Shown one piece after another: positions 1 through 64,000 of a stretch of 64,000 bases of DNA (positions are counted from its first letter, which is position 1; every line of letters starts with the position of its first letter). The stretch comes from Anaeromyxobacter dehalogenans 2CP-C (lineage in GTDB: Bacteria; Myxococcota; Myxococcia; Myxococcales; Anaeromyxobacteraceae). The notes under the pieces were generated by a model that had not been told where the DNA came from, did not search any database, and saw nothing but the letters and a program-made list of their open reading frames with translations. Where the stretch lies: assembly GCF_000013385.1 (NCBI RefSeq), contig NC_007760.1, forward strand, positions 3,694,001-3,758,000, read 5' to 3'. The translations under genes and the position numbers were made by a program.

Positions 1-2187
1 CGACCCCATAGCGCTCACGAGCACGCCTCGTCGGCCCCACACCTCCTTGCCCCTCAAGACCGTCTGACGCGATGCATTTTCGGCGGCTTTCGCTAGGCTC
101 CCTGCTCCGTTCTCCCACAGAATTGCCTGTGACATGCCGCCATACGAAGTGGTTGCATCGACCGTGGTTTGCTGCGCAGCCCATCGCTCGTCGAGCGCGG
201 GCAGCTCCCAGAATGAGCGCAAGTACCGAGGAGAATCGCCCGTCTGAATCCCGTTCGAGTAGATGGTGAACTTCGAGAGCCGCGGCTCAGCTGACGCCTC
301 CTCCATGCTGATCCGGCACTTTGGATTGATGAGTTGGCGTGCTTGGTTGACCTTGTGGAGGGCGTCGGCGCACAGGGCTGCGGCCTTGTCCACTGCCGAC
401 GCGAAAGGAGTCGTGTCAATCGCCAAGAACTCGTGGGCTGCATCGTGACTGCGCCCGCTCAGAATGATCAGCAGGGGCTTCACGACTTCCCCCGAGATCC
501 CAGAGAAGGCGCCGGGCCCGAGCTGACCAGCAAGCTCGAACCGTGCGTCGCGCAAGAGCCTCTTGCGGTACGACGCGTAGTAATCTTGGGACAGCCAGTT
601 CTGAGGGGTCACGAGAGCCGCTGCCCCGAAGGGCGCCAACAACGACCGACACCGCTCGATGAAACAGGTGGCCAAATCAGTCTTCGCATCGGCGAAGTGC
701 GATTCACAGTGCTGCGCAAGCACATCGGACTGATTTCCACGCGCGAGATACGGCACGTTTGTCGCTACGAGGGTGTACTTTACGGCCAAGAGCGTTGCCG
801 CGCGCGCAAGTCCTTGTGCGACCACGGCGAGCTCAGCGTCCTCGGATTTCTCCGAAGCCAACGCTGAAGAGAGGAGGTTTCGAATCTTGTCAAACTGAGC
901 AACGAACAACTCACCGCCGACGCGCGTCGGATCGATGAGCGAGCCCAGGGTCGGAGCCTGCCGGAACAGCTCGTAGAGCTGCTTCATCGCCTGCTCCGCG
1001 GGCCGATCGCCTGCCGCCAACGCCGTCCACTCCGACACCGGAGCGTTGATGCCAAGCCCGGCGCACGCGAGGTTCAGCGCCGGCAACGGCCGATAGCCCG
1101 CGAGCTTCCATGCCGTGAGCCCAACGTTGAACGCGGCGATCTGAGTGCAGCGCGGATCAAGTTCGAGCCCGAACAGGTTGTCGCGCAGCACGGCGTCCAC
1201 GGCCTCGGCGATCGACAGCTTCTCTTCGGCCTGCCGCAGCGCGACCAGGATCGGCAGCGCGAATGCGAGGAAGTGCCCGCTGCCCATGCACGGGTCGAGC
1301 ACCGTGAGACCCTTCGCGGCCCTCGGCCAGCCCGAGAACGTACCCGGCGCTGGCCGCCAGGCGTCCCCCTCGCGTACGAAGCGCAGGTATCGCCACTCGA
1401 TGCCCTGGACGGCGCAGGCCGCGCGGCACTCGTCCTCGGATACTGCCGTGCGCGCGAGCTCCGGCTTCGCCGCGAACACCTTGCCGGCCCACCACGCGCC
1501 GACCGTGTTGTGCAGCAGGAAGAGGACCATGTAGTCCTCGGTGAAGAGCTGCGTCACGGCCGGCAACTCGTCCGCGCCGATCTTGTGCTCCGAGGCGTTG
1601 ACTGCGTCCTTCTGGTCCGCCTGCCAGAACTGGTACACCCATCCAAGGCTGTCGTCCGCCGTGAACACGGCGCGCGGCAGCCTTTCGAGGATCGCCTCGA
1701 GCTCCTGTCGCTTCTCGGGAGGTAGCGCCACCTCGAGCACTGGATCGCCGGCGCGGAAGATCTGCGGGAGCATCCGCTGAGCGAAGTCGCTCGCCAGCAC
1801 CAGCCAGTCCTTGCCCTGCTCGCGCGCAAGCTCGCGGCACTCGTCGAGCGACAGCGCCATGCCCGACTCCGGCTCGACGAGGAGGTCGTTCTCCGCGAGG
1901 AAGCGCGCGAACAGGAGACGATGCCAGTGCTCGTAGGCGGACTCGCGGGTGAGCCGCTCGGTGGTCTGGGTTCCTTTGCGCTCCTCGAGCTTGTCGCCGA
2001 GCTGGCGCCCGTGCGCGCGCAGGCGGTTGCGCAGCTTACGCTGCTCGGGCGAGAGCGCGGCCCAGGGCTCGTGGTGACCGACGGCGAGCTGCCCGATGGC
2101 CTGCCGCGCGCCGGCCTCCGCTACGCGGCGAGCCTCCTTGACGGCGCCTTCGAGCTCCCTGCGAAGGTTGCGGTCGAGCGATGCCAT
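1..2187 (-). CDS. pglX: BREX adenine-specific DNA methyltransferase PglX (3' end beyond the window)
   Basis: This is the N6-adenine methyltransferase of a BREX anti-phage system, which marks host DNA and is also required for phage exclusion. The frame is open from an ATG at 2187 to the window edge (729 codons), so the C-terminus is missing. A SAM-binding motif I reads LDPCMGSGHFLAFA near residue 299. The catalytic motif IV reads TNVPYLARG near residue 477, the N-x-P-Y variant common in PglX and Eco57I-type enzymes. It starts 9 nt after the brxC stop and is the fourth gene of a brxA-brxB-brxC-pglX operon. pglZ and brxL or their equivalents would lie beyond the left edge. The BREX subtype cannot be settled from this part. 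Confidence 0.9.
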   Translation of the reverse strand, partial: MASLDRNLRRELEGAVKEARRVAEAGARQAIGQLAVGHHEPWAALSPEQRKLRNRLRAHGRQLGDKLEERKGTQTTERLTRESAYEHWHRLLFARFLAENDLLVEPESGMALSLDECRELAREQGKDWLVLASDFAQRMLPQIFRAGDPVLEVALPPEKRQELEAILERLPRAVFTADDSLGWVYQFWQADQKDAVNASEHKIGADELPAVTQLFTEDYMVLFLLHNTVGAWWAGKVFAAKPELARTAVSEDECRAACAVQGIEWRYLRFVREGDAWRPAPGTFSGWPRAAKGLTVLDPCMGSGHFLAFALPILVALRQAEEKLSIAEAVDAVLRDNLFGLELDPRCTQIAAFNVGLTAWKLAGYRPLPALNLACAGLGINAPVSEWTALAAGDRPAEQAMKQLYELFRQAPTLGSLIDPTRVGGELFVAQFDKIRNLLSSALASEKSEDAELAVVAQGLARAATLLAVKYTLVATNVPYLARGNQSDVLAQHCESHFADAKTDLATCFIERCRSLLAPFGAAALVTPQNWLSQDYYASYRKRLLRDARFELAGQLGPGAFSGISGEVVKPLLIILSGRSHDAAHEFLAIDTTPFASAVDKAAALCADALHKVNQARQLINPKCRISMEEASAEPRLSKFTIYSNGIQTGDSPRYLRSFWELPALDERWAAQQTTVDATTSYGGMSQAILWENGAGSLAKAAENASRQTVLRGKEVWGRRGVLVSAMGS

Positions 2188-2196
2188 CGCAGTTCC

Positions 2197-5100
2197 TCAG
2201 CTCACCAGGACGGGGCCATCCTTGATGGCCGCGACAAGGGACTTCTTCTGCCGTTCGAGCCAGGCATCGACGTCCGCTTCGGTCGTCAGGGTTGAGCGCT
2301 CGAGGGTCACCGGTCGCACCTTCGGCTCGAGCAGCTTCGCGGCGTGCTCGAGAGCCTTCTGCACGCGGCCCGAAACCGCGTCCGCCTCTGCGCTCCGCGA
2401 CGACAGCGACTTCGCGTCGAGCGCCGACGCAAGCGCTTCGTCGCTCGGCACCGACAACGGGGCGGCGGGCGCGAGGCCAACGCTCGCGAGGATCGACGAA
2501 CGATCCGAGCTAGGGAGCTTCCGCCACAGCGAACTAGCCTCCAGCGAGGCCATGCCCTTGCCGAACTCCGTCTCGTACGCACCGTGGGCCGCGAGCAACG
2601 CTTTCCGGAGCGCGTCGGCCAGGCCAGACCGAAGCGGCGCCACCGGATCGGTGGGCTCGAGCAGAAGCCGCTGTGCGCGTACAGCCTCGACCTGCTTGAG
2701 CAGGTCCTCCGCGGCAGCGAGCCCGTGTGCGTGCAGTGCGAGCCGCTCGACGAGCGCCCATGTGGGCAACCGCGCATCTACGACCTTCTTGGTGTTCGTC
2801 CACTCCGTGATGCGCTTCCCGAAGAGCTGCGCGTTGTCGCGAATGCCCGCGAGCTGGTCGTTGCCGACACGGGCGCGGATGTCCTCGATGTCGATGACCG
2901 AGGGAGGCGCGGGCAGCGGCGCGTCACCGCCAGTCGATCGGCCAAGAGCGGCGAGCTGCTCGAGGAAGGCGGGCGCTTTGGCCAGCTCCTCGCCAGCCTT
3001 ACAGCCCACGCCGAGCGCCTGGAACACCTTCCGGATGGCGAGCTTTTCGGTCACGGAGAGCGTGATCTTCTCGACGCGGAACTCGGCCTTCGAAATCCTG
3101 TTCTGGTCGAGCTGCCCCGGCGCAAGCGCCATGCCGTTCAACGTGGCGGAAACGTGCTGCGTGCGATGAAGCGCCAGGAGCGCGGCGTCGATGGCGTCCT
3201 GCGGCCAGCCGTACGGGCTCGCGCGAAGCGCCTTGCGAACCTCCACGCCGACCTTGCCGGAGCCGATCGTCGAGAGCACCGCCTTGCAGACGGCGTGTTC
3301 TTCCGTCGCGACCGTGTGGCCCACCGGCTGGAGCGGTTGGTCGGCGCCCTCCTTCGCGCGCTTGATGACCGTCTCCCACGCCGCGTGGTCGGCCTCCTTG
3401 AACCGCGGGAAGAGCCGTACGAGCGCAGCGTTGATGGCCTCGCGGACGCGATCTTCGAGGGTCGCCTGCAGCAACTCGGAACCACCGCCCTGGAACACCT
3501 TTGCATTGGCGACGATCTGCTTGATGAGCTCGTCGCGTTGGCGGATGGCGGCGTTGCGACGGCTCTCCATGCTGTGCTTCGCCTCTTCGCCTTCGCGGGT
3601 CGTGGGCGTGCCCTTGGCATCGATCGTTTGCTGGGCGGCCTCGGCATCGACGATCAGCTTCCGCAGCTCATCGGCTGCCTGGCGCGGCAGGAAGATGAAC
3701 ACCGTCGGGCTGTCGGTGCCAGCCGCGCGCGCAGCGTCGAGAAGCTCCTTCTCGCTTGCCGACCAGCCGTCGCGAATCCACAGCGGGACGCTCTCGCCGT
3801 TGCCGGCAGGTGGCGTCTGGTCGCGCGAGACGACGACCTGACGCGCCTCCTTGGCGGCGCCCTGCACGACCTTCACCGTGCGGATGACGCGGTCAGCTTC
3901 GGCGTAGATCTGCTGATCACGGCGGATCTGGATGTCGGCGTCGTCGTTGGCGAGCTTGCCCTGCCGGCGGCGGAATTCGGCGTCCCACTCGGCGCCTTCC
4001 TTCGTCTGCAGGCGGTACTCGTCGCCGACTCTCATCAGCGCACCGCTCGAAGTCAGCTCTTCCAGCACGGTTTCAACCGCACTGCGCAGCTTCCCGTTGT
4101 CAGCCAGGAGGTCTTCGACGAGGAGGTCCGCGATGTGCTCCTTAGAGGCCTGCACGCCGAGGTAGCCGGGCTTGTCCTTCTCGGGCAGCTTCGTGATGAG
4201 GAAGACGAGCCCGCAGATGCGCCGCGCGAGCTTCCCTCTTTCGGTGCCGTCCTTCGACAGGTTGATGATTCGCTCGTTGAGTTCGCGCAGGAGGACGCCC
4301 GTGTTGACCATCTCCGGCGCAAGCGCCTCGAACAGCTCGTCGCCCGGCACGGTGGCCCCAAGGGCACGATCGGAGATCTTTGCGACCGCGTCATGGATGA
4401 TGCGCAGCTGCGACCGCAGCTGGCTGTGCGTGCCCTCGGCATCAACGGCCCGAAAGCAGTGCTCCCAGAATCGACGGCGCACCGGCAGGAGCGGGTAGTC
4501 GTCGACCATGACCTCGCGGTCCTGAGCACTCTCGCCGATGCGCGTGCCCTGGAGCTGGCGCGAGATCTCGCCTCCGTGCTTCTCCAAGACGCCCTTCACC
4601 GTCGAGATCGAAGCAGCCTTCTTCTGAAGGAGCACCTTGCGAACGACAGCCTCGACATCCTGGTCGGAGAGCTGCACGCGGATCGTGTATCGATCCATCA
4701 GTTTGTGAAGCCTCGGCACCGAGGTGAGCGCGCTCTGGCCCGAGGCGACGACGAGTACGTTGCTGTCGAGCTGCTTCGACAGGGCCTCGGTGACCTCGGT
4801 GACCAGCGTCGAGCGGTCGTTCGAATCACCGATGTACTGCTGTACCTCGTCGAGCACGAGAAGCATCAATGGCGTGCGGCCGTCGCGCCCGACGAGCTTC
4901 AGCACGCGTTTCACTGCGGTGAGGAACTCTTCGGTCGTGATGTCCGTGTTGCGCGGCGGGAACTGCGCCTTGAGCGTGTTGCGCGCCTCGGCCTCGGTCG
5001 ACGCGAACCCGGGGTCGCACGCGAGGAGCGCGTTTGCGATGTTCTTGCTGACGTACAGGTTGTTCAGCTCGGACTGCCACTGCTTGCCGGCGCCTTCGAT

Positions 5101-5658
5101 GGCACCCTTCACCTTGTCGAACCAACCTTGATCGTGAAGCCAGAGGCAGAACTGTGCCTGGGGGTACTGGTCGGGCAGGCCGACTCCTCGCAGGAGCACC
5201 GCGAGGATGGTCAAGCGGACGTGATCGGTGGTGCCGCTCGGGAGCGCGCCGGCCGCGGCGAGCAGCCCGCCCCCGCGCTTGCCGGCAGTGTCGAGCTCGC
5301 GGAGCAGCTCTCGCAGCTCGTCGGGCATCGACGGCACGAGGCTGCGCGCGGTGGCGCCGTCGGGGAACTTGGTGTCCTGCCAGAGATGACAGGCCATCTT
5401 CAGCAGGTGCGACTTGCCGCTGCCAAAGAAGCCGCTAACCCATGCGGCCTTCTGGCTCGTCGAGGTCAGGTTCGCAAGGAAGGACTTGAGGATCTTGATG
5501 ATGCCTTCGGCGTACTGGCCCTCGCACACGAACGTCGACAGCTCGCCGCGAAGCTCGTCGAGGACCTTCTCGTTCGACCTGTCGGCGATTCGAGCCTGGC
5601 CCTGGTTGACCAGCGGGTAGGTGGAAGGGTCTCGCTGAAGGACGTCCTTGATCTTCAT
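2197..5658 (-). CDS. brxC: BREX ATPase BrxC
   Basis: BrxC is the large P-loop ATPase of BREX systems and is thought to act with the methyltransferase on DNA. The product is 1153 aa, the usual size for the family. The N-terminus MKIKDVLQRDPSTYPLVNQG is the typical BrxC opening and sets the start at 5658, although the frame stays open upstream. A Walker A motif, GFFGSGKSH, lies near residue 79 and a Walker B, LLVLDEVQQYIGDS, near residue 268. The start overlaps the brxB stop by 4 nt (ATGA), so translation is probably coupled. A methyltransferase gene follows 9 nt downstream. Confidence 0.93.
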   Translation of the reverse strand: MKIKDVLQRDPSTYPLVNQGQARIADRSNEKVLDELRGELSTFVCEGQYAEGIIKILKSFLANLTSTSQKAAWVSGFFGSGKSHLLKMACHLWQDTKFPDGATARSLVPSMPDELRELLRELDTAGKRGGGLLAAAGALPSGTTDHVRLTILAVLLRGVGLPDQYPQAQFCLWLHDQGWFDKVKGAIEGAGKQWQSELNNLYVSKNIANALLACDPGFASTEAEARNTLKAQFPPRNTDITTEEFLTAVKRVLKLVGRDGRTPLMLLVLDEVQQYIGDSNDRSTLVTEVTEALSKQLDSNVLVVASGQSALTSVPRLHKLMDRYTIRVQLSDQDVEAVVRKVLLQKKAASISTVKGVLEKHGGEISRQLQGTRIGESAQDREVMVDDYPLLPVRRRFWEHCFRAVDAEGTHSQLRSQLRIIHDAVAKISDRALGATVPGDELFEALAPEMVNTGVLLRELNERIINLSKDGTERGKLARRICGLVFLITKLPEKDKPGYLGVQASKEHIADLLVEDLLADNGKLRSAVETVLEELTSSGALMRVGDEYRLQTKEGAEWDAEFRRRQGKLANDDADIQIRRDQQIYAEADRVIRTVKVVQGAAKEARQVVVSRDQTPPAGNGESVPLWIRDGWSASEKELLDAARAAGTDSPTVFIFLPRQAADELRKLIVDAEAAQQTIDAKGTPTTREGEEAKHSMESRRNAAIRQRDELIKQIVANAKVFQGGGSELLQATLEDRVREAINAALVRLFPRFKEADHAAWETVIKRAKEGADQPLQPVGHTVATEEHAVCKAVLSTIGSGKVGVEVRKALRASPYGWPQDAIDAALLALHRTQHVSATLNGMALAPGQLDQNRISKAEFRVEKITLSVTEKLAIRKVFQALGVGCKAGEELAKAPAFLEQLAALGRSTGGDAPLPAPPSVIDIEDIRARVGNDQLAGIRDNAQLFGKRITEWTNTKKVVDARLPTWALVERLALHAHGLAAAEDLLKQVEAVRAQRLLLEPTDPVAPLRSGLADALRKALLAAHGAYETEFGKGMASLEASSLWRKLPSSDRSSILASVGLAPAAPLSVPSDEALASALDAKSLSSRSAEADAVSGRVQKALEHAAKLLEPKVRPVTLERSTLTTEADVDAWLERQKKSLVAAIKDGPVLVS

Positions 5659-6218
5659 GCTGCACCCCCGGCGCTGTAGATCGAGATCGGGACCGCCATG
5701 TAGTTCCATCCGTCGCGGGCATCGAGCAGCCGGTAGTTGTTCTGCTCGAGCGTGCCCGGGAAGAACACGACGAGGCGACCACGAACGTCGCGCTCGACGC
5801 GCTTCAGCACTTCGGACACATACGTGAAGCCGTAGAGGGAGCCCGCGCCCAACACGGCGACTACTGACGCCTCGGACACGTCGTTGCTTGTAAGAACCGC
5901 GCGGATCTTCTCGGCTGCGTACTCGGGGAACTCCTCCTTCAGCTTGAGCTGAAGATCCTCGGGCGACTCGAAGTATGCGTCGCGGTACTCGTCGGCTGCG
6001 ATCCACGAGGCGAACGCGGTGGTGAGGTCTACCTCGTGCCAATCGTGTCCGGCGGCCCTGGTGCGCGTCTCGAACTCGCCCTTTCGCGCACGGAGGGCTC
6101 GCTCAAGCTCCTTATCGTATGCAACCATGATCACGCGCTGCGCGCCGGCGACCGTACGCTGCCAGGGCGTCGCGATGTGTTGGCCGTAGAGATCCGCGAG
6201 ATCTTCGAGTCGCGCCAT
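5655..6218 (-). CDS. brxB: BREX protein BrxB (DUF1788 family)
   Basis: A 187-aa protein in the position and size range of BrxB (DUF1788), the small partner of BrxC in BREX systems. It opens with MARLEDLADLYGQHIATPWQR and contains a core of the form VLTSNDVSEASVVAVLG, then RLVVFFPGTLEQNNYRLLD, as expected for the family. Its biochemical role is not established in general. The stop overlaps the brxC start by 4 nt. It begins 4 nt after the brxA-like gene ends, so the three are clearly one transcript. Confidence 0.88.
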   Translation of the reverse strand: MARLEDLADLYGQHIATPWQRTVAGAQRVIMVAYDKELERALRARKGEFETRTRAAGHDWHEVDLTTAFASWIAADEYRDAYFESPEDLQLKLKEEFPEYAAEKIRAVLTSNDVSEASVVAVLGAGSLYGFTYVSEVLKRVERDVRGRLVVFFPGTLEQNNYRLLDARDGWNYMAVPISIYSAGGAA

Positions 6219-6222
6219 ACGG

Positions 6223-7032
6223 TCACTGCCTCCCGAGTCCCGGGTCGAGTCGTCCGAGCTCGAACTCTACGACATCACCCGCCGTGCGTAGGTCGATGAG
6301 CCCTAACCGCTTCGCCTCTATTGCGAGCGCGCGGGCTGAGGACGCCGTGCAGTCGAGCGCCGCGATCCAGCCATTCGTGAGCAGATCTTCGCCGTGGAAG
6401 CCGGCTGCATTGCCGAGCCAGATCGCAAAAGCGACGGCTGTCGGCGGCGCGCTCACGCGCTGTCGATGCTTGAACGTGCGGCCGGTGAGGTGGCCTGCCT
6501 GCGTCCACGAGCTGGAGACGTTGCGCACCACCTTGTCGAGCGTGTCGTCGTTCATGCGCTCGCCGACGACTCTCCGGAGGGCCTCGCGGATCGGCGCTCG
6601 CTGGATCTCGATATCTGGCGGTTGTGAGAGCACAGGCGCGGCGGAGGCCATGAAGAGCGGATCGCGCGCGAGGGCGGCGAGCATGGCGAGGAGCGGGCGA
6701 GCATTGGGGTCGAGGCTCCAGAGCCCCCGTAAGACGCGGAACAGGGCCACGAACGGGTCCAGCGCGTAGAGTTCGCCGAGGCGCTGGCTCGACAGCCGGC
6801 GCGTCGAGGCCGTGGGTTTCTCGAGGCAGTTGCCGTCGATGATCGCCGCCGAGTAGGCCGCGCGGTCGGCGATGGCCGGAGCGGCCGCCAGGACGGCTTC
6901 CAGTTCAGCGAGCATGAGCGTCCGGCTCGAGTGGGTCCCCTTGTCGCCGAAACGGAAGCCCAGCTTCGCCGCTCCTGCGGGCGGCCCCCCAGGCGGAAAG
7001 AATTCGATGGAAGCGATCTCTGCGAGGGACAT
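6223..7032 (-). CDS. brxA: BrxA-like protein (DUF1819-type), first gene of the BREX operon
   Basis: A 269-aa protein that I assign to BrxA mainly from its place directly before brxB and from the segment VVRNVSSSWTQAGHLTGR. That segment fits the DUF1819/BrxA pattern of a 'SSW-QAGHL-G' core followed by a hydrophobic stretch (residues about 170-230). BrxA is a small DNA-binding accessory protein in characterised BREX systems. The ATG at 7032 lies 8 nt after a palindromic operator that covers the likely ribosome-binding region (GGCGGGG). Expression of the whole operon may therefore be controlled here. Family assignment is less certain than for brxB and brxC. Confidence 0.72.
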   Translation of the reverse strand: MSLAEIASIEFFPPGGPPAGAAKLGFRFGDKGTHSSRTLMLAELEAVLAAAPAIADRAAYSAAIIDGNCLEKPTASTRRLSSQRLGELYALDPFVALFRVLRGLWSLDPNARPLLAMLAALARDPLFMASAAPVLSQPPDIEIQRAPIREALRRVVGERMNDDTLDKVVRNVSSSWTQAGHLTGRTFKHRQRVSAPPTAVAFAIWLGNAAGFHGEDLLTNGWIAALDCTASSARALAIEAKRLGLIDLRTAGDVVEFELGRLDPGLGRQ

Positions 7033-7040
7033 GAGACACC

Positions 7041-7062
7041 CCGCCGGCAGACTTGCCGGCAG
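7041..7062. promoter_or_regulatory. Palindromic operator copy 1, overlapping the brxA ribosome-binding region
   Basis: A 22-bp near-perfect inverted repeat, on the minus strand CTGCCGGCAA, GT, CTGCCGGCGG. It lies 8 nt upstream of the brxA start codon and covers the G-rich ribosome-binding region. A second, perfect copy is centred 68 bp further upstream. A repressor bound here would block transcription or, as RNA, the stem could hide the ribosome-binding site. Confidence 0.7.
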
Positions 7063-7108
7063 CTCACCCTGGCAGAGCCTGTTTCCCTCGTCAACAACCG
7101 TGTAGTCT

Positions 7109-7130
7109 CCGCCGGCAAGTTTGCCGGCGG
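7109..7130. promoter_or_regulatory. Palindromic operator copy 2 upstream of brxA
   Basis: A perfect inverted repeat with 10-bp arms CCGCCGGCAA and TTGCCGGCGG and a 2-nt spacer. It is nearly the same sequence as the palindrome at 7041-7062, which suggests a dimeric regulator binding both sites. BREX operons elsewhere are often controlled by the WYL-domain regulator BrxR. No brxR gene is visible in this window. Confidence 0.7.
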
Positions 7131-7193
7131 ATCGAAAGGGTCGCTATCGCCACCGCCATAAGGCGGATAACTGACCGGGAACTCATTCCTTTT

Positions 7194-7207
7194 CCGCGGT
7201 ACCGCGG
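7194..7207. promoter_or_regulatory. 14-bp perfect palindrome in the brxA upstream region
   Basis: CCGCGGTACCGCGG is a perfect palindrome inside the 221-nt gap between the lipoprotein operon and brxA. It has no relation in sequence to the two 22-bp operators. I found no convincing -35/-10 pair in the gap, so its role is unknown. Confidence 0.4.
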
Positions 7208-7253
7208 CGCCGTAGAGCCGGGGAGGAGCAGCCACTCGACCTCGGCTACTTGC

Positions 7254-7880
7254 TCATCGCTCCCGCACGACCAGCGGCAAGTTGATGGGGTTCACCGGCG
7301 ACGCGATCGCCCTCACCGATGACAAGGTCGCCGTAAGGCTCACCGCCTCGCAAGCCTGACTCGTCGGGTTCACCCTCGACTGGATCGCGACCCCCACCCT
7401 CCCGACGTCCAGCACGTACGGCCCCTTGCACGTGCCGAGGACGCCGGCGCCGCGCTGGCAGAGCGGCCCCTGCAGCGGGACCGGCTCCGGCCCCGTGTTC
7501 ACCCAGGCCGTCCCCGTGCAGTTGGTCGTCTCGAAGTAGAACGTCGAGCCCTGCGGGAACGGATAGCTGATCGCGCCGCTGCCGGCGTCGATGGGCCAGA
7601 TGACCCCGTCGCGGAAGAAGCTGACGGTCCCCGTCGCCTGGTCGTAGCCGACGAGCGGACCAAGCACGTTCGGCGGCGCGCCGCCGGGAGGCGAGTCGAC
7701 GACCACGAGCGCCGGACCGGCCGGCCCAGTTGGCCCGGTCGCTCCGATCGATCCTTGCGGCCCAGTCGGCCCCTGCTGCCCCTCGGGGCCACGCGGCCCA
7801 GGATCACCCTTCGGCCCCTGGGTGCAGGCCGCGACGGCGGCGGCGAACAGCACTGGGATGAGCTGACGCGTGATGGTCAT
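7254..7880 (-). CDS. Exported lipoprotein with a collagen-like Gly-X-Y stretch
   Basis: A 208-aa secreted lipoprotein. The N-terminus has a short basic region, a hydrophobic segment and a lipobox ending VAAC (lipidated Cys19). It is followed at once by twelve Gly-X-Y triplets (residues about 22-57, rich in GP) that would form a collagen-like stalk. A globular domain of about 150 residues with four Cys follows. The start ATG at 7880 lies 2 nt after the stop of the large lipoprotein gene, so the two are cotranscribed as the last genes of the tra-type operon. Such stalked lipoproteins fit a surface contact or mating-pair role, but no function is proven. Confidence 0.85.
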
Positions 7881-7882
7881 GA

Positions 7883-10822
7883 TCAGTGCGCGATCGAACG
7901 CTGGACGTCGATGCTGTTCGCCTGGACGGACGCCTCGCCGAACGTTCCCGACGCATCCCCGACCAACCCCAGGGAGGAGACGGACAACGAGCCCGCCAGG
8001 TTGTCCGCGGCCGACGCGAGGTAGCGGACGTGCCGATAGGCCCACCAGTGCCGGTAGCTGCTCGTGACGGTGATGGGCACGCCGCAGACCATGCATCCGA
8101 GCGAGTAGTACCCGCAATACGCGCAGCTCTGGATGATCGTGATCGTCTGATACGTACACGACAGGTGTGCTGGGTCCGTGTCCATCCAGTGATCCCACTG
8201 CCACGTTTCGAACCGTGCCACGGGTGACGACGGGTTCAGTGCGCCGAAAGCGAGCGGGATCGTACGACCTGCGGTGACTGCCGCCGGCCGCGTGACGTAC
8301 ACGTGGAGGCGTCCTGGCGCCATGGCGGTCGCGGCCGGCACGACCGCGATCGACCCCGCCGTGGACGCCGGCGTCGAGTCCCACGGTCCGCCGGGGATGA
8401 ACGCGTGGACCTCCAGCGGAGCGCTCCCCTGTGCGGCACCGTTGAGATCGAACGGCGCCGCCGACCAGGGACTCGTCGAACCCGCGATGCCCGGCTTCGT
8501 GTCGCAGTTGTACTGGGTCGTCGAGCCGGGGAAGTGGACGGGGTACTTCGAGTCCTGGTCCGCCGCCGTGCTTCCGCACGGGAAAGTGGTGAAGCCCGTG
8601 CACGTCGCGGCCCAGTCCGTGGTCCCGCCGAACGTGAAGCCGTCCGCCGTGTAGGCGATGCCCGGCATCTGCCGCATCTCTCCTTTCCACGTCTCCGTCA
8701 TGGTCCATGTGGCGTTCGTTAGGGACGTATCGATCGCCACGGGCACGGGCCAAGGGTTCGTGACGACGTACCTGGCGAGCCGGACCTGCTTGTCAGGAAG
8801 GAACTGCTGGGCGCTCGCGTCGAACAGCGCCGCGTACGCCGCGGCGCCCGCCGCGTACATGAACGTGCTGCTCGGATCGCCGGCCAGTGCGTAGTTGGGA
8901 TCCTCGACGATGGCCACTGCGGGCCCGAGCGCGTGGAACGTCAACGTTCCGCCGTCGATCCCTGAGGTAATGTTTCCGGCGGCATCACGGAGCGACAGGG
9001 TCACGGCGACCGAAGCAGGCCCGGTGACTGCCGCGAGATCGGGAATCGATTCGGTCGAGATAGGCAGGTCGAAGTAGAGGAAGCCCGCTGTCGCGGTTGG
9101 GCTGGCGAGGAGCGCGCCCGTTCGGGCTGGGAAGGCGCATCCGGAGCAGCCGACCTGCACCGAGAAGCTCGCGTCGACGATCGGGGACTGGATGGCAGAA
9201 TCGTGCGGAACGGCGAACCGCAGGACGGGGATGTTCCGCGCGTTCGTGCCCTCGAGCTCCGCGACGTCCACGGGGCCGCCCGCCGACAGGGTAGACGCCA
9301 TTTTTAAGATCTCGCCGTTCGCCGGGATCGCCTGCTTCGCACCGACGAGTGGGCGCGCCGGGAGCGCGGCCGTCCCGTCCGCGTTCGCAGCGATCGTGAC
9401 GCCTCGCTCCGGCGCGTAGGACGCGAACGACGCATCGTACATGGCGGTCGGGGGCGAGGTGTCGAGGAGGATATCGAGCGTGTACTGGTACGGCTCCGTG
9501 GAGCCGAGCGCCGAGTTCGCCGCCTGCGCCGTGTCCTCGCCCCAGATCGTGAGTGGGTTGTGACCGGGGACGAGGTCGACGGCTAGGATCCAGGTTCCAC
9601 CGTCTCCCGCCGTCGCCGTGAACTTCTTCGTCCCACTCTGCGCGAAGACGCCCTTCACGCCTGTGGCGTCGGTCGCATTCACGGTCAGCGTCAGCGTGGT
9701 CTGGTTCGTGTACTGCGTCGGTGCCGCCGCGAAGGTCAGAACCGGTGGCGTCCGGTCCACCGGGTCGAACACGCCCGCGGCAGGCGGGCCACCGAACAAG
9801 TCGGACGCGTCCGTCGTGAGCGCGTCGTACACCTTTGCGCTCACGAGGTCCGCTTGGCCGATCCCGCTCCGGTTAGCCCCAGTGTTTCGGATCCAGGCAT
9901 CGAGTGCCAGCGCGATCGGCACACGGAGGAATTGCTCATCGAGCGCGACGGGCGGGTTGCCCGGTGTCGCGAGCAACAAGCCTCCGACGCCACGGCCATC
10001 GAAACGGCCGTCCGCGTCGAGGTCGTCCTGCAGGAGCTGCGCGATCGTCACGGCGGTGATGGCGTTCGAGCTCGCTCCGTACCCCGCGCGCGCTGCGACA
10101 TCTCGAGCGAGCTGGTTAAGGGCAATGTCGAGCAGCGCGGCGTAGGCGGAGTCCACGAGCGTCTGCGGCCCGGCCGCGAGCGGCGCGGGCACCGTGGTGC
10201 GGAGCGCGGACGGGCTCCACGCGGCCGCGTCCTTCGTCACGTGCGCCACGAACAGCGGGTCTCGCGCGCCCAGCGCGGCGGTGATCGTGCTGGGCGTCCG
10301 CTGCGCCGGGTGCCGCCCTCGAGCCCACGCGAGCGCCGCGCGATCCGCGAGCGTCGTGAGGAGCGTCACAGGAACGACCGGGGCGCCCTTCGAGAACCGC
10401 GTCACGTAGGAAGAGAGGGAGAAGGTAGCCGGGATCTGGATGACCACCGCAGAAGACCCACTTTCCGCCGCGACGGTCGGGTCCGCGTAGAAAAGCGCCG
10501 GCCCGCTGGCCACGATCTGGACCGGCCCGGAGTAGCTCCGCGAGGCGAGCGTGATCGTGGCCGCGCCCGTCGAATCGGTCGGGCCAGCCGAACCGAGCAC
10601 GCCGCCCCCGCCGACGGTCTCGTCCTTCAGGCCCGTCACGTCCGAGATCGCGTACACCGTCACGACCGCCCCCGCGATGGGGGCGCCCGCGCTGACGCGC
10701 ACCTCGATCCGCTCGGGAAGCGGGCTCGTGGTGACCTGCGTTCCGCCACCACAGGCAGTGAAGCCGCCGATCGCGACGACGGCGTTGAACGCCACGAAGA
10801 AGCTTCGAGACCTCGAAGTCAT
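7883..10822 (-). CDS. Large exported lipoprotein with Ig-like domain, probable surface protein
   Basis: A 979-aa lipoprotein starting at the ATG at 10822. The open frame continues upstream but only as antisense of other genes. The signal peptide ends in a lipobox, FTAC (Cys24), followed by GGG. Residues 35-110 look like a carboxypeptidase-regulatory or Ig-like fold (APIAGAVVTVYAISD). A segment near residue 360-430 (TPPVLTFAAAPTQYTNQTTL onward) resembles bacterial Ig-like repeats. The C-terminal 100 residues hold a cluster of cysteines (SCAYCGYYSLGCMVCG) followed by aromatic residues. It sits between the replication-relaxation-like gene and the collagen-like lipoprotein, so a role at the cell surface during transfer is a reasonable guess. 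No catalytic motif is seen. Confidence 0.85.
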   Translation of the reverse strand: MTSRSRSFFVAFNAVVAIGGFTACGGGTQVTTSPLPERIEVRVSAGAPIAGAVVTVYAISDVTGLKDETVGGGGVLGSAGPTDSTGAATITLASRSYSGPVQIVASGPALFYADPTVAAESGSSAVVIQIPATFSLSSYVTRFSKGAPVVPVTLLTTLADRAALAWARGRHPAQRTPSTITAALGARDPLFVAHVTKDAAAWSPSALRTTVPAPLAAGPQTLVDSAYAALLDIALNQLARDVAARAGYGASSNAITAVTIAQLLQDDLDADGRFDGRGVGGLLLATPGNPPVALDEQFLRVPIALALDAWIRNTGANRSGIGQADLVSAKVYDALTTDASDLFGGPPAAGVFDPVDRTPPVLTFAAAPTQYTNQTTLTLTVNATDATGVKGVFAQSGTKKFTATAGDGGTWILAVDLVPGHNPLTIWGEDTAQAANSALGSTEPYQYTLDILLDTSPPTAMYDASFASYAPERGVTIAANADGTAALPARPLVGAKQAIPANGEILKMASTLSAGGPVDVAELEGTNARNIPVLRFAVPHDSAIQSPIVDASFSVQVGCSGCAFPARTGALLASPTATAGFLYFDLPISTESIPDLAAVTGPASVAVTLSLRDAAGNITSGIDGGTLTFHALGPAVAIVEDPNYALAGDPSSTFMYAAGAAAYAALFDASAQQFLPDKQVRLARYVVTNPWPVPVAIDTSLTNATWTMTETWKGEMRQMPGIAYTADGFTFGGTTDWAATCTGFTTFPCGSTAADQDSKYPVHFPGSTTQYNCDTKPGIAGSTSPWSAAPFDLNGAAQGSAPLEVHAFIPGGPWDSTPASTAGSIAVVPAATAMAPGRLHVYVTRPAAVTAGRTIPLAFGALNPSSPVARFETWQWDHWMDTDPAHLSCTYQTITIIQSCAYCGYYSLGCMVCGVPITVTSSYRHWWAYRHVRYLASAADNLAGSLSVSSLGLVGDASGTFGEASVQANSIDVQRSIAH

Positions 10823-10881
10823 GGCCCCCTCCTTCGCGGTTGCCCGCGGAAGCCCGCTCGCCCGGTCTGCGCCCTTCCTGC

Positions 10882-12015
10882 TCACCGGATGCTCGCACCC
10901 TTTTGCGCGGAGTGCGGCTCCCCGAGCAGGTCGTGCCGGATGAGGTCTTTGAGCGCGCGGAGCGCCTCGACCGGGGCGGGTGGCAGAGACACCTGGCACC
11001 CGCCGCGCGCGTTGTGCTCCGCGATCGCGCGGCGGGTCGTGTTCAGCGCCTCGGCGAGCGCGTTGTACCCCTCGCGGAGCTGACGAGCCTTGGCGCCATC
11101 GAGGCGCGCGGAGGGGTTTCTGCGCTGTTCTGCCGCTGCGACGGCGCGCCCGTCGCGAATGAACCCGGCGAGCACGCCGGCGGCCTCGTCGAACGAGAGG
11201 ACCCGGACGCGGAACGAGCTCGTCCCCTGCGCGCCGAGCCAGTCCTTCGTCGCCTTCTCGACGCGCCGCTTCCGCTCCGACGAGTGGACCAGGAACACGA
11301 GGACCGGGAAGAGCCCGTCCGGAAACGCGCGCGCGTAGTACGTCGCCGCGCCCGCGCCCGCCATCGCCGTGAAAAAGTACGCGTAGCGCTGCAGCTTGTT
11401 GAGCACGGCGCCGTGGGACCCCGGGTTCGCGGTCGCGATGCTGTGCGCTCCGGTTTCCGCCTCGAGGAAGAGGCGACGCTGGTGGCCGGTCACCTCGAGG
11501 ATGGCGTCCGGCTTCAGCACGGCCGGGGCCGTCGCGCCGGTGTGCCGGTGGAACATCTCGAACTCGAGCACGCCGTCGTCCTCGCACAGCCAGCGGAACG
11601 GCAGCTCCGAGACCGGCGCCACCGGAGACCGGCGGAGCGCGACGGCGAGCTCGACGAGGACGTCGTTCAGGAGGAGCGTGTGCTCGAGGAACTGGTGGCC
11701 CACGTCCTTCTGCGCCGGCGGCCGCAGGTACGGGACGCTCTCCTCGGCGATGGCTCGCCCCGCCGGAGCGAGCGCCCAGACCGGCACCGCCGTCCCCTCG
11801 GCGCGCCTGAACTCGAGGCGGCGAAGGTACGCGCCATCGCCGGGCCGGCTCCCGGCGGCGCAGAGCTTCGCGAGGCGCCGGTAGACGAGCTTCCGGTTCG
11901 GGCTCTCGACGACGAGCCGGTGGACGTGCTCGGCGGACACGTAGCGGGCCACGCCCACGTACGCGAGCAACGCGCGATCGCGCTCGGTGAGGATGGTCCC
12001 TCTCACCTGGGCCAC
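10882..12015 (-). CDS. Replication-relaxation-like protein
   Basis: A 377-aa protein resembling the Replic_Relax family (PF13814), found on plasmids and conjugative elements and linked to mobilisation or replication initiation. The N-terminal 90 residues look like a winged helix (LTERDRALLAYVGVARYVSAEHV ... YRRLAKLCAAG). They are followed by a region with conserved acidic and aromatic positions (KPDAILEVTG, LFLEAETG) that resembles the nuclease-like half of the family. The start is a GTG at 12015, placed by a GGAGG site 7 nt upstream inside the end of the primase gene, which it overlaps by 13 nt. No classical relaxase motif (three His or catalytic Tyr) is evident. Confidence 0.7.
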   Translation of the reverse strand: MAQVRGTILTERDRALLAYVGVARYVSAEHVHRLVVESPNRKLVYRRLAKLCAAGSRPGDGAYLRRLEFRRAEGTAVPVWALAPAGRAIAEESVPYLRPPAQKDVGHQFLEHTLLLNDVLVELAVALRRSPVAPVSELPFRWLCEDDGVLEFEMFHRHTGATAPAVLKPDAILEVTGHQRRLFLEAETGAHSIATANPGSHGAVLNKLQRYAYFFTAMAGAGAATYYARAFPDGLFPVLVFLVHSSERKRRVEKATKDWLGAQGTSSFRVRVLSFDEAAGVLAGFIRDGRAVAAAEQRRNPSARLDGAKARQLREGYNALAEALNTTRRAIAEHNARGGCQVSLPPAPVEALRALKDLIRHDLLGEPHSAQKGASIR

Positions 12016-13361
12016 GACTCGCCTCCGGCCGGTCGCCCGCGGCCGCGCGCCAGCTCGGCGCGGAGGGCGATGATGTAAAGCTCCAGGCGGCGGGCGATGC
12101 GCTGCTCGAAGAGCGCTCGCGGGAGTCCCGCAGGCGCGGCGGCCACGAACGGCCGCAGATCCCGCACGATGAGGAGCTTCTGCTCGACCGAGATCGCCTT
12201 CGTCGGCGCCTTCGCGGTCCGAGAGGCGATGGCGCGCTCGAGGAGCCACTCCGTGAGCGGGACCGCGGCGTCGATCGCGGCCTCCAGCGCCCGGAGCCCG
12301 TGCGACCGCAGGAACGAGTCCGGGTCGGCGGCGGCCGCCCCGGGCAGGCGCGCGATCCGCGTCGAGAGGCCCGCCTTGAGGAGCGCAGGGGCGACCTGCG
12401 CCGGGGCTTCGAGCCCGGGAGCGTCGGTGTCGAAGAGGAGCACCAGCTCCTCGGCGCCCGACCGTTGGACAAGCGAGAGCTGGTGTTCCGTCACCGCGGT
12501 ACCGCCCGCGGCGACCGTCTCCTGCCGCCCGGCCTGGGCGAGCGCGATCGCGTCTAGGTAGCCCTCGACCACGATGGCGCGCCGGGTGCTCCGGATGGCG
12601 GCTGCGGCCTCCGCGAGGCCGAACACCAGGTGGCCCTTCCTGAAGAGCGGCGTCTCCGGGCCGTTCAGGTACTTCGGAGCCTGCGCCCCGTCGCCCGTCG
12701 CGGGAATGATGCGGCCCGCGAACCCGACGGCGCGCCGCCGGCCGTCGAGGAACGGGAACATGACCCGGCCCCGGAACCGATCGTGCGCGAGCGGCCCCTT
12801 CGACGTGCTCTCCCGGAGGAGCCCCGCGCGCAGCAGATCGTCCTCGGGGATACCCTGCGCGACCAGCGCGGAGTGGAGGTCGTGCCACTCCCGCGCCGCG
12901 TAGCCGAGTCGGAACCGCTTCGCGGTGGGCTCGTCCACCCCTCGCGACGCGAGATACTTCCGCGCCGGCTCACCCTCCGGACCCCACAGGCGGCCCGTCC
13001 AGTGCGCCAGGGCAGCCTCGCAGGCCCGCTCGATCGCGCCCGTGGTCGGTGCGGCCACGCCGCGCCGCGCGCCGTCCTCGACGGCGACTCCCGCCTCGGC
13101 GGCGAGCTCGCGGACGACGGTCTTGAAGTCCTTCCCCTCGAACCGCTGCAGGAACTCGAACGCGTCACCCCGCGCGCCGCACCCGAAGCACTTGAAGCGC
13201 CTCGAGTCCGGGTACACGCGGAAGCTCGGCGTCTTGTCCGCGTGGAACGGGCAGCTCGCCGAGAACGAGCTCCCCGTCTTCCGGAGCTCGAGCCTGCGCC
13301 CGATGACTTCGACCGGATCGATGCGCGCGCGCAGCTCCTCGATGACGGCACCCGGGATCAT
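12003..13361 (-). CDS. DnaG-type DNA primase
   Basis: A 452-aa bacterial-type primase that would lay RNA primers on transferred or replicating strands. The zinc-binding domain is at the N-terminus (CPFH at 37-40, then CFGCG at 58-62). The TOPRIM catalytic core follows, with IVVEGYLDAIAL near residue 264 and LLFDTDAPG near residue 310. It is shorter than chromosomal DnaG (about 580-600 aa) and appears to lack most of the helicase-interaction domain, as is usual for plasmid and ICE primases. The start ATG at 13361 overlaps the preceding stop (ATGA). Confidence 0.9.
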   Translation of the reverse strand: MIPGAVIEELRARIDPVEVIGRRLELRKTGSSFSASCPFHADKTPSFRVYPDSRRFKCFGCGARGDAFEFLQRFEGKDFKTVVRELAAEAGVAVEDGARRGVAAPTTGAIERACEAALAHWTGRLWGPEGEPARKYLASRGVDEPTAKRFRLGYAAREWHDLHSALVAQGIPEDDLLRAGLLRESTSKGPLAHDRFRGRVMFPFLDGRRRAVGFAGRIIPATGDGAQAPKYLNGPETPLFRKGHLVFGLAEAAAAIRSTRRAIVVEGYLDAIALAQAGRQETVAAGGTAVTEHQLSLVQRSGAEELVLLFDTDAPGLEAPAQVAPALLKAGLSTRIARLPGAAAADPDSFLRSHGLRALEAAIDAAVPLTEWLLERAIASRTAKAPTKAISVEQKLLIVRDLRPFVAAAPAGLPRALFEQRIARRLELYIIALRAELARGRGRPAGGESWPR

Positions 13362-13612
13362 GACTGCGCTCCCGCGCTGCCGACGGTAGTGCCCCGCGGC
13401 GGCGGAACGAGGTCGGGCTCGCGGCAGTACCACCGCCTCGGGAACCGGAGCACCCCGTCCGCCGCCGCCACGATCACGCGCCCGGTCCGGTGGCCACCGC
13501 GGATCTCGTGGTCCTCCAGCGTCACGAGGACCCCGCGCGAACGATCGAGGTACGTACCTCCGACCTTCAGGATCCTCCGCTTCGACTCCGTCTGCTTTCT
13601 CACCGCGCTCAT
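13358..13612 (-). CDS. Small protein of unknown function between coupling protein and primase
   Basis: An 84-aa protein that I do not recognise. It is basic at the N-terminus and then has a run of predicted beta strands with GGTYLDRSRGVLVTLEDHEI and GRVIVAAADGVLRFPRRW. This pattern could be a small barrel of the SH3 or KOW sort. It overlaps both neighbours by 4 nt (ATGA at each end), so it is a true member of the tra operon. Role in transfer or priming is only suggested by position. Confidence 0.75.
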   Translation of the reverse strand: MSAVRKQTESKRRILKVGGTYLDRSRGVLVTLEDHEIRGGHRTGRVIVAAADGVLRFPRRWYCREPDLVPPPRGTTVGSAGAQS

Positions 13613-15447
13613 GCCGACCTCCGATCCTCCTCGCGCGCGCCGTGCGCGGCGCGCCCGATGAACCGCTCGTACAGGTGGAGCCCGGCGACCGTCGCCTCCG
13701 GGCGGGACACCAGCGGGTAGTCCGCCCGGAGCGGCGGGAGCTGCCCGTAGCAGACCGGGTGGAGCGTCGAGTCCGTGTAGAGGAAGCCCTGCCCGCAGCT
13801 GGCGAGGTTCTTGATGCGGTTCGGGTGGAGCTTGTAGGACTCGACGAGCCGCGTGGACGCCTCGCGCGTCGCGAGCGAGGTGAAGAGCGGGCCCGCCTCG
13901 ACGCGGACCGTCTTCACGACCTCCTGGTGCGTCCCGATGCTCTTCGCGACCATCTCGCAGAGCGCCGGGTTGTCCTGGTTCAGCACGTCCTTGATGCGCG
14001 TGTTGTCCCAGACCGAGTTCGCGAACTCGCGGCTCACGAGCTCGAGGTCGGCGAGCGACTGGTGGGCGACCGTGAACTGGAGGTTCGCGTCGCGGAGCTG
14101 GTTCAGCGAGTCGACGAAGGAGAGGTCGGCGAAGCGGCCGAACTCGTCCACCACGACGCTGAACGGTCGCTGGTTCCGGGTCGCCCGGAACACCTGCCGC
14201 AGGCTCCCCTCCTGCTGAACGTCCATCAGGAAGACCTTCCCGAGCGACGGCGCCTGGATCTTGAAGAGGTTCGAGGGGAGCTGGACGTACACGATGAGGT
14301 TCTGCTCGAGGACGTCGCGCATCACGATGTCGGGCGCGTAGGCGTTTACGAGCGGCGCCTGGAACTTGTCGACCGCGCCGACGAGGCCCGAGAGCGCCTT
14401 GTGGATCTCGTGCCCGAGCCGGTCGATCTGCGAGACGACCTCGCGCGCGGCCTCCTGGTCGCGCGAGCGCGCGAGGCAGTGGTCGAGGGCGCCGCGCCAG
14501 GCAGGGTTCTTGTTCCCGACGCCCTTCAGGCAGACCGCGAGGTCGCGCATCGTGAAGGGCTGGCCGAAGCCGCGCGCGTCCACCATCCCGTGCAGCAGCC
14601 GGCACAGGTTCGTGAACATGATCTGCGCCTGCGTGTTGTAGTAGCGGTTGTCGCCGAGTGGCAGGACGGAGAAGACCCGCTCCGCCACCGCGACCGGATC
14701 GCCGCCGTCGCTCTCCGGCGTGCACGGCTCGACCCAGACCATGTTGTACGTGTGGCTCGGCAGCGCCGGCTGGTTCCACGCCGGCAGCGCGAAGACGCGG
14801 AGGTCGGCCTCGCGCCCGGCGACCTGGGCGATGCCCTTAATCGTGGCGACCTCCTCGTCGCTCCCCTTCCCCGAGACAACGACACAGCCCTTCCCGTCGA
14901 GCACGTCCTGCAGGACCTGCGGCCAGAGGACGCTCTCGGTCTTGCCCGAGCCCGTCTTCCCGAGGACGTGACGGTGCGTCGTGCGCTGGCGCTCGGAGAG
15001 GTAGACGGGCTTCCAGCGCCAGCCCAGCGCGGTCCGGCGCGGAGAGAGGCCGACGAAGGTGTGGCCAGCCGGCCGGCGCTGGATCTCCGCGAGGACGTCC
15101 ACGGCGCGAGCGGGGAACCGTTGGTCGTCGGCGCGGAAGTGCGTGCCGGCGATGCGTGCGATCACGTGGTTCCGCCAGACGAGGAGGCCGGTCCGGTACG
15201 CAAGCAGGACCCCGGCCACCCCCGCAACGCCCAGGACCAGCGCGGTGAGCTCGTGCGCGAGCACCCAGGAGCGGAGCGGCAACCATCGACCCGCCGCCTC
15301 GGCTAGTAGCTCGCGCACGAATGGCACCGGGACCTCGACGCCGTCGCGCTGCCAGCGAAGCGCCAGTTCCGCGCCCACTGCGAGCGTGATGACCGCGACC
15401 GCCACGCGTGCGGGGAACGAGACGGAGGGAGCATCGGCCTGCTGCAT
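13609..15447 (-). CDS. Type IV coupling protein (VirD4/TraG/TraD family)
   Basis: A 612-aa coupling ATPase, the inner-membrane motor that links DNA or protein substrate to the type IV secretion channel. Two hydrophobic segments lie in the N-terminal 95 residues (VAVAVITLAVGAELAL and LTALVLGVAGVAGVLLAY). The Walker A motif GKTGSGKTE is near residue 166 and the Walker B, SVVVDEFGRFAD, near residue 432. It is followed by a Gln-rich helicase-like segment, QFTVAHQSLADLE. It is the first gene of a minus-strand operon whose upstream region carries the shared TGACATACAA element. The partner T4SS operon lies 9 kb away, separated by cargo. Confidence 0.93.
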   Translation of the reverse strand: MQQADAPSVSFPARVAVAVITLAVGAELALRWQRDGVEVPVPFVRELLAEAAGRWLPLRSWVLAHELTALVLGVAGVAGVLLAYRTGLLVWRNHVIARIAGTHFRADDQRFPARAVDVLAEIQRRPAGHTFVGLSPRRTALGWRWKPVYLSERQRTTHRHVLGKTGSGKTESVLWPQVLQDVLDGKGCVVVSGKGSDEEVATIKGIAQVAGREADLRVFALPAWNQPALPSHTYNMVWVEPCTPESDGGDPVAVAERVFSVLPLGDNRYYNTQAQIMFTNLCRLLHGMVDARGFGQPFTMRDLAVCLKGVGNKNPAWRGALDHCLARSRDQEAAREVVSQIDRLGHEIHKALSGLVGAVDKFQAPLVNAYAPDIVMRDVLEQNLIVYVQLPSNLFKIQAPSLGKVFLMDVQQEGSLRQVFRATRNQRPFSVVVDEFGRFADLSFVDSLNQLRDANLQFTVAHQSLADLELVSREFANSVWDNTRIKDVLNQDNPALCEMVAKSIGTHQEVVKTVRVEAGPLFTSLATREASTRLVESYKLHPNRIKNLASCGQGFLYTDSTLHPVCYGQLPPLRADYPLVSRPEATVAGLHLYERFIGRAAHGAREEDRRSA

Positions 15448-15472
15448 CGAGACCCCGGTCGAGTGGATACGG

Positions 15473-15508
15473 TCGCATAGCTTCTATGTCTCTTACGGTT
15501 GTATGTCA
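15473..15508 (-). promoter_or_regulatory. Shared upstream element, copy A (tra operon)
   Basis: On the minus strand this reads TTGACATACAA, 16 nt, then AGCTATGCGA, ending 25 nt before the coupling-protein ATG. The first half contains a perfect -35 hexamer, TTGACA; 17 nt later TAGAAG could serve as a poor -10. The same TGACATACAA word lies upstream of the T4SS operon (34951-34960), where it is again followed 16 nt later by AGCTAGTGCGA, and upstream of the gene at 55244. Probably a promoter with an overlapping operator. Confidence 0.6.
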
Positions 15509-15659
15509 ATTGGCAGCGCGCACACCTGACCCCAAGAGGTGCTGCCCGCGCGAGCGTGTCGCGGTGCCGTCCTGCTGCCGTCGAGCGCGGAGGGGAACGC
15601 GGGTGGCGTCGAGCCAGCTCCGGGAGCGGTTACCTCAACTTGCGCGCCGCGCTGCGCGG

Positions 15660-16031
15660 CTACCGCCGGAGAATGCTCGCCATCTTCTTTCCCTTGGCGA
15701 GCTCATCGATAAGCTTGTCGAGGTACCGGATCTTCTGCATCAGCGGGTCAGCGACGTCTTCCACGCGTACGCCGCACACCACGCCGGTGATGAGCCCCAC
15801 CTTCGGGTTCATCCGGGGCGCCTCGGCGAAGAAGGTCACGAAGTCGACCTCGGCGTCGATGGCGCGCTGAAGCTGCTCACCGCTGTAGCCCGTGAGCCAC
15901 GTGATGATCTCGTCGACCTCTTCCTGCGTCCGCCCCTTCTTCGCTGCCTTCTGCACGTAGAGCGGGTACACGCTCGCGAAGGACATCGTGAAAACCCGCG
16001 GCTTCTTGTCCATGGTCACCGGCCGTTTCAC
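15660..16031 (-). CDS. DUF2200 family protein
   Basis: A 123-aa protein matching DUF2200, a widespread small cytoplasmic family of unknown function. Recognisable stretches are [34 protein letters not shown] and [20 protein letters not shown]. The first possible start is a GTG at 16031 that overlaps the stop of the nuclease-like gene (GTGA). An ATG at 16013 gives a product closer to the family's usual N-terminus. It is the last gene of the cargo operon. It may be part of the same system or a passenger. Confidence 0.88.
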
Positions 16032-17023
16032 CGAGATACGGCTACGACCAACGGCTCCACGAAACGAAGAAGGCGCGCCTTCAACTCCTCGACTGTCTGT
16101 TTCTCCATCCCCAGCACCGCGGACCTGGCCGCGCGTACGTCCACGACCTTCACCTTCTGGCCCTTCTTGCTGCCCGACGCGATCTCGAGGCGCGTTTGGA
16201 TTCCCAGAGAAGCTACGGCCCTGGCCACCGCAGCGCGGGTCGCGTCCAGGTTGGCCTCGTCGTGCGGGGTGAACCTAACCAAGAACTCGCCCTGGCTCTC
16301 GGGAGAGATGAGGACTTGCCAGACCGGCGAGGTCTTGTGGTTCAGCAGGTAGACCTGGATCTTGGCGCCGTTCTGCACGGACCAACCCATGCGCGCCGAG
16401 CTGGTCCGGACACGATCCCAGAGCTTGGCGAAGTCGAGCATGGCGCGCTCGGCGTCACCCTCTGGGCGAAGGGTCAGTTCGCCGACGTTGGGATCGGGCG
16501 GCGTGTAGCCGAGCCACTCGAACCCCTCGCGCAGCCAGTCGACCAGGAGGTGCTGGCCGGGGCCCAGGAGCGGGAAGAAGTCGGACCAGAGAAAATGCTC
16601 CTTCTCCGCCGGCCTCACGTACTTCCGGTTGGAAAGCACCGCCCCGCCGGGCGGCAACCAGGCCCTGCGAACGTACACGACGCCGTCGATCGGGAGGTCG
16701 AGGTAGCGCTCGAGCTGACCACGGTCGTCCTCCGCGCCCAAGGTCTCGGGGGCTTCGAGCTTGTGCTCGCAGGCGATCCGCCGCCCACCTTCGAGGTGAA
16801 GCAGCAGATCGGGCCGGCAACCAGTTCCGGCAAATTCGGGCTGGGTCTCGACGCGCTCGATGACTGGCGTGGGCCAAGACAGGTTGTTGGCATACCTGCG
16901 CAGCACGAGATCAGCGTAGGCCGCCCTGAATGATGGCGCGTGCGCCAGCGCCGCGGCGAAGAACTCCGTGAGGTGGTCCTCACGGGACTCGGTGAGACTT
17001 CGAGTCGACCAGAACAGGTTCAC
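16028..17023 (-). CDS. PD-(D/E)XK nuclease-like protein of the cargo operon
   Basis: A 331-aa protein that looks like a PD-(D/E)XK-fold enzyme. The N-terminus has [16 protein letters not shown], common in restriction-like accessory proteins. The core is [20 protein letters not shown], giving candidate catalytic Asp72, Glu86 and Lys88 in the order expected for the fold. The C-terminal half ([20 protein letters not shown] onward) is a separate alpha/beta region that I do not recognise. It ends 4 nt inside the DUF2200 gene and follows the unknown 432-aa protein by 99 nt. A DNA-degrading effector for the large ATPase upstream is a reasonable reading. Activity is inferred from residues only. Confidence 0.7.
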
Positions 17024-17122
17024 TACGCCTCCGGAGCGCCAATGAAATGCTCATCCGGAAGGAGCATCATCTCGCGGCGAAGAACGCGATACGCCAGCGG
17101 GATGGCATCCATCCGAGTCCTT

Positions 17123-18421
17123 TTACAGATCCGCCAGTTCCTCCTCCAGTTCCAGCACGTCCTTCACGGTCCTCCACGACACGTAGTGCCCGTGCGACAA
17201 CGCGTTTCGCAGGAGCATCAGCCGAGTCTCCGGCGACTCGCGGCCGCCCAGCTCCGGCGCCGCCCTGAGCACCTCACCGAGGGAGGCGAAACACCAAGCG
17301 TCGTGCGGGGTCGCCGGGCAGCCAGCGGGGTAGTACGTGCACTCCCGCAGGCTACCCTGCTTGAAGCGTTGAAGAAGCCCGGGAGCATCGCTCAGTCGTC
17401 CTTCGAGCTCGCCGTGCTTTCGCCATAGCGATGCCACCAAGGTGGACTCCAAGTCGAAGCAGCGACGCAACGCCTCGTTCGCCAGAGGACCGTTCACCAT
17501 CGCCGCACGGAGGACGTGGCGGGCAGCATGGCCGGGCTCGGCGTGCAGAAGCGCACGCGCAAGCCAGGGCGCTGGCCGGGACCGCCTCTCTCCCACGGGT
17601 CGCCAGAGCAGCCCGGCGTTCCTCAGCGAGGCGTCGAGCCCCGCGGCCGAACTGGAGCTGGCGGCCGGCTCTCCGAGCAGGTGCGTCGCCATGGAGCGGA
17701 GAGCATCGGCTTCGACCCCGGTGATGCGGGCTGAAGCCCAGTCATTGAGCGCTGCTTCGAGGTGAGCGTCTCCAAAGAGCCCGACTCCTCCGACGACATC
17801 GTCTAGCTCCTGCGCAATCCCCAGGTCTCCGGCCGCCTCCCAGGCGAGGCGGGACGCCACGTAGGCGCGCCAAAGGCGCTCGGAGCCGCGCACGGCCTCC
17901 TGAAGCACGCCGTCGGCAAGGCAGCCGACGCTGAAGTCACGCGACTCCGAGACCGGCTCGCCGGCGTGCAGGACCACGACGCAAGCCGTGGGCCGCTCGC
18001 CGACCTTGGCGCAGTTCTCGAGGAACTCCTGAGCCTCGTCTCGGATAGTGGGCCCCTCCGTTCCAGCTCGCACCACCACGAGCCAGTACGCGGAACTGAG
18101 CATCCGGCCGGCCGCCCTGAATCGCTCGGTCTGGGTACGGGACACGGGCGTCTCGAGCGCCTCCAGGAGCATCGACTCGAAAGCCCCGCCAGCCTCGAGG
18201 AACTCGAACCTCAGGCGACTGGCATCCGGCTCGTGGGCACGCGCCTCGCGCTGCACCCCCTCGACCACGAGCCGCTCACACCCTCCCGCTGGAAGCCGCA
18301 CCAGGGCGACGCGCGTGCCGCCCTCGTCCCAGGGGCGCGACGCCATCCAGAACGACAGAAGGTGCGCCTCGCGGAAGCGCCAGCTGCCGGAGAATCCGGC
18401 CAGCGTAACTGGGACGTTCAT
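17123..18421 (-). CDS. Unknown protein in the STAND-like ATPase operon
   Basis: A 432-aa protein that I do not recognise. The first 140 residues alternate strands and helices (FSGSWRFREAHLLSFWMASR, VALVRLPAGGCERLVVEG, AYWLVVVRAGTEG). The rest is mostly helical and Leu/Ala-rich. It ends with a short acidic tail, VLELEEELADL. No catalytic motif, signal peptide or membrane segment is seen. It starts 3 nt after the 1926-aa ATPase stop, so the pair must be made together. A regulator or adaptor of the ATPase would fit. Confidence 0.75.
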   Translation of the reverse strand: MNVPVTLAGFSGSWRFREAHLLSFWMASRPWDEGGTRVALVRLPAGGCERLVVEGVQREARAHEPDASRLRFEFLEAGGAFESMLLEALETPVSRTQTERFRAAGRMLSSAYWLVVVRAGTEGPTIRDEAQEFLENCAKVGERPTACVVVLHAGEPVSESRDFSVGCLADGVLQEAVRGSERLWRAYVASRLAWEAAGDLGIAQELDDVVGGVGLFGDAHLEAALNDWASARITGVEADALRSMATHLLGEPAASSSSAAGLDASLRNAGLLWRPVGERRSRPAPWLARALLHAEPGHAARHVLRAAMVNGPLANEALRRCFDLESTLVASLWRKHGELEGRLSDAPGLLQRFKQGSLRECTYYPAGCPATPHDAWCFASLGEVLRAAPELGGRESPETRLMLLRNALSHGHYVSWRTVKDVLELEEELADL

Positions 18422-18424
18422 CGG

Positions 18425-21400
18425 TCAGGGCAGCATGGCCCGTGCGAGGCGGTACATGCGATCGTCCTTCGGCGGTACCGAGAGGCGGCGGAGTGGATCC
18501 TCGTCAATGTCGGCTCCGCCTGTCGGAGCGAGGCCGAGGGCGACCAACACCGCGACGGACACGCGGTCGCCCCGACTCGTAGGGTCAACCGCCGGCACGT
18601 TCAGTGAGGGTCTGTAGAGATCGTCCCAAAGCTCGGTGAGATCTTCACTGGGCCTCTGGGACCGGTACTCGGTAGTCACGCCGACATGGGCGAGCATGCG
18701 GAGGATCTCTCGCTCGCGGGGGGATAGCGCGATGGCCGCATCCGCGCCGGCCAGAGCAGCGGCCAGGCGCGGCTCTGCTTCAGTCGTAGCGCTGATCGCC
18801 GCCTCGAGTTTGTCGCGGCCGATCTCGATCCCGCCATCGGAAGTCCCGAGGAGGTGCCGTTCCAGTTCCGCAAGGAGAAGCGGAATTCCACTGGTCGCGT
18901 GCTGAATCCGATCGCGCCAGTCCAGCTGCTCGAAACCGAGTGCGCGGACCTTGCCGAACCACCAGTCCAGCGTCGGCCCTCCCAGCCGACCGAGCCCGAC
19001 GATCTCGAACATCTCGTCGCTCTCGAGCTGGCGGGTGTATGCCCACCGCAGGGCATCGGCTCCCCCCAGGAAGAGCGGCGCCGGCTTCTCCCTGGCTCGC
19101 TTCGCCGCGATGCGCTGGATGGCGTCCGGCGGCGCGCCCATCACGGCCACGCGTTCCCGCCCCAGCCCGCGATCCGCCTTGGTCGGTGTATGGCAGGCAT
19201 CGGGAGGAATGCCGAGCCGGTCGGCGAAGCCCCCACTGCGATGCGCCACGGCAGCAGGCCAGTGCGATCCGACCACGGCCGCTTCGATCCGTACGTGCCT
19301 ATCCGGCGGCCGGCAGGCTGCGTCCCGAAGCAGGTCGAGTACTCGTGGCGTCACCAGCGCCCTCGGTGCTTCGGCCGCGACGCCGGCACCACGCCGACGG
19401 AGTGCCGCGATGTCGGCGCGGATTGCGCCTTCCGGGTCCTCGGGCAGCAGGATCGCGAGGTGATGAGGGAACCGGAGGTGGCACGCGGGCTGACCATCCG
19501 GACCGCGCCTGATGAGCACCAGCTCCCGCGCAGCGAAGTCCTTGAGGAACCGCTGAACTTCCAGCACCTGCGCCTCGGGGGCAGCGTGAAGCCACGCCAG
19601 GTCGCGATCGATGGCTCGCAACCGCTCGGTCACCAGCTGGTCGGCCTCGGCAAGGCCGTCCCCGGGAGCATGCTGCGCGAACTCCCCTAGCAGCGCGCTG
19701 AAGACCACACGAGCGCGCGGACTATCCTGGAAGTTGTTCCGGACGACGACCCGGATCTCCTCCCTCACCGGCTCTTCGTTGAATACTGCCGCGACGTCGG
19801 CTGCGGTCACCACCACATGGTCCCGCTGACTCGGTCCGTATCGGCCCTCGAGGTGCTTGAGGAGGAGCTCGCCAAAGCGCAAGAGCACCACAGGCTGGCA
19901 TCCGCACCGGTGTGCGATGGTCGTGGCCTGGGCCGATGCATCGATTCCCATGCGGGCGAGAGGTCCAGCGATGAGCCTGGCACCCTCATCCAGCGTCAAG
20001 GGCTTCAGCCGCAGCACGTCGCCCCAGTTGGCCCAGGCTCCCTCGGCGGTGCTGGTGGCCCGGTACCCCGCGAAGACGAACCGGATGCGGGGAAGCATGG
20101 CCGCGTCGCGAAAGCTCTCTAGCTGGGTTCGCATCCGGAAGCTAAGGCAAGCCTCCCGCTCCCGATCGTACGCTTCGAGCTGTGCCTCCACGAACTTGTC
20201 GGCCTCGTCGAAGACGACGAGTAGGCTCTCGGCGGGGCGCTCGTCGACGAAGCGCTTCGCGAGCTGGACCAGTGCGTCGCCTGGGTTTCCTTCCAGTTTC
20301 AGGCCATCGACCTTGAATCCGAGCCGTTCCGCGAGCTGTTCAGCGAACCGATCGACCACGTCCAGATCGGACTCCGCCCCCACGGCCGGGACGAACAGCA
20401 CGCGCAGGGTGTTCCCGGAGGGCAGCTTCAGCCCATCGCGCGTGTCGTGCACATAGCGAAGCAACGCGCTCTTGCCGAGCTTACGGCCCGAGAAGAGACG
20501 AGAGAAGGCGGGAGTCTGGGTGAGCTGTTCCGCCTCGACCCTGCGTCCGACGTACATCTCCATCTGCACGTGCTGGCCGTCGTGCATCGCAAAGGGCGTG
20601 AAGTGGGTCGACCATGCCTGCTGCTCGAGGATGACCTCCAGCAGTGCCACCAATCCGCTCGGCCGGCGTCCCCCCAGATTCAGGATGCGGCAGAGGTCCA
20701 GGTCATCGATGATGGCCGCCGCCAGGCCCCTGCGACGGAACTCCTTGAGCGCTGCCTGCCTGCCGGCTTCCGACACCAACGGTGCCAGCACCGCGTAGAG
20801 GTTCTCCTTCCCCAGCTTGTCGACCACGCCAGCGGTGGCGTGCTCGAAGTTAGGTTGCTTGGGGTTGGTGGGAGCGACGAGGACGCAGAGATTCGAGAAC
20901 CTCCCGAGCTGCGGAAGGTAGGTGGGGTTGTACGGCTTGAGGAGCTTGCGCAACTCGATCGTCGGGATGACGTGTTCCTTCGCCTGATTCCACCGCTTCT
21001 CCGCACCCTCGATCACCTGCTCCACGAACTTGGTGCGGAGCTGGCGGTCAGGTCCCACCACGACCCCTGTGACCCCCCGCCGCCACGTCTCACACAGCTC
21101 TCCCGGCTCAGCCGAGATCGCCGCGAGTGGGTTGGCGTACCGGCTCCGGGCTTCCCTCCTCCAGGCGGTCTCGCGAAGCGCCAACTCCGTGGTCGATTCT
21201 CGGGACCCCTCCAGCAGAAGGTGCATCGCATCGCCCAGACGCCCCTCCGCCAGCGCCTGCTCGACTGTGCCCTTCTGCTCTGCTCTTGCCCGCGAGCTCA
21301 AGTACTCGAGGAGCTCCGTCTTGGAGTGGTCGGCGAACGCGCGGACCTCCCGGAGCCATGCCTGGCACAGGACAGGATCGAACTCACGGGCCGGCTGCGC

Positions 21401-24205
21401 AGCCAGCGCTTGGGCCTCCTGGAGCACGCCGCGGACTTGCTCCCGGCTGCGCGATGCAAGCTCGTCGAGCAAGCTCCACGTCTTCTTGAGCGCGTCGATC
21501 TCCTCGAAGAGCGCCACCTCATCGTCGAGGCGCGCCGTCTTCGGGACCATCGCGCCGGCGTTCGGACCAAGGCGCGACAGCAACCATCGACGGTTGGGCA
21601 CCGCGAGCAGTCGAAGGAGCTGCCTGGCCGGCGGCAATCCTTCTGCGGTCGGTGGCTCCGCCGGCGACAGGAGGATGGCGGCGGCGCGCACGGGGTCCGA
21701 GACTTCGTCCAGACTAGCCACGACAGCATCGAGCGGTGAGTTCTGCTCTAGCGTTACGCCATCCACGGCCGAGAGCAGATCGGGGCGATCCAGGAGCAGA
21801 CGGAGGGAGAGGCCCGAGGCCGATTCGATCGGCTCTCCACGCATCAGCGCGACGAGTGCCAACCGGCAGAGTTCCTCGTCGGGCGTTTCGAGCGGCCGCG
21901 CCGTCAGCTTGCGCAGAGCTTCCACCGGAATCGCATCGTGCCCGTTGCCGTGCCCCTGTCGCTGGAGCGACTCGGCAGCCTCGTTGACTCCCATTGCCAG
22001 GTCAGCGATGCGGCGCGCTGCCCTGTCCATCTTGCTGCGATCGTCCCAACGAGCGCCGGCGGCGTCCGCGATCTCCTCGTGCATTCGCACGAGTGCCCCT
22101 ATGCTACGACGCATCTCCACCGGATCCCACTGGGCACGTCCACCTTTCGACACGGGGAACAAGGCGCGCAGGGTCGGCTCGGCCTGTTCGATGAAGCGAG
22201 TCCAGGCGTCGCGGCAGTGCTTGCGCGGGAGCTTGGCGCCCGCGGCATTCCAGTGCGCAACCACTTCTCGGTGGAACTCAGCGCGGAGTTCGTCGAGACG
22301 AGCCGGCGAGTGAGCTGCGGCAGCCGCGTCGGAGGCGAGAGCGGCCTTCATTCGTGGCACCGGATCGAGCCCCATGCTCCCCAACCTGAAGAGCGCCAGG
22401 AGCGCGTTGCGGAGCGCCGAATCTCCGAAGGCCGCGGCATCGACCAGTTCCCTGGCCCGCTCCAACGTGATGGGCGTCTCTCGCGACGGCCGCACCGCCT
22501 CCAGGAAGAGCTCCATTCGCCGCCACGGCCCGCCGTCGGGGAGCACTTCCCGGAGGGACGAGGAACGGTCCGGATAGGACCCCGATGTCGGCGAGTTCGG
22601 CGCCGCCAGGAGCTCTGAAAGTGCCCTAACAGCTGGCGCTGCGCTCCGAGGCACTGCCCCCAACTCGCCCAGGGCTTGCGCGAAGATGGCGAGCTCGGCC
22701 AGCCGAAGCGGAACCATCGCCGCGCCGGCCCCCTCACGGAGCTCGTCGACGAACTCGGCATTTCTCCAGGGAACTTGCTCGCAGCGCCCGTTCGGCGAGA
22801 TCCACGAGCTGGCCGCGAACTCCGAGTAGCTTCGCAGATGGGCCGGCAACTCGGGCGCCAGTGGCGGGAGCGCCCGGTAAGCCGTAGCGGAGCCGTCCGG
22901 TCCGGCTTCGCTATTTGGAGCCGGCTCGGGCTCCGCTTTGGAGAGCACCTGCTCCGCGACCGCGTCCAGGTGCTTCTCGACCACCTGGATGGGAGGTTGC
23001 TCGCAGGGCTTCTGCAGCGCTGCCGAAGCTGCTTCCGCCTGAGCCGACGTCTGATCTGGCGGCAGTTCCTCCTGCTGCGGGTCTTCCGGCGCGACCTCAG
23101 AAGGATCGTTCGCTTCCGGTTTCGCCACCGGCGCAAGGCTAGCGCTAGGTGCGGCCGCCTCAGGTTCCCGCTCGACTGGAACCGCCGCGGGGGAGGGGTC
23201 TATCGAGGTCGACTCGCCCGCTTCCTTTCGAAATGCGGCGATCGCGTCCACCGCTTCGCGCACGGCGCGCTCAGCCGCTTCTAGAGGTGCGGCCTGCCTG
23301 CGCCGCTCCGCCATGTTCGACGGCGGCCGGGTGAGTGGCTCAGCATCGGCCAGGATCGTGGCGAGTCGCCTGATCGCGCAGGCCGCGTCGCCCTTGGCAC
23401 GCCACGGAGTGGCGGAAGCCTTCCAACCCGCTATTGCCCCTTCAACTTCGAAGAAGGCCGCCACGGATGCAGGTACCGCGTCCAGCGCGCCCAAAGCGTC
23501 CGCCAGCGCAGAGTCGGCAGCAGCGGCCTTTGCCGCGATCTCGGACTCCCGCATCCTTTCGCCGCGCATCACCTCGAGTGCTGCGACGAATTCGTCCAGC
23601 GTCGCCCATTCCGCGGCATCGCACCCGAGATTCCGTGCCTCATCGATGGTGCGGCGCCAGAGCGGAGCGAGCTTGTCGTCGGGCGTGGCCCGAATCGGCG
23701 TTGGCGGAGGAAGCGACCCAAGCACACTCAGATCGGCGTACCGCCCCCCAACCGCGCAGACGAGCAGCGTGGCCTCGCGCTGGGTGAGCGCGGTTCCATT
23801 CGCACAGAGATCTGCGACCAGCTGCTCGACCACCCCGGGCTCCCACTCGCCTACCGGCTTCGTGAGCGCGCGCGGTTCCTGTTGGATTCCTACGGCCTCG
23901 ACCAGCCGGAGGGCTTGTTCGGTTTCCTCAACGTGGAGCCCCATCCACGCCGCGGTGACAGCGACGGCGAGGCGAAGGTGGAACTGGTCGGTGCAGGCCG
24001 ACGCAACGAGAGGCACCACCTTCTGGATGGGGGCAGCGTGCGGCTTTCGGAAACCGTCGATGGCGATCGCCGCATCGATCGCTTCGTTGAGCTTCCTCTG
24101 GATTTCGATAGGAAGGTCGCGGCGTTGTCGTACCGTGACCTCGACCAGCGCCTTGAACTCAGGAGGCGGAATGCTCTTGAGAATGTCAACGACGGTTCGG
24201 CTCAT
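18425..24205 (-). CDS. Giant P-loop ATPase (STAND/AAA-like), candidate defence sensor
   Basis: A 1926-aa protein starting at the ATG at 24205, after a GGGGGACGGGGG ribosome-binding stretch. Residues 1-330 are helical. Residues about 350-470 are a Pro/Glu/Ala-rich linker, then helical regions follow to about residue 1150. An ATPase core follows: YVGRRVEAEQL, Walker A FSGRKLGKSALL near residue 1245, Walker B LLVVFDEADKFV near residue 1332, and sensor-like RIRFVFAGYRATS. The C-terminal 500 residues include winged-helix-like stretches (LSPREREILRMLAHVGVTTE). This layout is like STAND NTPases and COG1672-type ATPases used in bacterial immunity, but I cannot match the whole protein to a named system. 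It heads the cargo operon. Confidence 0.75.
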   Translation of the reverse strand: MSRTVVDILKSIPPPEFKALVEVTVRQRRDLPIEIQRKLNEAIDAAIAIDGFRKPHAAPIQKVVPLVASACTDQFHLRLAVAVTAAWMGLHVEETEQALRLVEAVGIQQEPRALTKPVGEWEPGVVEQLVADLCANGTALTQREATLLVCAVGGRYADLSVLGSLPPPTPIRATPDDKLAPLWRRTIDEARNLGCDAAEWATLDEFVAALEVMRGERMRESEIAAKAAAADSALADALGALDAVPASVAAFFEVEGAIAGWKASATPWRAKGDAACAIRRLATILADAEPLTRPPSNMAERRRQAAPLEAAERAVREAVDAIAAFRKEAGESTSIDPSPAAVPVEREPEAAAPSASLAPVAKPEANDPSEVAPEDPQQEELPPDQTSAQAEAASAALQKPCEQPPIQVVEKHLDAVAEQVLSKAEPEPAPNSEAGPDGSATAYRALPPLAPELPAHLRSYSEFAASSWISPNGRCEQVPWRNAEFVDELREGAGAAMVPLRLAELAIFAQALGELGAVPRSAAPAVRALSELLAAPNSPTSGSYPDRSSSLREVLPDGGPWRRMELFLEAVRPSRETPITLERARELVDAAAFGDSALRNALLALFRLGSMGLDPVPRMKAALASDAAAAAHSPARLDELRAEFHREVVAHWNAAGAKLPRKHCRDAWTRFIEQAEPTLRALFPVSKGGRAQWDPVEMRRSIGALVRMHEEIADAAGARWDDRSKMDRAARRIADLAMGVNEAAESLQRQGHGNGHDAIPVEALRKLTARPLETPDEELCRLALVALMRGEPIESASGLSLRLLLDRPDLLSAVDGVTLEQNSPLDAVVASLDEVSDPVRAAAILLSPAEPPTAEGLPPARQLLRLLAVPNRRWLLSRLGPNAGAMVPKTARLDDEVALFEEIDALKKTWSLLDELASRSREQVRGVLQEAQALAAQPAREFDPVLCQAWLREVRAFADHSKTELLEYLSSRARAEQKGTVEQALAEGRLGDAMHLLLEGSRESTTELALRETAWRREARSRYANPLAAISAEPGELCETWRRGVTGVVVGPDRQLRTKFVEQVIEGAEKRWNQAKEHVIPTIELRKLLKPYNPTYLPQLGRFSNLCVLVAPTNPKQPNFEHATAGVVDKLGKENLYAVLAPLVSEAGRQAALKEFRRRGLAAAIIDDLDLCRILNLGGRRPSGLVALLEVILEQQAWSTHFTPFAMHDGQHVQMEMYVGRRVEAEQLTQTPAFSRLFSGRKLGKSALLRYVHDTRDGLKLPSGNTLRVLFVPAVGAESDLDVVDRFAEQLAERLGFKVDGLKLEGNPGDALVQLAKRFVDERPAESLLVVFDEADKFVEAQLEAYDREREACLSFRMRTQLESFRDAAMLPRIRFVFAGYRATSTAEGAWANWGDVLRLKPLTLDEGARLIAGPLARMGIDASAQATTIAHRCGCQPVVLLRFGELLLKHLEGRYGPSQRDHVVVTAADVAAVFNEEPVREEIRVVVRNNFQDSPRARVVFSALLGEFAQHAPGDGLAEADQLVTERLRAIDRDLAWLHAAPEAQVLEVQRFLKDFAARELVLIRRGPDGQPACHLRFPHHLAILLPEDPEGAIRADIAALRRRGAGVAAEAPRALVTPRVLDLLRDAACRPPDRHVRIEAAVVGSHWPAAVAHRSGGFADRLGIPPDACHTPTKADRGLGRERVAVMGAPPDAIQRIAAKRAREKPAPLFLGGADALRWAYTRQLESDEMFEIVGLGRLGGPTLDWWFGKVRALGFEQLDWRDRIQHATSGIPLLLAELERHLLGTSDGGIEIGRDKLEAAISATTEAEPRLAAALAGADAAIALSPREREILRMLAHVGVTTEYRSQRPSEDLTELWDDLYRPSLNVPAVDPTSRGDRVSVAVLVALGLAPTGGADIDEDPLRRLSVPPKDDRMYRLARAMLP

Positions 24206-24463
24206 CCCCCGTCCCCCCGAGCCCGGCATCTTCGCCAGATGTCTACGCCGCTCCCGCGTATGAGGGAACATCTTAGGTCAACGTCGGACACGGCGGACCG
24301 CAGAGTGCGGCGTCGCGTGTCCCGTCGGCGGGTGACTCGCCGCTCCGGTGAAGGATCACCTCGGTTCTCCAGCTGCCTTCAGTGGGTTCGCTTATGGAAT
24401 GACGCGCGTGATCGTGCTCGCCCGCGGGCGAGGGGGCGCACCTGACACCTTCGGCAGCACGCC

Positions 24464-25108
24464 TCAGAGGACGTACCAGCCGTACCCTATCGTCACGGGC
24501 ACGAGCAGCCCGAGCCGGTTCACCCCGCCGACCACGAACTGGAGCCGGGGCATGACCGAGACGGTCCAGTGGTCCGTGAACTGCCACTCGATCCCTGCAA
24601 CCGGGGCGAGCACGAGGGAATCCGTCGCGCGGTCCCGGAGGCCGAGCCCGAAGCTGTGCTCGTTCCCGGGAACGGAGACATCGATCAGGTCGCGCCGCGT
24701 GTAGCTCACGTGCGCCCAGCCGACCTCGGCGCCCAGGTGCAGTCGCCAGACGTAGCCGTGAACGAAGCGGACGCCGGCGAGCGCACCGTATCGCTGAGTC
24801 CGCTCTGAGAGCGTCCCCCGCACCGTCCCGGTGGCACTTCCCATCTCCACGCCCGAGTGGAAGTAGTCCGCAGGCGCCTCCCAGAACCCACTGGCAGCGA
24901 GCTCGAAGCTGTTCGCGATCCCGTACCGGATCCCCGCCGTAGCGCCGGCTCCGGTTCCGAGCGTGCTCGATCCGGTTCCCTGCGATGGCGAGGCAGCGAC
25001 GGCTGAGACCGCGGGGCCGAGCTCGAGCGTGAGCGCACTGCGGTCGGCCGCGGCCAGCGTGGGCGCGAGACCGAGTGCAGCGGCGACGATGACGGCCCGA
25101 ATGCCCAA
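24464..25108 (-). CDS. Outer-membrane beta-barrel protein at the end of the T4SS operon
   Basis: A 214-aa protein with a clear signal peptide (MGIRAVIVAAALGLAPTLAA, cleaved about residue 21). A pattern of alternating amphipathic strands follows to a C-terminus ending in an aromatic-rich strand (VTIGYGWYVL), typical of small outer-membrane barrels. It starts 13 nt after the kinase-VirB10 stop and is the last gene of the T4SS operon. A 16-bp palindrome, CTCGCCCGCGGGCGAG, lies about 30 nt past its stop but has no T-run. It may help the secretion channel cross the outer membrane. No family name is claimed. Confidence 0.78.
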   Translation of the reverse strand: MGIRAVIVAAALGLAPTLAAADRSALTLELGPAVSAVAASPSQGTGSSTLGTGAGATAGIRYGIANSFELAASGFWEAPADYFHSGVEMGSATGTVRGTLSERTQRYGALAGVRFVHGYVWRLHLGAEVGWAHVSYTRRDLIDVSVPGNEHSFGLGLRDRATDSLVLAPVAGIEWQFTDHWTVSVMPRLQFVVGGVNRLGLLVPVTIGYGWYVL

Positions 25109-25121
25109 CCTTGGACCCCGT

Positions 25122-27380
25122 TCAGAAGGCTCGCTCCACCCACACGTCGAACATGACCCCCGAGTCGAGCAAGAGCGCGTAGGTGCTGCCCCCCTCGACC
25201 GGGCGCTCGTGGTTCAGCGCCGCCTGCCCTGCGTTCCGGGCGACGTTCTGGCCGAGCCCGCCGGTGACCGTGTCCAGGAGGATGTTGCCCGTCCCCTTTG
25301 CGATCTGCGTTCCGAGCCCGGGCGCCCGCGGCGCCTCACCCTCGATGCGCCGCGCAGCGGCGAGGCCCGGCTTCCCATCGTCGCGCGCGAGCGCGAGCCC
25401 CTCGAACTCCAGCTCCGTGTCGTCGGGGAGCCGCAGCCTCGTGAACCGCAGGTTGAACCGCCCGCTCGACTCCGTCGCTGTGCCGTAGACGAGCGTCCGC
25501 GCCGGCAGGGCGACCTCGCCGCGCACGAGCACCGGAACGACCAGCATCGCCTCCACGGGGCCGCTGCCGATCGTCCGGCTGTCGAGGTTCGTGAGGAGCT
25601 TCGCCTTCATGTGGGCGCCCAAGGGGACCCCGCGTGGCTTTGATCCAGCGGAAGGCGCCGCGGCGCTTGCGCTCGCGAGTCGGGTCGAGCGGTGGAGCCA
25701 CGGCGGATCGCGCGGCGCTGCCGCCGCCGGCTCGGGCGCGGGTTCGCTAGGCGCCGCTTGTGCCTGGGACTCACGCTGCGGCTCTCGCCGGGGCGCAGGC
25801 CGTTTCGGCTCGGGCTTCATCTCGAGACGTCCGTCCGGCAGGACGCGGGGACGCCCGAACTCGCGCGCGAGCGCCTCGTCGATGGCAGCCGCGTCGCTCG
25901 CCGAAGGCGGGCTGGGCGTCGCGCCCAGCGCCGCCGGGATTGAGGGCGTGGCGCTCGTGTTCTCTGCTGCCCCTGGCGCGACCGCGGCGGGCTCGCGCGC
26001 TGGGACGTCGGCGACGACCGTGCTCTGGCGCTCCACCGGTCCACTGGTGATAGCCGCCACGACCATGGCTGCGATCACGCCCGCGACGAGCACCCCTCCC
26101 GCGATCAGCAGGCGTCCGGGGCCCCTGCGCGGCGCGCTCGCGGCGAGCCGCGCCTTCGCCTCGCGAACGGCGCTCGGGACCGGGTCGGACTCGCGGGAGG
26201 CCGCCACCGCCGCGTCAGCCGGCTCCCCCGCATCGAACGCACGCGGCGCCACGCGCGTCGGCACCTCGAAGCCACTCGGCCGCGCACCGGTGGGTGTCAC
26301 GGCGCCCGGCTCGCCCTCCTCCCCAGGCCGCCCGCGAGAACGTTCCTCCGAGAGCCGCTCCGCGGCATCGACGATCTCCTCGCCCACGGCCGGCTCGGGA
26401 CACCCGGGCCGAACCTGAGTCGCACCCGGAACGTCGAACGGGTCCGTCCAGGCGCGGTCCCCGGCTCCGCCCTCGCGCGCGGCCCGAAGGAGCTCGGCGA
26501 GCTCGCGCGCGGACTGCGGTCTCCCCGCCGGATCCTTCTCGAGGAGCGCCATCGCGACGTCGCCGAGCGGACGCGGGACGCGAGCGTCGAGATCCGTCGG
26601 GTGCACCGGTGTCTCCGTCTTGATGGCGATGAGGACCGCCGCCTCGCTCTCGAGCGCCCTCGGGTCGCGCGGGAACGGCCGGATGCCGGTGAGCACCTGG
26701 TAGAGGATGTAGCCGACCGCGTGGAGGTCGGTCGTGGTCTTCCAGTCGAACGGCTCGCCGCGCGCGAACGCAGCCGAGTCGCAGTAGCGCGCGTACTCCG
26801 GCGCGTAGTGCGTGATCGTGCCGACGCTCGCCGCGCGCGTGAGGTTCAACGCGAGCTGCGGCCGCGCGATGCCGAAGTCGATCACGATCGGCTCGCCGTC
26901 CGTACGCACGAGCACGTTGTCGCTCTTGAAGTCCCGGTGGTAGATGCCGAGCGAGTGCATGTGCTCGATGGCACCGGCGAGCTTCTCGAACACGCTGCAG
27001 ACCTTGGCGAGCGACGGCGTCGCGTGCTCTCGCCAGGCGAGGAGCGGCGGGCCGTCCACGTAGTCCATCACGAGGAACGGGAACCCGCCCTCGAGCTCGG
27101 GCCACCAGTCGAACGAGTGGACGCGGACGATGTTCGGATGGTGGAGCGTCTTCAGCGCCGCGATCTCGCGGTCGAGCCGCTCCTCGTAGTGCTCCCGGTC
27201 CTCGGCGTCGAGCTCGGAGAGCCGCTGCCGGCCCATCTTGAGCGCCAAGAGCTTGCCGTCGCGCCGAACCTTCCACAGACACCCGAATCCCCCGCTCCCG
27301 AGCTTGTCGACGACCTCGTAGGCGCCGACGCGCGTGCCCTTCTCGAGATAGGAGGGGTCGATCCGGGCGCGTTCGGTCAT
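25122..27380 (-). CDS. Ser/Thr protein kinase fused to a VirB10/TrbI-like channel domain
   Basis: A 752-aa fusion. Residues 1-290 are a full Hanks-type kinase: glycine loop GSGGFG near 29-34, the VAIK-type lysine in LLALKMG near 47, HRDFKSDN near 149, IDFGIA near 169, and YAPEYAR. All catalytic residues are present. A single membrane segment (LLIAGGVLVAGVIAAMVVAAI) lies near residue 432. It is followed by a Pro-rich periplasmic stretch and, from about residue 588, a VirB10/TrbI-like domain (AKLLTNLDSRTIGSGPVEAM, LPARTLVYGTA, LRFTRLRLPD) ending MFDVWVERAF. The topology fits a VirB10 whose cytoplasmic tail has been replaced by a kinase. It sits where virB10 belongs, overlapping the VirB9-like gene by 4 nt. 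Confidence 0.85.
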   Translation of the reverse strand: MTERARIDPSYLEKGTRVGAYEVVDKLGSGGFGCLWKVRRDGKLLALKMGRQRLSELDAEDREHYEERLDREIAALKTLHHPNIVRVHSFDWWPELEGGFPFLVMDYVDGPPLLAWREHATPSLAKVCSVFEKLAGAIEHMHSLGIYHRDFKSDNVLVRTDGEPIVIDFGIARPQLALNLTRAASVGTITHYAPEYARYCDSAAFARGEPFDWKTTTDLHAVGYILYQVLTGIRPFPRDPRALESEAAVLIAIKTETPVHPTDLDARVPRPLGDVAMALLEKDPAGRPQSARELAELLRAAREGGAGDRAWTDPFDVPGATQVRPGCPEPAVGEEIVDAAERLSEERSRGRPGEEGEPGAVTPTGARPSGFEVPTRVAPRAFDAGEPADAAVAASRESDPVPSAVREAKARLAASAPRRGPGRLLIAGGVLVAGVIAAMVVAAITSGPVERQSTVVADVPAREPAAVAPGAAENTSATPSIPAALGATPSPPSASDAAAIDEALAREFGRPRVLPDGRLEMKPEPKRPAPRREPQRESQAQAAPSEPAPEPAAAAPRDPPWLHRSTRLASASAAAPSAGSKPRGVPLGAHMKAKLLTNLDSRTIGSGPVEAMLVVPVLVRGEVALPARTLVYGTATESSGRFNLRFTRLRLPDDTELEFEGLALARDDGKPGLAAARRIEGEAPRAPGLGTQIAKGTGNILLDTVTGGLGQNVARNAGQAALNHERPVEGGSTYALLLDSGVMFDVWVERAF

Positions 27381-28285
27381 GGCGAGGCGCCCTCGAGCGC
27401 GACGAGCCGCGGCCCGTCCTTCTCGTGGAAGGTCACCCTGAACCGCTGCGACGGGGACATGGGCGGCGTCTCGTAGGCCACGACGACGCGCTCCGCCGTG
27501 CCGGGCGGCAGGATCGGGAGCTCGGCCTGGGCGGAGACGACCTTCACGTCCACCGCGTCGCGGCCGCCCGTGAGGCGCACCTCGACGCGGTCGAGCACCC
27601 ACGAGCGCTGCGGATCGCGGTTCTCGACGGTGAAGACCATGTACGTGAGCCCTAGCAGCCGGTACACCCATCGTCCCTGCACGAGGAGCCGGCTCTGCTT
27701 GTCGCCGATGTGGAGCGGCCGGCGCTCGAAGGTCTGCGGCTGGTCGAGGCTCTGCGCGAGGAGGAGCGCCGCGAGCTTCGCCGCACCCGCGTTCGCCGCG
27801 CCGTCGCGGCACTCGTCGAGCTCGCCCCGGAGCTGCTCGTTCATCATCCGGAGCGCCTGCGCCGAGTCCGGACTGGCCCGCTCGCGCAGGGCGACGGCGA
27901 CGTCGACCTGCACGTCCGCCTCGCCGGGGACTGTGACGAGCTTGAACGTCAGGACGGTCCCGTCGGCGAGGGAGACGTTCAGGGGCTCCGGCCGCGCGAG
28001 GTCGGTCTTCGGGACGAGCATGACCGTCCGGTCGGTCTGGGTCGGCGCGTAGAACACGCCGCGCACGTCCGCGAGGACGGCGCCGCCATCCTTCACGGGG
28101 ACCTCGAACGTGAGGATCGTCGGAGTGCCCCCCGCGACGCGGATCTCCGGCACGGACGTGAGCGCGGCGTCGTCGATCGTGATCGCGCGCCTGCGGAGCT
28201 CCCGCTTGTCGCCGGCGTGAGCTGGGCCCGCTGCGGCCAAGGCGACCGCCACGCACGCCGCGAGCGCTGGGCTACCTCTGGTCAC
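27377..28285 (-). CDS. VirB9/TrbG-like exported protein (DUF2381-like)
   Basis: A 302-aa exported protein. I place the start at the GTG at 28285 because GGGAGG lies 6 nt upstream and a signal peptide (SPALAACVAVALAAAGPAHA) follows directly. This start overlaps the VirB8-like gene by 14 nt. The N-terminal half is beta-rich (RAITIDDAALTSVPEIRVAG, TPTILTFEVPV) and the C-terminal half includes LTYMVFTVENRDPQRSWVLD. The sequence resembles the myxobacterial DUF2381 family. Its place between VirB8 and VirB10 and its all-beta make-up argue that it fills the VirB9/TrbG slot of the outer-membrane core complex. The assignment rests mainly on order. Confidence 0.7.
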   Translation of the reverse strand: MTRGSPALAACVAVALAAAGPAHAGDKRELRRRAITIDDAALTSVPEIRVAGGTPTILTFEVPVKDGGAVLADVRGVFYAPTQTDRTVMLVPKTDLARPEPLNVSLADGTVLTFKLVTVPGEADVQVDVAVALRERASPDSAQALRMMNEQLRGELDECRDGAANAGAAKLAALLLAQSLDQPQTFERRPLHIGDKQSRLLVQGRWVYRLLGLTYMVFTVENRDPQRSWVLDRVEVRLTGGRDAVDVKVVSAQAELPILPPGTAERVVVAYETPPMSPSQRFRVTFHEKDGPRLVALEGASP

Positions 28286-29018
28286 GGGACGCCTCCCGTT
28301 CTTCGCCGTCCTGCGCGGCACCATTTTCGCTGAGCGCGAAGGGAACGAGCCGCCATTCCTGCACTTCGAGCCCATCCGGGCAGTCCATCGTGGGGGGTAC
28401 GACACGCTCCAGGAGCTCGACCCGGACCCGATCGGTCTCCGGCGCGCCCCCACCCTCGACGAGCGGAAACGATCGGCGCGTGAGGGTCGCGCGCACGACG
28501 ACGTGCGTCGGCGTCTGGTCCTCCACGACGATCTCGTCGAACGAGAGCTCCGTCCCCCGCTGCGCGAGGCGGTACGTCTCGACGAGCCGTTTCGCGGCGG
28601 ATTCCTTGGCGATCCGCTCGCGCAGCTCGGGGGCCATCATCGTCAGCGCGGCCGGCCAGTTCGCGGCGATCGTGCTCGAGTTGAGCCCCAGGGCGAGGTG
28701 CAGGAAGTCTCTCGTGAACCGCACGATCGCCGCGTCGGGCGGGCGCGTCCGGTCGGCGAGGAAACGCAAAAGGGCGTCGGTTGCGACGGAACGCCGCACC
28801 GGCGTCGACCGGCCGTTCGCGTCCACCATGACGAACTCCGGCGGGCGGCTCGCGAGGCGCGCGAGCGCGATGCACTGGAGGACGACGACGGTGAGCAGCG
28901 CGACGATGGTCCAGCTCTTCCATGCGTTCTGCGCCACGAACGCCGCCCACACTGCGGGCGGGGACCCCGGCGGTCGCGGATCCTGCATGCTCGTCCTCAC
29001 CACGGCTCGTCCCTCCAT
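28272..29018 (-). CDS. VirB8/TrbF-like inner-membrane protein
   Basis: A 248-aa bitopic protein with one membrane helix (WTIVALLTVVVLQCIALARL, residues about 35-54) and a periplasmic domain of about 190 residues, the VirB8/TrbF layout. The segment VRFTRDFLHLALGLNSSTIA and the later strands are consistent with the NTF2-like VirB8 fold. Two starts are possible, both with good ribosome-binding sites: ATG 29018 (GGAAGG 7 nt upstream) and ATG 28988 (GAGG 6 nt upstream). The gene lies between the VirB6-like and VirB9-like genes, as in trb operons. Confidence 0.78.
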   Translation of the reverse strand: MEGRAVVRTSMQDPRPPGSPPAVWAAFVAQNAWKSWTIVALLTVVVLQCIALARLASRPPEFVMVDANGRSTPVRRSVATDALLRFLADRTRPPDAAIVRFTRDFLHLALGLNSSTIAANWPAALTMMAPELRERIAKESAAKRLVETYRLAQRGTELSFDEIVVEDQTPTHVVVRATLTRRSFPLVEGGGAPETDRVRVELLERVVPPTMDCPDGLEVQEWRLVPFALSENGAAQDGEEREASRDQR

Positions 29019-29036
29019 CCGATCGCCTTCCGGTCG

Positions 29037-30356
29037 CTACGCGCCTTTGCCGCCTTGCGGAGTGCCGCCCTTCTCCGACCGCGCCGCCGCCTGGCGAGGC
29101 GGCTCCGGCGGGGCGGGTGGGTTCGCGACCACGCCTCCTTGCTCGGCTTTGGTCGCGGGAGCGGCCGATGCCGCTGCCGCGGTGGCCCCGGGTGCCTGTC
29201 CCGCGCGGCCGCGGCGAACGCCGCCCCGCAGCTGTGCGCCTCCGCCGGGCGGGTTCGACACGGCTCCGCCGCTCCCGCCGCCTCCTGCCCGTGCGCCGCC
29301 AGCGCCACCGCCCGCCCCTCCTCCCCCACTGCTCGTTCCCGGTCCGCCACCGGGGGCGCTCCCGCCACCGGAGATCGCGTGGGCCGCTGCCGTGCCCACC
29401 GCGACGACGCGGCCAGCGGCGCCGGTCGCGAGCCTGAGGACCGGACGAACGGCGTCGTGGTGAGCCGCCTTCGCGGAGCCCCAGCCGTGCGAGGTCGCGT
29501 TGTCGAGCGCGCCGCCGATCACGTGGCTCGCGAGGAGCGGCGTCGCGAGCGCAGTCACGAGCATCACGAGGGCCGCGACCAGGCACTCGAGGTACGTGCG
29601 CCGGGCAGCGCCCTGTGCCGCGACCGTCACGAGGACCGAGAGGAGGACCCCGGAGAACACGGGCCAGCTCGCGATCGTGACGAACCGGACGAACCACCGC
29701 GTGCCGGTGCTGCTCACCCGCGGGATCCCCGCCACGAGGGCGAGCGGCCCGATCACGAAGAGCGTCGCGGTGAGGATGCGGGACAGCCAGTTCACGAGGA
29801 ACACGGCCGCCTCCGCGACGAGCTGGATGCAGGCGATGAGCGCGTCGTACACCCACGCCGTGATCCCCGACGGCTCGGCCGCGTCGCTTCCTGCGCTCTC
29901 CGTGCTCGCCGGACGCTCACCGTTCGAGGCGAGGTCCTCGAGTGACTTCCGCATCTCACTCGCTTCCCGGACGAAGGCCTTCCAGGTCGAGGGCGGCGCA
30001 ACCTGTCGTTCGAGACCGTCGAGGAGCCCGATCACTCCGCCGAAGACCGTCTGGTAGTTCCACAGGAGGAGCAGCACCAGGATGACGCGCCAGGTGACGG
30101 CCGCGTAGTCGCGCACTGCGAGCGGGGACTTCCCGAACGCCTCGATCGTGTACGCAAGGAAGGTCGAGAGGAAGAGGAAGCTCCGCGCGACCGCGAGCGT
30201 CTTGCCGAGGAGGTCCTTGAGCACGCCCGACCGCTCGAAGTCGAGGACGAGGTCTCTCGTCGAGGCGGCGTCGCCCGCGAAGGCCAGCGCCGGCGCGAGC
30301 ACGGCGACCGCGCCGAACGCCAGGCGCCGGGACGACCTGCACGCTGGCGCCGTCAC
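29037..30356 (-). CDS. VirB6/TrbL-like polytopic membrane protein with a Gly-rich tail
   Basis: A 439-aa multi-pass protein of the VirB6/TrbL type. A cleavable signal-like segment (RLAFGAVAVLAPALAFAGD) is followed by about six membrane helices (for example AVTWRVILVLLLLWNYQTVF and LVALVMLVTALATPLLASHV-like segments). The last 130 residues are soluble and extremely Gly/Ala/Pro-rich, as in some TrbL proteins. The start is a GTG at 30356 overlapping the VirB5-like stop (GTGA), so coupling is likely. The protein would form part of the inner-membrane pore. Confidence 0.82.
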   Translation of the reverse strand: MTAPACRSSRRLAFGAVAVLAPALAFAGDAASTRDLVLDFERSGVLKDLLGKTLAVARSFLFLSTFLAYTIEAFGKSPLAVRDYAAVTWRVILVLLLLWNYQTVFGGVIGLLDGLERQVAPPSTWKAFVREASEMRKSLEDLASNGERPASTESAGSDAAEPSGITAWVYDALIACIQLVAEAAVFLVNWLSRILTATLFVIGPLALVAGIPRVSSTGTRWFVRFVTIASWPVFSGVLLSVLVTVAAQGAARRTYLECLVAALVMLVTALATPLLASHVIGGALDNATSHGWGSAKAAHHDAVRPVLRLATGAAGRVVAVGTAAAHAISGGGSAPGGGPGTSSGGGGAGGGAGGARAGGGGSGGAVSNPPGGGAQLRGGVRRGRAGQAPGATAAAASAAPATKAEQGGVVANPPAPPEPPRQAAARSEKGGTPQGGKGA

Positions 30357-31276
30357 GGCTCGGCCCCTCCGGTCCGGATCCGGACGCGCTCGTTCACGAG
30401 CGACTCGAGCCCGGTGGTGAGGGCGGCTCGCTGTCCCTCCCGTGCCGCGAGCTCGCGCTTCAGGTCGGCGTTCTTCTGCTCGACCGCGAGCGCCTGGAGC
30501 CGCGCGATCTCGGCGAGCCGGACGTTCGTCTCCTGTCCCTCCTCGAGGTGCAGCACCTGCGCCTGCTGCGCCGCGAGCTGACACTCCTCCGCGAACCGCG
30601 CCGCCTCGTGCGCGTCGCCGAGCTCCGAGGCCCCGTTGCACCGGCGCAGGAGCTCGCGAAGCCGGACCTTCTGCAGGTCGCCAGCGCGCGCCTCGGCCGC
30701 GCTGGCGCGGATGGTCGCCGCGACCTCGGCGTCCACCGCCCGCGCCTGCGCCGCGCCGCTCATCGGACCGAACGTGGCCGCGAGCGCCCGGAGCAGCTTC
30801 GCGTTCTCGAGCTCGTTGCGGAGCTGCACGCACGCGGGCTGGCCCGCGGCCACGTCGGCGAGGCAGTAGCTCGAGAGCTGCTGGAGAGTCCCGGTGCCCT
30901 GCGCCCACGGGCTAGCGCCCATACCGCTCGCAGCGAGGGCGTCGCGCCGGAAGCGCTCGAGGTCGGGATAGGCCGCCTCGAGGTCTTGCCGGAACCTCTC
31001 TCCGAACCGGCGCGCGGAGAAGTTCCGGAACGAGCGCGCCGCGGTGGCGGCGTCGTCGGCGTACGCGGCGACGCGCTTCACCTCCCCGTAGCTCTTCCGC
31101 AGCTCGGACAGGCTCTCGGTCATGACCGCGAGCTGCTTCGTCGTGTTCGCGAGGATGTCGGCCAGGATGAGGTCGCCGCCGAGATCGATGAACGCCGCCG
31201 CCCTCGCGGCGTAGAGGACCGCGCCGGCGGACAGCACGATCGCGACGCCGAGCTTTCGAGAGATCCGGACGCGCAT
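30353..31276 (-). CDS. VirB5/TrbJ-like periplasmic protein
   Basis: A 307-aa exported protein with a signal peptide (AIVLSAGAVLYAARAAAF). The body is almost all helical and coiled-coil rich (LANTTKQLAVMTESLSELRK near the start, NADLKRELAAREGQRAALTT near the end), the layout of TrbJ and VirB5 pilus-tip or assembly proteins. Cysteines at CNGASELG and EECQLAAQ may form a disulfide. It lies between VirB4 and VirB6, the usual trbJ position. Primary sequence in this family is poorly conserved, so order and architecture carry the call. Confidence 0.75.
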   Translation of the reverse strand: MRVRISRKLGVAIVLSAGAVLYAARAAAFIDLGGDLILADILANTTKQLAVMTESLSELRKSYGEVKRVAAYADDAATAARSFRNFSARRFGERFRQDLEAAYPDLERFRRDALAASGMGASPWAQGTGTLQQLSSYCLADVAAGQPACVQLRNELENAKLLRALAATFGPMSGAAQARAVDAEVAATIRASAAEARAGDLQKVRLRELLRRCNGASELGDAHEAARFAEECQLAAQQAQVLHLEEGQETNVRLAEIARLQALAVEQKNADLKRELAAREGQRAALTTGLESLVNERVRIRTGGAEP

Positions 31277-31285
31277 GGCTCCTCC

Positions 31286-33871
31286 TCACGCCGCGGGGCG
31301 GCTCGGCCGATCGCGGCCGACGACACCGTGGGGGTACCTGGCCGCGAGCTCCTGGAGCAGCGCGAGCCGGTCGTAGGACGGGTTCCTCGCGACGGCGCGC
31401 GCGAGGAAGTCCTGGTCTTCCTTGTCGGTAGTCAGGATCCAGTAGGCGAGCGGGTGGAGCGCGAGCCTCACCACCGCGGTGCGCGCGCCGTACATGAGCA
31501 GGAAGTCGCTGAACCAGCCCGGCTTAAGCTCCAGTCCGGCGAACGCGGCGGCGGCGCGCGGCGAGAGGCCGAAGTGCTCGACCACCGCGCGGTGCTTCCC
31601 CGCGAGGTGGCGGAGGAAGATCCGGATGGTGCTGTTCCCGACGATCGCCTCGCGTCCGACCCGCGACCCCAGGAAGTCGTTCAGGTTCTGCGAGATCATC
31701 CACATCGCGGTGTCGTACTTCCGCATCTTCCGGTAGCAGCCGCCGAGGAACCGCTCCGTCGCGTCGTCGGCGCCGAGGTACTCGTGCCCCTCGTCGACCT
31801 CGACGAGCGTGCGCGTCCTGCGCGCCATCGCCCGGTTCGTGATCGCCTGGATGATGGTCGCCATCGCGACGGACTTCGTGCCGGCGTTCTCGGAGACCTT
31901 CGCGAGATCGAACGTGAGGAGCGGCGCGTCGAACCGGAGCTGCGATGGGCGGTTCAAGAAGTCGGCGTAGATGCCGGTGCAGAAGATGGCGAGGCGTCGG
32001 ACGAGGTCATCCGCGATCGCCCGATCGTCCGGGTGCGTCCACTCGTGGGTGGCGAGCCCCTCCGAGAACTGGCCGACGAGCGGTGGCTCCTCCGGGCGTT
32101 GCCGGAAGCGGGTCTCGTAGGTCCAGCGGATCGCGCGGGCGACCACGTCCCGCTCCACCTTGTCGAAGGGAGGCCGCGTCCGGTCGGCGACGCACACCTC
32201 GAGGAACTGGACGACGTGCTCGATGTCCTCGTTCGAGATCTCGGTCCCTTCGCCGGCGAGCTGGGAATAGGAGAGGAACGGTGAGATGGACGTCGAGAGG
32301 TCGACCGGGATGTGCACCCCGCCGAGGAGCTCCGTGAGCGGCTTCCAGGACTTCCCGTTGTCGATGAGGATCGCCTCGACGCCAGCCGCCCGCGCGTCGA
32401 GCGTGAGCGCGCCGAGGGTCACGCTCTTTCCGGAGCCCGTGTCCGCGACCACGATCCCGTGGTGCGCGTTCACGCCGCTCGACTTGTCGAAGAGGTCGAA
32501 CCGGAACGCCTCGCCGGTGGGCGTGAGGAGCACGCTCGAGGCCCGGGCGCTGCCGCGCCAGGGCGCGAAGACGGGCAGGAAGTCGGCCGCGTTCCGGCTC
32601 GTGCAGCCCTTCTTCCGGAGCTGGTACCGGCACGCGCCCGGGAGCATCGAGAGCAGGGCCGGGACCTGCGTGACCTCCTCGACGAGGAGCTCGGAGTTGC
32701 CGGCGGCGGCGAAGGCGCTCCGCGACGCCTCGGTGGCCGCCTCGAGCTCGTCCAGCGAGCCCGCCTCGAGGAGGAGCGACACCGAGAGCGCGACGACCTT
32801 CGTGCTCATCGCCGCGAGTTCCTCGAAGAGCCCTCGGATCGCCTCCTGCTTGGCCTGGTCCGCCTCCTCCGACTCGACGGTGCGGCGATCCAGAAAGGGC
32901 ATCACGGCGCGGAGGCTCTCGACCAAGGCGTGCTGGTTGTTGAGGAGCCACCGCGCCGTCTTCTGCGTGCGTACGTGGACGGTGACCGCGAGCGTGTACG
33001 AGAGGGGGCCGCGCGCCGTCGCGAGCCCGAGGAGCGGCTCGCAGGCGAAGTAGTCCGTGCCGCCCTCCGGCAGCACCTTCAGCGTCGCGACCCGCCGCCA
33101 GATCCCGCCCTGCCGGAGGTGGCCGCGCCCGTCCTCGACATCCTCGTGGGCGAGCTGCTCCGCCTCCGTGTACTCGGCGAGGTGGAGCCCCTCACGCTTC
33201 ACTACCTGGTCGGACCACAGCGTGTCGCGGAGGCGGACGCGGGGAGGCGCGGCGCCCGCGCGAGCCCGCGTGGGGTTCAGGAGCTCGTAGTGCAGTCGCC
33301 AGACGTCCTCGAGATCGAGCTCCCGGGACGGGATGCCCGCCGCGCCGAGGCGCGCGGCGACGCGGTCGCGGAGCTGCGCGAGCCGGCCGAGGCGCCGCGC
33401 GTGCTCTGCGCCGGTGAGCTGGGTTGCCTTCCCGAAGAGGAGCTTTCCTCCCAGGAGCCCGCGCCCGATGCCCTGCTTCAGCCCGCCCGGACCGGAGAAG
33501 AAGACGTACACGCGCGCGCGACGGAGCCGCTGCGTACGGAGCCAGCGCGCGCGAGACGCGACGTACTCGCGCAGCGCCGCGGCGTCCGTTGCGGCGGCGA
33601 TGCCTTCGTACTCGCGGACGTCCTCCTCGGCGCCCTCCTCGATCCGGTGGATGAAGTGGAGGGTCGTCTCGTCGTCGAGGGAGGCGACAAGGCTCCGGAG
33701 CGCCTCGCCGATGCCGGCGATCTGATCCTCGCCGGCGAACCGGACGTCGAGCGTGCCGAGCTCGAGCCCGCCGACGTAGTCGAGCGCGGGCGTGACGAGC
33801 GCGGTCACGCCGCCCTCGCGCAGGGTTCGCCAGAGCGGGATGAGCCCCGCGAGCGGGCTCTCGCGGATCAC
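31286..33871 (-). CDS. virB4: VirB4/TrbE-type T4SS ATPase
   Basis: An 861-aa ATPase that powers pilus and channel assembly. The start is a GTG at 33871, with GGGGG 6 nt upstream and overlapping the VirB3-like stop (GTGA). The open frame upstream is antisense only. The N-terminal half is the VirB4 accessory domain. Walker A, VADTGSGKSVTLG, lies near residue 479, Walker B, TLVEVDEGHEYL, near residue 692, and MWMISQNLNDFL follows as the next conserved motif. Size and motif spacing are standard for the family. It is the clearest marker that this is a complete conjugation-type T4SS. Confidence 0.94.
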   Translation of the reverse strand: MIRESPLAGLIPLWRTLREGGVTALVTPALDYVGGLELGTLDVRFAGEDQIAGIGEALRSLVASLDDETTLHFIHRIEEGAEEDVREYEGIAAATDAAALREYVASRARWLRTQRLRRARVYVFFSGPGGLKQGIGRGLLGGKLLFGKATQLTGAEHARRLGRLAQLRDRVAARLGAAGIPSRELDLEDVWRLHYELLNPTRARAGAAPPRVRLRDTLWSDQVVKREGLHLAEYTEAEQLAHEDVEDGRGHLRQGGIWRRVATLKVLPEGGTDYFACEPLLGLATARGPLSYTLAVTVHVRTQKTARWLLNNQHALVESLRAVMPFLDRRTVESEEADQAKQEAIRGLFEELAAMSTKVVALSVSLLLEAGSLDELEAATEASRSAFAAAGNSELLVEEVTQVPALLSMLPGACRYQLRKKGCTSRNAADFLPVFAPWRGSARASSVLLTPTGEAFRFDLFDKSSGVNAHHGIVVADTGSGKSVTLGALTLDARAAGVEAILIDNGKSWKPLTELLGGVHIPVDLSTSISPFLSYSQLAGEGTEISNEDIEHVVQFLEVCVADRTRPPFDKVERDVVARAIRWTYETRFRQRPEEPPLVGQFSEGLATHEWTHPDDRAIADDLVRRLAIFCTGIYADFLNRPSQLRFDAPLLTFDLAKVSENAGTKSVAMATIIQAITNRAMARRTRTLVEVDEGHEYLGADDATERFLGGCYRKMRKYDTAMWMISQNLNDFLGSRVGREAIVGNSTIRIFLRHLAGKHRAVVEHFGLSPRAAAAFAGLELKPGWFSDFLLMYGARTAVVRLALHPLAYWILTTDKEDQDFLARAVARNPSYDRLALLQELAARYPHGVVGRDRPSRPAA

Positions 33872-34203
33872 GACCGGCCCCCGCGCGACGACTCGTCGCG
33901 CCAGTCGTACGGACCGAACGGGAACCGCGGGAGCGGCGCCCGCGCCGCCGCCGTGAGCCGGCCCGCCGCCACGCGCTGCCGCAGGCGCCATGCGACCCAG
34001 TGCTGCAGGTGGCCCTCGGGCCGGCCGTAGCCAGCGATCCGAATGACGAGGTAGATGGCGAGGCCAGCCGCGGCGCCGATGTTCGGCGCCCCGAGAGCCG
34101 TCCCGAGCCAGCCGGCGCCAAGAACGGCCATCCACTCCGTCGGGAAGACGAGCCCGAGGAAGGTGCTCCTCGAATCGAGGTTCCGGTACACGGGCGCGCG
34201 CAT
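33868..34203 (-). CDS. VirB3/TrbD-like membrane protein
   Basis: A 111-aa protein with an N-terminal cytoplasmic segment (VYRNLDSRSTFLGLVFP), two closely spaced membrane helices (residues about 25-58), and a basic tail. This is the VirB3/TrbD layout. It lies between the pilin-like gene and virB4 and overlaps virB4 by 4 nt. VirB3 proteins help anchor VirB4 to the inner membrane. Confidence 0.8.
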   Translation of the reverse strand: MRAPVYRNLDSRSTFLGLVFPTEWMAVLGAGWLGTALGAPNIGAAAGLAIYLVIRIAGYGRPEGHLQHWVAWRLRQRVAAGRLTAAARAPLPRFPFGPYDWRDESSRGGRS

Positions 34204-34233
34204 GGCGGGCTCCGGACGTGCTCGAGCGCGCGA

Positions 34234-34554
34234 TCAGCCCGCGCGGATCGCCTGCATGAGGCGGTCGGCGTTCGCGAGCAGGAAGTAGAGGATCACCGCG
34301 ATGATCGCGATGTAGCCGGTCGTCTTGATGAGGTCCGGCCGGATGAACGCGGCGACACCCGAGATCACGATCGCGAAGAGCGCGATGGGCGCGATGATGA
34401 AGTTCTTCGCGAACGTCAGGAGCTGCTGCCCCGGCATCGTGCTCTGCGCGAGGGCGAGCTCGGGCGCAGCCGCCAGGACGAGGACGAGGGCCAACTGGGC
34501 GGCGAGCGCCAAGCGGCCGGCGAGATCACGGTTCGGGCGGGACTTCGAGGTCAT
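34234..34554 (-). CDS. VirB2/TrbC-like pilin
   Basis: A 106-aa prepilin-like protein. It has a long signal peptide (ALAAQLALVLVLAAAPELALAQ, cleavage about residue 37) and then two hydrophobic helices (IIAPIALFAIVISGVAAFI and TGYIAIIAVILYFLLANAD) joined by a short polar loop. This is the classic VirB2/TrbC architecture. It overlaps the upstream membrane-protein gene by 29 nt in another frame and precedes VirB3 by 30 nt. It would be the major subunit of the conjugative pilus. Confidence 0.85.
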   Translation of the reverse strand: MTSKSRPNRDLAGRLALAAQLALVLVLAAAPELALAQSTMPGQQLLTFAKNFIIAPIALFAIVISGVAAFIRPDLIKTTGYIAIIAVILYFLLANADRLMQAIRAG

Positions 34555-34924
34555 CTTCCTTCTCCTTCCCCTCTGGGCGGCGCCGGAAGTCGGCGTCGTA
34601 CGTGGATTGAAGCTCGAGGAACCGGGCGCGCAGCTGGCGCGCGTAGGCGAACGGTGAGGCGGAGCGCGGGGGCTCGAACGCGAGCACCGCGGCGAAGGCC
34701 ACGCAGGCGGCGGCCACTTGCAGCGCGGTGAGAAGCGCTGACCAGCGGCCGGGATGTCCCTCGACGAGCGCGCCGGAGAGCGAGATCACCGCTGGAACCG
34801 CGGCCGCAGCGAGCAGGACCCCAAACACCGCAAGCGCGCGGGTCGGGAGTCGGCGCAAGCGGCGAAGCCGAGCCACCCCTGCGAGAGGAGCATTAGCTTC
34901 CTGAGTGATTAGCCGGCTCGACAT
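34526..34924 (-). CDS. Unknown membrane protein, first gene of the T4SS operon
   Basis: A 132-aa protein with two predicted membrane helices (ALAVFGVLLAAAAVPAVISL and LLTALQVAAACVAFAAVLAF) and a charged C-terminal tail ending in acidic residues (KEKEDDLEVPPEP). I do not recognise it. Its ATG at 34924 lies 26 nt from the shared TGACATACAA element and its end overlaps the pilin gene by 29 nt. It could be an entry-exclusion or assembly factor, but nothing in the sequence says so. Confidence 0.7.
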   Translation of the reverse strand: MSSRLITQEANAPLAGVARLRRLRRLPTRALAVFGVLLAAAAVPAVISLSGALVEGHPGRWSALLTALQVAAACVAFAAVLAFEPPRSASPFAYARQLRARFLELQSTYDADFRRRPEGKEKEDDLEVPPEP

Positions 34925-34960
34925 CGCACTAGCTCCTGTTCGCCTGTCGTTTGTATGTCA
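34924..34960 (-). promoter_or_regulatory. Shared upstream element, copy B (T4SS operon)
   Basis: On the minus strand ATGACATACAA is followed after 16 nt by AGCTAGTGCGA, whose last two bases are the first two of the T4SS operon start codon. The same two-part arrangement with the same 16-nt gap is found at 15473-15508 before the tra operon. The rest of the 357-nt gap up to 35281 holds no gene that I can support. Confidence 0.6.
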
Positions 34961-35281
34961 TATGGCATGGATGGGCACTACGCAAGGTGGTCCAGCCTAC
35001 GGGCTCCAAACGGAGCCTGGAGCGCGCTGTGGCGCGGACGCCCTCTGCACACCGGACCCGGGCAACGCGGCGGGCGACGAGCGGGAACTCGCCGGGCCCC
35101 GCCGAGCGCCATCGGGGCCCTACAAGTACAAGCACCGCGCAGGGAGCCGCGGCGCTGCGGCGGCAGCGTCCCCGAAAACGCCGTCACGCCGAGCACTTGC
35201 GGTTCCGGTCATCCTGATGACCGTAGAATGGCTGTCGCGGCACGCGCATCGTCGCGTCGGGCGGAAAGGAGCGCCCCCGAC

Positions 35282-36352
35282 ATGATCGACGTTACGGTGG
35301 TGGATGCGTGGTTCGAGGCGAGCAAGGACGTTCTCGGCGGACCTGTGAGGTTCGCCGTATTCGACAGGAACGCCCTCCTGTCGCTCGACCAGCTGTGGTC
35401 GGCAGTGACCAGCGAGACCGGCGAGACGTGCACCGTCGAGCTCCTGCAGAAGAAGGCGGCCGAGGGCTGGTTCCCGCTCGTGCCGCGGCCCGGCACGCCC
35501 GACGAGCTGGGCGCGCCCCTGTACGTCCCCTCCCGTGTCGGGCTGTTCGTGCGGCTGGAGCGTGAGGGGTGGTCGAACGCGGAGTTGAGGCTGGCCGCGT
35601 ATCTCGAGGAGGCCACCATCGACGCAGTCACGACCGACACCGACTACAGCGATGACGATCTTGAGGTGCTCGAAGCTCACCTCGCCGACAGGGTCGAGGG
35701 GCTGAAGGGATCGAAGCGGTGGGACAAGGACGGGAACCCCGTCGACCTTACCCCCGAAATCGCGGAGGACGAGAAGATCCTGGCCGTCGTCCGGAAGTGG
35801 CGGCGTGACGGTCTCCCCGAGCGTCGCCGCGAGGATGTGGCGAAGTACGCCTATCGCGTCCGGGCGCAAAACGACATCGTCACGTTGATGATGGTCGAGG
35901 GCGACCGCGCGAAGCTGCGGGCAGGTTACAGCCCGACCGTGCACTTCCGGGAGCACCAGATCGGCCCCGATGCGACCTTCGACCCGGCACAGATCGACTG
36001 GGACTGGACCATCCGCCACGCCTCGGCACAGGCGGATCCGCCGACGCCGCCGCTCGTCCGAGTCGATGGGTTCGTGCTGAACGGCGACAAGGTCGTCTCG
36101 ACGCGCACGATGACGCCCCGTGAGTACGGGGCGGCATGGGAGCGCCAGCGCGTCGAGGACTACCTGCACACGTGGGCGCGGCTGCAGGGCGAGAAGCGGT
36201 GCCTGCACTGCCTCGCACCGTTGCCGCCGGATGCCAAGGACTCGCGTCGGTTCTGCAACGATCGCTGCCGCACCGCCGAGAAGATGAAGCGGCACCGCCG
36301 GGAGAACCCCGAGTCAGTTCTGCGGGCTCAGGAAAGGTACTGGAAATCGTAA
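35282..36352 (+). CDS. Unknown protein with C-terminal zinc-finger motif
   Basis: A 356-aa cytoplasmic protein starting at the ATG at 35282, with AGGAG upstream. The middle has a helix-turn-helix-like stretch (PSRVGLFVRLEREGWSNAEL) that recalls MerR-type DNA-binding domains. The C-terminus has a four-cysteine motif (CLHCLAPLP, then RFCNDRCRTAEKMKRHR), typical of a zinc ribbon found at the ends of helix-rich DNA-binding proteins. It is the first plus-strand gene and diverges from the T4SS operon. A regulator of the element is possible but unproven. Confidence 0.7.
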   Translation: MIDVTVVDAWFEASKDVLGGPVRFAVFDRNALLSLDQLWSAVTSETGETCTVELLQKKAAEGWFPLVPRPGTPDELGAPLYVPSRVGLFVRLEREGWSNAELRLAAYLEEATIDAVTTDTDYSDDDLEVLEAHLADRVEGLKGSKRWDKDGNPVDLTPEIAEDEKILAVVRKWRRDGLPERRREDVAKYAYRVRAQNDIVTLMMVEGDRAKLRAGYSPTVHFREHQIGPDATFDPAQIDWDWTIRHASAQADPPTPPLVRVDGFVLNGDKVVSTRTMTPREYGAAWERQRVEDYLHTWARLQGEKRCLHCLAPLPPDAKDSRRFCNDRCRTAEKMKRHRRENPESVLRAQERYWKS

Positions 36353-36399
36353 GGCCGGCAACGCGCGAAGCGGCCGAACGGTCGCGTTCGCATTCGCGT

Positions 36400-36735
36400 C
36401 TATCGCTTCTTCTTCTCCGCGCCAGGCGCGTCGAAGCCCGGCCCCTTCTCGCGCAGTTCCAGGCTCCGCTGAAACAGGACGTGCAGGATGTACTCGTACC
36501 GCCCCATGTTCAGGGCCTCCCGGTCCGCCTCGAGGAGGTGGGAGGCGGCGTCCGGCAGGCCGAACCAGGTTCGCACGCCCTCGAGCAGCCGGTTCACGTA
36601 CGCCGTGAGGTCAAGGCCCTTCGCCGAGGCCTCGGTCTTGAGGAACGCTACCAGCTCCCGGGTCATGCGGAACGTCTGCATGACCTTCTCGGTGCTCTGG
36701 AACGGATCCTCGCGCCCCACCTTCTCCTTGGCCAT
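36400..36735 (-). CDS. Small RHH-like protein, possible regulator
   Basis: A 111-aa protein. I start it at the ATG at 36735 because GAGG lies 7 nt upstream; an in-frame ATG at 36789 would add 18 residues. The segment MQTFRMTRELVAFLKTEASA, then GLDLTAYVNRLLEG, looks like a ribbon-helix-helix fold: a strand followed by two helices. Helical residues and a basic tail ending KKKR follow. It is convergent with the zinc-finger gene at 35282. Function is not known. Confidence 0.6.
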   Translation of the reverse strand: MAKEKVGREDPFQSTEKVMQTFRMTRELVAFLKTEASAKGLDLTAYVNRLLEGVRTWFGLPDAASHLLEADREALNMGRYEYILHVLFQRSLELREKGPGFDAPGAEKKKR

Positions 36736-37058
36736 CGTCGCCCTCGTCGCACGCGTGGAGCCGGCCTTCTGGCCGACAGACGTTTGCACATGCGTCCGTC
36801 TGAACTATGCCAGACAGCGCCAGGTCTCGCCATCGGAAACCCGGTTCGGCGCTCGGCTTCAGGACTCGGCACACGTAGGCGACAGGCCTTGACGAGGGGG
36901 CCTGACGCCACGCTCAGCCCTCCACCACCCCATACGTCAAAGGCCGAAGGCGGCGCCACGAGCCCCGGCACGCTGACCCCGCGTCGGCCTCGAGGAGTCG
37001 TGCGCCGAACCGCCGGAGCCGCCCGGGACCGCGTACTCGAACGACAGCGGCTTGCGGC
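36736..37058. other. 323-nt gap without a recognised gene
   Basis: No reading frame here has coding character in either strand, and I see no strong hairpin or repeat. It separates the RHH-like gene from the downstream end of the low-GC exported-protein pair. Confidence 0.5.
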
Positions 37059-38345
37059 CTAGATTTTGGTTCCCGTGCCGCAAAGCGCTCGTGCGCCAAC
37101 CGCAGCACTCCGCACGCGGGCCAGCATGCACCCCGCGAACCCGTCCTTGGCCGACAAGCAGCCGCGAAGAGCCTTCGCCGCTTCGGCGGTGCACGCCTTT
37201 TCCACCTGCGCGGACGGGCAGGTTGGGTCTGCGGCCGCTCGTGAGCACACCTCGACCGACATCTTGACCGCCTGCGCGAATTGAGACCCGAAACGCCGCG
37301 TAGCGACCTGCGCAGTGCCGGCCGTCGCACAAACATCGTCCAGCCGAGCACCGATGCGCTCCATCTGAGGGATCATGCAACCCGCGAACTGAGCGAGGTC
37401 GACGTCGCCGCTAAGACACTCAACAACCGCGGGGAGGACCTCCTCCTCGCAGGCATTATGCGCCACGCTATACTCGCAACTGGGCCGATACCAAATCGGC
37501 CCGCGAGCCGCCTCAGTGCAGCGATCGTTCAGCGTGCGCAGCAGATCCCGCGCCCGAAGGTCTGCGCCGTCTGGAACAGCATCTGGCGGCAGCACAGAGG
37601 GCGCTGGGTCCTTCATGCGCCAGCCGGTCGCAAGAAGGCGGTCAATCACCATGTTCTCGCCTTCGCTTCCCGGGAGAAACCGAGCCACGACAGCCATCTG
37701 ATACCGGTACTTGCCATCCTTTATGTATTCGAAAATCTTCTTCCCCGCCTCGCTGCGCTTATCGACATAGGCATGCATCCAGCCCTGCTCGTCCGCGAAC
37801 TGGAACCGAATACTCCAAAAATGCTCCCGGCCACCTCGGAACTCGTAGTTGTAATAGTCATCGAGCTGGCCCGTGATCCTAAGCACCATGGCCGTGCTGG
37901 GGCGCTTTGCCTTTAGCTCTTCCCAGGAAATCGGGTTGTACCCGACAGACGCTTCCCAATCGATCCTGTAACCGTCTGCCGTCCGCTGAAGCTCGTAGAA
38001 CGCGTTGTCAGATACTTCGACCCCGAACCCGTTCTTCCCCGTCCACACAACCTCAACGGTCGTCCACTCGCCCACGGGGACATCCGTCCCGCCCGAAGGA
38101 CGAACCTCGCGGCGAACATTGGGATTAGGCTGCGACCCGGAGTCCCCGTAATGGCGTTCCATGAGCGGCGCCACTCGCTCGGAATCCAGAACGAAGCGCG
38201 CCTTGTCCTCCCAGCGCGGGGAATCCAGATAAGCTGCGACAACTTGTTCCGGCTTCTTCCCACACCCGGTCATAAGAACAAGCCCGAGCCAGAACAGCGC
38301 CGATCTCAAAGCACCACATCCGACAACTGCGCGGCTACACGTCAT
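37059..38345 (-). CDS. Exported lipoprotein of unknown function
   Basis: A 428-aa lipoprotein with signal peptide and lipobox LMTGC (Cys28). The mature start EQVVAAYLDSPRWEDKARFV, then LDSERVAPLMERHYGD, matches a pattern seen in exported proteins of several phyla ('W-E-D-R-FVL-x-ERV-PLM--YY'), which I cannot name. A beta-rich domain follows to about residue 230. The last 160 residues carry many evenly spaced cysteines (CTEAARG, CEYSVAHNACEEE, CLSGD, CMIPQM), suggesting a disulfide-braced helical domain. Base composition is visibly lower in GC than the T4SS genes, which hints at separate acquisition together with the next gene upstream. Confidence 0.75.
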   Translation of the reverse strand: MTCSRAVVGCGALRSALFWLGLVLMTGCGKKPEQVVAAYLDSPRWEDKARFVLDSERVAPLMERHYGDSGSQPNPNVRREVRPSGGTDVPVGEWTTVEVVWTGKNGFGVEVSDNAFYELQRTADGYRIDWEASVGYNPISWEELKAKRPSTAMVLRITGQLDDYYNYEFRGGREHFWSIRFQFADEQGWMHAYVDKRSEAGKKIFEYIKDGKYRYQMAVVARFLPGSEGENMVIDRLLATGWRMKDPAPSVLPPDAVPDGADLRARDLLRTLNDRCTEAARGPIWYRPSCEYSVAHNACEEEVLPAVVECLSGDVDLAQFAGCMIPQMERIGARLDDVCATAGTAQVATRRFGSQFAQAVKMSVEVCSRAAADPTCPSAQVEKACTAEAAKALRGCLSAKDGFAGCMLARVRSAAVGARALCGTGTKI

Positions 38346-38377
38346 CGTGCGCGCCCCTCACGAGCCGATTGCTCGCG

Positions 38378-39478
38378 CTACTTGTAGATTCCCGTTGCCC
38401 AAACCTGCTCCGCACCGTCCGTAACCCTCACACCGATAATCCGGTAGACATAGAACGGGCGAAGAGATGCTGTCGGCGCTTCGAAATTGCTACCGCAACT
38501 CGTGAGACGGTGCGCCCCTTCTCGGACTATCTCCGCGGCGACTGTGGCCGTGAACCTGTCCGGATACGTCTTGACAACGCCTCGCGCCTCCGACGCCGGC
38601 ATTGCAATGGTAAAGCGTTCCACGCGCTCCCGCTCCTGGCAAAGCATAGTTCCGCCGCAGAACATCCTGCACACTTTTGGCGTCTCCAACTGAAAGGGGC
38701 TCCCGATACCGAACATTTGGTCGCCGAATCCGTTCAGGGGAACCGACATCTTCCATTTGGCCGCTTCGATGGTGTACTCGCCGAATACGCGCGGACGCCC
38801 CACGAGCACCCTACGGCGGAATCCTTCGTTGATTGCCTTTCGCAGTACCTGCTGATACTTCGCGCAGTCCGCCCGCTCGAAGGGATCAAGATACGAACCA
38901 CAGAGCTTCTCGCGTGCGATGCTCTTCGCGTACTCGGCGAGTTCGAAGTCCAGATCCTCTCGTCCGGCCATAACATTCGCCCATCGTGGAGCGAACTTGT
39001 TGAGAGTCATCTGCGAACTGGTCGCTCCAGGCGGCGGAGTGAGGTCAGGGACTTCCAACGACGCTATCGCATCCGTTAGGCCCTGCTCGTCGAGTGCGGA
39101 CGCAGTTCTGATAACACTGGCGGCACCGAACAGAGCTCGAGCAATATCGATCTTCCCGGCTCGAGCCGCCTCCAGCGCCCGGCGCTGCAATTCCTGCTGC
39201 TTGCGGTAGCGAGATTGATAAGCGGGGGACGCCACCAGAATCGCCATACCGGCGTCCCGCTCTTCGCTCGGCGCTGTTTCCGATAGCAGATCAAGGGCCG
39301 CATCGATGGCGCCGGTCGAGACGCGGCGCTGCAGTTCTTCGACGACGACCTTGCCCGAGGGCGTTGATTCGGGTTCTGCGCTCGCGCTTGCCTCAACTAA
39401 AGCTTCGTCGGCGCTGACATACATCGGAATAACAAGTGCGACGTACAAGACGCTCATCCAAGCAATGCGAGCGATCAA
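38378..39478 (-). CDS. Exported protein of unknown function, lower GC
   Basis: A 366-aa protein. I choose the TTG at 39478 because a strong AAGGAGG site ends 8 nt before it and the product then opens with a signal peptide (IARIAWMSVLYVALVIPMYVSA). The ATG at 39457 and one at 39532 are alternatives. Residues 30-130 are helical. The C-terminal half is beta-rich with several cysteines (KVCRMFCGGTMLCQERERVE). It ends 32 nt before the lipoprotein gene and shares its lower GC, so the two probably form a unit. No catalytic motif is visible. Confidence 0.72.
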   Translation of the reverse strand: MIARIAWMSVLYVALVIPMYVSADEALVEASASAEPESTPSGKVVVEELQRRVSTGAIDAALDLLSETAPSEERDAGMAILVASPAYQSRYRKQQELQRRALEAARAGKIDIARALFGAASVIRTASALDEQGLTDAIASLEVPDLTPPPGATSSQMTLNKFAPRWANVMAGREDLDFELAEYAKSIAREKLCGSYLDPFERADCAKYQQVLRKAINEGFRRRVLVGRPRVFGEYTIEAAKWKMSVPLNGFGDQMFGIGSPFQLETPKVCRMFCGGTMLCQERERVERFTIAMPASEARGVVKTYPDRFTATVAAEIVREGAHRLTSCGSNFEAPTASLRPFYVYRIIGVRVTDGAEQVWATGIYK

Positions 39479-39633
39479 CGCACTCCCCTCCTTTGTTGCC
39501 CTAAGTAACTCGGCCGCACGGTAATCTACCACTTGGGGTGGACCGCATCATGTGAAGGCTTTGTCGCGCGGTCGCGGTACTCACAGCCGCGTACCGCAGT
39601 GCCGTCGACGGGGTCCTTCACACAGTCACGCAC

Positions 39634-40245
39634 CTACCGCCACCGGCCGGCCTGAACGAATGAGAAGTACCCCCCGGTCGCGACGATGACGTGGTCTCTC
39701 GCCACCACTCCGACCAGCTCGGCCGCGGCTGTCAGCCGCTCCGTCAGATCCGCGTCCTCGACACTCGCGGATGGATCGCCGGATGGGTGATTGTGCACGA
39801 AGACCACGCCGTGCGCGCCCTCGCGCACGGCGACGCGGAGCGTATCCCGCGGGCTGACCGGGCACTGTGAGACCGAGCCCTGCGCCACGCGCTCGGTCCG
39901 GATGAGCCGCCCGCGCACGTCGAGCAACACGACGTGGAACTCCTCCACCGGCGCGTGCGCGAGCGGCCGCATCAGCTCGTAGACGCGACCTGGGTCGAGG
40001 CACCGCTCGCCGCGCTTCGGCGGCGCCCAGGCTCCCCGGCGGCCGAGCTCGAACGCCGCGGCGAGCGCCGCCGCCCGCGCCTCGCCGACCCCGAGCCGGC
40101 GAAGCTCGGCGACGGTGAGCCACGCGAGCTCGGGTACGGGGCGGCTGGCGGCGCCGCCGGCGCCGAGCATGGTGAGAAGCTCGACATCGGAGAGCGCCCG
40201 CGGTCCGTCCATCAGGAGCCGCTCACGGAGCAGGTCCTTGGCCAT
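39634..40245 (-). CDS. radC: RadC family protein (JAMM/MPN+ domain)
   Basis: A 203-aa RadC-type protein. The N-terminal half has a helix-hairpin-helix region (ALSDVELLTMLGAGG; ELRRLGVGEARAAALAAAFE). The C-terminal half is a JAMM metal-binding domain with the motif HNHPSGDPSASVEDADLT. RadC proteins are frequent on mobile elements and in anti-restriction regions; their cell role is unclear. It lies 11 nt after the zinc-ribbon gene and is the last gene of the hairpin-rich block. Confidence 0.92.
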   Translation of the reverse strand: MAKDLLRERLLMDGPRALSDVELLTMLGAGGAASRPVPELAWLTVAELRRLGVGEARAAALAAAFELGRRGAWAPPKRGERCLDPGRVYELMRPLAHAPVEEFHVVLLDVRGRLIRTERVAQGSVSQCPVSPRDTLRVAVREGAHGVVFVHNHPSGDPSASVEDADLTERLTAAAELVGVVARDHVIVATGGYFSFVQAGRWR

Positions 40246-40256
40246 GGCGGCCTCCC

Positions 40257-40739
40257 CTACGCCTGCGCCCGGGGCGCGCCGCGGCGGATGGTGGGCGGCC
40301 GCGCGACGACCTTCGCCGGCACGGGCGGGAGGTTCAGCGAGGCCGGCACCGGAACCGGCGCGCCCTTCGGCCACCACCAGAGCTGGGCGACCGGGTCCCA
40401 CCGCCACCCGGCCCGCTTCAGCTCCGTCCGAATCTCCTCCGGCGGCTTCCGGTCGAACCGGAGCGCCGGCTGGGGTCCGTGGTGCCGGGTCTTCTCGACG
40501 TGGAACGCCGGCTCGGCCTTCCCCCGCTCGGCCTCGGCGACCAGCCGCAGGTCGAGGAGCGCCGCTCCGCAGTACGTGCAGCACTCCTCCTGGACCGTCG
40601 TGTCCGCGGCGTACAGCGGAAGGATCGGATGGCCGTTGTAGTCGGTGTCCGCCGGCCCGAGTCCCGTGGTGGACCGGAGGCACGCGGGGCAGAAGACCTC
40701 GTCGTTCGCGCTGTAACCGAGGACCGTGAAGGGCTTCAT
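40257..40739 (-). CDS. Zinc-ribbon protein of unknown function
   Basis: A 160-aa protein starting at the ATG at 40739, set by AGGAG 8 nt upstream. Two Cys pairs (FCPACLRS and CCTYCGAAL) form a probable zinc ribbon in the first 65 residues. The C-terminal half contains RFDRKPPEEIRTELKRAGWR, then WDPVAQLWWW. This 'aGWRWdp--w-W' signature recurs in plasmid-borne helicase and primase accessory proteins. Its leader carries the first copy of the repeated GGCACCGCGCCGCC hairpin. Confidence 0.78.
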   Translation of the reverse strand: MKPFTVLGYSANDEVFCPACLRSTTGLGPADTDYNGHPILPLYAADTTVQEECCTYCGAALLDLRLVAEAERGKAEPAFHVEKTRHHGPQPALRFDRKPPEEIRTELKRAGWRWDPVAQLWWWPKGAPVPVPASLNLPPVPAKVVARPPTIRRGAPRAQA

Positions 40740-40764
40740 CGTGGCAGCTCCTGTGAGTGGGGGC

Positions 40765-40804
40765 GGCACCGCGCCGCCTCGCCCGACACGGGCGGGGCGG
40801 TGCC
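40765..40804 (-). repeat. Leader hairpin repeat, copy 1 (before the zinc-ribbon gene)
   Basis: Arms GGCACCGCGCCGCC (40765-40778) and GGCGGGGCGGTGCC (40791-40804) pair with one mismatch around a 12-nt loop that can itself pair (CGCCCG/CGGGCG). It ends about 25 nt before the zinc-ribbon start codon, just ahead of the AGGAG site. The remainder of the gap to 41008 has further short GC palindromes (for example GACGCC/GGCGTC near 40910). Confidence 0.8.
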
Positions 40805-41008
40805 GGCCCCGCGGCGACGGGCGGCGGCGTTGCCGAAGCGGCGGGCGTGTCGCCCGGCGTGACGGCGAGCGCGCCTCTTGCGCGCGCCGGCGCGACGGGC
40901 GCTCCCGACGCCCGAGGCGTCGTTAGCCGCCGACCGGCGTCGCTCCTGGGAGCTGCCGCGGTGGAGCCCGGCGGCGGCAGATGCGACCCAGGTCGCCTGG
41001 GTGCGAGC

Positions 41009-41230
41009 TCAGGATCGGCGCGCGATCTCGCCCGATGCCCGGAGCGTCCCGCCCAGCCACACCGAGGGAAGCGGCGTCCCGCTGGAGACCTTCCGGTGCA
41101 GCTCGATCGTCACGGAGGCGAGGCGCAGGACGTCCTCGACCCCGATCTCCTGACCGTCCGGCTGCGGCTGCAGAATGCGTCGCGCGAGTGAGAGCTGCTC
41201 CTGCAGGAGGTTCGTCGCGATCCGGTTCAT
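41009..41230 (-). CDS. Small helical protein of unknown function
   Basis: A 73-aa protein starting at the ATG at 41230 after a clear AAAGGAG site. It is amphipathic and helical (NRIATNLLQEQLSLARRILQ, VEDVLRLASVTIELHRKVSS). No known family is recognised. It lies between two hairpin repeats and so has its own leader, like its neighbours. The consistent gene layout argues that it is real. Confidence 0.65.
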   Translation of the reverse strand: MNRIATNLLQEQLSLARRILQPQPDGQEIGVEDVLRLASVTIELHRKVSSGTPLPSVWLGGTLRASGEIARRS

Positions 41231-41255
41231 CGTTTCGGCTCCTTTAGCTGGACGC

Positions 41256-41293
41256 GGCACCGCGCCGCTCACCGGGAGCGGCGGCGCGGTGCC
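41256..41293 (-). repeat. Leader hairpin repeat, copy 2
   Basis: Arms GGCACCGCGCCGC (41256-41268) and GCGGCGCGGTGCC (41281-41293) pair perfectly over 13 bp. The arm nearest the gene ends 25 nt before the start codon at 41230, just upstream of the AAAGGAG site. Confidence 0.85.
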
Positions 41294-41345
41294 GACCGTC
41301 GAGGACTGGAGGAGCCGCCCGTCGCCGGGCGGCTCCGGCCGCGGT

Positions 41346-41513
41346 TCACGCGTCCGCGGGCTCGTCGTCGTCGAAGAGCGTCGCGCGCGTGAGGTGCAGC
41401 TCGGGCGGGTGGTAGTCGCCGCACAGCTCGCAGTGGACGAGCTCGAGCTGCAGGTCGCCGAACTCCTGCTCGATCTCGAGGTGCAGCGGGTCGGTCTGGA
41501 TGAGGCTGGCCAT
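41346..41513 (-). CDS. Small acidic protein with CxxC pair
   Basis: A 55-aa acidic protein starting at the ATG at 41513 (AGGGAG about 9 nt upstream). It has one Cys-x-x-Cys pair followed by a His (HCELCGDYH), as in a half zinc ribbon or a dimeric zinc knuckle, and a strongly acidic tail (LFDDDEPADA). I do not recognise it. It has its own hairpin leader and lies between the 73-aa protein and the VWA gene. Confidence 0.6.
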   Translation of the reverse strand: MASLIQTDPLHLEIEQEFGDLQLELVHCELCGDYHPPELHLTRATLFDDDEPADA

Positions 41514-41538
41514 GTGAACGCGTCTCCCTGTGGTGGGC

Positions 41539-41577
41539 GGCACCGCGCCGCCTCGCCCGGCACGGGCGGCGCGGTGC
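41539..41577 (-). repeat. Leader hairpin repeat, copy 3
   Basis: Arms GGCACCGCGCCGCC (41539-41552) and GGCGGCGCGGTGC (41565-41577) pair over 13 bp around the same TCGCCCGGCACG-type loop as copy 1. It lies 25 nt upstream of the 55-aa gene start. No other gene is seen in 41514-41748. Confidence 0.85.
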
Positions 41578-41748
41578 AGCCCGCGAGCGCGCAGGGGTTC
41601 GCCGTGGCCGGCGATCCGCCCTGCCGGCCCGTGACGGCGAGGCTGTTCGCGAGCTGGCGCGGGCCGTGCCCGGCGGAGCGGCGGCGGTCGTAAGGCGAAC
41701 CCCCGCGCGCGCCTGGAGACGCGCTGGCCAGCCGGCGCCGCCCCGTCG

Positions 41749-43041
41749 CTACGCCGCGAACAGGGCGGTCGCGCTCGGGTCGTCGGCGGTCGAGAGGTCG
41801 GTGACCGCGTGGACCTCGTCGCACCACGGGACGAGCCACTCCCGCTCGACACCGATCCCGAGCCCGAGGATCGTGACGCCGAGCGCGGCGGCGCTCTCCC
41901 GAAACGCGCCCGCCTCGCTCGCGTCCGAGCCGCCGTCTGTGACGAGCACGAGGTCCGCCTTGCCGAGCGCGCCCGGGTGCGTCCGGATGATCTCGAGGCC
42001 GCGGCGCACCGCGGCCGCGATCTCGGTCCCTCCGCAGCAGGAGACGAAGAGCCCGTCCTCGGGGAGTGCCTCGGACGGCTTCACGACCGCCTCGAACTTC
42101 ACGCGCGCGTCGAAACCCAGCAGCGCGAACGTCCGTCGTTCGCGCTGCGCCTGGTCGAGGAGCGCGAGCGCGACCGCCGTTGCCCACACGTCCCGCGGCC
42201 CGTCCATCGAACCGCTCTTGTCGAGGAGGACCACGAGCGGCCCCTTCCCGAGGGTCGCCGTCCCCTCGAGCCGGTACTGGAGGGACCGGCCCTCGAGGAG
42301 AGCGCGCAGGAAGTCGAGCCGCAGGAGCCGGTGCGACAGCTTCGCGAGCTCCACCGGCAGCGCCCGGCCCAGGTCCGCGCCCTGCTCGACGTCGGTCACC
42401 TCGTCTGCGCCGTGCTTCACGCGGTGGCGGCGCTTCGCCGCCGCGATGCGCTTGAAGCGGCCGGCGAGGGCGGCGATGCGCCGGAGGCGCTCGTCGCCCT
42501 TGAGCCGCGCGGCGAGCGACCTCACCGCGCCCTGCTCCCGCGGCACGCCGTCCGCCGTGCCCGTTCCCGGGAGCAGTCCCCCTCTGAACGCGACGTGCGC
42601 GAGCCCCTCGGCCGCGTCGCGCAGCTCCGCGACCGCGCGCGCCGCCGCCGCGCACGCGGCGGCGAGCGGGCGCCGCAACGGATCCTTGCCGACGCCCGGC
42701 GCAGCCGGCGGCGGCTCGTCGGGCGGAGGCAGGTTCAGCTCGCGCACGATGGCCTCGACCGCCGCCGCGGAGGCCGCGGCGTCGCCGCGGCACTCCGCGG
42801 ACAGCCTCGCGAACGACGGCAGCGCGTCGCAGGTCGAGTGCACGCGCTCCGCCCACGGGCGGAGCGCGGCATTCACCCGGCTCGGGGCCAGCCGCTCGCC
42901 CTCGCCGGTGTAGAGCCGCTCGAACAGCTCGTCCTCGAGCCGCAGCTGCGGCGCGTCGCGCTCCTGCGCGCGCGGCATCTGGCGGTGTTCGCGGTGCAGC
43001 ATGAGGTGCCACCGCGAGACGTCGAACAGGAGACGTTTCAT
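41749..43041 (-). CDS. VWA-domain protein (ViaA/CoxE-like)
   Basis: A 430-aa protein with a C-terminal von Willebrand A domain. Its metal-ion site DKSGSMDG is near residue 272, followed by GGTEIAAAVRRGLEII and LVTDGGSDASEAG. The N-terminal 250 residues are helical. This architecture pairs with MoxR/RavA AAA+ ATPases, and such an ATPase gene lies 69 nt upstream of this start. Pairs of this kind act as chaperone-like complexes on metal or membrane targets; the target here is unknown. A strong GC hairpin lies before the GGAGG site. Confidence 0.88.
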   Translation of the reverse strand: MKRLLFDVSRWHLMLHREHRQMPRAQERDAPQLRLEDELFERLYTGEGERLAPSRVNAALRPWAERVHSTCDALPSFARLSAECRGDAAASAAAVEAIVRELNLPPPDEPPPAAPGVGKDPLRRPLAAACAAAARAVAELRDAAEGLAHVAFRGGLLPGTGTADGVPREQGAVRSLAARLKGDERLRRIAALAGRFKRIAAAKRRHRVKHGADEVTDVEQGADLGRALPVELAKLSHRLLRLDFLRALLEGRSLQYRLEGTATLGKGPLVVLLDKSGSMDGPRDVWATAVALALLDQAQRERRTFALLGFDARVKFEAVVKPSEALPEDGLFVSCCGGTEIAAAVRRGLEIIRTHPGALGKADLVLVTDGGSDASEAGAFRESAAALGVTILGLGIGVEREWLVPWCDEVHAVTDLSTADDPSATALFAA

Positions 43042-43060
43042 GTGACCTCCGGGTCCCGGC

Positions 43061-43104
43061 GGCCCGTCCGCGGCCGCCCGACAGGGCGGCGGCCGCGGCG
43101 GGCC
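43061..43104 (-). repeat. Unrelated GC-rich leader hairpin before the VWA gene
   Basis: GGCCCGTCCGCGGCCGCC and GGCGGCGGCCGCGGCGGGCC can pair over most of their length with a one-base bulge and a short loop. The sequence differs from the five-copy repeat but holds the same position, between the previous stop and the next ribosome-binding site. Confidence 0.65.
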
Positions 43105-43110
43105 CGCGCG

Positions 43111-44259
43111 TCAACGCGCGGACGCGAGCCCGAGCCCGGCGCTCACCGCCCGCGCCAGTTCGTAGTGGAGCTGCGCGATCTCCTGGTCCGCGTCCCCGAG
43201 CGCCGCCTTGGCGCGCGGACCGGCACCGCTCGTGAGCTCGCGGAGTTTCTGCTGCTGCGCCTTGAACTCCTCGAGCGCCTGCGCCGCCTGGGCGAGGTAG
43301 CTCTTCCGATCGGACGTCCGGAGCGCGGCGACCCGCGCGGCGGTCTCGCGCGCGGCGTCGAGGACCTCGGCGGCCTTGGCGCTCACCGGGTCCGCGAGCT
43401 GTCCGACGATCTGGGCGACCTTCGCGTGCTCCTTCGGCTCGCGCCAGAGCGCGTGCGTGAGGACGAGGAGGTCCTCCGGGGTGGTCGCGGCCTCTCCGGC
43501 GAGCCACGTCGCCGCCTGGACGACCTTGAGCGTCTTCTTCCAGCGACGGTCGGACGCGACGATGCCCTCGGCGCGGCAGCCGTCCCGGATCGCGATGAGC
43601 GCCTGGACGGTCTCGTCGGTGACCTTCACCCGCGCGGCGTCGCCCTGCGCCTGGCGGAGCTCGGGCATGGTCAGCGCGGAGGAGCAGGTCGGCTCCGGCG
43701 CGAGCAGGACGGCGCGGAAGCTGCTCGGCCGCAGGAGGTACTGCACGTCGAACCGGAGGAGGAACCGGTCGAAGAGCGCCTCGAGCTCCTTCCCGTCCGG
43801 CAGCTCGTTCGACGCGCCGAAGAGCGCGACGAGCGGCATCTGCATGGGCGACCCGTCGTTGTGGAAGAGCCGCTCGTTCATCGCCGTGAGGAGCGAATTC
43901 AGGATGGCCGAGTTCGCCTTGAAGACCTCGTCGACGAAGGCGAACTCCGCCTCGGGCAGCTTCCCCGCGGTGACGCGCTGGTAGTGGTCCTGCTCGAGGG
44001 CCTTCAGGCTGATCGGGCCGAACAGCTCCTCGGGCGTCGAGAACTTGGTGAGGAGCCGCTCAAAGTAGCTCCCGCCGAACGCCTGCGCGATCGCGCGGAC
44101 GAGGGCGCTCTTCGCCGTTCCCGGCGGCCCGAGGAGTAGGACGTGCTCGCCGGCGAGCACGGCGGCGAGGGCGCCTTCGATGACGTCGCGGCGCTCCGGG
44201 AAACGAGCGAGGAGCTCCGAACGAAGCTGCAGCAGCTTGGCATGTGCGGACGTGGTCAT
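43111..44259 (-). CDS. MoxR/RavA-type AAA+ ATPase
   Basis: A 382-aa AAA+ ATPase. Walker A, GPPGTAKS, is at residues 44-51 and Walker B, FAFVDEVFKAN, near residue 107. The surrounding stretches KFSTPEELFGPISLKALEQD and LNSLLTAMNERLFHNDG are typical of the RavA branch. The C-terminal 130 residues are helical and coiled-coil like. It is directly upstream of a VWA-protein gene, matching the RavA-ViaA pairing seen in many bacteria. It starts 15 nt after the previous gene without a hairpin leader. Confidence 0.92.
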   Translation of the reverse strand: MTTSAHAKLLQLRSELLARFPERRDVIEGALAAVLAGEHVLLLGPPGTAKSALVRAIAQAFGGSYFERLLTKFSTPEELFGPISLKALEQDHYQRVTAGKLPEAEFAFVDEVFKANSAILNSLLTAMNERLFHNDGSPMQMPLVALFGASNELPDGKELEALFDRFLLRFDVQYLLRPSSFRAVLLAPEPTCSSALTMPELRQAQGDAARVKVTDETVQALIAIRDGCRAEGIVASDRRWKKTLKVVQAATWLAGEAATTPEDLLVLTHALWREPKEHAKVAQIVGQLADPVSAKAAEVLDAARETAARVAALRTSDRKSYLAQAAQALEEFKAQQQKLRELTSGAGPRAKAALGDADQEIAQLHYELARAVSAGLGLASAR

Positions 44260-44274
44260 GGCGTTCTTCTCTCC

Positions 44275-45150
44275 TCACGCGGCCTTGGTCTGGAGGAGTC
44301 CCTCGACCTGGAGGGTCAGCTTGTTGAGCGCGGTCTCGAGGTCCTGGACCTGCACCTGCAGGACGGTGTGGTAGAGCCGGGCCTTCGCGCGGAGGCCCTC
44401 GAACGTCTCGAGCCGACGCGCGAGCGTGGACGCGCGCTCGGGCGGGTCCGAGAGGAAGCCCTCGATCTCGGCGCGGAGCGCCGTGATCTCCTCGTCGAGC
44501 GAGGCGCGCGCAGCGTCGCCGAGCGCCGCCGTCGCCTCGGGCGACGCGTGGATCGGGACGACGTCGAGGCGCGAGGCGCCGATGTTCGACACGGCGTCGC
44601 GGAGGCGTCGGAGCGTCTCCGCGTACGGCGCCGGGACCCAGTAGACGCCGCCGTGATCGCGCAGCGTCACGGCGGCGCACGACGCGAGCGTCTTCACGAG
44701 CGCACGCCGGACGTCGTCCGGCGTGTGCGTGTTGAGCAGCCGGTCGTAGGCGGCGGACACGGCCACGACGACGTCGTGGCCGGGCCGGTCGGACTCGAGC
44801 TTCACGGGGCGCGCGCGGTCGAGCCGGATCCGCGCCGTCTGCGCGAGGGAGACGTTCCCGTCGCCGTCGCGGGTCTCGGCGACGACGGCGAAGACGATCT
44901 CGCCGTCGTCCTCCTTCCCGAGCCGGAGCAGGTGATCGTGCTGCCCGACCTGCGCCTCGCGGACTGCGGTCCGGAGCGCCTTCTCGGGCGTGGGCGGCTC
45001 GGGCAGGAGGTTCTCGGCGAGCCCGGCGTTCGCCCAGACGGTCTCGAGCGTGCTGCGGGTAACCCTCGCGTCAGCGAGCGTCCACCAGAGGAGATCGCCG
45101 ACGTGCTTCCCGCCGGTGTGGGTGTAGGAACGGATGAGCTCCACGGACAT
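44275..45150 (-). CDS. Unknown protein upstream of the RavA-like ATPase
   Basis: A 291-aa protein starting at the ATG at 45150 with GGGAG upstream. It opens with LIRSYTHTGGKHVGDLLWWT and then LADARVTRSTLETVWANAG. A mixed alpha/beta middle follows (HDVVVAVSAAYDRLLNTHTP; GGVYWVPAPYAETLRRLRD), with a long coiled coil at the C-terminus. The pattern resembles conserved proteins found beside MoxR/VWA genes on mobile elements, but I cannot assign a family. It has hairpin copy 4 in its leader. Confidence 0.75.
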   Translation of the reverse strand: MSVELIRSYTHTGGKHVGDLLWWTLADARVTRSTLETVWANAGLAENLLPEPPTPEKALRTAVREAQVGQHDHLLRLGKEDDGEIVFAVVAETRDGDGNVSLAQTARIRLDRARPVKLESDRPGHDVVVAVSAAYDRLLNTHTPDDVRRALVKTLASCAAVTLRDHGGVYWVPAPYAETLRRLRDAVSNIGASRLDVVPIHASPEATAALGDAARASLDEEITALRAEIEGFLSDPPERASTLARRLETFEGLRAKARLYHTVLQVQVQDLETALNKLTLQVEGLLQTKAA

Positions 45151-45179
45151 GCTGGACTCCCTGTTCGAAGTGAGGAGGC

Positions 45180-45216
45180 GGCACCGCGCCGCCCCGCCCA
45201 GCCGGGCGGCGCGGTG
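45180..45216 (-). repeat. Leader hairpin repeat, copy 4
   Basis: Arms GGCACCGCGCCGCC (45180-45193) and GGCGGCGCGGTG (45205-45216) pair over 12 bp. It lies 29 nt before the start codon at 45150. The rest of the 209-nt gap up to the parB stop is GC-rich without a gene; a second GC hairpin (CCCCCGGGGCTCC / GGAGCCCCGGGG) sits near 45257-45290. Confidence 0.8.
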
Positions 45217-45359
45217 ACGGCTCGCGACCCGAGGCGGCGCTGTCGGGGGAGAACCCCCGGGGCTCCGAGCAACCTGGAGCCCCGGGGGGCGGTGAGCCCG
45301 ACACCACAGGGAGAGGCGGCGGGCTTTTCCTCGCGTTCCGGCCCGACGGCCGGGACGCG

Positions 45360-47057
45360 TCAATTACCGGGCGGCGTCTTCTTCGACTTGCGCGCGCCGC
45401 GCTCTGCGCGGCGCTGCGCGAGCTCGTCCGCGGTTGCCTTCTCGACCGCGCCGATGTCGACCGCGTACGCAGCGGCGGCGGCGGTCAGCCGGTCCGAGTA
45501 CCGCGAGGACCAGGCGAAGTACGCACCGCGGCCGACCGCGAGCTCGAGGACGAGGGCGCGCAGCGCCCCGCCGTCGAGCTCCCTCGCGTGCGCCGTCAGA
45601 GCCGCCTCCGGAGAGAAGCCCTTCTCGCGCTCGAGCCCGCGCCGCTTCACGGCGTCCGCGACGGCGTCGTGGTAGCCGCCGTGGACCATCGCGTCGAACA
45701 CGAGCCGCGCGAAGGTCGAGTCGTCCGGCGGCCGCGCCTGCGCGGCCGCGACGACCGCCGAGAGGATGTTCGCGATCGTGGCGCGGCGCAGCTCCGCGGC
45801 GGCGCGCGCCGCCGCCGGGTCGGCGGGCGGCGCCCTCGGTGCGGGCGCCTCGCCGTCCTCGGCGTCCGGGTCGTCGTCCTGGGTGCTCACTCCTGAGTCG
45901 CGCCGCCCCACGAACTCCACTCCGGCCGCGGCGAGCGCGGCGAGGGCCTCCGCCTTGCCCACGAGGGCGCGCGGCGTGCCTCCCGCATCCGTCGCGAGCG
46001 TCGGGGTTGGGCAGAGATCGCCGAGCAGGCGCCGCAAGGTCCGCCGCTCCGAGTCGTCGAAGCAGACTGCGTCCAGCTCCACGTAGTTGCTGTTCCAGGG
46101 GAGCTGGCGGCCGCCGTGGAACACCGCGTTCGACTGCTGCTCGGTCAGGACGGTGCCGCCCTTCGCCCGGACCTCGCTCGCGAGCCGCTCGTGGTGCGCG
46201 GCGACCTTCTTCCGGAAGCAGACGAGGTCGGTGCACGTGTCCGCCGCGGTGTCGTCCGAGAAGAGCCGGGGTTGGTTGCCGGTGCGCTTCGGGCACTTCG
46301 TGCACGCGCCGGCCTCGGGCACGAGCTTCGCGTCGTCCGTCGAGAACTGGGCGCGGTCGAGCCGCGTCAGGTACCGCTGCTCGACCAGGTACGCGAGGTC
46401 GTCTGCCGGGAACGGCTCGCCCTCCTCCAGATCCTCGAGCTCCTTCCGCAGCTCCGACAGCGCCTCGTCCTGAAGGGCGGGAGGAACCGCCCTCGCCACG
46501 AGGAACGCGGTGGTGGTCGTGAGCTCGCCTTTCCAGAAGGCATCCCGCATCGCGGGCCCGAGCGCCGTGAGCTTCAGGCGCGAGTAGACATACTGCGGCG
46601 ACCGGCCCACGAGCTTGGCCAGCGTGTCCGCGGTGTGGAGCGGCCGGCCGCGGCCGTCCTTCATCGCGAGCAGCGCCTCGTACGCCTCGGCCTCCTCGAC
46701 CGGGTGCGGGTCCTCGCGGCAGGCGTTCTCGACGATCCGGAGCTCGTGCGCCTCCTCGTCGGTGAGATCCTCGACCGTGGCCGGCACCTCCTTCAGGCCC
46801 GCCAGCTTCGCCGCCCGGTAGCGGCGCTCGCCGTAGACGATCTCGAACCGCGAGCCCTTCGGCCGGACCTTGATCGGCTGTTGAATGCCGTGCTCGCGAA
46901 CCGACGCGACCAGCTCGTCGATGTTGCGCGCCGTCCGGTTCCGCGGCGACGGATCGATGTCGTCGATCGGGACGAGCCGGACTGGAACCGGCTCGAGGCC
47001 CGCTGGCCGCGGCTTCACCGCGGGCTTCGTCTTCTTCGCTGTGGCACTCGCCTTCAC
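45360..47057 (-). CDS. ParB-like protein with an internal zinc-finger region
   Basis: A 565-aa ParB/Spo0J-family protein. The N-terminal CTPase/ParB domain has VPIDDIDPSPRNRTARNIDE and YGERRYRAAKLAGLKEVPA, followed by the helix-turn-helix (HTADTLAKLVGRSPQYVYSR). After residue 240 a Cys cluster (CTKCPKRTG, then TCTDLVCFRKKVAAH) suggests a zinc-binding insert. The C-terminal 170 residues are helical and unlike chromosomal ParB. The start is a GTG at 47057, 7 nt after AGGAGG. It has no parA next to it, unlike the second ParB at 53216. It may be a regulator or nucleoid-type protein of the element rather than a partition protein. Confidence 0.87.
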   Translation of the reverse strand: MKASATAKKTKPAVKPRPAGLEPVPVRLVPIDDIDPSPRNRTARNIDELVASVREHGIQQPIKVRPKGSRFEIVYGERRYRAAKLAGLKEVPATVEDLTDEEAHELRIVENACREDPHPVEEAEAYEALLAMKDGRGRPLHTADTLAKLVGRSPQYVYSRLKLTALGPAMRDAFWKGELTTTTAFLVARAVPPALQDEALSELRKELEDLEEGEPFPADDLAYLVEQRYLTRLDRAQFSTDDAKLVPEAGACTKCPKRTGNQPRLFSDDTAADTCTDLVCFRKKVAAHHERLASEVRAKGGTVLTEQQSNAVFHGGRQLPWNSNYVELDAVCFDDSERRTLRRLLGDLCPTPTLATDAGGTPRALVGKAEALAALAAAGVEFVGRRDSGVSTQDDDPDAEDGEAPAPRAPPADPAAARAAAELRRATIANILSAVVAAAQARPPDDSTFARLVFDAMVHGGYHDAVADAVKRRGLEREKGFSPEAALTAHARELDGGALRALVLELAVGRGAYFAWSSRYSDRLTAAAAAYAVDIGAVEKATADELAQRRAERGARKSKKTPPGN

Positions 47058-47078
47058 GGGCGACCTCCTGTGATGGGC

Positions 47079-47116
47079 GGCACCGCGCCGCCTCGTCCAG
47101 AGGGCGGCGCGGTGCC
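47079..47116 (-). repeat. Leader hairpin repeat, copy 5 (before the zinc-containing parB)
   Basis: Arms GGCACCGCGCCGCC (47079-47092) and GGCGGCGCGGTGCC (47103-47116) pair perfectly over 14 bp with a 10-nt loop. It lies 21 nt upstream of the GTG start at 47057, just before AGGAGG, exactly as in copies 1-4. Confidence 0.88.
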
Positions 47117-47126
47117 GGCCGCAGCG

Positions 47127-47426
47127 CTAAGCCGCCTGCGCCAGCGGGTCCTCCCCGGCGATTTCGCGCTCGGACCAGAACTCGCCCGGGTCCGGCAGGG
47201 ACAGGGCCACCAACGCCGCCATCTCGAGCGCCTCCTCCCTGCGGTCCCACTCGATGAAGCAGGCGCGGTGGACGCGTCCGATGTCGCCGCCGGCATCGAC
47301 GACGTCGCCGGCGTTCTCGCGGTCGCAGAAGCAGCACCGCTTCGCCCCCACCCGGCGGTGTCTCGCAGGGGCGACATGCTGCTCCGGTTCGGTGACTACG
47401 GGACGGGCAAGGCTCGAATCGGACAT
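47127..47426 (-). CDS. Small zinc-finger protein
   Basis: A 99-aa protein starting at the ATG at 47426 with GAGGA about 8 nt upstream; an ATG at 47450 is possible. The motif CCFCDRENAGDVVDAGGDIG, then RVHRACFIEWDRR, gives a Cys-Cys-His-Cys zinc site. The acidic C-terminus follows. It is the first gene of the minus-strand block and is preceded by a perfect 10-bp hairpin at 47451-47481. Function unknown. Confidence 0.65.
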   Translation of the reverse strand: MSDSSLARPVVTEPEQHVAPARHRRVGAKRCCFCDRENAGDVVDAGGDIGRVHRACFIEWDRREEALEMAALVALSLPDPGEFWSEREIAGEDPLAQAA

Positions 47427-47450
47427 GGCGGGGTCCTCGTCGGCGGGCAT

Positions 47451-47481
47451 CCGGCCGCTCTCACCGACGTGGAGCGGCCGG
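47451..47481 (-). repeat. Leader hairpin before the small zinc-finger gene
   Basis: CCGGCCGCTC (47451-47460) and GAGCGGCCGG (47472-47481) pair perfectly with an 11-nt loop. The sequence differs from the five-copy repeat but holds the equivalent upstream position. Confidence 0.65.
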
Positions 47482-47512
47482 TGCCGCCGGACGGCGGCGC
47501 CTGGGTACGGTT

Positions 47513-47883
47513 CTCAGGCGGACCGCGCGCTGCGCCGACGGCCTCTCGTCGGCGCGCATGCGTGGTCCCGCCTCGGCACGGCTCTCCTTCGACTCGCTCG
47601 CCCCGCCCTGCCCGTCCTCAGGCGGACCGCGCGCTGCGCCGACCGTCTCTCGTCGGCGCGCATGCGTGGTCCCGCCTCGGCACCGCCCTCCTTCGACTCG
47701 CTCGCCCCGCCCTGCCCGTCCTCAGGCGGACCGCGCGCTGCGCCGACCGTCTCTCGTCGGCGCGCATGCGTGGTCCCGCCTCGGCACCGCTCGCCTTCGA
47801 CTCGCGGGCCCCGCCCTGCCCGTCCTCAGGCGGACCGCGCGCTGCGCCGACTGTCTCTCGTCGGCGCGCATGCGTGGTCCCGC
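47513..47883. repeat. 104-bp tandem repeat array (3 full units and a 59-bp partial)
   Basis: Units begin at 47513, 47617, 47721 and 47825, each with CTCAGGCGGACCGCGCGCTG. Every unit contains a stem GCGCCGAC/GTCGGCGC around a 7-8-nt loop, extendable outward to GGACC/GGTCC as a long imperfect hairpin. The units differ at only a few bases. The period, 104, is not a multiple of three, so the array cannot encode a repeated peptide. It lies in non-coding DNA upstream of the zinc-finger and parB genes. Centromere, origin or structured RNA are all possible. Confidence 0.85.
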
Positions 47884-47885
47884 AT

Positions 47886-48230
47886 CTACGGCGTGCGCCG
47901 ACGCTTACTGCCCGAACACTGATGACGACGTGCGCGCGCGCTCGCCTTCGCCGCGCGGCTGTCGGCGGACTTCGCTTCCGACTCGCAGGTCGCGGCTTCG
48001 TGGTCCTGGAGCGCAGCGAGCTGAAGCGCCAGATCCGCCTCGACACGACGGAACGCCGGGTCGTCCACTTCGAGTCGAAGCGCGTCGGCTGCGTCTCTCA
48101 GGGCCCTCGCCGCCCCCACGCACGCCGCTGCTTTCTTTCGAAGCGCCCGGGCGACACGAGCATGAGCCGATGCCGTTCGCACTGCCGGTGCTCTCGTCCG
48201 CGTCGTTCGTCGCACACCGTCAGATGCCAC
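47886..48230 (-). CDS. Possible small helical protein
   Basis: A 114-codon frame from a GTG at 48230. From about residue 25 it reads as a charged alpha-helical protein (RVARALRKKAAACVGAARAL, DDPAFRRVEADLALQLAALQ) with GC-rich third positions. The first 25 residues are Arg/Thr/Ala-rich and unconvincing, so the true start may be internal. No clear ribosome-binding site was found. It abuts the tandem repeats. Evidence for expression is weak. Confidence 0.4.
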   Translation of the reverse strand: MASDGVRRTTRTRAPAVRTASAHARVARALRKKAAACVGAARALRDAADALRLEVDDPAFRRVEADLALQLAALQDHEAATCESEAKSADSRAAKASARARRHQCSGSKRRRTP

Positions 48231-48342
48231 AGCATGCCCGCGGACTCACCCCGCGTTGACTGGTTCCGTTCCTTCCCGTTCTCGTTTTCCTTCTCTATGC
48301 CTCTATCCCCACACTCCCACCTCTCCTTCTCCCCTGTACCCA

Positions 48343-48373
48343 TTTGCTCCATTTTGAACCACGTGGTTCAAGA
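48343..48373. repeat. 31-bp direct repeat containing an 18-bp palindrome, copy 1
   Basis: The palindrome TTGAACCACGTGGTTCAA (48354-48371) is perfect and sits inside a 31-bp word repeated exactly at 48627-48657, 284 bp away in the same orientation. Stretches that follow both copies (GCCCGGC) also match. The two copies flank a 19-bp inverted repeat and 12-bp direct repeats. Confidence 0.85.
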
Positions 48374-48422
48374 ACTGCCCGGCCCCGCCACCAGCCCATC
48401 GAAGAAAGACTCAGGGTGACAG

Positions 48423-48468
48423 CAGCCCGACCCCTCACTCCGGTGGTTGGGAGTGAGGGGTCGGGCTG
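48423..48468. repeat. 19-bp perfect inverted repeat (hairpin)
   Basis: Arms CAGCCCGACCCCTCACTCC (48423-48441) and its exact complement (48450-48468) surround an 8-nt loop, GGTGGTTG. There is no T-run on either side, so it is not a textbook terminator. Position between the two 31-bp repeats and next to iteron-like repeats suggests a replication, transfer or recombination site. Confidence 0.85.
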
Positions 48469-48552
48469 ATGGCACCCCGCACCTCGCGACGAACGCCACT
48501 CGCAGGCGGCGGGGCCGGGCCGCCGAGATCTCGCGCGCTTACCGTCGCCAAA

Positions 48553-48593
48553 CCTGATCCCAATCCTGATCCCAACCCTGATCCCAATCCTGC
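48553..48593. repeat. Three 12-bp iteron-like direct repeats
   Basis: CCTGATCCCAAT, CCTGATCCCAAC and CCTGATCCCAAT follow each other without gaps, then a partial CCTG. Plasmid origins and oriT regions often carry such repeats. The plus-strand translation (DPNP repeats) is not part of a credible gene. Confidence 0.75.
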
Positions 48594-48626
48594 GGACTCC
48601 AGGACACACCCCCCGGGAACACCCCG

Positions 48627-48657
48627 TTTGCTCCATTTTGAACCACGTGGTTCAAGA
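48627..48657. repeat. 31-bp direct repeat containing an 18-bp palindrome, copy 2
   Basis: Identical to 48343-48373; the palindrome occupies 48638-48655. See that entry for the arrangement. Beyond the repeats, 48236-48771 holds no gene that I can support. Confidence 0.85.
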
Positions 48658-48771
48658 GGCGCCCGGCGCTCTTCCCGTGGCAGTCCGCGGCGGGCATGAA
48701 GAAGCCGGACGGGTACCGCAGATCATTCCGCGGCGCGTCCAGCTAAGTCGCGACCGTGCATTCTGTCGCCT

Positions 48772-48887
48772 CTAAGCGCGGCGAACTCGCGTGAGCAGTT
48801 CCTCCATCACCGCGATGAACTGCTCGCGTTGCTCCGGCGCTACGCCTCCGCTCTTAATGCGGACTCCTCGATGATGACGCAGCCCAT
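48772..48887 (-). pseudogene. Remnant of a parB C-terminus
   Basis: The minus strand encodes GVAPEQREQFIAVMEELLTR, then VRRA and a stop at 48772. The intact ParB at 53216 ends GVVTPDEREQLIAILEELLM, then RVRRV. The preceding MGCVIIEESALRA matches ParB HGRVVIEEARIQR but in a different frame, so there is an indel between them. The DNA just downstream (GAAGCCGGACGGG near 48693) also resembles DNA downstream of the intact gene (near 53145). This is a decayed copy of the same locus. Confidence 0.75.
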
Positions 48888-48897
48888 CGGGCGAAGC

Positions 48898-48936
48898 GAT
48901 GCCCAGGCGCGGCGTCGCTACCGCATCCACACGGCC
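48898..48936 (+). pseudogene. Inverted fragment of a parB middle region
   Basis: The plus strand reads DAQARRRYRIHTA, against AQARRLYRIHMA in the intact ParB near 53750, which is on the minus strand. DNA identity is also high (GCCCAGGCGCG, CTACCG-ATCCA). The orientation is opposite to the neighbouring C-terminal remnant, so the locus was rearranged as well as decayed. Confidence 0.6.
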
Positions 48937-48938
48937 CG

Positions 48939-49013
48939 AATCCGCACGCCGTGTCGCGCGGCGTCGCGAAGAAGCTCATGCGGCCCATGCCGTACACGGC
49001 GCGGCGAGTCTAG
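48939..49013 (+). pseudogene. Remnant of a VirB1-like lytic transglycosylase gene
   Basis: The plus strand reads PHAVSRGVAKKLMRPMPYTA, then RRV and a stop at 49011. The intact transglycosylase at 55744 has PRAVSRAGAKGLMQLMPYTA, then RRV. DNA identity is strong over CTCATG...CCCATGCCGTACACGGCGCG. The fragment is fused directly to the parB fragment at 48898. Nothing of the intervening parA or the 55244 gene is left. Confidence 0.75.
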
Positions 49014-49072
49014 TGCGCGAAGCGTCGCGGCGCGCTTCTCGCCTTGACTACCGCGACGGCCGTTCGCGCGGA

Positions 49073-50896
49073 CTACTCCGCAACCCCTGCACGCCGGGAG
49101 CGCCCACCGGTCCGACCTCGTGTCCGACTCGCTTCTGCCAAAGGCGGTACTTCAGCGCAGTCGCATCCCGAGAAGTTCGCAACATCCTCTCGAACAGTAC
49201 CGGTCGGGACCGCGATCACCAGAAGCGATCGAGCGCGCGTCATCGCAACGTACATCGCTCGCCTTTGTTCAGGCTCCGGCTGCCCCACACCGAGCTGCTT
49301 CACGGCGCACTCGCCGCGACTGCCTAGCGCCACCACCACTGCGTCATAGGTCTTGCCCTTGGCCGCATGGATGGTCTCGACTTGTACGCGTCGCACGCGC
49401 GAAGCGTCTCCAAACAAGGCTCTGGTTGGCACCCTCAAGAAATCCGTGACGTGCTTGCGCCCGCTCTTCACGAACGCTTTCGGCCGAAGCTCCTGCGCTT
49501 CGTCTTGCGACACAGCGACGCCGGCCACAGCCGCCGCAGCAGGGAACATCGTTTGGAGAGCGTCCGCCCACGCTCCAAGCGGCATCGCCGCGGACGGCAG
49601 TCGCTCCAACACAGTTGTGAGCGCACGGCGACGATCGATATCCATCGCGGTCGTCCGCGCACCGCTCACGGTCGCCCGGCGCAACGCGAGCGTCGCAAGA
49701 GCCGCATCCAGGAGACCGAGCGAACGACCCACCCGTCCTGCGTCGCGTTCGACGGCCGCTAGGGCGAGCAGCCTCGTTGCGCTCCCTCCCGCATCGACGT
49801 GCCAGGGGTCTACTTCGTCAGGCACCTCGAGAATGCGATTGAGCAACGTACGATTCCGAACGAGTACCGCAGCCGACCCGGCGGAAGGCGCTACGCCATT
49901 GGTCTCACAATACTCTTCAAACCGCGGCACGAGATCCGCCGGACGCTTCGGATCATAGATCCACAGAACAGGCCGAATCCCCGTGCACGTCCCCCTTGCG
50001 GCCGACGCTAACGTCGAGAAGGGCTGCGCGGCGTTGCAGATCTGTTGCGAGTTGCGCCGACTCTCGGTCAATTCGGACCGGTGATCCCAGTCAAGTTCCT
50101 TTCCACTGGCTTTACGCTCGAACAGCTCAGGGTGAGCTGCCCTCCACTCGTAGATCGATTGGTCCGGATCGCCGACCAAGACGATCTCCTGCAGCCCGGC
50201 CCCGACCAGGAGATCGAGGATCCGCATCTGCATTTCGGACGTGTCTTGGGCCTCGTCGACGACCACTTCGGGGAACCGCCTTACGAGCGCTTTCGCGACT
50301 TCCGGAAAGGATTCAAGGACCCTCACCGCCCAATACGCGGCGTCGCTCGGGGTTGCCCATCCATCCTTCCCAAACTCTCGTTTAAGAACCGAGCATCGAT
50401 CGTGCCCCGTTGGACATTGGAAAGGCCGCCGCCCACTCCTCACGATGTTTCCTGCGAGGTCCCACGAGAAGTGCTCCAACCTACACCCGCTGCGATTACA
50501 CGCGGGGCGGCCCCACGCCCATCGCCCCGAAGCCACCCAAGGCCTTTCCGGGAGCCCGACGATGGCCGGCCTCCCCGCGCATCCCATCACCCTGTGCCCG
50601 AACGGCAAGAATACAAAGGAATTGATGAAGGAGTCTAGCGTGCCGAGGAAGTGTGGATACGCTCCAAACGCGTCGCACCGGAGGGCGACAAGCGACCGAC
50701 GCACCTCCTCGCACGCGACGTTTGTGAATGACAGCGCAGCAATGCCTGCGTGGCGCGCCTTCCACTCTCGAATCCGATGGGCGAGCAGACGAGCAACCAC
50801 AAACGTTTTGCCACTGCCAGGACATGCCCGCACCGTGAAGCGGCCTCGACGCTCCACAACGGCGCGCTGCTCGTGCGTGAGGGAGTCGTCGCTCAT
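49073..50896 (-). CDS. gajB: Gabija helicase-like protein GajB (UvrD family)
   Basis: A 607-aa superfamily 1 helicase-like protein, the GajB partner of the Gabija anti-phage system. The start ATG at 50896 overlaps the gajA stop (ATGA). Motif I, VRACPGSGKTFVV, lies near residue 27. Motif II, EVVVDEAQDTSEMQ, is near residue 211 and motif III, LVGDPDQSIYEWR, follows. The C-terminal helicase motifs include ETIHAAKGKTYDAV and AMYVAMTRARSLL. A Cys-containing insert (CAGRPAIVG; ACNRSGCRLEHF) lies between motifs I and II. Base composition is lower in GC than the flanking par genes, in keeping with acquisition as cargo. Confidence 0.88.
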   Translation of the reverse strand: MSDDSLTHEQRAVVERRGRFTVRACPGSGKTFVVARLLAHRIREWKARHAGIAALSFTNVACEEVRRSLVALRCDAFGAYPHFLGTLDSFINSFVFLPFGHRVMGCAGRPAIVGLPERPWVASGRWAWGRPACNRSGCRLEHFSWDLAGNIVRSGRRPFQCPTGHDRCSVLKREFGKDGWATPSDAAYWAVRVLESFPEVAKALVRRFPEVVVDEAQDTSEMQMRILDLLVGAGLQEIVLVGDPDQSIYEWRAAHPELFERKASGKELDWDHRSELTESRRNSQQICNAAQPFSTLASAARGTCTGIRPVLWIYDPKRPADLVPRFEEYCETNGVAPSAGSAAVLVRNRTLLNRILEVPDEVDPWHVDAGGSATRLLALAAVERDAGRVGRSLGLLDAALATLALRRATVSGARTTAMDIDRRRALTTVLERLPSAAMPLGAWADALQTMFPAAAAVAGVAVSQDEAQELRPKAFVKSGRKHVTDFLRVPTRALFGDASRVRRVQVETIHAAKGKTYDAVVVALGSRGECAVKQLGVGQPEPEQRRAMYVAMTRARSLLVIAVPTGTVREDVANFSGCDCAEVPPLAEASRTRGRTGGRSRRAGVAE

Positions 50897-52884
50897 GACC
50901 GCGAACCACGACGCGCCACGTGCTTCGCTGCCGCGGACAGGTAGTCCGGAACGACGAACGTTCTTACTGGTGTGCCTTCGTCTAGCAGCGCAGCCAGACG
51001 CTGCGCTACGGCAGCCTTCATGCCCGACAGCCGAGCCCATACCGCTGCCGCGCGGCCCCAGTCGAAGTCCAGAGTCGCCGCCTGCTCTCGCAGATTCCGC
51101 GCCACTGTCGGGTGCCCGCATCCCTCGACAGCCTCGGCTATCGGCTCGAGATTGTCCGTGAACATCCCCAATTCGACTTCGAGCGTCTTCCGAGCACGAA
51201 ATACCTTTAGCGTTCCCCCCTCGAGTTCTGCGGCTTTGGAAGACCTGTCCGACTGCCGCCCTGCTGCCAGCACTCGACCGGCGGCCATCAACTCGGCGGC
51301 ATCGCGCAGTTTCGAGGGCTCGAGTTCACCAGCGCAGCGATCATCATCGGTCACGAGTGCGCACGGAATGTGGAGCCGACGAGCAGGTTCGTCGCTGTTG
51401 AAGAGCGCCGCGAATGGTGCGAATGACACACCGGCTACGGCGACGACCTCGACTGCGCTGTGATCGAACCGGTACCCCGCACGCTTTGCGAGCACGGGGA
51501 AGAGAAGCGCCTCCGAGATTCCCTCAACCAGAACGACCGCGCGCGAAAACAAGAGCTGCGATCTAGTAACGTCGAGGTACCGCCTGAGATCTGCCTTCTG
51601 GTTCTCGTCGAGAGGACACCGCCTCAGAGCCGTCGCCGTTACTCTCCCTTCAGCACGATGCATAACAATGAGGCTGTCCAAGCTCGCACGCGACGTGAGC
51701 GTCGGCGAATGTGACGTCACGAAGACTTGAACTTGATTCCCTGCGTCGTCGATAACGCTGGTTCGGCTGAGGAAGTCGTAGACGAGCACCTGAAGTTGCG
51801 GATGAATATGCGCCTCCGGCTCCTCTATCAGGAGGGCGCTGTAGTTCTGAAGCCCCGCCTTCCGACGCTCGACGAGGTCGCCAAGCACGACCCCCATGTA
51901 AATGAGGTTGTTGTACCCCATCCCGTTCTGGTCGACTCCGAACGGCTCCACGTGGTCAAGCAACTCGGCATACAACTCGCCGAGTTTCTCCTGTTCAGGT
52001 TTTCCCAGATGCCCCAACCTGATGAGCACTCGGTCTCCATCCTCCGAGACTCGGTCGAGCAGATTGGCGTTAGCGCCTGCCCGCTGGCGAAGTTCCTTCC
52101 AAGACTCCACGTCGTAGACCGCCACGAACTCGCTTTCGCCCGCCTGTGGGAGCAATAGCCGAAGCGTGTCCGCCACTCGCTCGAATGCCGGCGCACCAAG
52201 ACTGATGCGGACGCTTTGACGCAGTTCGTTTCCCGCCAGCTCGGACAAGTGATCGTTGATCATTTCGGCCGTTCTCTGGATACCCCCCTCGGCCAGAATG
52301 AAGCGATTGGCCTGTCGAACGTGAGCCTCTACGCGGGCGCGATCAACGGGATCGCTGATCACACGCTTTACGAGATGTCCCACTCGCCCCCCACGCTGGG
52401 GCCTGAGATCCGACTCCGCATCTCGGAGTGCACCAAGGTACATATGAGAGACGAGTTCCCACACTGCGGGGGGCACGGGCTGCCCCTCGACTTCCCCGCC
52501 CCACACGGTTTGACGAACTCGGCTCTGCCCGCCGACCGTTTCGAGTCGGAACCGCAGGTGAACCTGCGCCGATACTGGCGGCCCAGGAACGAGAAGTTCA
52601 TAGAAGACGCCCTGCTCGGCGTTTGAAAGCCCCTCGAAGATCGCATCTAGCCGAATCTCATGAGCCGGCTCGCCTCCCGCTGCACAGTAGAAGTCCTGCG
52701 GCTGGACATAGACGTCGCGTCTCCCGGGGCCGAGACTGAACAGCAGTCGCAAAGCGTCAACGATGGCTGTCTTCCCGACGTTATTCTCGCCGAGGATCAC
52801 GTTCATCCCAGCCTGGAACTCGATGGTGATTCCGGATGAACCGAAACACCGGAAGTTCTCGATCCGCAACGTAGCGAGATGCAT
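50893..52884 (-). CDS. gajA: Gabija OLD-family nuclease GajA
   Basis: A 663-aa OLD-family protein: ABC-type ATPase plus TOPRIM nuclease, the nicking endonuclease of Gabija. I start it at the ATG at 52884 (MHLATLRIENFRCFGSSGIT), the typical family N-terminus, with GAGGGGG upstream. Walker A, GENNVGKTAIVDAL, is near residue 35. The signature and Walker B region, ALLIEEPEAHIHPQLQ, lies near residue 357. The TOPRIM domain has VLVEGISEALLFPVLA near residue 455 and CALVTDDDRCAGEL. GajA is kept inactive by nucleotides and activated by phage-caused nucleotide depletion in the characterised system. It overlaps gajB by 4 nt. Confidence 0.88.
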   Translation of the reverse strand: MHLATLRIENFRCFGSSGITIEFQAGMNVILGENNVGKTAIVDALRLLFSLGPGRRDVYVQPQDFYCAAGGEPAHEIRLDAIFEGLSNAEQGVFYELLVPGPPVSAQVHLRFRLETVGGQSRVRQTVWGGEVEGQPVPPAVWELVSHMYLGALRDAESDLRPQRGGRVGHLVKRVISDPVDRARVEAHVRQANRFILAEGGIQRTAEMINDHLSELAGNELRQSVRISLGAPAFERVADTLRLLLPQAGESEFVAVYDVESWKELRQRAGANANLLDRVSEDGDRVLIRLGHLGKPEQEKLGELYAELLDHVEPFGVDQNGMGYNNLIYMGVVLGDLVERRKAGLQNYSALLIEEPEAHIHPQLQVLVYDFLSRTSVIDDAGNQVQVFVTSHSPTLTSRASLDSLIVMHRAEGRVTATALRRCPLDENQKADLRRYLDVTRSQLLFSRAVVLVEGISEALLFPVLAKRAGYRFDHSAVEVVAVAGVSFAPFAALFNSDEPARRLHIPCALVTDDDRCAGELEPSKLRDAAELMAAGRVLAAGRQSDRSSKAAELEGGTLKVFRARKTLEVELGMFTDNLEPIAEAVEGCGHPTVARNLREQAATLDFDWGRAAAVWARLSGMKAAVAQRLAALLDEGTPVRTFVVPDYLSAAAKHVARRGSRS

Positions 52885-53215
52885 CCCCACCCCCTCAGGC
52901 CACTCGGCCGCTCCTCGACTCGGAATGTTGCCGAGTGGACCGAGGCTCGACGGCGCGAATCGTTCATCGATGTAGCGCTCATTCCCGGGCCCCATCCGCG
53001 GCAGAACCACTTCACCACACGAACGATCCCACGTCGGCCTGACAGGGCGAGATTGCTGGCGACTCCCACAACAGGGCCGCCTCACGCAGCGGGAGAACGG
53101 ACCTCCTCCCTTCCCCTTTTGGCCCGTCGTCCGCCCGGTAACAGGAAGCCGGACGGGCCGCGAGGTCAACCGCGGCCACCGTCCGGCGAACGACGAACGG
53201 GCCTGTGAGCACCCT
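52885..53215. other. 331-nt gap between gajA and parB
   Basis: No gene is supported here. It should contain the Gabija promoter, but I found no convincing hexamer pair. Complementary GGCCCGTC and GACGGGCC words lie near 53120 and 53153 and could form a terminator-like stem for parB, without a T-run. Confidence 0.4.
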
Positions 53216-54325
53216 CTACACGCGCCGGACCCGCATCAGCAGCTCCTCGAGTATGGCGATGAGCTGCTCGCGCTCGTCCGGCGTGACCACCCCACGCTGG
53301 ATCCGCGCTTCCTCGATGACGACGCGCCCATGCTCCCTCGAGAACAGCGGAGGCGACGAGTCGGGCAACACCTCGCTTTCGGTGACTACCTCCGGCGTGA
53401 CGACCTCCGCCGCCTCCTCGGGCGTCGTATCCGAGCTCCGGTTTCCTACCGCGGTGGATGCCGCGCTGACCGCCTCGCCCGACAGCCCGCTGTTCGTGAG
53501 GGCGGCGCTCTCTTCGTCGTCCCCGCCCGCCACCTTCTTCGCGTGCTGCTCGATACGTCGGATCGGCCACTTCTCCCGCACGATGCGCTCGAGCAGCTTG
53601 TCGACCCGCTTCAGCGCCTCTTCGTTCCCGACTGCCTTCTCGAGTGCGTTGAAGACGCGATCGACCTCGATGGCTCCCCGGGCGTCGAGCTCACCGCGGA
53701 TGAGCGCCTTCTTGATGGGCTCGATCGCCATATGGATACGGTAGAGCCGACGCGCCTGGGCGTAGCTGCGCCCGATGAGCTCGCCTGCCTCGCGCACGTC
53801 GAGGTCTCGCGCCCCCATGAGCTGCGCGAGGACGTCGGCCTCCTCGACCGCGTTCAGGTTCTCGCGGTGCAAGTTCTCCTCGGCCTGGGCCAGCAGCTTC
53901 GTGGGACGGTCGACCAGCTTCGGGTCGATGATGCAGGGGATCTCCTCGAGGCCTGCGAGCTGCGCCGCCCGCCACCGCCGCTCCCCCGCGACGATCTGGA
54001 AATGTCCGGGCTCGGCCCCGTGCGGCGTCACGATGATGGGTTCCCTGACTCCGGAGCGGCGCAGGCTGTCCGCGAGTGCAAGGAGCCGCTCCTCGTCGAA
54101 CTGTTGGCGCGCCTGTCCATCCGGCGCGGGCGAGATGAGGTCCAGTCGGACCGACCGGAGCTGCTGGCCCGGGAGGATGCTGGCGAGCACTGCGTCCTTG
54201 GTCGCCTCGGCGGCGTAGACGGCAATCGGGTCGGCTCCGTTCGCGTCGGATGCCCTGACCTGTTCGGCGCGAGTGATCCGCGACGTGAGCTTCTCTACGA
54301 TGGACATCTGGCGGCCCTCAGCCAT
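53216..54325 (-). CDS. parB: Partition protein ParB
   Basis: A 369-aa ParB. The N-terminal domain has VRLDLISPAPDGQARQQFDE, then ALADSLRRSGVREPIIV and AGERRWRAAQLAGLEEIPCI. The helix-turn-helix region has VREAGELIGRSYAQARRLYR. The C-terminal domain is acidic with a final coil (DEREQLIAILEELLMRVRRV). The start at 54325 is set by GGAGG 6 nt upstream within the end of parA, which it overlaps by 8 nt. With parA it makes a full partition operon. Fragments of a second copy lie at 48772-48936. Confidence 0.92.
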   Translation of the reverse strand: MAEGRQMSIVEKLTSRITRAEQVRASDANGADPIAVYAAEATKDAVLASILPGQQLRSVRLDLISPAPDGQARQQFDEERLLALADSLRRSGVREPIIVTPHGAEPGHFQIVAGERRWRAAQLAGLEEIPCIIDPKLVDRPTKLLAQAEENLHRENLNAVEEADVLAQLMGARDLDVREAGELIGRSYAQARRLYRIHMAIEPIKKALIRGELDARGAIEVDRVFNALEKAVGNEEALKRVDKLLERIVREKWPIRRIEQHAKKVAGGDDEESAALTNSGLSGEAVSAASTAVGNRSSDTTPEEAAEVVTPEVVTESEVLPDSSPPLFSREHGRVVIEEARIQRGVVTPDEREQLIAILEELLMRVRRV

Positions 54326-55097
54326 GGCTCGCCTCCAGGATCGGCAGGAGCTCGTCGAGCGCGGCGAGATAGGCCGGCGGCCCCTTCGACGGCCGGTAGC
54401 GTGCGTCGTAGAGCGGGATCCCTTCGGCGAGCGAACGCGCGATGGCGGTGGCGAGCGGGATGCGCGTGCGGAGCGCCCGGTCACCAACGAGCCCCTCCAA
54501 CGCCTTGAGCGCCTCGCGCGACTCGGTCTGCTCCTCGACGAACCGCGTCGGCAGGTAGGCGAGCACGTTCGCTTCGGGGGCGACGCCGCGGCGGAGCTGC
54601 TGGACCACCCGTCCCAGCTCCGGGAGGACGGAGACGGCGAGCCGCGTCGTCTCGACCGGCGCGAGGATCGGCCCGGCGGCGAGCGCGTTGTAGGTGACCG
54701 GACCGAGGCTCGGGGCGCAGTCACAGATGACGAAGTCGTAGCGATCCTCGACGCGCTGGAGCGCCTCTCGGACGGCGACGGGACCGGTGAGCTGGTTCGC
54801 GCGCTGCACCTCGAGGTCGACGCCGACGGCCCAAGGGCACGCCGGGACCACATCCAGTCCTTCGCAGACGCGCTGCGGCTCGAACGGCAGCTCGGGCCTG
54901 AGCAGGAACTCGAGGACGCCGTAGGCGCCGGGCTGCGCGTCCACGCCGAGCGCCGCGGTGGCGTTCCCCTGCGAGTCGAGGTCGACGACGAGCACGCGCC
55001 GGCCGGTGCGCTGGAGTCCCCAGGCGAACGCGACGGAGGTCGCGGTCTTCCCGGACCCTCCCTTCGGCATCGCCACGACGAGTCTGCGAGCAGTCAT
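54318..55097 (-). CDS. parA: Partition ATPase ParA
   Basis: A 259-aa ParA/Soj-type ATPase. The deviant Walker A is KGGSGKT at residues 12-18. A' follows as VVDLDSQGNATAALG, and the Walker B-like DFVICDCAPSLGPVT is near residue 115. There is no N-terminal DNA-binding extension, so it is type Ib-like in size. The ATG at 55097 is preferred over the one at 55103 because GGAGG lies 8 nt before it. It is divergent from the gene at 55244. Confidence 0.93.
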   Translation of the reverse strand: MTARRLVVAMPKGGSGKTATSVAFAWGLQRTGRRVLVVDLDSQGNATAALGVDAQPGAYGVLEFLLRPELPFEPQRVCEGLDVVPACPWAVGVDLEVQRANQLTGPVAVREALQRVEDRYDFVICDCAPSLGPVTYNALAAGPILAPVETTRLAVSVLPELGRVVQQLRRGVAPEANVLAYLPTRFVEEQTESREALKALEGLVGDRALRTRIPLATAIARSLAEGIPLYDARYRPSKGPPAYLAALDELLPILEASHG

Positions 55098-55156
55098 GTC
55101 CATCTCCTCCGCCGGCGCGAATGGGGCCGGCGGGTTGACTCTGACCGTCTGGCGTG

Positions 55157-55166
55157 TGACATACAA
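55157..55166 (+). promoter_or_regulatory. Shared upstream element, copy C
   Basis: TGACATACAA on the plus strand, 77 nt before the gene at 55244 and in the same relative orientation as copies A and B. The second half found in A and B (AGCTA...TGCGA) is not clear here. Preceded by GTG, so the -35-like hexamer would be GTGACA. Confidence 0.5.
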
Positions 55167-55243
55167 CGCGCATGCTGTGCACCTGTTGGGTCGGATTCGA
55201 GTGACTGTCAGGGGCGACCGGCAGGATGGTATCGAGGTGAAGC

Positions 55244-55747
55244 ATGACGAACTCCGATCCCATCGCCCTGTGGCTCGCCGCGAGCGTCGTGACCGGCGTC
55301 GCGGCGCACGTGGCGCTCGCCGCACGGAGCAGGCGCGCGTACCGGCGGTTCCGCGAGGCTTACGTCGGGGCCGTCTCGGCGGCACAGCAGACCGGCGCCG
55401 CGGACGCGCTCGTGCGCGCGCAGGAGCTTCATCGGGAGTTCATGCGAACGACGCCGCCGCCGGGCTGGCTCGCCGGTCTCGGCGCGCGCCTCAAGGCCGC
55501 GCTCGTCGTGTGCGCGGTCGCTGGCGTCGCCGTGATGGTCGCCACGGGCCGCCTGCCGCCCATCGTCGCCGGCGTCGCGGTGTTGTTCGCGATCGGCCTG
55601 CGGCGGATCCTCCTCGCGACGGCACTGCTCCTGGCCCTGTTCGTCGCCACGAACATGGTCTCGCCGGCGGGTCGGGCGGACCGCACTCCGGTGACCGCCC
55701 ACTCCGCGCCACCCGATGCGGCCAAAGCGCTCGGCCGCTCGCGATGA
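55244..55747 (+). CDS. Unknown membrane protein beside the lytic transglycosylase
   Basis: A 167-aa protein with an N-terminal membrane helix (IALWLAASVVTGVAAHVALA), a soluble helical part, and two further hydrophobic segments (AALVVCAVAGVAVMVA and VAGVAVLFAIGLRRILLATA). It ends in a polar tail. No family is recognised. Its stop overlaps the transglycosylase start by 4 nt (ATGA). With the shared upstream element, this argues for a role in the transfer machinery. Confidence 0.72.
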   Translation: MTNSDPIALWLAASVVTGVAAHVALAARSRRAYRRFREAYVGAVSAAQQTGAADALVRAQELHREFMRTTPPPGWLAGLGARLKAALVVCAVAGVAVMVATGRLPPIVAGVAVLFAIGLRRILLATALLLALFVATNMVSPAGRADRTPVTAHSAPPDAAKALGRSR

Positions 55748-56202
55748 TGTGCGCCACGCTCGCCCTCGCGGCGCTGCTCGCGGCCCGCGGCCCCATCCCG
55801 TTCGAGGCCGAGATCGACGCGGCGCTCGCCGAGACCTCCGCCATCTACCCGGTCCCGAAGGCCCTCGTGGTCGCGGTGATCTCTGTCGAGAGCAGCTTCC
55901 GCCCGCGCGCGGTCTCCCGTGCCGGCGCGAAGGGCCTCATGCAGCTCATGCCGTACACGGCGCGCCGCGTCGGCATCGCGGAGCGGGATCTGTTCGACCC
56001 GCGCCGGAACGTCCTCGGCGGTGTGCGGCTCCTCGCTGTGCTCCTCCGCCACTACGAGGGTGATGTGATCGCCACTCTGGTCGCGTACAACGCGCGGCCG
56101 CGCCGGCTGTTCGCGCCGGTTCCTCGCAACGGCGAAACGCCGGCATACGTGTGGAAGGTACTCGCGGCAACGCGGTTCTCGTTGCCGGTGGTCCGAAGCT
56201 GA
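55744..56202 (+). CDS. VirB1-like lytic transglycosylase
   Basis: A 152-aa SLT-family transglycosylase that would open peptidoglycan for the secretion channel. A short hydrophobic N-terminus (CATLALAALLAA) serves as signal. The catalytic glutamate is in VISVESSFRPRAVS (about residue 44), followed by the typical GAKGLMQLMPYTARRVG, and YNA in LVAYNARPRR. The domain is minimal in length, as for VirB1. A decayed copy of its central part lies at 48939-49013. Confidence 0.9.
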   Translation: MMCATLALAALLAARGPIPFEAEIDAALAETSAIYPVPKALVVAVISVESSFRPRAVSRAGAKGLMQLMPYTARRVGIAERDLFDPRRNVLGGVRLLAVLLRHYEGDVIATLVAYNARPRRLFAPVPRNGETPAYVWKVLAATRFSLPVVRS

Positions 56203-56376
56203 CGATGTGTCCCGCGGCGTGCGAGAAGAGTTCGTCAACGACGTCGAATACTCCCTCTCCCTCCAACGCCCTGAGCCGGGCTGCGCGGCATCGTCGCCAA
56301 TGCTCCTGGGGCTTCATGGTTCCGAGGGTGTCCGCAAGTCAGGTAGGCTGCTCACCTCACCGCGAGGGGGGACCCC

Positions 56377-57513
56377 ATGGACAAGCATCTGAGCCCGTTC
56401 GTCTTCGGCGCCGACCTATCGAAGGAGGACGGTCACATCGCGTGGCCGGCGTACCGTCAGACATCGGCCAAGGAGGTCGGTTTCGCCGAGCGATGGCTTC
56501 AGAACGCCATCGAGCGCGACCCGAGTCTTGTGGTTTCGCCGTGCACGCAGGCGGGCTTCACGAACGAGCGCTGGTGGTTCTGGGCAAGCGAGTTCCCGGT
56601 CGACGTCGGTAGCATCGACATCCTGCTGGTCTCGGAGAGCGGCCGGGTCGCGATCGTAGAGACCAAGCTCTCCACCAACCCTGAGGCTCGTCGCAGCGTG
56701 CTCGCGCAACTGCTCGACTACGCGGTTCATCTTGGCGAGGTGGAGGTCGAGGCGCTCCCGGATGTTCCGGAGGGCGTTGAAGCTTCAAGCGAGGAGATCG
56801 CGCGGCGGATCCATGAGGAGCGCGATTACCTGCTCGTCGTCGCCGGCGACCAGCTTAATCCGCGTGCCGTCAAGCTCGGGCGAACGCTCCTTGGCGACCA
56901 TATGCTGAACGAGTGGGAACTTGCGCTCGTCGAGGTGACGGTCTTCGAGCGCATGTCCGACGCTGGCGGCCCGAAGCACATCCTCGTCCCGCACATCAAG
57001 GCGGCGATCGAGGTCGAACGCCGCCAGACGGTGAAGGTCGAGGTGGAAGGCGATAGGAGCCGGGTGCTGGTGGAGCGCCTCGAGCCGGGGAAAGAGGAAG
57101 GTCCGAACGGGCCGTGGACAGAGCAGAGCTTCCTCGCTGCACTCGGTCAAGCGCCTCACATGCGGCCCATCAGCAACCTCGCCGTCAAGCTTACCGAGAT
57201 CGAGCGGACGTTTCCTGGTGCGCACGTTCGCTGGGGGACAGGGAAGGGCGCGTCGGCGCTCCTCAAGAAGAATGGACGCACGCTTATCGAGATCTACGTG
57301 GGGTGGGGCCACATCGTTCTCGCGAAGGATACCGTCGCGCTCGAGGGTGCACTCGGCAAAGCGGGAGCGAAGCGTTGGCTCGAAGTACTCACATCTCTTT
57401 TCCCCGAGCAGATGAAGATGACGAAGCCAACCGTCCGCGGGAGCGACCCCAGGCTTGCCGAGGTTTTGCCGCTCGTTGTCGAGGTCCTTGGAATCGCGAG
57501 CACGAAGAGCTAA
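56377..57513 (+). CDS. PD-(D/E)XK nuclease-like protein, partner of a HEPN protein
   Basis: A 378-aa protein with a clear PD-(D/E)XK core in the first 120 residues: VGSIDILLVSESGRVAIVET, then KLS. This gives Asp81, Glu95 and Lys97, with a conserved downstream helix (RRSVLAQLLDYAVHL). The C-terminal 200 residues are a separate domain (GPWTEQSFLAALGQ, VRWGTGKGASALLKKNGRTL) that I do not recognise. The start has GAGGGGGG upstream. The HEPN-like gene begins 14 nt after its stop. A two-gene toxin or abortive-infection unit is plausible. Confidence 0.75.
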   Translation: MDKHLSPFVFGADLSKEDGHIAWPAYRQTSAKEVGFAERWLQNAIERDPSLVVSPCTQAGFTNERWWFWASEFPVDVGSIDILLVSESGRVAIVETKLSTNPEARRSVLAQLLDYAVHLGEVEVEALPDVPEGVEASSEEIARRIHEERDYLLVVAGDQLNPRAVKLGRTLLGDHMLNEWELALVEVTVFERMSDAGGPKHILVPHIKAAIEVERRQTVKVEVEGDRSRVLVERLEPGKEEGPNGPWTEQSFLAALGQAPHMRPISNLAVKLTEIERTFPGAHVRWGTGKGASALLKKNGRTLIEIYVGWGHIVLAKDTVALEGALGKAGAKRWLEVLTSLFPEQMKMTKPTVRGSDPRLAEVLPLVVEVLGIASTKS

Positions 57514-57527
57514 CAGCGGCCTGACGC

Positions 57528-58010
57528 ATGCCTTCCATCATGACGAACGTTCGCGTGTACCTAACGATCGCGGAGGACGCGGCTGCAGAGTCGAAGCGAC
57601 TTCTTGAGGAGGGAAGAAGTCCGAAACCTGATGGTCAGCCTGGGTATGTCGTGAGGCATGATCCTGAGCGCCGGTCCTTCAAGCAGAGCTTCATCGCAAT
57701 CGCGTTCGCCGGCATGTACCTGGAGGCGCTACTCGCGCTGGTGGGAAGAGAACGCCTCGGCCCAGAGCTGTACAAGAAGATCGATCGCGCCCACACGACC
57801 TACGAGGAGAAGCTGAGGCTGCTCGGCATCTCGGACTCAGACCTCCTCGCCGCGTGCAAGAGGTTTCGCGAGGCGAGAAACGATCTCATGCACGAGAAGC
57901 CCGTCGATCTGGAGTCGCAGGATCTCGGCGAGTGGCGAACGGCCCAAGATGAAGCCTCATTTGCGATAGAAACCGTAAGGGCGATAACGAAGGGGCTGCG
58001 AGGAGACTGA
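57528..58010 (+). CDS. HEPN-domain protein
   Basis: A 160-aa all-helical protein with the HEPN ribonuclease motif R-x4-H in FREARNDLMHEKP (RNDLMH, about residues 117-122). The hydrophobic helix IAIAFAGMYLEALLALVG precedes it, as in HEPN and AbiV-like families. It follows the nuclease-like gene by 14 nt without an obvious ribosome-binding site, so coupling is likely. An ATG at 57540 is an alternative start. RNA cleavage is inferred from the motif only. Confidence 0.7.
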   Translation: MPSIMTNVRVYLTIAEDAAAESKRLLEEGRSPKPDGQPGYVVRHDPERRSFKQSFIAIAFAGMYLEALLALVGRERLGPELYKKIDRAHTTYEEKLRLLGISDSDLLAACKRFREARNDLMHEKPVDLESQDLGEWRTAQDEASFAIETVRAITKGLRGD

Positions 58011-58060
58011 CCTGCCAGCTTCGCGGGGGGCCACTCACCGGCACGTTGGACCCGCGTCGG

Positions 58061-58612
58061 TCACCGCCTCCACCGGATGCGACCGATCGCCTTGACCTTG
58101 CTGACGGCAAGGGAACCCCGTTCGTTCCGAGCCTTCGATCCCGGCGCGGCGAGCGCCGCGATGACTGCGCCGCGTTCCGCTTCGTAGATCTCGCGAGCGT
58201 CGAAGTTCTCGTCGAGAAGCACCATCAGCACCGCGTCCCACTCCTTCGTGATGTCGATCGACCCGAGCTGCTGGCCCTTCTTGCTGCCATTCTGGAGACA
58301 CCGGCCCTTTATCTGGAGCCGGCGAGGAGCGTCACCGCCGTCTTGCTCAATGGCGTCGAAGCCCGCCTGACGCGCGACCGTGAGCTCCAGACCCAGAAGC
58401 CGCGCGGCCTCGTACTCGGCGACCTCTCCCGTGATGCCGAGGGGCTTCCCGGTGACCGCGCGGTACTCTTGCGCGAGCGCTTTCGCGCTCCTCAGCAACT
58501 CCATCGCGCGCGCGTGCCGAGCGGAAGGCTCGCCAGCGGCCGGGGCATTCGTAGTGGCCGCGCCGTCGCGGCATGCGTTGTCGTTCTTCGTGCTCACGTG
58601 AGTTCGTAACAT
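58061..58612 (-). CDS. DUF6998-like restriction-type protein
   Basis: A 183-aa protein. After a low-complexity N-terminus, the core is PLGITGEVAEYEAARLLGLE, then AGFDAIE and PRRLQIKGRC. The Glu...Asp...Gln-x-Lys order is that of a PD-(D/E)XK-like fold, and the pattern matches small DUF6998-type proteins near modification or restriction genes. The start is either the ATG at 58612 or a GTG at 58597 that overlaps the upstream stop (GTGA). It is coupled to the GIY-YIG/DUF6884 gene. Confidence 0.65.
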   Translation of the reverse strand: MLRTHVSTKNDNACRDGAATTNAPAAGEPSARHARAMELLRSAKALAQEYRAVTGKPLGITGEVAEYEAARLLGLELTVARQAGFDAIEQDGGDAPRRLQIKGRCLQNGSKKGQQLGSIDITKEWDAVLMVLLDENFDAREIYEAERGAVIAALAAPGSKARNERGSLAVSKVKAIGRIRWRR

Positions 58613-60222
58613 ACGGTGAAGCTCGCCCCATCGCCTCGGGGAGGCGCCGCGACGATCCTGTCGCCGGCGCTCATGTACTTGCGCATGACGCGGCAGCAGA
58701 TCGGCATCCGGTTCCCGGGTCCCGGATAGCCCCCGACCGAACGGTGGAGCTCGCCTGCGTTCACGACCAGGGACTTCTTCGAGTCGCGTCTCGCGCGCGC
58801 CAGCCGCTCACCCAACTCCTGCTCGAACGCGGCCGCTTTCGGTGCCGCCGCCGCCGTGGGGCGCGCCATCATGCGTGCTGGCTTCTCGACGACTGGCTTC
58901 TCGAGGGCCCTATTCACGACGGGCGATCCAGTGGCGGGACCCGCAACGCGTCGGGGCAGAGGCAACGCCTCCGTGCGCACTTGCTCGTTGCGAGTCAGCC
59001 ACGCGAGCTGTTCGCCCTGCGCCAGCCTCTCCATCGGGACGACGCAGCGCTTGCCGTCGCCCATGACGAGCGGCATCAGGTCTTGGCGATAAGCGTCGCC
59101 GGCGAACCACAGGATCGTCCTCGCCTCGCGGTATTCGGTCCTCGCGATCAGCTGGCGATGAACTCCCAGCGCCCATGCGCGTCGTTCGGCGCGCCCAGAG
59201 TCCGCGAGCGTCTGCTCGTACGGCGCGATCACGTCGCCGGGATGCACCAAGCCGTGCTTCGCACTGAGGATGAACGTGTCACGCGCGACGCGACGCGCGA
59301 GAGCGTACGCCTTCCGGAAGAAGGAAGAGGGTGCGTACAGATCGGCCGCAGCGCACGGAACAGGAGCCTTCTTCTTCGTGCAGCTGAGCAGCGCGAGGAC
59401 GGGCTGCTCCAGTGCCGAGTTTGCGCTCTCGCCCAGCGGGACGCTCGCGAGCGGAGTAGCCACCGCGACTGGGTGCACAGCGCTCTCGCGAGACCTTCCG
59501 CCACCGAGCGACACGGACGGCGTGTGCGCCACCAGGCGCTGGAACTCGTCGAGGAACGCAGGGTCAAACGAGCGGCCGACATGCTTCACGTTCCAGAGCC
59601 CACTCCGCCGGATCGCTTCGTCGGCCGCGTGATGCCCCAGCCACCCGGACGAGGCCGGCTCCGCGGTCGCGGCTTCGGAGAGGAGCGCGATCGCGTGGGC
59701 CTCGATGTAGGCGCGCATGCTGTTCGGGCCGGGCGTATCGTCGGCCTCGATCCACAGCACGCGCATGCTCGCGAGATACTCGCTCACGAGTTGTTCGAGG
59801 GGCAGTTCCGACGCGCGCATCTCGGGCGTCGGAGAAGTCGTCATCCAAGCCTCCGCCATGTCTGGGCTGCGGCCCGAGCGAATGAGTGCGAGCCCGACGT
59901 GGTGACGGAACACGGACCCGCGATGGTTGCCGACTCCGACACCCGCATCGCCGCCGTAGCCCTGGTGCTGCTTCAGTCGCTGCCACAAGGTCGTCTTCGA
60001 GCCGGCAGAAACCGCATGCGTTCCTACGCGGACGACTCGCTGCCCCGCCGCACTCGGGCGGCGCTCTTCGCCCGGCTCGAAGAAGAAGTACACGCCGCGG
60101 CTGGGCCACGACATGCGACCGTCACAGGGGCCAAAGGCTCTGCCTCCGCCGAGCCGGACCGACAGCTCGTCCAGGATCGCGTAGAAGTGGTCGCGGTACT
60201 CGCGGTGACTTGCGATTGCCAA
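58594..60222 (-). CDS. Multidomain protein: GIY-YIG-like, DUF6884 and a C-terminal 'GGYPGPGNRMP' domain
   Basis: A 542-aa protein, apparently starting at a TTG (60222) with GGGGGG 8 nt upstream. The N-terminus (SRGVYFFFEPGEERR; VVRVGTHAV; TLWQRLKQH) matches GIY-YIG-type nucleases. The middle (LALLSCTKKKAPVPCAAADL, LSAKHGLVHP, APYEQTL) is DUF6884, a family tied to deazaguanine-DNA and other modification clusters. The C-terminus (LHRSVGGYPGPGNRMPICC, MSAGDRIVAAPPRGDGASF) is a small domain also found on restriction-like enzymes. This combination suggests a modification-dependent or restriction function, unproven. Confidence 0.68.
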   Translation of the reverse strand: MAIASHREYRDHFYAILDELSVRLGGGRAFGPCDGRMSWPSRGVYFFFEPGEERRPSAAGQRVVRVGTHAVSAGSKTTLWQRLKQHQGYGGDAGVGVGNHRGSVFRHHVGLALIRSGRSPDMAEAWMTTSPTPEMRASELPLEQLVSEYLASMRVLWIEADDTPGPNSMRAYIEAHAIALLSEAATAEPASSGWLGHHAADEAIRRSGLWNVKHVGRSFDPAFLDEFQRLVAHTPSVSLGGGRSRESAVHPVAVATPLASVPLGESANSALEQPVLALLSCTKKKAPVPCAAADLYAPSSFFRKAYALARRVARDTFILSAKHGLVHPGDVIAPYEQTLADSGRAERRAWALGVHRQLIARTEYREARTILWFAGDAYRQDLMPLVMGDGKRCVVPMERLAQGEQLAWLTRNEQVRTEALPLPRRVAGPATGSPVVNRALEKPVVEKPARMMARPTAAAAPKAAAFEQELGERLARARRDSKKSLVVNAGELHRSVGGYPGPGNRMPICCRVMRKYMSAGDRIVAAPPRGDGASFTVCYELT

Positions 60223-60383
60223 CGGGATGCCCCCCAGAAAGCACCACGGTACGCAGCCGCGACCACCTACCGGCGCGACGACTGCACTGGCGTTCCGACG
60301 AGGTTCAGTCTCTCACGGCCACGGACAAGGCCGACTCGCCTCCGCACAAGGTCGCCAGGGATCCGAAGGCTGGAACAACCGGC

Positions 60384-60419
60384 TTGCACGAAAGGCAACG
60401 TAACGTTTAGATTCGTGCA
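60384..60419 (+). promoter_or_regulatory. abiE promoter with overlapping inverted repeat
   Basis: A candidate promoter TTGCAC, 17 nt, TTAGAT precedes the abiEi GTG by only 7 nt, so the transcript would be nearly leaderless. TGCACGAA (60385-60392) and TTCGTGCA (60412-60419) form a perfect 8-bp inverted repeat across it. AbiEi antitoxins are known to repress their own operon by binding inverted repeats, so this is a fitting operator. Confidence 0.6.
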
Positions 60420-60998
60420 GTGCCGGGGACCGCGATAAAACCGAGCTGGGACAAGCTGTTCGCTACGGCCTCGGGCCAGGACGGCCTCTTCACGACCGAA
60501 CAAGCCGCCGAGGCGGGTTACTACCATCAGCTCCTCAAGCGGTACGTCGAGTTCGGCCGCGTGAGGCGGGTGCGCCGCGGGATTTACCGCCTCGTTCACT
60601 ATCCAGCCGGCGAGCACGAGGAGCTCGCCGAAATCTGGCTCTGGTCGAAGCAGGCCGGGGTCTTCTCGCACGAGACGGCGCTCTCGCTGTACGAGCTCTC
60701 CGACGTACTCCCGAAGCGCGTCCACCTCACTGTCCCGGCAGACTGGCGGCGGAGGCGCCTGAAGGTTCCCCGCGGAGTGGTGCTGCACCACGCGACAGTG
60801 CGCGCCGACGAACGATCGTGGTTCGGCGCGGTACCCGTGACCGAGCCGGGCCGAACCCTCCTCGACTGTGCGATGACGCACCTCTCCCCGGAGCTGCTCG
60901 CCCAAGCATTCCAGCAGGCCCGGTCCCGGGGGCTCGTCTCGCCGGATGGCCTCGCGGAGATCTCGCAGGCCGCCGGGTTGCGTGAGGTCCCAGGATGA
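60420..60998 (+). CDS. abiEi: AbiEi-type antitoxin/transcription regulator
   Basis: A 192-aa protein of the AbiEi antitoxin family. The N-terminal winged helix is DGLFTTEQAAEAGYYHQLLK, then RRVRRGIYRL. The C-terminal domain has VFSHETALSLYELSDVLPKR and VPVTEPGRTLLDCAM. AbiEi neutralises the AbiEii toxin without a direct complex (type IV toxin-antitoxin) and represses its promoter. The start is a GTG at 60420 and the stop overlaps abiEii by 4 nt (ATGA). Confidence 0.88.
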   Translation: MPGTAIKPSWDKLFATASGQDGLFTTEQAAEAGYYHQLLKRYVEFGRVRRVRRGIYRLVHYPAGEHEELAEIWLWSKQAGVFSHETALSLYELSDVLPKRVHLTVPADWRRRRLKVPRGVVLHHATVRADERSWFGAVPVTEPGRTLLDCAMTHLSPELLAQAFQQARSRGLVSPDGLAEISQAAGLREVPG

Positions 60999-61894
60999 AG
61001 CCCCGCGAGTACGCGACGCCGGCGGCGTTCAAGGCGGCGCTCGACGACCGCCTGCGGAAGGTAGCCGAGCCGGGCGGCATCGCGCGCCGGCGGCAGCTCC
61101 TCGTCTTCGATCGGTACCTCGCGCGGCTGGTGCGTGTCCTCGGCGACGCGGCCACGCTCAAGGGCGGCCTCGTCCTCGAGTTGCGCCTCGAGCGGGCGCG
61201 GACCACCCGCGACATCGACCTCCGCGTGGTCGGATCGCCCGATGGCCTGCTCGCGCGCCTCCAGGAGGCGGGTAGGCTCGACCTCGGCGACTTCATGTCC
61301 TTCGAGGTCAGGGTGGACGCCCGCCACCCCGACATCACCGGCCCCGGCGTCCAGTACGAAGGCCAGCGGTTCCGGGCGGAGTGCCGTCTCGCGGGCATGC
61401 TCTACGGTCAGCCGTTCGGCGTCGACGTCGCGTTCGGCGATCCCATTCTCGGCGAACCGGAGCTGATCACCGGCGACGATCTCCTGGCGTTCGCCGGCAT
61501 CGCCGCCCCCGAGCTTCGGGTGTATCCGGTCGAGACGCACGTCGCGGAGAAGCTCCATGCCTACACGCTGCCGCGAGCCACGCCGAGCACGCGCGTGAAG
61601 GACATGCCGGACCTGGCGCTGCTCGGGCAGATCGGCCCTCGGGACGCGCGGCGGCTGCGCGCTGCGCTGGCGCAGACCTTCGGGTTCCGCGCCACGCATC
61701 AGGCGCCACGGCGCCTGCCCGATCCACCGTTGGAATGGACGGAGCCGTACGCGGCGATGGCTGAGGAAGATGCGCTCCCGTGGACCACGCTCGGCGATGT
61801 CATGGCGGCGGTCCGGGGATTCCTCGATCCCGTGCTCGGCTCGAACGCCGAGGGGAGCTGGGATCCAAGGTCGTGGACTTGGGACTTCACATAG
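60995..61894 (+). CDS. abiEii: AbiEii nucleotidyltransferase toxin
   Basis: A 299-aa toxin of the AbiEii (MenA/NTase) family. The nucleotidyltransferase core is in LKGGLVLELRLERARTTRDI, then DLRVVG: Lys56, Gly57, Gly58 and Asp73/Asp75. The later PVETHVAEKLHAYTLPRATP and RVKDMPDLALL are the usual family motifs. It blocks growth when free, and in characterised cases gives abortive infection by modifying tRNA. It overlaps abiEi by 4 nt and is complete. Confidence 0.9.
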   Translation: MKPREYATPAAFKAALDDRLRKVAEPGGIARRRQLLVFDRYLARLVRVLGDAATLKGGLVLELRLERARTTRDIDLRVVGSPDGLLARLQEAGRLDLGDFMSFEVRVDARHPDITGPGVQYEGQRFRAECRLAGMLYGQPFGVDVAFGDPILGEPELITGDDLLAFAGIAAPELRVYPVETHVAEKLHAYTLPRATPSTRVKDMPDLALLGQIGPRDARRLRAALAQTFGFRATHQAPRRLPDPPLEWTEPYAAMAEEDALPWTTLGDVMAAVRGFLDPVLGSNAEGSWDPRSWTWDFT

Positions 61895-62051
61895 AAGCGG
61901 AGCGGTGCGCGAGGCGAGGCAGACTCACCATCTCCGCTCGAGGGTTACGGGTCCCACGAGCAGCGGGGCGGACGCGTTTTCACATGAGTGGGCGCGCCTT
62001 TCCGCGCAATGAATGGGACACCCGGTCAGAGGGCAGTGATATGCGGCTCAC

Positions 62052-62627
62052 GTGCGCCCGCCTCCGAAGCCGCCCGCTCCTCACCTCGGGATCGACCTTA
62101 CCGCAGATGAGCAAGCGCTCTTCGACAGCATCCGAGCCGAGAACGGCCGCGAGGGACCTTTCTCTGACGACTATGGGTCGCATGTAGCGGAGCTGCTTCG
62201 GCGACTCGAAGATCGCGGAGCCATTCCCGCCATCAGGCTACGGTACTTCACCGACGCGGAGCTGAATCCCGGCATCCGCAAGTCGCGCCAGCAGGTCTTC
62301 ATCGACAATGGGTGCGATACCCGCGAGAAGCTCCTCACGAGCGGGAACTTCTTCCGGCACCTCGACTACATCGTGCGTGGGCCACGCGTGCCTGCGCGCT
62401 TGGTGGACAGGTTCAAGGAACACGCGGCAACACCGTTTTCTGAGTTCGAGACCCTGCGGCGCGCCGTCCGAGCCGAAGTACGGGCCCTGACGCAGGCGCC
62501 TCCCGGCGTCTATCTCGAGGACGACATCTTCATGCTTGCCCTCGAGAGCGGCCTCGATCTCGGCGAGGCGCGGATCATCCGGACGGACGTGATGAGCGTG
62601 ATGGCGAAATCGCGACGTTCGAGGTGA
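62052..62627 (+). CDS. Unknown protein downstream of abiE
   Basis: A 191-aa frame from a GTG at 62052. It is helical with a central basic stretch (NPGIRKSRQQVFIDNGCDTR) and an aromatic strand (NFFRHLDYIVRGPRVPARLV). No family is recognised. No strong ribosome-binding site precedes the GTG, so the start is uncertain. The last 60 residues (YLEDDIFMLALESGLDLGEA) look coding by composition. Confidence 0.55.
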   Translation: MRPPPKPPAPHLGIDLTADEQALFDSIRAENGREGPFSDDYGSHVAELLRRLEDRGAIPAIRLRYFTDAELNPGIRKSRQQVFIDNGCDTREKLLTSGNFFRHLDYIVRGPRVPARLVDRFKEHAATPFSEFETLRRAVRAEVRALTQAPPGVYLEDDIFMLALESGLDLGEARIIRTDVMSVMAKSRRSR

Positions 62628-62880
62628 CCACGCTCGGACGTCCCCAATTCAGCGGCTGACGCCTTACTTCCGGATGGGTGGCTTCCGCTTGGGTCAGTCG
62701 CGGACGGTTCTTGCCGCAAGCGGCGGCAAAGGTTTCCCCCCTCGCGAATGTGACGCCGGCGCCGCCTTTCGCGACGTGGTGAGAGAGTGCTCAGCACGGC
62801 AGGGGTTGTCGGACCGCTGCGTACACTCGTTCCTAGCGACGCGCTCGCGGCGGCTCCGCCGCGGCAGGAGTGAGCGAGAC

Positions 62881-63264
62881 ATGCCGCCGTACGATTGGGC
62901 CGAGGAACTCATCGATGACGCTATCGAACTCGATGGCTCGTTCCGCGACATCGAGTTGCCGTGCATGCTGAGGTACAGAAGGGGCGCCCCGACTCCCGAC
63001 ACGAAGGACGTCCGTGAACATGTGATGCGCGCTGTCGACCGCGGGCGTCTCCTTGCGCGTGACGCAGAGTTGCGGCCCGCGCCGGACGATCACGTGGCTT
63101 GGTCGGGCCCTCGCGGAGACATCGAGACAGCCCGGAAGGCGGCGTTTTGTGGCCCATGCGGCGAGCGGGTCCCGCCGGAGCGTCTACTGCTCGTCGAGCG
63201 CTTCTCGATTCCGCGGCACGTCGTTGACGAGGTCCTCGCGTTCCGGCGCGCGGCGTCGCGGTGA
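62881..63264 (+). CDS. Unknown small protein with CxxC motif
   Basis: A 127-aa protein. I start it at the ATG at 62881 (AGGAG 10 nt upstream), as the in-frame residues before it are low-complexity. It opens PPYDWAEELIDDAIELDGSF and contains one Cys pair (FCGPCGERV). No family is recognised. The 253 nt before it (62628-62880) hold nothing that I can name. Confidence 0.55.
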   Translation: MPPYDWAEELIDDAIELDGSFRDIELPCMLRYRRGAPTPDTKDVREHVMRAVDRGRLLARDAELRPAPDDHVAWSGPRGDIETARKAAFCGPCGERVPPERLLLVERFSIPRHVVDEVLAFRRAASR

Positions 63265-63373
63265 CGGTTCCCGCGTCGCGCGCGAGTTTCAGAGGACCGT
63301 CGTGGGCGTGGGCTTCGCGGTTCTCGCCGCGCTCGGAGCACCACCTCGACGATCGACTCAAGGAGTAGCGTCA

Positions 63374-64000
63374 GTGCGTGTCGCGATTCCTCCCGATCTT
63401 CACCCGCTTGTGCGGAAGGCGCTCCGGGCTCTCAAGCCGGACCCGCGCCTGTCGTACCGACCGGAGCTGGACGACAAACTCCTTCGCACACCGCGAGGCT
63501 TCCTCCAGATTGCGGTCGCCCGCGACCACACGGAACGCGCGGGCCGCCTCCTCGACACGTTCATCCGAAGGCTGGAAGGTCCCGACGTCCGCGGACGCGT
63601 GTTTTTCGTCGACGACAAGACGATGCTCGAAGTGGACGGGGAGAAGTTCCGTTTCCGATTTAAGGAAGAGAACGCGACCACTCCGCACCGCCCGACGGCG
63701 GATGAGCGACGACAGATCGCGGCTCATCCGCACTTTCACTCCGTCCCGAAGGTCGACCATCAGCCGACCAACCGCTTCGCGCTCGAGTTGTACGACCCGG
63801 ACTCCAGCTACCGCTACCGGGCACGGCTCGCCGACCGCAAACGCGCGACACTGGAGCAAGCGCTCGCCGAAGTCCCGGCGCTGCTTGGTCGTCTCGTTCA
63901 AGAGAATCGAGACGCCGAGGTCGAGCGTGCGAGGCGCAAGCGCGAGTGGGACGAGCAGCTGCGGCGCGAAACGGAGGAGCGCGAGCGACGCGAGCGCGAG
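63374..64000 (+). CDS. Unknown protein, 3' end beyond the window
   Basis: An open frame of 209 codons from a GTG at 63374, with AAGGAG 8 nt upstream, running off the right edge. The first 130 residues are mixed alpha/beta (FLQIAVARDHTERAGRLLDT; VFFVDDKTMLEVDGEKFRFR). From about residue 150 it becomes a charged helix, ending in an Arg/Glu-rich coiled coil (RRKREWDEQLRRETEERERR). No family is recognised. Confidence 0.65.
   Translation, partial: MRVAIPPDLHPLVRKALRALKPDPRLSYRPELDDKLLRTPRGFLQIAVARDHTERAGRLLDTFIRRLEGPDVRGRVFFVDDKTMLEVDGEKFRFRFKEENATTPHRPTADERRQIAAHPHFHSVPKVDHQPTNRFALELYDPDSSYRYRARLADRKRATLEQALAEVPALLGRLVQENRDAEVERARRKREWDEQLRRETEERERRERE

Follow-up and report, generated by a model that had tools for sequence, protein, structure and literature searches.

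A Ser/Thr kinase fused to the VirB10 channel subunit of a type IV secretion system in Anaeromyxobacter dehalogenans

The window analysed here is a 64,000-nucleotide stretch of Anaeromyxobacter dehalogenans 2CP-C; the replicon that hosts it is a closed chromosome of 5,013,479 bp. At positions 25122–27380, translation of the plus strand gives several stops, whereas the minus strand is one single open frame of 752 residues. The ATG of this frame overlaps the stop codon of the upstream gene, a member of the DUF2381 family, in the bases ATGA (27377–27380). The encoded protein is arranged as follows.

25122..27380, minus strand: kinase-TM-VirB10 fusion, 752 residues, ATG at 27380 and stop at 25122
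26511..27320, minus strand: Hanks-type Ser/Thr kinase domain, residues 21–290; Pfam Pkinase 1.1e-31, catalytic motifs intact
26112..26510, minus strand: cytoplasmic juxtamembrane linker, residues 291–423; low complexity, from sequence and alignment
26055..26111, minus strand: single membrane helix, residues 424–442; from hydropathy, N side positive
25650..26054, minus strand: Pro-rich periplasmic stretch, residues 443–577; carries a conserved DAxAIDxxLxxxYGxRP-like motif
25125..25649, minus strand: VirB10 C-terminal (O-layer) barrel domain, residues 578–752; from the TrbI profile, AlphaFold2, Foldseek and VIA-align

The catalytic motifs GSGGFG, LALK, HRDFKSDN, DFG and APE are found at residues 28, 45, 148, 168 and 193, respectively. 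None of the 17 aligned members of the family has lost the HRD motif, the lysine and asparagine of its loop or the DFG aspartate. The protein contains one strong hydrophobic segment, at residue 424; the net charge on its N side is +5, and proline makes up 18% of the region after it. By hydropathy and charge, the same membrane helix and Pro-rich stretch are present in 17 members. The positive N side of the single helix predicts a cytoplasmic kinase, with the remainder of the protein in the periplasm. The periplasmic motif was defined on the alignment, since the motif regex also matched the kinase in some rows. No PASTA or other ligand domains were found in the fusion by Pfam and profile scans. 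The sequence-only reading had described one continuous frame with a complete Hanks kinase, one membrane helix and a Pro-rich stretch; all of these were recovered, the frame at exactly the coordinates given and on the minus strand. Frame fusion, assembly error or chance as the origin of the frame was ruled out by its recurrence in 11 genomes and on a plasmid.

The fusion gene lies in an F-like T4SS operon with the order VirB2, VirB3, VirB4, VirB5-like, VirB6, VirB8-like, VirB9 (DUF2381) and kinase-VirB10; the VirB8, VirB5 and VirB3 assignments were made mainly from position and synteny. The genes of the operon and of the surrounding element are listed below.

34526..34924, minus strand: small membrane protein at the operon head; synteny
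34234..34554, minus strand: TrbC/VirB2 pilin; 8.7e-6
33868..34203, minus strand: VirB3-position protein; position and synteny
31286..33871, minus strand: VirB4/TraC ATPase, F-like; TraC-F-type 8.5e-64
30353..31276, minus strand: VirB5-position protein; position and synteny, without profile match
29037..30356, minus strand: VirB6-like polytopic membrane protein; Bac_Flav_CT_J 1.6e-4, homologue TrbL 2.5e-5
28272..29018, minus strand: VirB8/TraE-like protein; position, TraE 0.19, divergent homologue 0.007
27377..28285, minus strand: DUF2381/TIGR02268 protein at the VirB9 position; Pfam 4.2e-85, VirB9 fold
24464..25108, minus strand: outer-membrane beta-barrel protein downstream of the fusion, as in other loci too; OMP_b-brl 6.9e-7
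13609..15447, minus strand: VirD4-type coupling protein; TraG-D_C 1.4e-9, T4SS-DNA_transf 1.1e-7
12003..13361, minus strand: DnaG-type primase; profile match
10882..12015, minus strand: Replication-relaxation protein, candidate relaxosome part; Replic_Relax 5.2e-13
7883..10795, minus strand: large lipoprotein of the kind found just 3' of the fusion elsewhere; gene order by eye, no Pfam match
53216..55166, minus strand: ParB and ParA partition genes; profile matches
55744..56202, plus strand: lytic transglycosylase, VirB1-like; SLT 1.3e-24

As first proposed, the fusion gene occupies the virB10 position, directly after the VirB9-position gene. No phosphatase or phospho-binding protein was identified among the operon genes. 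Compared with three congeners, the window ends (1–19,000 and 46,000–64,000) show similarity only in patches, which is expected if the region is an island; in one congener, similarity to the window resumes at about 63,350.

Several other genes of the window were recorded. BREX genes (BrxA, BrxB and BrxC) lie at its left edge (2197–7032), a GajA-like (Gabija) protein is encoded at 50893–52995 (1.4e-145), an AbiEi/AbiEii pair at 60420–61894 and a MoxR-VWA-DUF6744 gene set at 41749–45150. One 1948-residue protein (18425–24271) has no Pfam or PADLOC match; the 3' end of its gene and the next gene are 91% identical to a place in congener G035. The tRNA-Pro called by ARAGORN at 40045–40129 lies within a radC-like gene and is probably spurious. 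Large lipoproteins, some of them with Ig-like repeats, are encoded 3' of the fusion at L034:13748-16537, L037:2284-7158, L039:1887-7385 and L103:43-4639; in some loci a gene for a collagen-like lipoprotein and one for an outer-membrane barrel come next, and in the window this set is split (7254–10795). These downstream lipoproteins are candidate mating-contact surface proteins.

The identity of the C-terminal domain was analyzed by profile and by predicted fold. Pfam TrbI matches residues 585–676 at 1.3e-7; in the protein scan the score is 32.1 bits, against a cut-off of 35, and in the genome scan including neighbours it is 36 bits. Among the 17 aligned members, 13 match TrbI and 15 match the Bacteroides conjugative TraM profile. 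In the AlphaFold2 model of residues 578–752, most of the barrel has pLDDT above 90; model residues 107–154 are below 50, and the place and length of this low-confidence loop fit the VirB10 antenna. Foldseek against the PDB gave 25 matches below 0.001, and all 25 are VirB10 C-terminal domains, from TrwE, Xanthomonas citri VirB10, CagY, ComB10, TraB of F and DotG; the VirB10-family members within the complexes were identified from the entry titles. VIA-align Z scores are 8.6–15.5 for VirB10 domains and 3.4 for the next best. Identity to the solved VirB10 domains is about 11–20%, and a PDB sequence search with the C-terminal domain alone gave no match, although the fold search did.

A search of the genome turned up no virB10 besides the fusion, the only credible TrbI protein encoded there. 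TrbI matches were found in nine of the 13 fusion genomes searched, at fused loci only, and none were found in the other four. The VirB10/TrbI-like C-terminus proposed from the sequence is thus borne out by profile and by predicted fold, which matches VirB10 domains alone, and the separate virB10 gene that would have spoken against it was found neither in this genome nor in the other fusion-bearing genomes searched. One alternative is that the C-terminus is an unrelated periplasmic barrel, so that an ordinary receptor kinase merely sits beside a T4SS. The TrbI score, close to the curated cut-off, is in its favor; it is contradicted by the fold search, by the TrbI and TraM matches across the family and by the lack of another virB10, and we give it almost no credence. 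The kinase-TM-VirB10 architecture is near certain, and we conclude with high confidence that the protein is the VirB10 subunit of a conjugative T4SS in which a complete Ser/Thr kinase replaces the short cytoplasmic tail.

The partner encoded just upstream was modeled as well. The DUF2381 model has a pLDDT of 86 and its fold matches TraK of F, DotH, CagX, X. citri VirB9 and TrwF, with TraK and DotH leading in Foldseek. The protein has the two-domain VirB9 beta fold, and its N-terminal domain aligns with DotH, CagX and TrwF at VIA-align Z scores of 11–13.5. VIA-align also listed adaptin ears and archaellum stators, which belong to neither the VirB9 nor the VirB10 family, and these were treated as common beta-sandwich folds. 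The CagX sequence profile has no match on DUF2381 in this genome. In the distant genome G013, the gene preceding the fused kinase shows a trace of CagX (0.014), and a profile built from three such bridge genes matches DUF2381 over 263 columns at 1.2e-17. By modeled fold and by position, DUF2381 is VirB9; membership of CagX is not claimed. Because the DUF2381 fold and the bridge homologues both point to VirB9, the outer core is DUF2381 (VirB9) plus kinase-VirB10, and DUF2381/TIGR02268, a family with no function assigned so far, gains a likely role.

We searched 195 Myxococcota genomes and fetched loci for the same arrangement. Thirteen loci in 11 genomes have the same fused frame, and their gene order is conserved as far as the contigs allow a comparison; three more genomes carry divergent fused versions: G013 (four loci), G183 (two) and G186. 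The kinase-TM-VirB10 order, which the sequence-only reading had proposed to look for in other Myxococcota, therefore recurs, both in these 11 genomes and on a Myxococcus plasmid. Anaeromyxobacter soli, A. oryzisoli and A. terrae are among the hosts with a species name. In G127, whose assembly consists of two contigs, a contig of 147 kb carries the locus. A collection scan with a narrow alignment returned close relatives only. Contig L127, labelled as an Actinomycetes MAG, carries an Anaeromyxobacter-like fusion; the contig is almost identical to Anaeromyxobacter sequences and has probably been misbinned.

The plasmid NZ_CP123279.1 (L103, L104), circular and 64,379 bp in size, carries the same operon together with RepA, ParA/B, a coupling protein and a Replic_Relax protein. 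In its annotation the fusion is a 'protein kinase' and the partner is DUF2381; MOB-suite types it as non-mobilizable despite the T4SS operon, the coupling protein and Replic_Relax. That the system may move DNA between cells is supported by its carriage on both a plasmid and an island; beside the coupling protein, the Replic_Relax protein is a candidate for the relaxase role.

Ordinary, unfused VirB10s were found in seven other Myxococcota genomes. Unfused VirB10s of the divergent type are also present, L183:9052-10494 (481 residues) and L051:1295-3109 (605 residues). Since unfused relatives exist, the kinase is an addition; to judge from the sequences of L183 and L051, this type of T4SS can work without it.

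DUF2381 is also found away from secretion genes. It is present in 78 of the 195 genomes, with at least 11 candidates in many Myxococcaceae genomes. None of the 20 fetched orphan loci (L083–L102, Myxococcaceae chromosomes) has a VirB4 match near the DUF2381 gene, and in eight of the 20 a kinase match adjoins it. Behind several orphan DUF2381 genes comes first a kinase whose VirB10-like C-terminus is shortened, and next a second, weakly kinase-like frame of about 400–450 residues. The orphan kinase C-termini correspond by profile to the early part of the VirB10 domain (1.9e-9; control, 0.24); the late part is missing.

To place these kinases, a tree of 51 rows, including 16 other kinases of this genome, was rooted at the midpoint. 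The 13 main T4SS kinases and nine orphan-adjacent kinases form one clade (100/99), apart from the 16 host kinases. Within the T4SS kinase clade the orphan kinases form one nested clade (99/99), which groups with ten T4SS kinases at 91/87. With a midpoint root and a nesting support of 91/87, the direction from T4SS to orphan module is likely. The chromosomal DUF2381-kinase modules are thus apparently a T4SS core reused for signalling.

In L187, a further T4SS operon, a DUF2381-like gene accompanies a kinase-VirB10 with a kinase of another lineage; this kinase groups with the L048 and L181 kinases (100/100). The simplest reading of these sequences is that the kinase-VirB10 fusion arose more than once; a kinase exchanged in a fusion that was already present could also account for L187. 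The L048 and L181 kinases are outside the main kinase clade. A kinase with a VirB10-like C-terminus also lies some 10–15 kb from an ordinary virB10 at L179:15980-18839, L180:1-1488 and L181:16315-19185; in L179 and L181 a DUF2381-like gene is beside that kinase, and in L179 the ordinary virB10 lies in a classical VirB operon (VirB6, VirB8, VirB10).

VirB10 spans both membranes and makes the outer gate. The part of it in the cytoplasm touches VirB4, VirB3 and VirD4 and has been proposed to start the switch of the machine, and the protein coordinates assembly (PMC12624023); its state follows that of the ATPases (PMC3297438). By analogy with other VirB10s, the fusion would form a ring of about 12–16 copies, placing an equal number of kinases at the channel mouth, beside VirB4, VirB3 and VirD4. 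The spacing of the kinases would change as the ring assembles, or as it responds to mate contact, to substrate docking or to the action of the pilus, and this would drive trans-autophosphorylation. The activated kinase could then phosphorylate the channel ATPases, the coupling protein or the relaxosome; such phosphorylation may switch the channel from pilus building to DNA transfer and inform the cell of an attached mate or a functioning channel. VirB9 and VirB10 would thus supply the sensing half of a receptor kinase, and the chromosomal DUF2381-kinase modules, which have neither transfer genes nor the late VirB10 part, fit such a role. The earlier suggestion that phosphorylation could gate transfer or sense recipient contact fits this anatomy and the known behaviour of VirB10. 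We rank the likely targets of the signal as channel ATPases, then the host, then assembly alone, and we hold the identity as a VirB10-kinase together with this phosphorylation mechanism to be rather more probable than the alternatives.

The main competitor is that the kinase acts outwards: an assembled or contact-stimulated channel would signal to the host (transcription, motility, defence) and would not itself be controlled. In its favor, orphan DUF2381-kinase pairs occur without transfer genes, so that the module can signal without a channel, and the unfused relatives indicate that transfer can do without a kinase; however, the kinase sits at the VirB10-ATPase contact (PMC12624023), which makes local substrates likely, and no dedicated regulator gene was identified adjoining the fusion. 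We regard purely outward signalling as unlikely, though the least unlikely of the other explanations. A checkpoint of assembly or copy control, with a one-time phosphorylation of the kinase itself or of its VirB partners and no sensing of mate or substrate, would suit the role of VirB10 in coordinating assembly (PMC12624023), and ring formation would activate the kinase without ligand. It leaves unexplained the orphan modules, which keep a VirB9/VirB10-like pair but have no machine, and is in our view improbable.

The kinase might also serve the element in defence or exclusion, with the channel as its sensor and pilus-using phages as one possible target. This would go with the BREX genes, the GajA protein and AbiE on the island, and the kinase domain does score with PADLOC kinase models such as PD-T4-6. 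Those scores reflect generic kinase similarity, and the plasmid copy and the other operons place the fusion among transfer genes rather than defence genes; such a device is very improbable. Gating or sensing by the kinase-VirB10 ring is the reading we prefer.

Like VirB10, TrbI, TraB of F, CagY, DotG and ComB10 (PF03743), the fusion has the C-terminal fold, the N-proximal helix, the Pro-rich stretch and the place after the VirB9 gene. Where these proteins have a short tail, it carries some 420 residues in the cytoplasm that include a complete kinase, and its C-terminal domain is divergent. With the PASTA kinases PknB and Stk1 it shares an N-terminal cytoplasmic kinase with intact motifs, one helix and an extracytoplasmic domain, but that domain is a core subunit of a T4SS instead of a PASTA or ligand-binding domain. 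The Myxococcaceae DUF2381-kinase pairs share its VirB9-fold partner family, its kinase clade and, in shortened form, its VirB10-like C-terminus; they differ in lacking the late part of that domain and in having no transfer genes in the sampled loci. Among F-type systems (TraC, TraK, TraB), the VirB4 is closest to TraC-F (8.5e-64) and the VirB9 partner folds like TraK and DotH; here, a kinase is added and DUF2381 replaces a sequence-recognisable TraK. LegK1 is a Ser/Thr kinase effector moved by a T4SS. CtkA of the Tfs3 ICE is likewise a Ser/Thr kinase moved by a T4SS (PMC5536186). Both, like the other known kinases linked with T4SSs, are effectors; they act outside the producing cell, whereas the kinase described here is within the channel.

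In the open-access literature searched, kinase domain, VirB10 and Myxococcota are joined nowhere, two T4SS reviews from 2025 speak of no kinase within the channel, and the statement that no T4SS of this layout had been described holds for that literature. It contains no mention of DUF2381/TIGR02268 either; an earlier mention outside it is possible. By the features analyzed, this is a true VirB10 in a true T4SS, with a new built-in enzyme.

It is an old question how a conjugation machine detects an attached mate and then passes from building pili to transferring DNA. The current view regards the cytoplasmic end of VirB10 as a strong candidate for this role (PMC12624023). Because that end is a kinase in the fusion family, the question becomes testable here: the candidate switch is an enzyme with an activity open to assay, to loss through a single-residue change and to tracing by phosphoproteomics, and the kinase-less VirB10s of L183 and L051 offer a natural control for its contribution. 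Conjugation in Myxococcota is probably underrated, as standard typing overlooks such elements. Taken together, these observations suggest that myxobacteria carrying kinase-VirB10 read or control DNA transfer by phosphorylation. We further propose, tentatively and at somewhat less than even odds, that VirB9 and VirB10 act as a receptor, that the outer core has been joined to kinases on more than one occasion as a contact-sensing receptor kinase, and that in Myxococcaceae the module left the T4SS and multiplied into signalling receptors. If true, a family of signalling receptors in these social bacteria would have been built from the core of a secretion machine.

Follow-up and report, generated by a model that had tools for sequence, protein, structure and literature searches.

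Enterobacterial plasmids have been shown to express genes early, while their DNA enters the recipient as a single strand; for other leading regions such expression has been predicted from similarity to Frpo or from -10/-35 boxes. The closest described elements are Frpo1 and Frpo2 of the F plasmid and ssi of ColIb-P9, single-stranded DNA promoters that are repeated, foldable and placed ahead of leading-region genes (PMC9849209, PMC11541004). The stem-loops of Frpo1/2 are needed for the early expression of the leading genes of F (PMC9849209), and leading regions of the F type share a layout in which the transferred strand runs first into the leading genes and is their template (PMC11541004, PMC9849209). 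The hairpin family described here is, like these promoters, repeated and foldable, and it lies ahead of genes that probably form a leading region.

The window, i.e., the whole stretch of 64,000 nt of Anaeromyxobacter dehalogenans 2CP-C that was analysed, spans 3,694,001-3,758,000 of a single 5,013,479-base contig. It encodes a VirB4/TraC ATPase, TraD, a TrbC-like pilin, a kinase-TrbI fusion, a DnaG primase and a Replic_Relax protein, and this set of conjugation genes indicates an integrated conjugative element. Between 2 and 47.4 kb, nearly all the called genes are on the minus strand. They include a block in the order orf99, parB, DUF6744, moxR, VWA, orf55, orf74, orf160 and radC. Searches of the window's own element for a relaxase and for an oriT found neither, and a search for family matches of the 160-aa ORF returned none. 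The genes of interest are:

45360..47057, minus strand: ParB-like protein of 565 aa (PF02195, HTH_ParB; GTG at 47057)
44275..45150, minus strand: DUF6744 protein (4.5e-23; ATG at 45150)
43111..44259, minus strand: MoxR/RavA-like AAA ATPase, without hairpin, 16 nt behind DUF6744
41749..43041, minus strand: VWA (CoxE/ViaA-like) protein (ATG at 43041)
40257..40739, minus strand: 160-aa ORF (ATG at 40739)
39634..40245, minus strand: RadC-like protein (2.5e-34), without hairpin, closely trailing the 160-aa ORF
31286..33871, minus strand: VirB4/TraC conjugation ATPase, in the same element as the hairpin block
13609..15405, minus strand: TraD/TraG coupling protein

The original prediction placed five copies of one hairpin in this block, at 40765, 41256, 41539, 45180 and 47079. 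All the 5' arms are found at these positions, and the observation is confirmed beyond chance. With two further hairpins in the same position, the set is:

47440..47489, minus strand: diverged family member preceding the 99-aa ORF (ATG at 47426; 32.5 bits, E 0.005)
47075..47120, minus strand: hairpin preceding the ParB-like gene (GTG at 47057; 60.9 bits)
45176..45222, minus strand: hairpin preceding the DUF6744 gene (ATG at 45150; 65.2 bits)
43053..43107, minus strand: hairpin of other sequence in the same position, preceding the VWA gene (ATG at 43041; found in 4 genomes, without match to the model)
41535..41582, minus strand: hairpin preceding the 55-aa CxxC ORF (ATG at 41513; 68.2 bits)
41255..41297, minus strand: hairpin preceding the 74-aa ORF (ATG at 41229; 56.1 bits)
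40764..40808, minus strand: hairpin preceding the 160-aa ORF (ATG at 40739; 64.3 bits)

The five hairpins are all on the minus strand, 14-32 nt ahead of an ATG or GTG, and have a stem of 17-21 bp with a 3' bulge and a CCGC/GCGG core. Only the copy at 47079 has the exact 14-mers in both arms. The other four differ by 1-3 bases: 41256 has GGCACCGCGCCGCT, the 3' arm at 40765 is GGCGGGGCGGTGCC, and the copies at 41539 and 45180 end in GCAG and GACG, respectively. The hairpins before the genes at 43041 and 47426 had been regarded as unrelated to the five; the former indeed has no match to the model, but the latter is a diverged member of the family. In a comparison with 190 genes that have a gap of 60 nt or more, 0-11 genes match or beat the upstream folding energies of the seven hairpin-bearing starts, whereas the energies at the MoxR and RadC starts are ordinary. 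The hairpin is absent from genes that closely trail another one, like moxR and radC in the window, and present at moxR of locus L070 and at radC of L069-L072, where the gaps are larger.

These copies are not scattered. The full hairpin pattern is restricted to the block within the 5,013,479-base genome (control pattern: 0), while a loose arm pattern allowing two mismatches was uninformative (1139/1141 genome matches vs around 900 for the control). A covariance model (R1), built from 34 copies, gave E-values of 1.9e-10 to 6e-8 for the five hairpins and of 0.005 for the copy before 47426; on the gene strand of the genome these are the six matches at E <=0.005, all inside the block, and no other is below 0.02. 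Weak matches at 2334622, 3297644 and 1133419 look like chance and have no convincing start codon behind them. In Anaeromyxobacteraceae, where A. terrae, A. soli and A. oryzisoli are among the species that have the locus, strong matches occur at the DUF6744 locus of ten genomes; four identical matches in genome G017 belong to a different dispersed palindrome. Nine related elements contributed 41 further sense copies, and 41/41 end on the ATG or GTG of a same-strand ORF, a result that is partly built in because the start codon belongs to the model. The ORFs behind them are recognisable genes (ssb, parB, radC, DUF6744, moxR, orf55, orf74, orf160 and a 61-aa ORF). The genes behind hairpins across the element family thus comprise ssb (PF00436 1.1e-33), parB, radC, the RavA-like ATPase and small ORFs; copies of ssb outside the block have no hairpin. 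The sequence family is absent from the distant DUF6744 loci (L073-L082), where a few genes have unrelated hairpins at a similar place. Plasmid and phage collections gave only DUF6744 relatives with about 24% identity, viral contigs had none of the hairpin patterns, and Rfam had 0 matches above the gathering threshold in the window.

The position and the pairing of the hairpin are both conserved. The hairpins lie 10-32 nt from the downstream start (sd 4.2 nt) but 5-217 nt from the upstream stop (sd 72 nt), and orthologous copies keep their position at 67-95% protein identity, with compensatory changes. The arms had been described as staying complementary while the loops vary, and the stems do covary: 13 of the 21 pairs have double changes (111 cells vs 42 in shuffles, antisense matches of the palindrome being counted too), and slid structures score far below this. 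With the sense copies alone, there are 10 such pairs (38 cells vs 14). Across 78 distinct rows the CCGC/GCGG core varies little or not at all, and the sequence common to the copies exceeds what pairing needs. The prediction that each gene is a separate expression module thus probably holds, as far as sequence comparison can tell, in the sense of a common, selected element at a fixed position.

The hairpin is not the whole structure. In the leaders of the 41513 and 40739 genes it forms a single branch within a predicted fold of about 200 nt, which combines the family hairpin, a hairpin of about 130 nt in the 41513 leader and an outer stem with the Shine-Dalgarno in its 3' arm:

41715..41725, minus strand: distal arm AGCGCGTCTCC of the 41513 leader, partner of the Shine-Dalgarno region, with compensatory changes among orthologues
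41583..41714, minus strand: large second hairpin of the 41513 leader, kept in 8 genomes
41517..41527, minus strand: proximal arm GGAGACGCGTT of the 41513 gene, with the Shine-Dalgarno inside
40949..40957, minus strand: distal arm GGCAGCTCC of the 40739 leader, partner of the Shine-Dalgarno region
40809..40948, minus strand: large second hairpin of the 40739 leader
40743..40751, minus strand: proximal arm GGAGCTGCC of the 40739 gene, with the Shine-Dalgarno inside

The outer arms of the 41513 leader change together (GACCGTCTCCC/GGGAGACGGTC vs GTCCGTCTCC/GGAGACGGAC vs CGCGTCTCC/GGAGACGCG), and the outer stem is weaker in L068. The 40739 leader follows the same plan in four genomes, and the 41229 gene of the window has a short version of it. 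When the full leader is included, the predicted probability that the Shine-Dalgarno is unpaired falls from 0.24-0.53 to 0.00-0.21 in both leader families. The linker is rich in A and C and poor in T (7% vs 12%), and the start region of hairpin genes is predicted to be more open than that of ordinary genes (0.51 vs 0.40). The hairpin could simply insulate the ribosome-binding site, but this role was discarded, as the gain is small (0.506 vs 0.477 with shuffled upstream sequence).

The original prediction was of a common RNA element. That one common, selected element occupies a fixed position stands, but the element is not necessarily RNA, given the placement of the block in three relatives (see below) and the strand that folds best. 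Known RNAs of these genomes, used as controls, fold better on the sense strand (RNase P, -3.0; SRP RNA, -7.4 kcal/mol per 100 nt). The predictions for the elements favour the template strand, by +3.5 for the hairpins, +5.8 for the 41513-type leaders (8/8) and +7.0 for the 40739-type leaders (4/4). With DNA parameters and a correction for composition the template strand is favoured in 38/51 hairpins, 8/8 41513-type and 4/4 40739-type leaders; with RNA parameters and the same correction the counts are 31/51, 4/8 and 3/4, i.e., the bias of the 41513-type leaders is gone (neutral). Because the compared sequences are related, this bias represents moderate evidence. Mismatches in the sense-strand stems are more often A-C than G-T (19:7 distinct contexts). 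Structure selected in the mRNA strand would show better folding of the sense strand and more G-U than A-C; we looked for both in the hairpins and found neither. Since the controls favour the sense strand and the elements the template strand, we prefer an expression element of single-stranded DNA.

The placement of the block points in the same direction. In most of the other genomes searched, the contig that carries the block also encodes a VirB4/TraG P-loop protein, at a distance of about 8-35 kb; in G016 the two are on different contigs, and the search found no such protein in G034 and G022. In L069, L070 and L071, the block is 2-13 kb from a nic-like site on the minus strand, GCAC(N7)GTGCGTATGGTCT/GTGACCGTTAAGGACC, within an intergenic stretch that is nearly invariant across the three loci. 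The site matches the nic region of R388, GCACCGAAAGGTGCGTATTGTCT/ATAGCCCAGATTTAAGGA (PMC4814116), and shares its hairpin-nic layout. It lies upstream of a small RHH-like ORF (called by eye, without Pfam match) and of TrwB (PF10412 6.9e-98), followed in L070 by TrwC (PF08751 1.2e-56), a layout like that of the R388 Dtr region (oriT-trwA-trwB-trwC). The complete genome G023 has the order T4SS (minus), block (plus), parB2, intergenic stretch, small RHH-like ORF, TrwB, TrwC and a tyrosine integrase. Unlike R388, the relatives in G013 and G023 are chromosomal, and a hairpin block occupies the leading side. Given this R388-type site and its orientation, the transferred strand is expected to run into the block and to serve as the template of its genes, so that the block of L069, L070 and L071 has the placement of a leading region. 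For the window's own element, and for G015, G016 and G020, where neither relaxase nor oriT was located and the orientation of the block relative to the T4SS varies (it differs in these three genomes), we infer the same status.

We thus propose, with a little under even confidence, that these hairpins supply the shared module of an expression element for the leading region, working in single-stranded DNA, in a family of conjugative elements of Anaeromyxobacteraceae. The conjugative element would enter the recipient as single-stranded DNA, and the transferred strand, which is the template, would fold at each copy into the 17-21-bp stem, sitting at some genes within the closed fold of about 200 nt. 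This fold may recruit RNA polymerase, either directly or through another factor, and a short mRNA would begin at or next to the hairpin, directly ahead of the ribosome-binding site. The establishment genes (ssb, parB, radC, DUF6744, MoxR/VWA and small ORFs) would then be made ahead of second-strand synthesis. In the integrated, double-stranded form, long read-through transcripts would carry the full leader, whose predicted fold hides the Shine-Dalgarno at the 41513 and 40739 starts.

The resemblance to Frpo and ssi extends to the genes adjoining the hairpins (ssb, parB-like), to the transferred strand being the template in three MOBF-type relatives and to a stable stem-loop in that strand, which is here a prediction. 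Unlike in both, there is one hairpin per gene rather than per operon, and it abuts the ribosome-binding site. Whereas the Frpo stem rebuilds both promoter boxes, the hairpins are short, very G+C-rich and devoid of them: a sigma-70 -10/-35 scan of the region gave 0 promoter-like matches, and none was seen in the stems by eye. The element therefore cannot be filed as Frpo, though it may work like one. A stem of 17-21 bp is also shorter than a normal promoter, which counts against a promoter-like action.

The main rival to the single-stranded DNA element acts on mRNA: the transcribed hairpin would be either a protein-binding site or an RNase III-type site at which the transcript is cut, leaving each cistron with a 5' end of its own, and cutting or binding would free the Shine-Dalgarno hidden by the long leader. 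Directly adjoining the ribosome-binding site, and with the Shine-Dalgarno itself as a pairing partner, the element looks translational, which speaks against single-stranded DNA. The tie of the spacing to the start codon, the covarying outer stem, the loss of Shine-Dalgarno accessibility in the full leader, the T-poor linker and the open start region all fit this rival, and the stem makes about two helical turns ahead of the next cistron, as expected of RNase III substrates. The intercistronic RNase III sites of phage T7 are irregular hairpins of about 20 bp, each just ahead of a ribosome-binding site in a series of consecutive genes. The hairpins resemble them in size and placement, but are strongly conserved with an invariant core, fold better on the template strand and belong to a host element of another kind. 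Riboswitch-like leaders are translational switches that sequester the Shine-Dalgarno, as the distal arm would in two leaders here; unlike in those, only some genes are affected, Rfam has no match and no conserved single-stranded core resembling a ligand pocket was seen. With the sense strand folding worse than the template, unlike known RNAs, and no G-U excess, we regard an mRNA-level element as a serious possibility that is probably not the right one. The RNA interpretation is thus only one of two live readings, and the evidence supports single-stranded DNA no less than RNA. Both may also act together, with long transcripts off and those starting or cut at the hairpin on.

Other explanations fare worse. 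A dimeric regulator, such as the ParB-like HTH protein encoded in the block, could bind the inverted repeats as a double-stranded DNA operator in the manner of KorB, making one regulon of many gene starts. We find this improbable, since the distance from one half-site to the other differs by several bases among copies, shifting the helical phase, double changes preserve complementarity rather than a fixed half-site, and the pairing of the Shine-Dalgarno would be left unexplained. Strong GC-rich hairpins between genes might terminate the upstream transcripts, and in L065 and L068 another conserved hairpin, which does resemble a terminator and has a T run, precedes DUF6744; but the family hairpins are spaced evenly from the start that follows them, not from the stop that precedes them, and we found no T run behind them, so that terminators are very improbable. 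A dispersed REP/MITE-like palindrome without role in expression would account for copies that are alike beyond the need for pairing, yet there is one block per genome, its copies are at start codons, and position and pairing are maintained as the proteins diverge. The original prediction had judged an ordinary REP-type repeat less likely, and we consider it the most improbable of all. Terminator, REP and sigma-70 promoter were accordingly dropped on position, distribution and the promoter scan, respectively.

We place the hairpin with the known cis elements of leading regions, and it may well represent a new class. Such a class, which we advance tentatively, would be a box-less, one-per-gene start element in conjugative elements of Myxococcota. 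It would activate their leading-region genes before the DNA becomes double-stranded, and read-through transcripts from the double-stranded form would go untranslated. If the single-stranded DNA reading is true, the hairpin is a sequence tag for leading-region genes (establishment and counter-defence), and the presence of a repeated box-less element in G+C-rich Myxococcota means that searches based on boxes or Frpo overlook whole lineages. If it acts on mRNA instead, it would represent an undescribed family of structured leaders common to a whole gene set.

The DUF6744 leaders of L065 and L068, two relatives' loci that hold the DUF6744 block, contain a separate conserved terminator-like hairpin, CCCCCGGGGCTCACGCCCCGGGGGTTTT (near 45250-45290 in the window), located after parB and before the reported hairpin, and no obvious promoter was found between the two hairpins in these leaders. 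A different palindrome, GTTTGGCATCGCGCCTCC..GGAGGCGCGATGCCAAAC, occurs in the related genome G017 (loci L140 and L154), where four near-identical copies are dispersed over the genome. Within the radC gene of the window, ARAGORN called a tRNA-Pro (40045-40129), which is probably spurious.

Outside the block, one gene (25122-27380) fuses a Ser/Thr kinase domain to a TrbI/VirB10-like domain and adjoins a DUF2381 gene. The UvrD helicase and OLD-like ATPase/TOPRIM pair at 49073-53169 is Gabija-like, and two further systems were identified in the window:

2197-6218, BREX brxC/brxB
60420-61894, AbiE pair

Three Anaeromyxobacteraceae conjugative elements that carry the block have R388-like nic sites:

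L069, 15014-15037
L070, 16599-16622
L071, 2793-2816

Immediately upstream of orf99, a 104-bp unit that contains a hairpin is repeated in tandem 3.6 times (47513-47883). Further upstream, at 48340-48660, lies a nested palindrome with the loop CCAACCAC and a folding energy of about -140 kcal/mol across 230 nt; it is flanked on either side by identical copies of the 18-bp palindrome TTGAACCACGTGGTTCAA (48354 and 48638). The nested palindrome is kept close to the block head in related loci L065-L068 and L078, and together with its flanking palindromes it is parS-like or replication-origin-like.

Follow-up and report, generated by a model that had tools for sequence, protein, structure and literature searches.

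The 64-kb window of Anaeromyxobacter dehalogenans 2CP-C that was analysed (bases 3,694,001-3,758,000, within a single contig of 5,013,479 bp) encodes a T4CP (13609-15447), TraC/VirB4 (31286-34135), a VirB2-like pilin just under its Pfam cut-off (34234-34554), a DnaG-like primase, RadC and, at ~11.0-12.0 kb, a Replic_Relax (MOB_C) homologue with 35-36% identity. The Replic_Relax family PF13814 is recognized as a MobC relaxase superfamily (PMC5357655). With its T4SS genes, T4CP, primase, MOB_C-type relaxase homologue and RadC, the region therefore looks like an ICE, judging by its gene content. The 2CP-C genome paper mentions neither conjugation nor a prophage or plasmid. The window also holds a Gabija-type pair on the - strand (49073-53169; a GajB-like UvrD helicase and a GajA-like OLD ATPase, PADLOC E-values 1e-126 and 1.9e-145), which sits between the 18-bp palindromes and the parAB genes described below and for which no counterpart was seen there in a related MAG, and an AbiEi/AbiEii toxin-antitoxin pair at 60420-61894 (+).

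A tandem array of hairpins

The strongest tandem repeat of the window, well ahead of any other, is a 104-bp array (Table 1; TRF period 104, 3.6 copies, 96% matches, score 686), for which a repeat search placed three unit copies in register at 104-bp spacing. A first-pass annotation had described three full 104-bp units and a partial one, in agreement with both searches; since the fourth unit is cut only past its hairpin, however, the hairpins number four and not three and a part. Each unit consists of one hairpin of ~58 nt and a spacer. Thirteen outer pairs are followed by the inner stem GCGCCGAC/GTCGGCGC, which is the perfect 8-bp stem nested in a longer one that had been noticed before and is found in every unit. 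The 3' arm contains a 1-nt bulge, fixed in place across units and variable in its base (C, A or T), so that the consensus reads AGGCGGACCGCGC ... inner stem ... GCGYGGTCC-n-GCCT. A single unit folds at -46.1 kcal/mol, compared with -31.5 +/- 3.0 kcal/mol in dinucleotide shuffles (z -4.9).

Because the period changes between species, from 99 to 104 bp, and is not accompanied by a codon-position GC bias, the array is non-coding, as previously proposed, and a coding repeat is ruled out. Chance and assembly artefact are likewise ruled out by the TRF score, the folding relative to shuffles and the homologous arrays in independent assemblies. No Rfam family matched the array at the gathering score, and titles and abstracts of published work held no evident direct match to an array of this kind.

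Table 1. Features of the array, its operon and the parAB region, with counterparts in related genomes (positions are those of the window or of the locus named)
Feature	Position	Strand	Basis or remark
104-bp tandem array, 3.6 copies	47513-47883	.	TRF, repeat search, homologous arrays
Array units	47513-47616, 47617-47720, 47721-47824, 47825-47889 (partial)
Unit 1 hairpin	47516-47573	+	AGGCGGACCGCGC...GCGTGGTCC-C-GCCT, inner stem GCGCCGAC/GTCGGCGC, 1-nt bulge in 3' arm
Unit 2 hairpin	47620-47677	+	covariance model match (model R1), alignment
Unit 3 hairpin	47724-47781	+	covariance model match, alignment
Unit 4 hairpin	47828-47885	+	unit cut off past its hairpin, with one broken basal pair
107-aa ORF between array and ParB	47127-47450	-	likely first operon gene here; no Pfam, NCBIfam or PHROGs match
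ParB-family protein	45360-47057	-	ParB_N + HTH_ParB, GERRYRA CTPase-type motif
DUF6744 protein	44275-45363	-	same operon as ParB
MoxR/RavA-like AAA ATPase	43111-44259	-	domain matches
VWA protein (ViaA/CoxE-like)	41749-43041	-	domain matches
ORF with RadC-like JAB domain	39634-40683	-	true start probably internal
Second hairpin family	47079-47116	.	GGCACCGCGCCGCC..GGCGGCGCGGTG, just upstream of ParB ribosome-binding site
Second hairpin family, other sites	45180-45216, 41539-41576, ~41256-41293, ~40765-40804
18-bp palindrome TTGAACCACGTGGTTCAA, copy 1	48354-48371	.	parS candidate of ParAB pair
18-bp palindrome TTGAACCACGTGGTTCAA, copy 2	48638-48655	.	parS candidate of ParAB pair
ORF with ParB_N/HTH_ParB (second ParB)	53216-54853	-	domain matches
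ParA ATPase	54318-55385	-	domain match
Array in A. soli SG29 (L014)			5.5 copies by TRF, 6 hairpins
Array in A. terrae SG22 (L015)			8.5 copies by TRF, 9 hairpins
Array in A. oryzisoli SG63 (L016)			7.8 copies by TRF, 8 hairpins
Array in MAG of another genus, same family (L024/L036)			2 hairpins
213-nt leader copies, L037	12781-12993, 6116-6288
213-nt leader copies, L039	12904-13118, 5747-5918
213-nt leader copy, L038	8010-8220
213-nt leader copies, L040	9353-9566, ~19800-19960

Distribution and copy number

Homologous arrays were found in five independent assemblies including the window, always in one orientation, with 2 to 9 copies and a period of 99-104 bp. The relatives come from a DNA search within the genus and from later searches, with one genome per species. 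All five genomes with a ParB of 67% identity or more have the array, directly before the first gene of the operon. It occupies one locus per genome: the covariance model scored no other site convincingly in the genus, including the genome of 2CP-C, and, at E <= 0.001, found none further among 142 genomes of the class. In a pattern scan of the genome collection the other matches were single and had no model support as arrays (one, L056, is a single site of 29.9 bits), and one match on a viral contig, which lay inside a gene that reads like a terminase-type gene from its sequence, had no model match and was discarded.

Searching for the unit elsewhere and comparing copy numbers had been suggested at the outset; the former revealed arrays in four relatives and nowhere else in the own genome, and the latter a range of 2 to 9 copies across the five genomes, each from a different species. 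Absence from relatives or an artefact of assembly, either of which would have spoken against the first-pass reading, is not what we see, given that five independent assemblies carry the array, and the view of a structured, apparently functional array beside a ParB gene holds. The number of units can change quickly, since the flanks of the A. soli and A. terrae elements are 98.8-99.5% identical and yet enclose 6 and 9 units, respectively. The last six A. terrae units match the six of A. soli, which indicates that three units were recently gained or lost.

The ParB-led operon

In the five genomes, the operon that follows the array encodes a ParB-family protein, a DUF6744 protein, a MoxR/RavA-like ATPase, a VWA/ViaA-like protein, small proteins and RadC. 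The array does lie upstream of a ParB-family gene, as first described; the gene is on the - strand and, in the window, the 107-aa ORF intervenes. Relative to the window protein, the operon ParB is 80% identical in A. soli and A. terrae, 76% in the MAG and 67% in A. oryzisoli. The window protein itself matches the PRTRC ParB model in part, under the cut-off. No ParA is encoded in the operon. For the DUF6744 protein, the search for phage and plasmid relatives returned distant ones only (23-27% identity). An SSB gene lies within the ParB-RadC operon of A. oryzisoli (L016 16333-16809, +) and was not found in the window. On the other flank of the array the neighbour varies, being a Replic_Relax-type gene in A. 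soli, A. terrae and A. oryzisoli (a Pfam match for the A. oryzisoli copy, the others being 82-83% identical to it or to each other) and a different one in the window and in the MAG, and for this reason we assign the array to the ParB operon.

Shortly before several gene starts of the operon we observed a second family of hairpins (GGCACCGCGCCGCC..GGCGGCGCGGTGCC), which also occurs in the relatives and in the sister elements and whose exact form is confined, in this genome, to this element. It is reminiscent of sequences associated with gene starts in some phages.

The leading-type operon reads towards 39.6 kb, and the transfer genes run on in the same direction from 36.8 kb. We predict that this gene order would fit an F-type single-strand-promoter layout if oriT lay between ~36.8 and 39.6 kb; no inverted repeat was found at 36700-37100. 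At 36400-36789 (-) a small protein is encoded that is conserved beside RadC in the MAG and has, by eye, a ribbon-helix-helix-like stretch and no family match; it is possibly a relaxosome accessory protein marking a nearby oriT.

Four genomes with a ParB of ~50% identity lack the array. In these sister elements its position, before a small gene upstream of parB, is taken by a conserved, non-coding leader of ~213 nt, the copies of which are ~91-100% identical to the query copy, and in at least two of the elements a diverged second copy is present elsewhere. The leader is a candidate establishment regulatory sequence. Since either the array or the 213-nt leader stands before the operon, a structured region at this place is a general feature of these elements, and its sequence differs between the two groups.

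Signs of selection on pairing

Identity between species is 96% (5') and 88% (3') in the outer stem arms, compared with 59% each in loop and spacer, the loop alignment being imprecise. In both units of the MAG, pair 14-52 has changed from C-G to T-A, and in one of them pair 25-41 has changed likewise. When the MAG units are included, 5 cells are changed on both sides, compared with 1.5 +/- 1.0 after shuffling (reached by 1/500 shuffles), and the covariation score is reached by 0/500. In the first alignment, made without the MAG units, covariation measures did not exceed those of shuffles, so the signal rests on few events, mostly from one genome. These changes and the pattern of conservation are signs of selection on pairing. 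They also bear on whether the array could be no more than a palindrome duplicated in tandem, neutral or selfish and with no function. Such a duplication would account for the fast change in copy number between elements with nearly identical flanks, but not for stem arms that are far more conserved than the spacers across species and a genus border, for the compensatory changes, or for an array that is never dispersed and keeps its place and orientation, and we regard it as very unlikely.

The strong conservation of the stem sequence would also be compatible with a protein-binding site, and the main rival to the reading we favour is that the array is a binding or loading site of the operon's own ParB (45360-47057), centromere-like or autoregulatory. 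The array is strictly linked to this ParB in the five genomes, the protein retains ParB_N, HTH_ParB and a CTP-box-like motif, the stem arms are conserved in sequence, and a tandem layout of changing copy number is comparable to that of F sopC. Linkage, however, would be seen with any element that acts in cis on the operon, which moreover has no ParA, while the ParAB of the element has other palindromes nearby. Within the array unit there is no perfect palindrome of at least 14 bp. In addition, the gap between the conserved arms ranges from ~25 to 31 nt among units, and a variation of ~6 nt suits the loop of a hairpin and not a dyad read from one face of double-stranded DNA, the helical phasing of which it would break. 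On balance we consider a site for the operon's own ParB unlikely.

The parAB pair and its candidate parS sites

The first-pass annotation had also proposed a centromere-like array, and a second partition system, the ParA/ParB pair at 53-55 kb, lies ~6 kb away on the same element. A compact palindrome of ~16 bp near parAB, as typical of a ParB-parS centromere, is not present in the array; two perfect 18-bp palindromes occur instead at 48354 and 48638. Palindromes of this type, TTGRACCACGTGGTYCAA, are found twice in the window and twice in the MAG, in the latter as TTGGACCACGTGGTCCAA at the corresponding place (L036 16172-16189 and 16449-16466), with a symmetric base change relative to the window. 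A. soli, A. terrae and A. oryzisoli have copies of GACGTCACCGGTGACGTC instead (L016 6868-7048; L014 10592 and 15233). The MAG ParA is 89% identical to the window ParA, that of A. soli only ~44%. As far as checked, then, the palindromes follow the parAB type, whereas the hairpin array is common to both types, and the array therefore does not track the ParB of ParAB. The TTGRACCACGTGGTYCAA and GACGTCACCGGTGACGTC palindromes are clear candidates for the parS of the ParAB pair. As ParAB has different palindromes of its own, the array is better read as something other than a centromere, and we give next to no credence to the array being the parS array of this pair.

Between the two palindromes of the window lie a 28-bp inverted repeat (93% complementary, 48414-48477) and a 12-bp tandem repeat, CCAATCCTGATC (3.8 copies, 48548-48592), which is also present in the MAG (L024 4063-4107); the two are possibly an iteron-like replication region. 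Two Rfam miRNA matches at 48411-48480 fall on the 28-bp inverted repeat and were rejected, being far under their gathering scores.

Strand preference

For the ParB operon, the + strand serves as template, and both G-T wobbles and DNA folding favour this strand. On the + strand, the consensus structure has 25 G-T cells as opposed to 4 A-C, from few independent events. With DNA parameters, the whole array of the window folds with z -4.5 on the + strand and z -2.3 on the - strand, and the + strand lies further below its shuffles than the - strand in 5/5 arrays; the individual hairpins of A. oryzisoli are mostly better folded on the - strand. RNA parameters prefer neither strand (z -3.9 to -7.9 on either).

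This strong RNA folding, together with the siting of the hairpins immediately before the operon, would be in keeping with a structured RNA. It might be a 5' leader or attenuator in the operon mRNA, or else a small RNA or a sponge in repeated form; an RNA mechanism was likewise left open for EGeRS1 (PMC8708921). A repeated structured RNA, which had been one of the initial suggestions, has lost ground nonetheless: the array has no promoter- or terminator-like signal and no Rfam family, and the wobble pairs fall mostly on the strand opposite the operon mRNA. We judge it quite improbable. A scan for linear promoters found no sigma-70-like -10/-35 pair at 46900-49100 or at L014 7700-8700, by a consensus from which that of myxobacteria may differ, and an Frpo-type promoter as such is therefore unsupported.

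A possible role in establishment

Our tentative preference, held at a little under an even chance, is that the array regulates, in cis and through single-strand hairpins, the establishment (leading-region) operon of an ICE. The presence of RadC and ParB, and of SSB in one relative, leads us to infer that the ParB operon is an establishment operon; the + strand would be the transferred strand, and the array would gate the operon. The hairpins would form from one strand, most likely the + strand, the operon template. Once the element arrives single-stranded in a recipient cell, these tandem hairpins would fold, and they might then serve as double-stranded islands where a polymerase or primase starts or, alternatively, as targets of a protein gating the operon. 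While the element resides in the cell as duplex DNA, the region may help to silence the operon and insulate it from the preceding gene. An origin, the other function initially proposed, could form part of this reading as a single-strand signal used after transfer.

Several observations point to a regulatory region of this kind: the fixed place and orientation, the conservation of the arms and the compensatory changes, the variation of the arm gap, the + strand bias, the ICE genes, the leader of the sister elements and the precedent of EGeRS1 and Frpo. It is conceivable, albeit doubtful, that the array is a so far undescribed establishment element of myxobacterial ICEs that acts on the single strand, with its copy number tuning the priming, transcription or protection of the incoming strand and with the sisters using an unrelated structured leader.

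Comparison with known systems

The centromere sopC of F consists of 43-bp tandem units with a 7-bp inverted repeat and lies downstream of sopAB. The array resembles it in being built of tandem units, each enclosing an inverted repeat, close to a parB gene, but its units are of ~100 bp, with long hairpins and a variable loop, and lie upstream of an operon without parA. REP/BIME elements are imperfect palindromes with bulges, sometimes in tandem, and in these respects similar to the array; they are dispersed over the genome, however, whereas the array unit is found at one locus per genome.

The EGeRS1 of the pLS20 family is a sequence of 400-600 bp with multiple inverted repeats that precedes establishment operons, has no regular promoter and prevents readthrough, and one of its copies has an internal duplication of 131 bp (PMC8708921). 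Like it, the array spans several hundred bp, places inverted repeats directly before an operon of a conjugative element, folds strongly as ssDNA or RNA and has no regular promoter that we found. EGeRS1, from Bacillus, is not a regular tandem of ~100 bp, and the same sequence stands before several operons of one plasmid, in contrast to the single locus of the array; the 213-nt leader of the sister elements, unlike the array, has a second copy within the element in at least two of the sisters. The block of readthrough was measured for EGeRS1 only. The likeness is one of analogy, and we claim no homology.

In F-type plasmids, Frpo single-strand promoters are formed by folding of the transferred strand and drive expression of the leading genes (PMC11541004, which cites Masai and Arai 1997), the transferred strand then being the template, as also stated in PMC8708921. 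The hairpins of the array similarly favour, according to the folding data, the template strand of the downstream genes before which they are placed, as with Frpo/ssi, but Frpo has -35/-10 elements in its stem and none were found in the array. Nor is Frpo known to form a tandem array of 2-9 units. The single locus as opposed to several operons, a readthrough block that is an analogy only and the missing Frpo-type promoter are what keep our confidence in the regulatory reading slightly short of even.

The switch-on of protective genes by conjugative elements within the first minutes of entry is understood in few plasmids (F, ColIb-P9, p576) and is unexplained for EGeRS1. A compact, modular array of naturally variable copy number in a myxobacterial element would make the establishment switch-on testable, and the analysis yields, separately from the array, parS candidates for the ParAB of these elements. 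By analogy with the systems above, the array may be, although we would not yet call it probable, a structured regulatory region of a conjugative establishment operon, of a kind that is known and in a tandem hairpin form that would be new.
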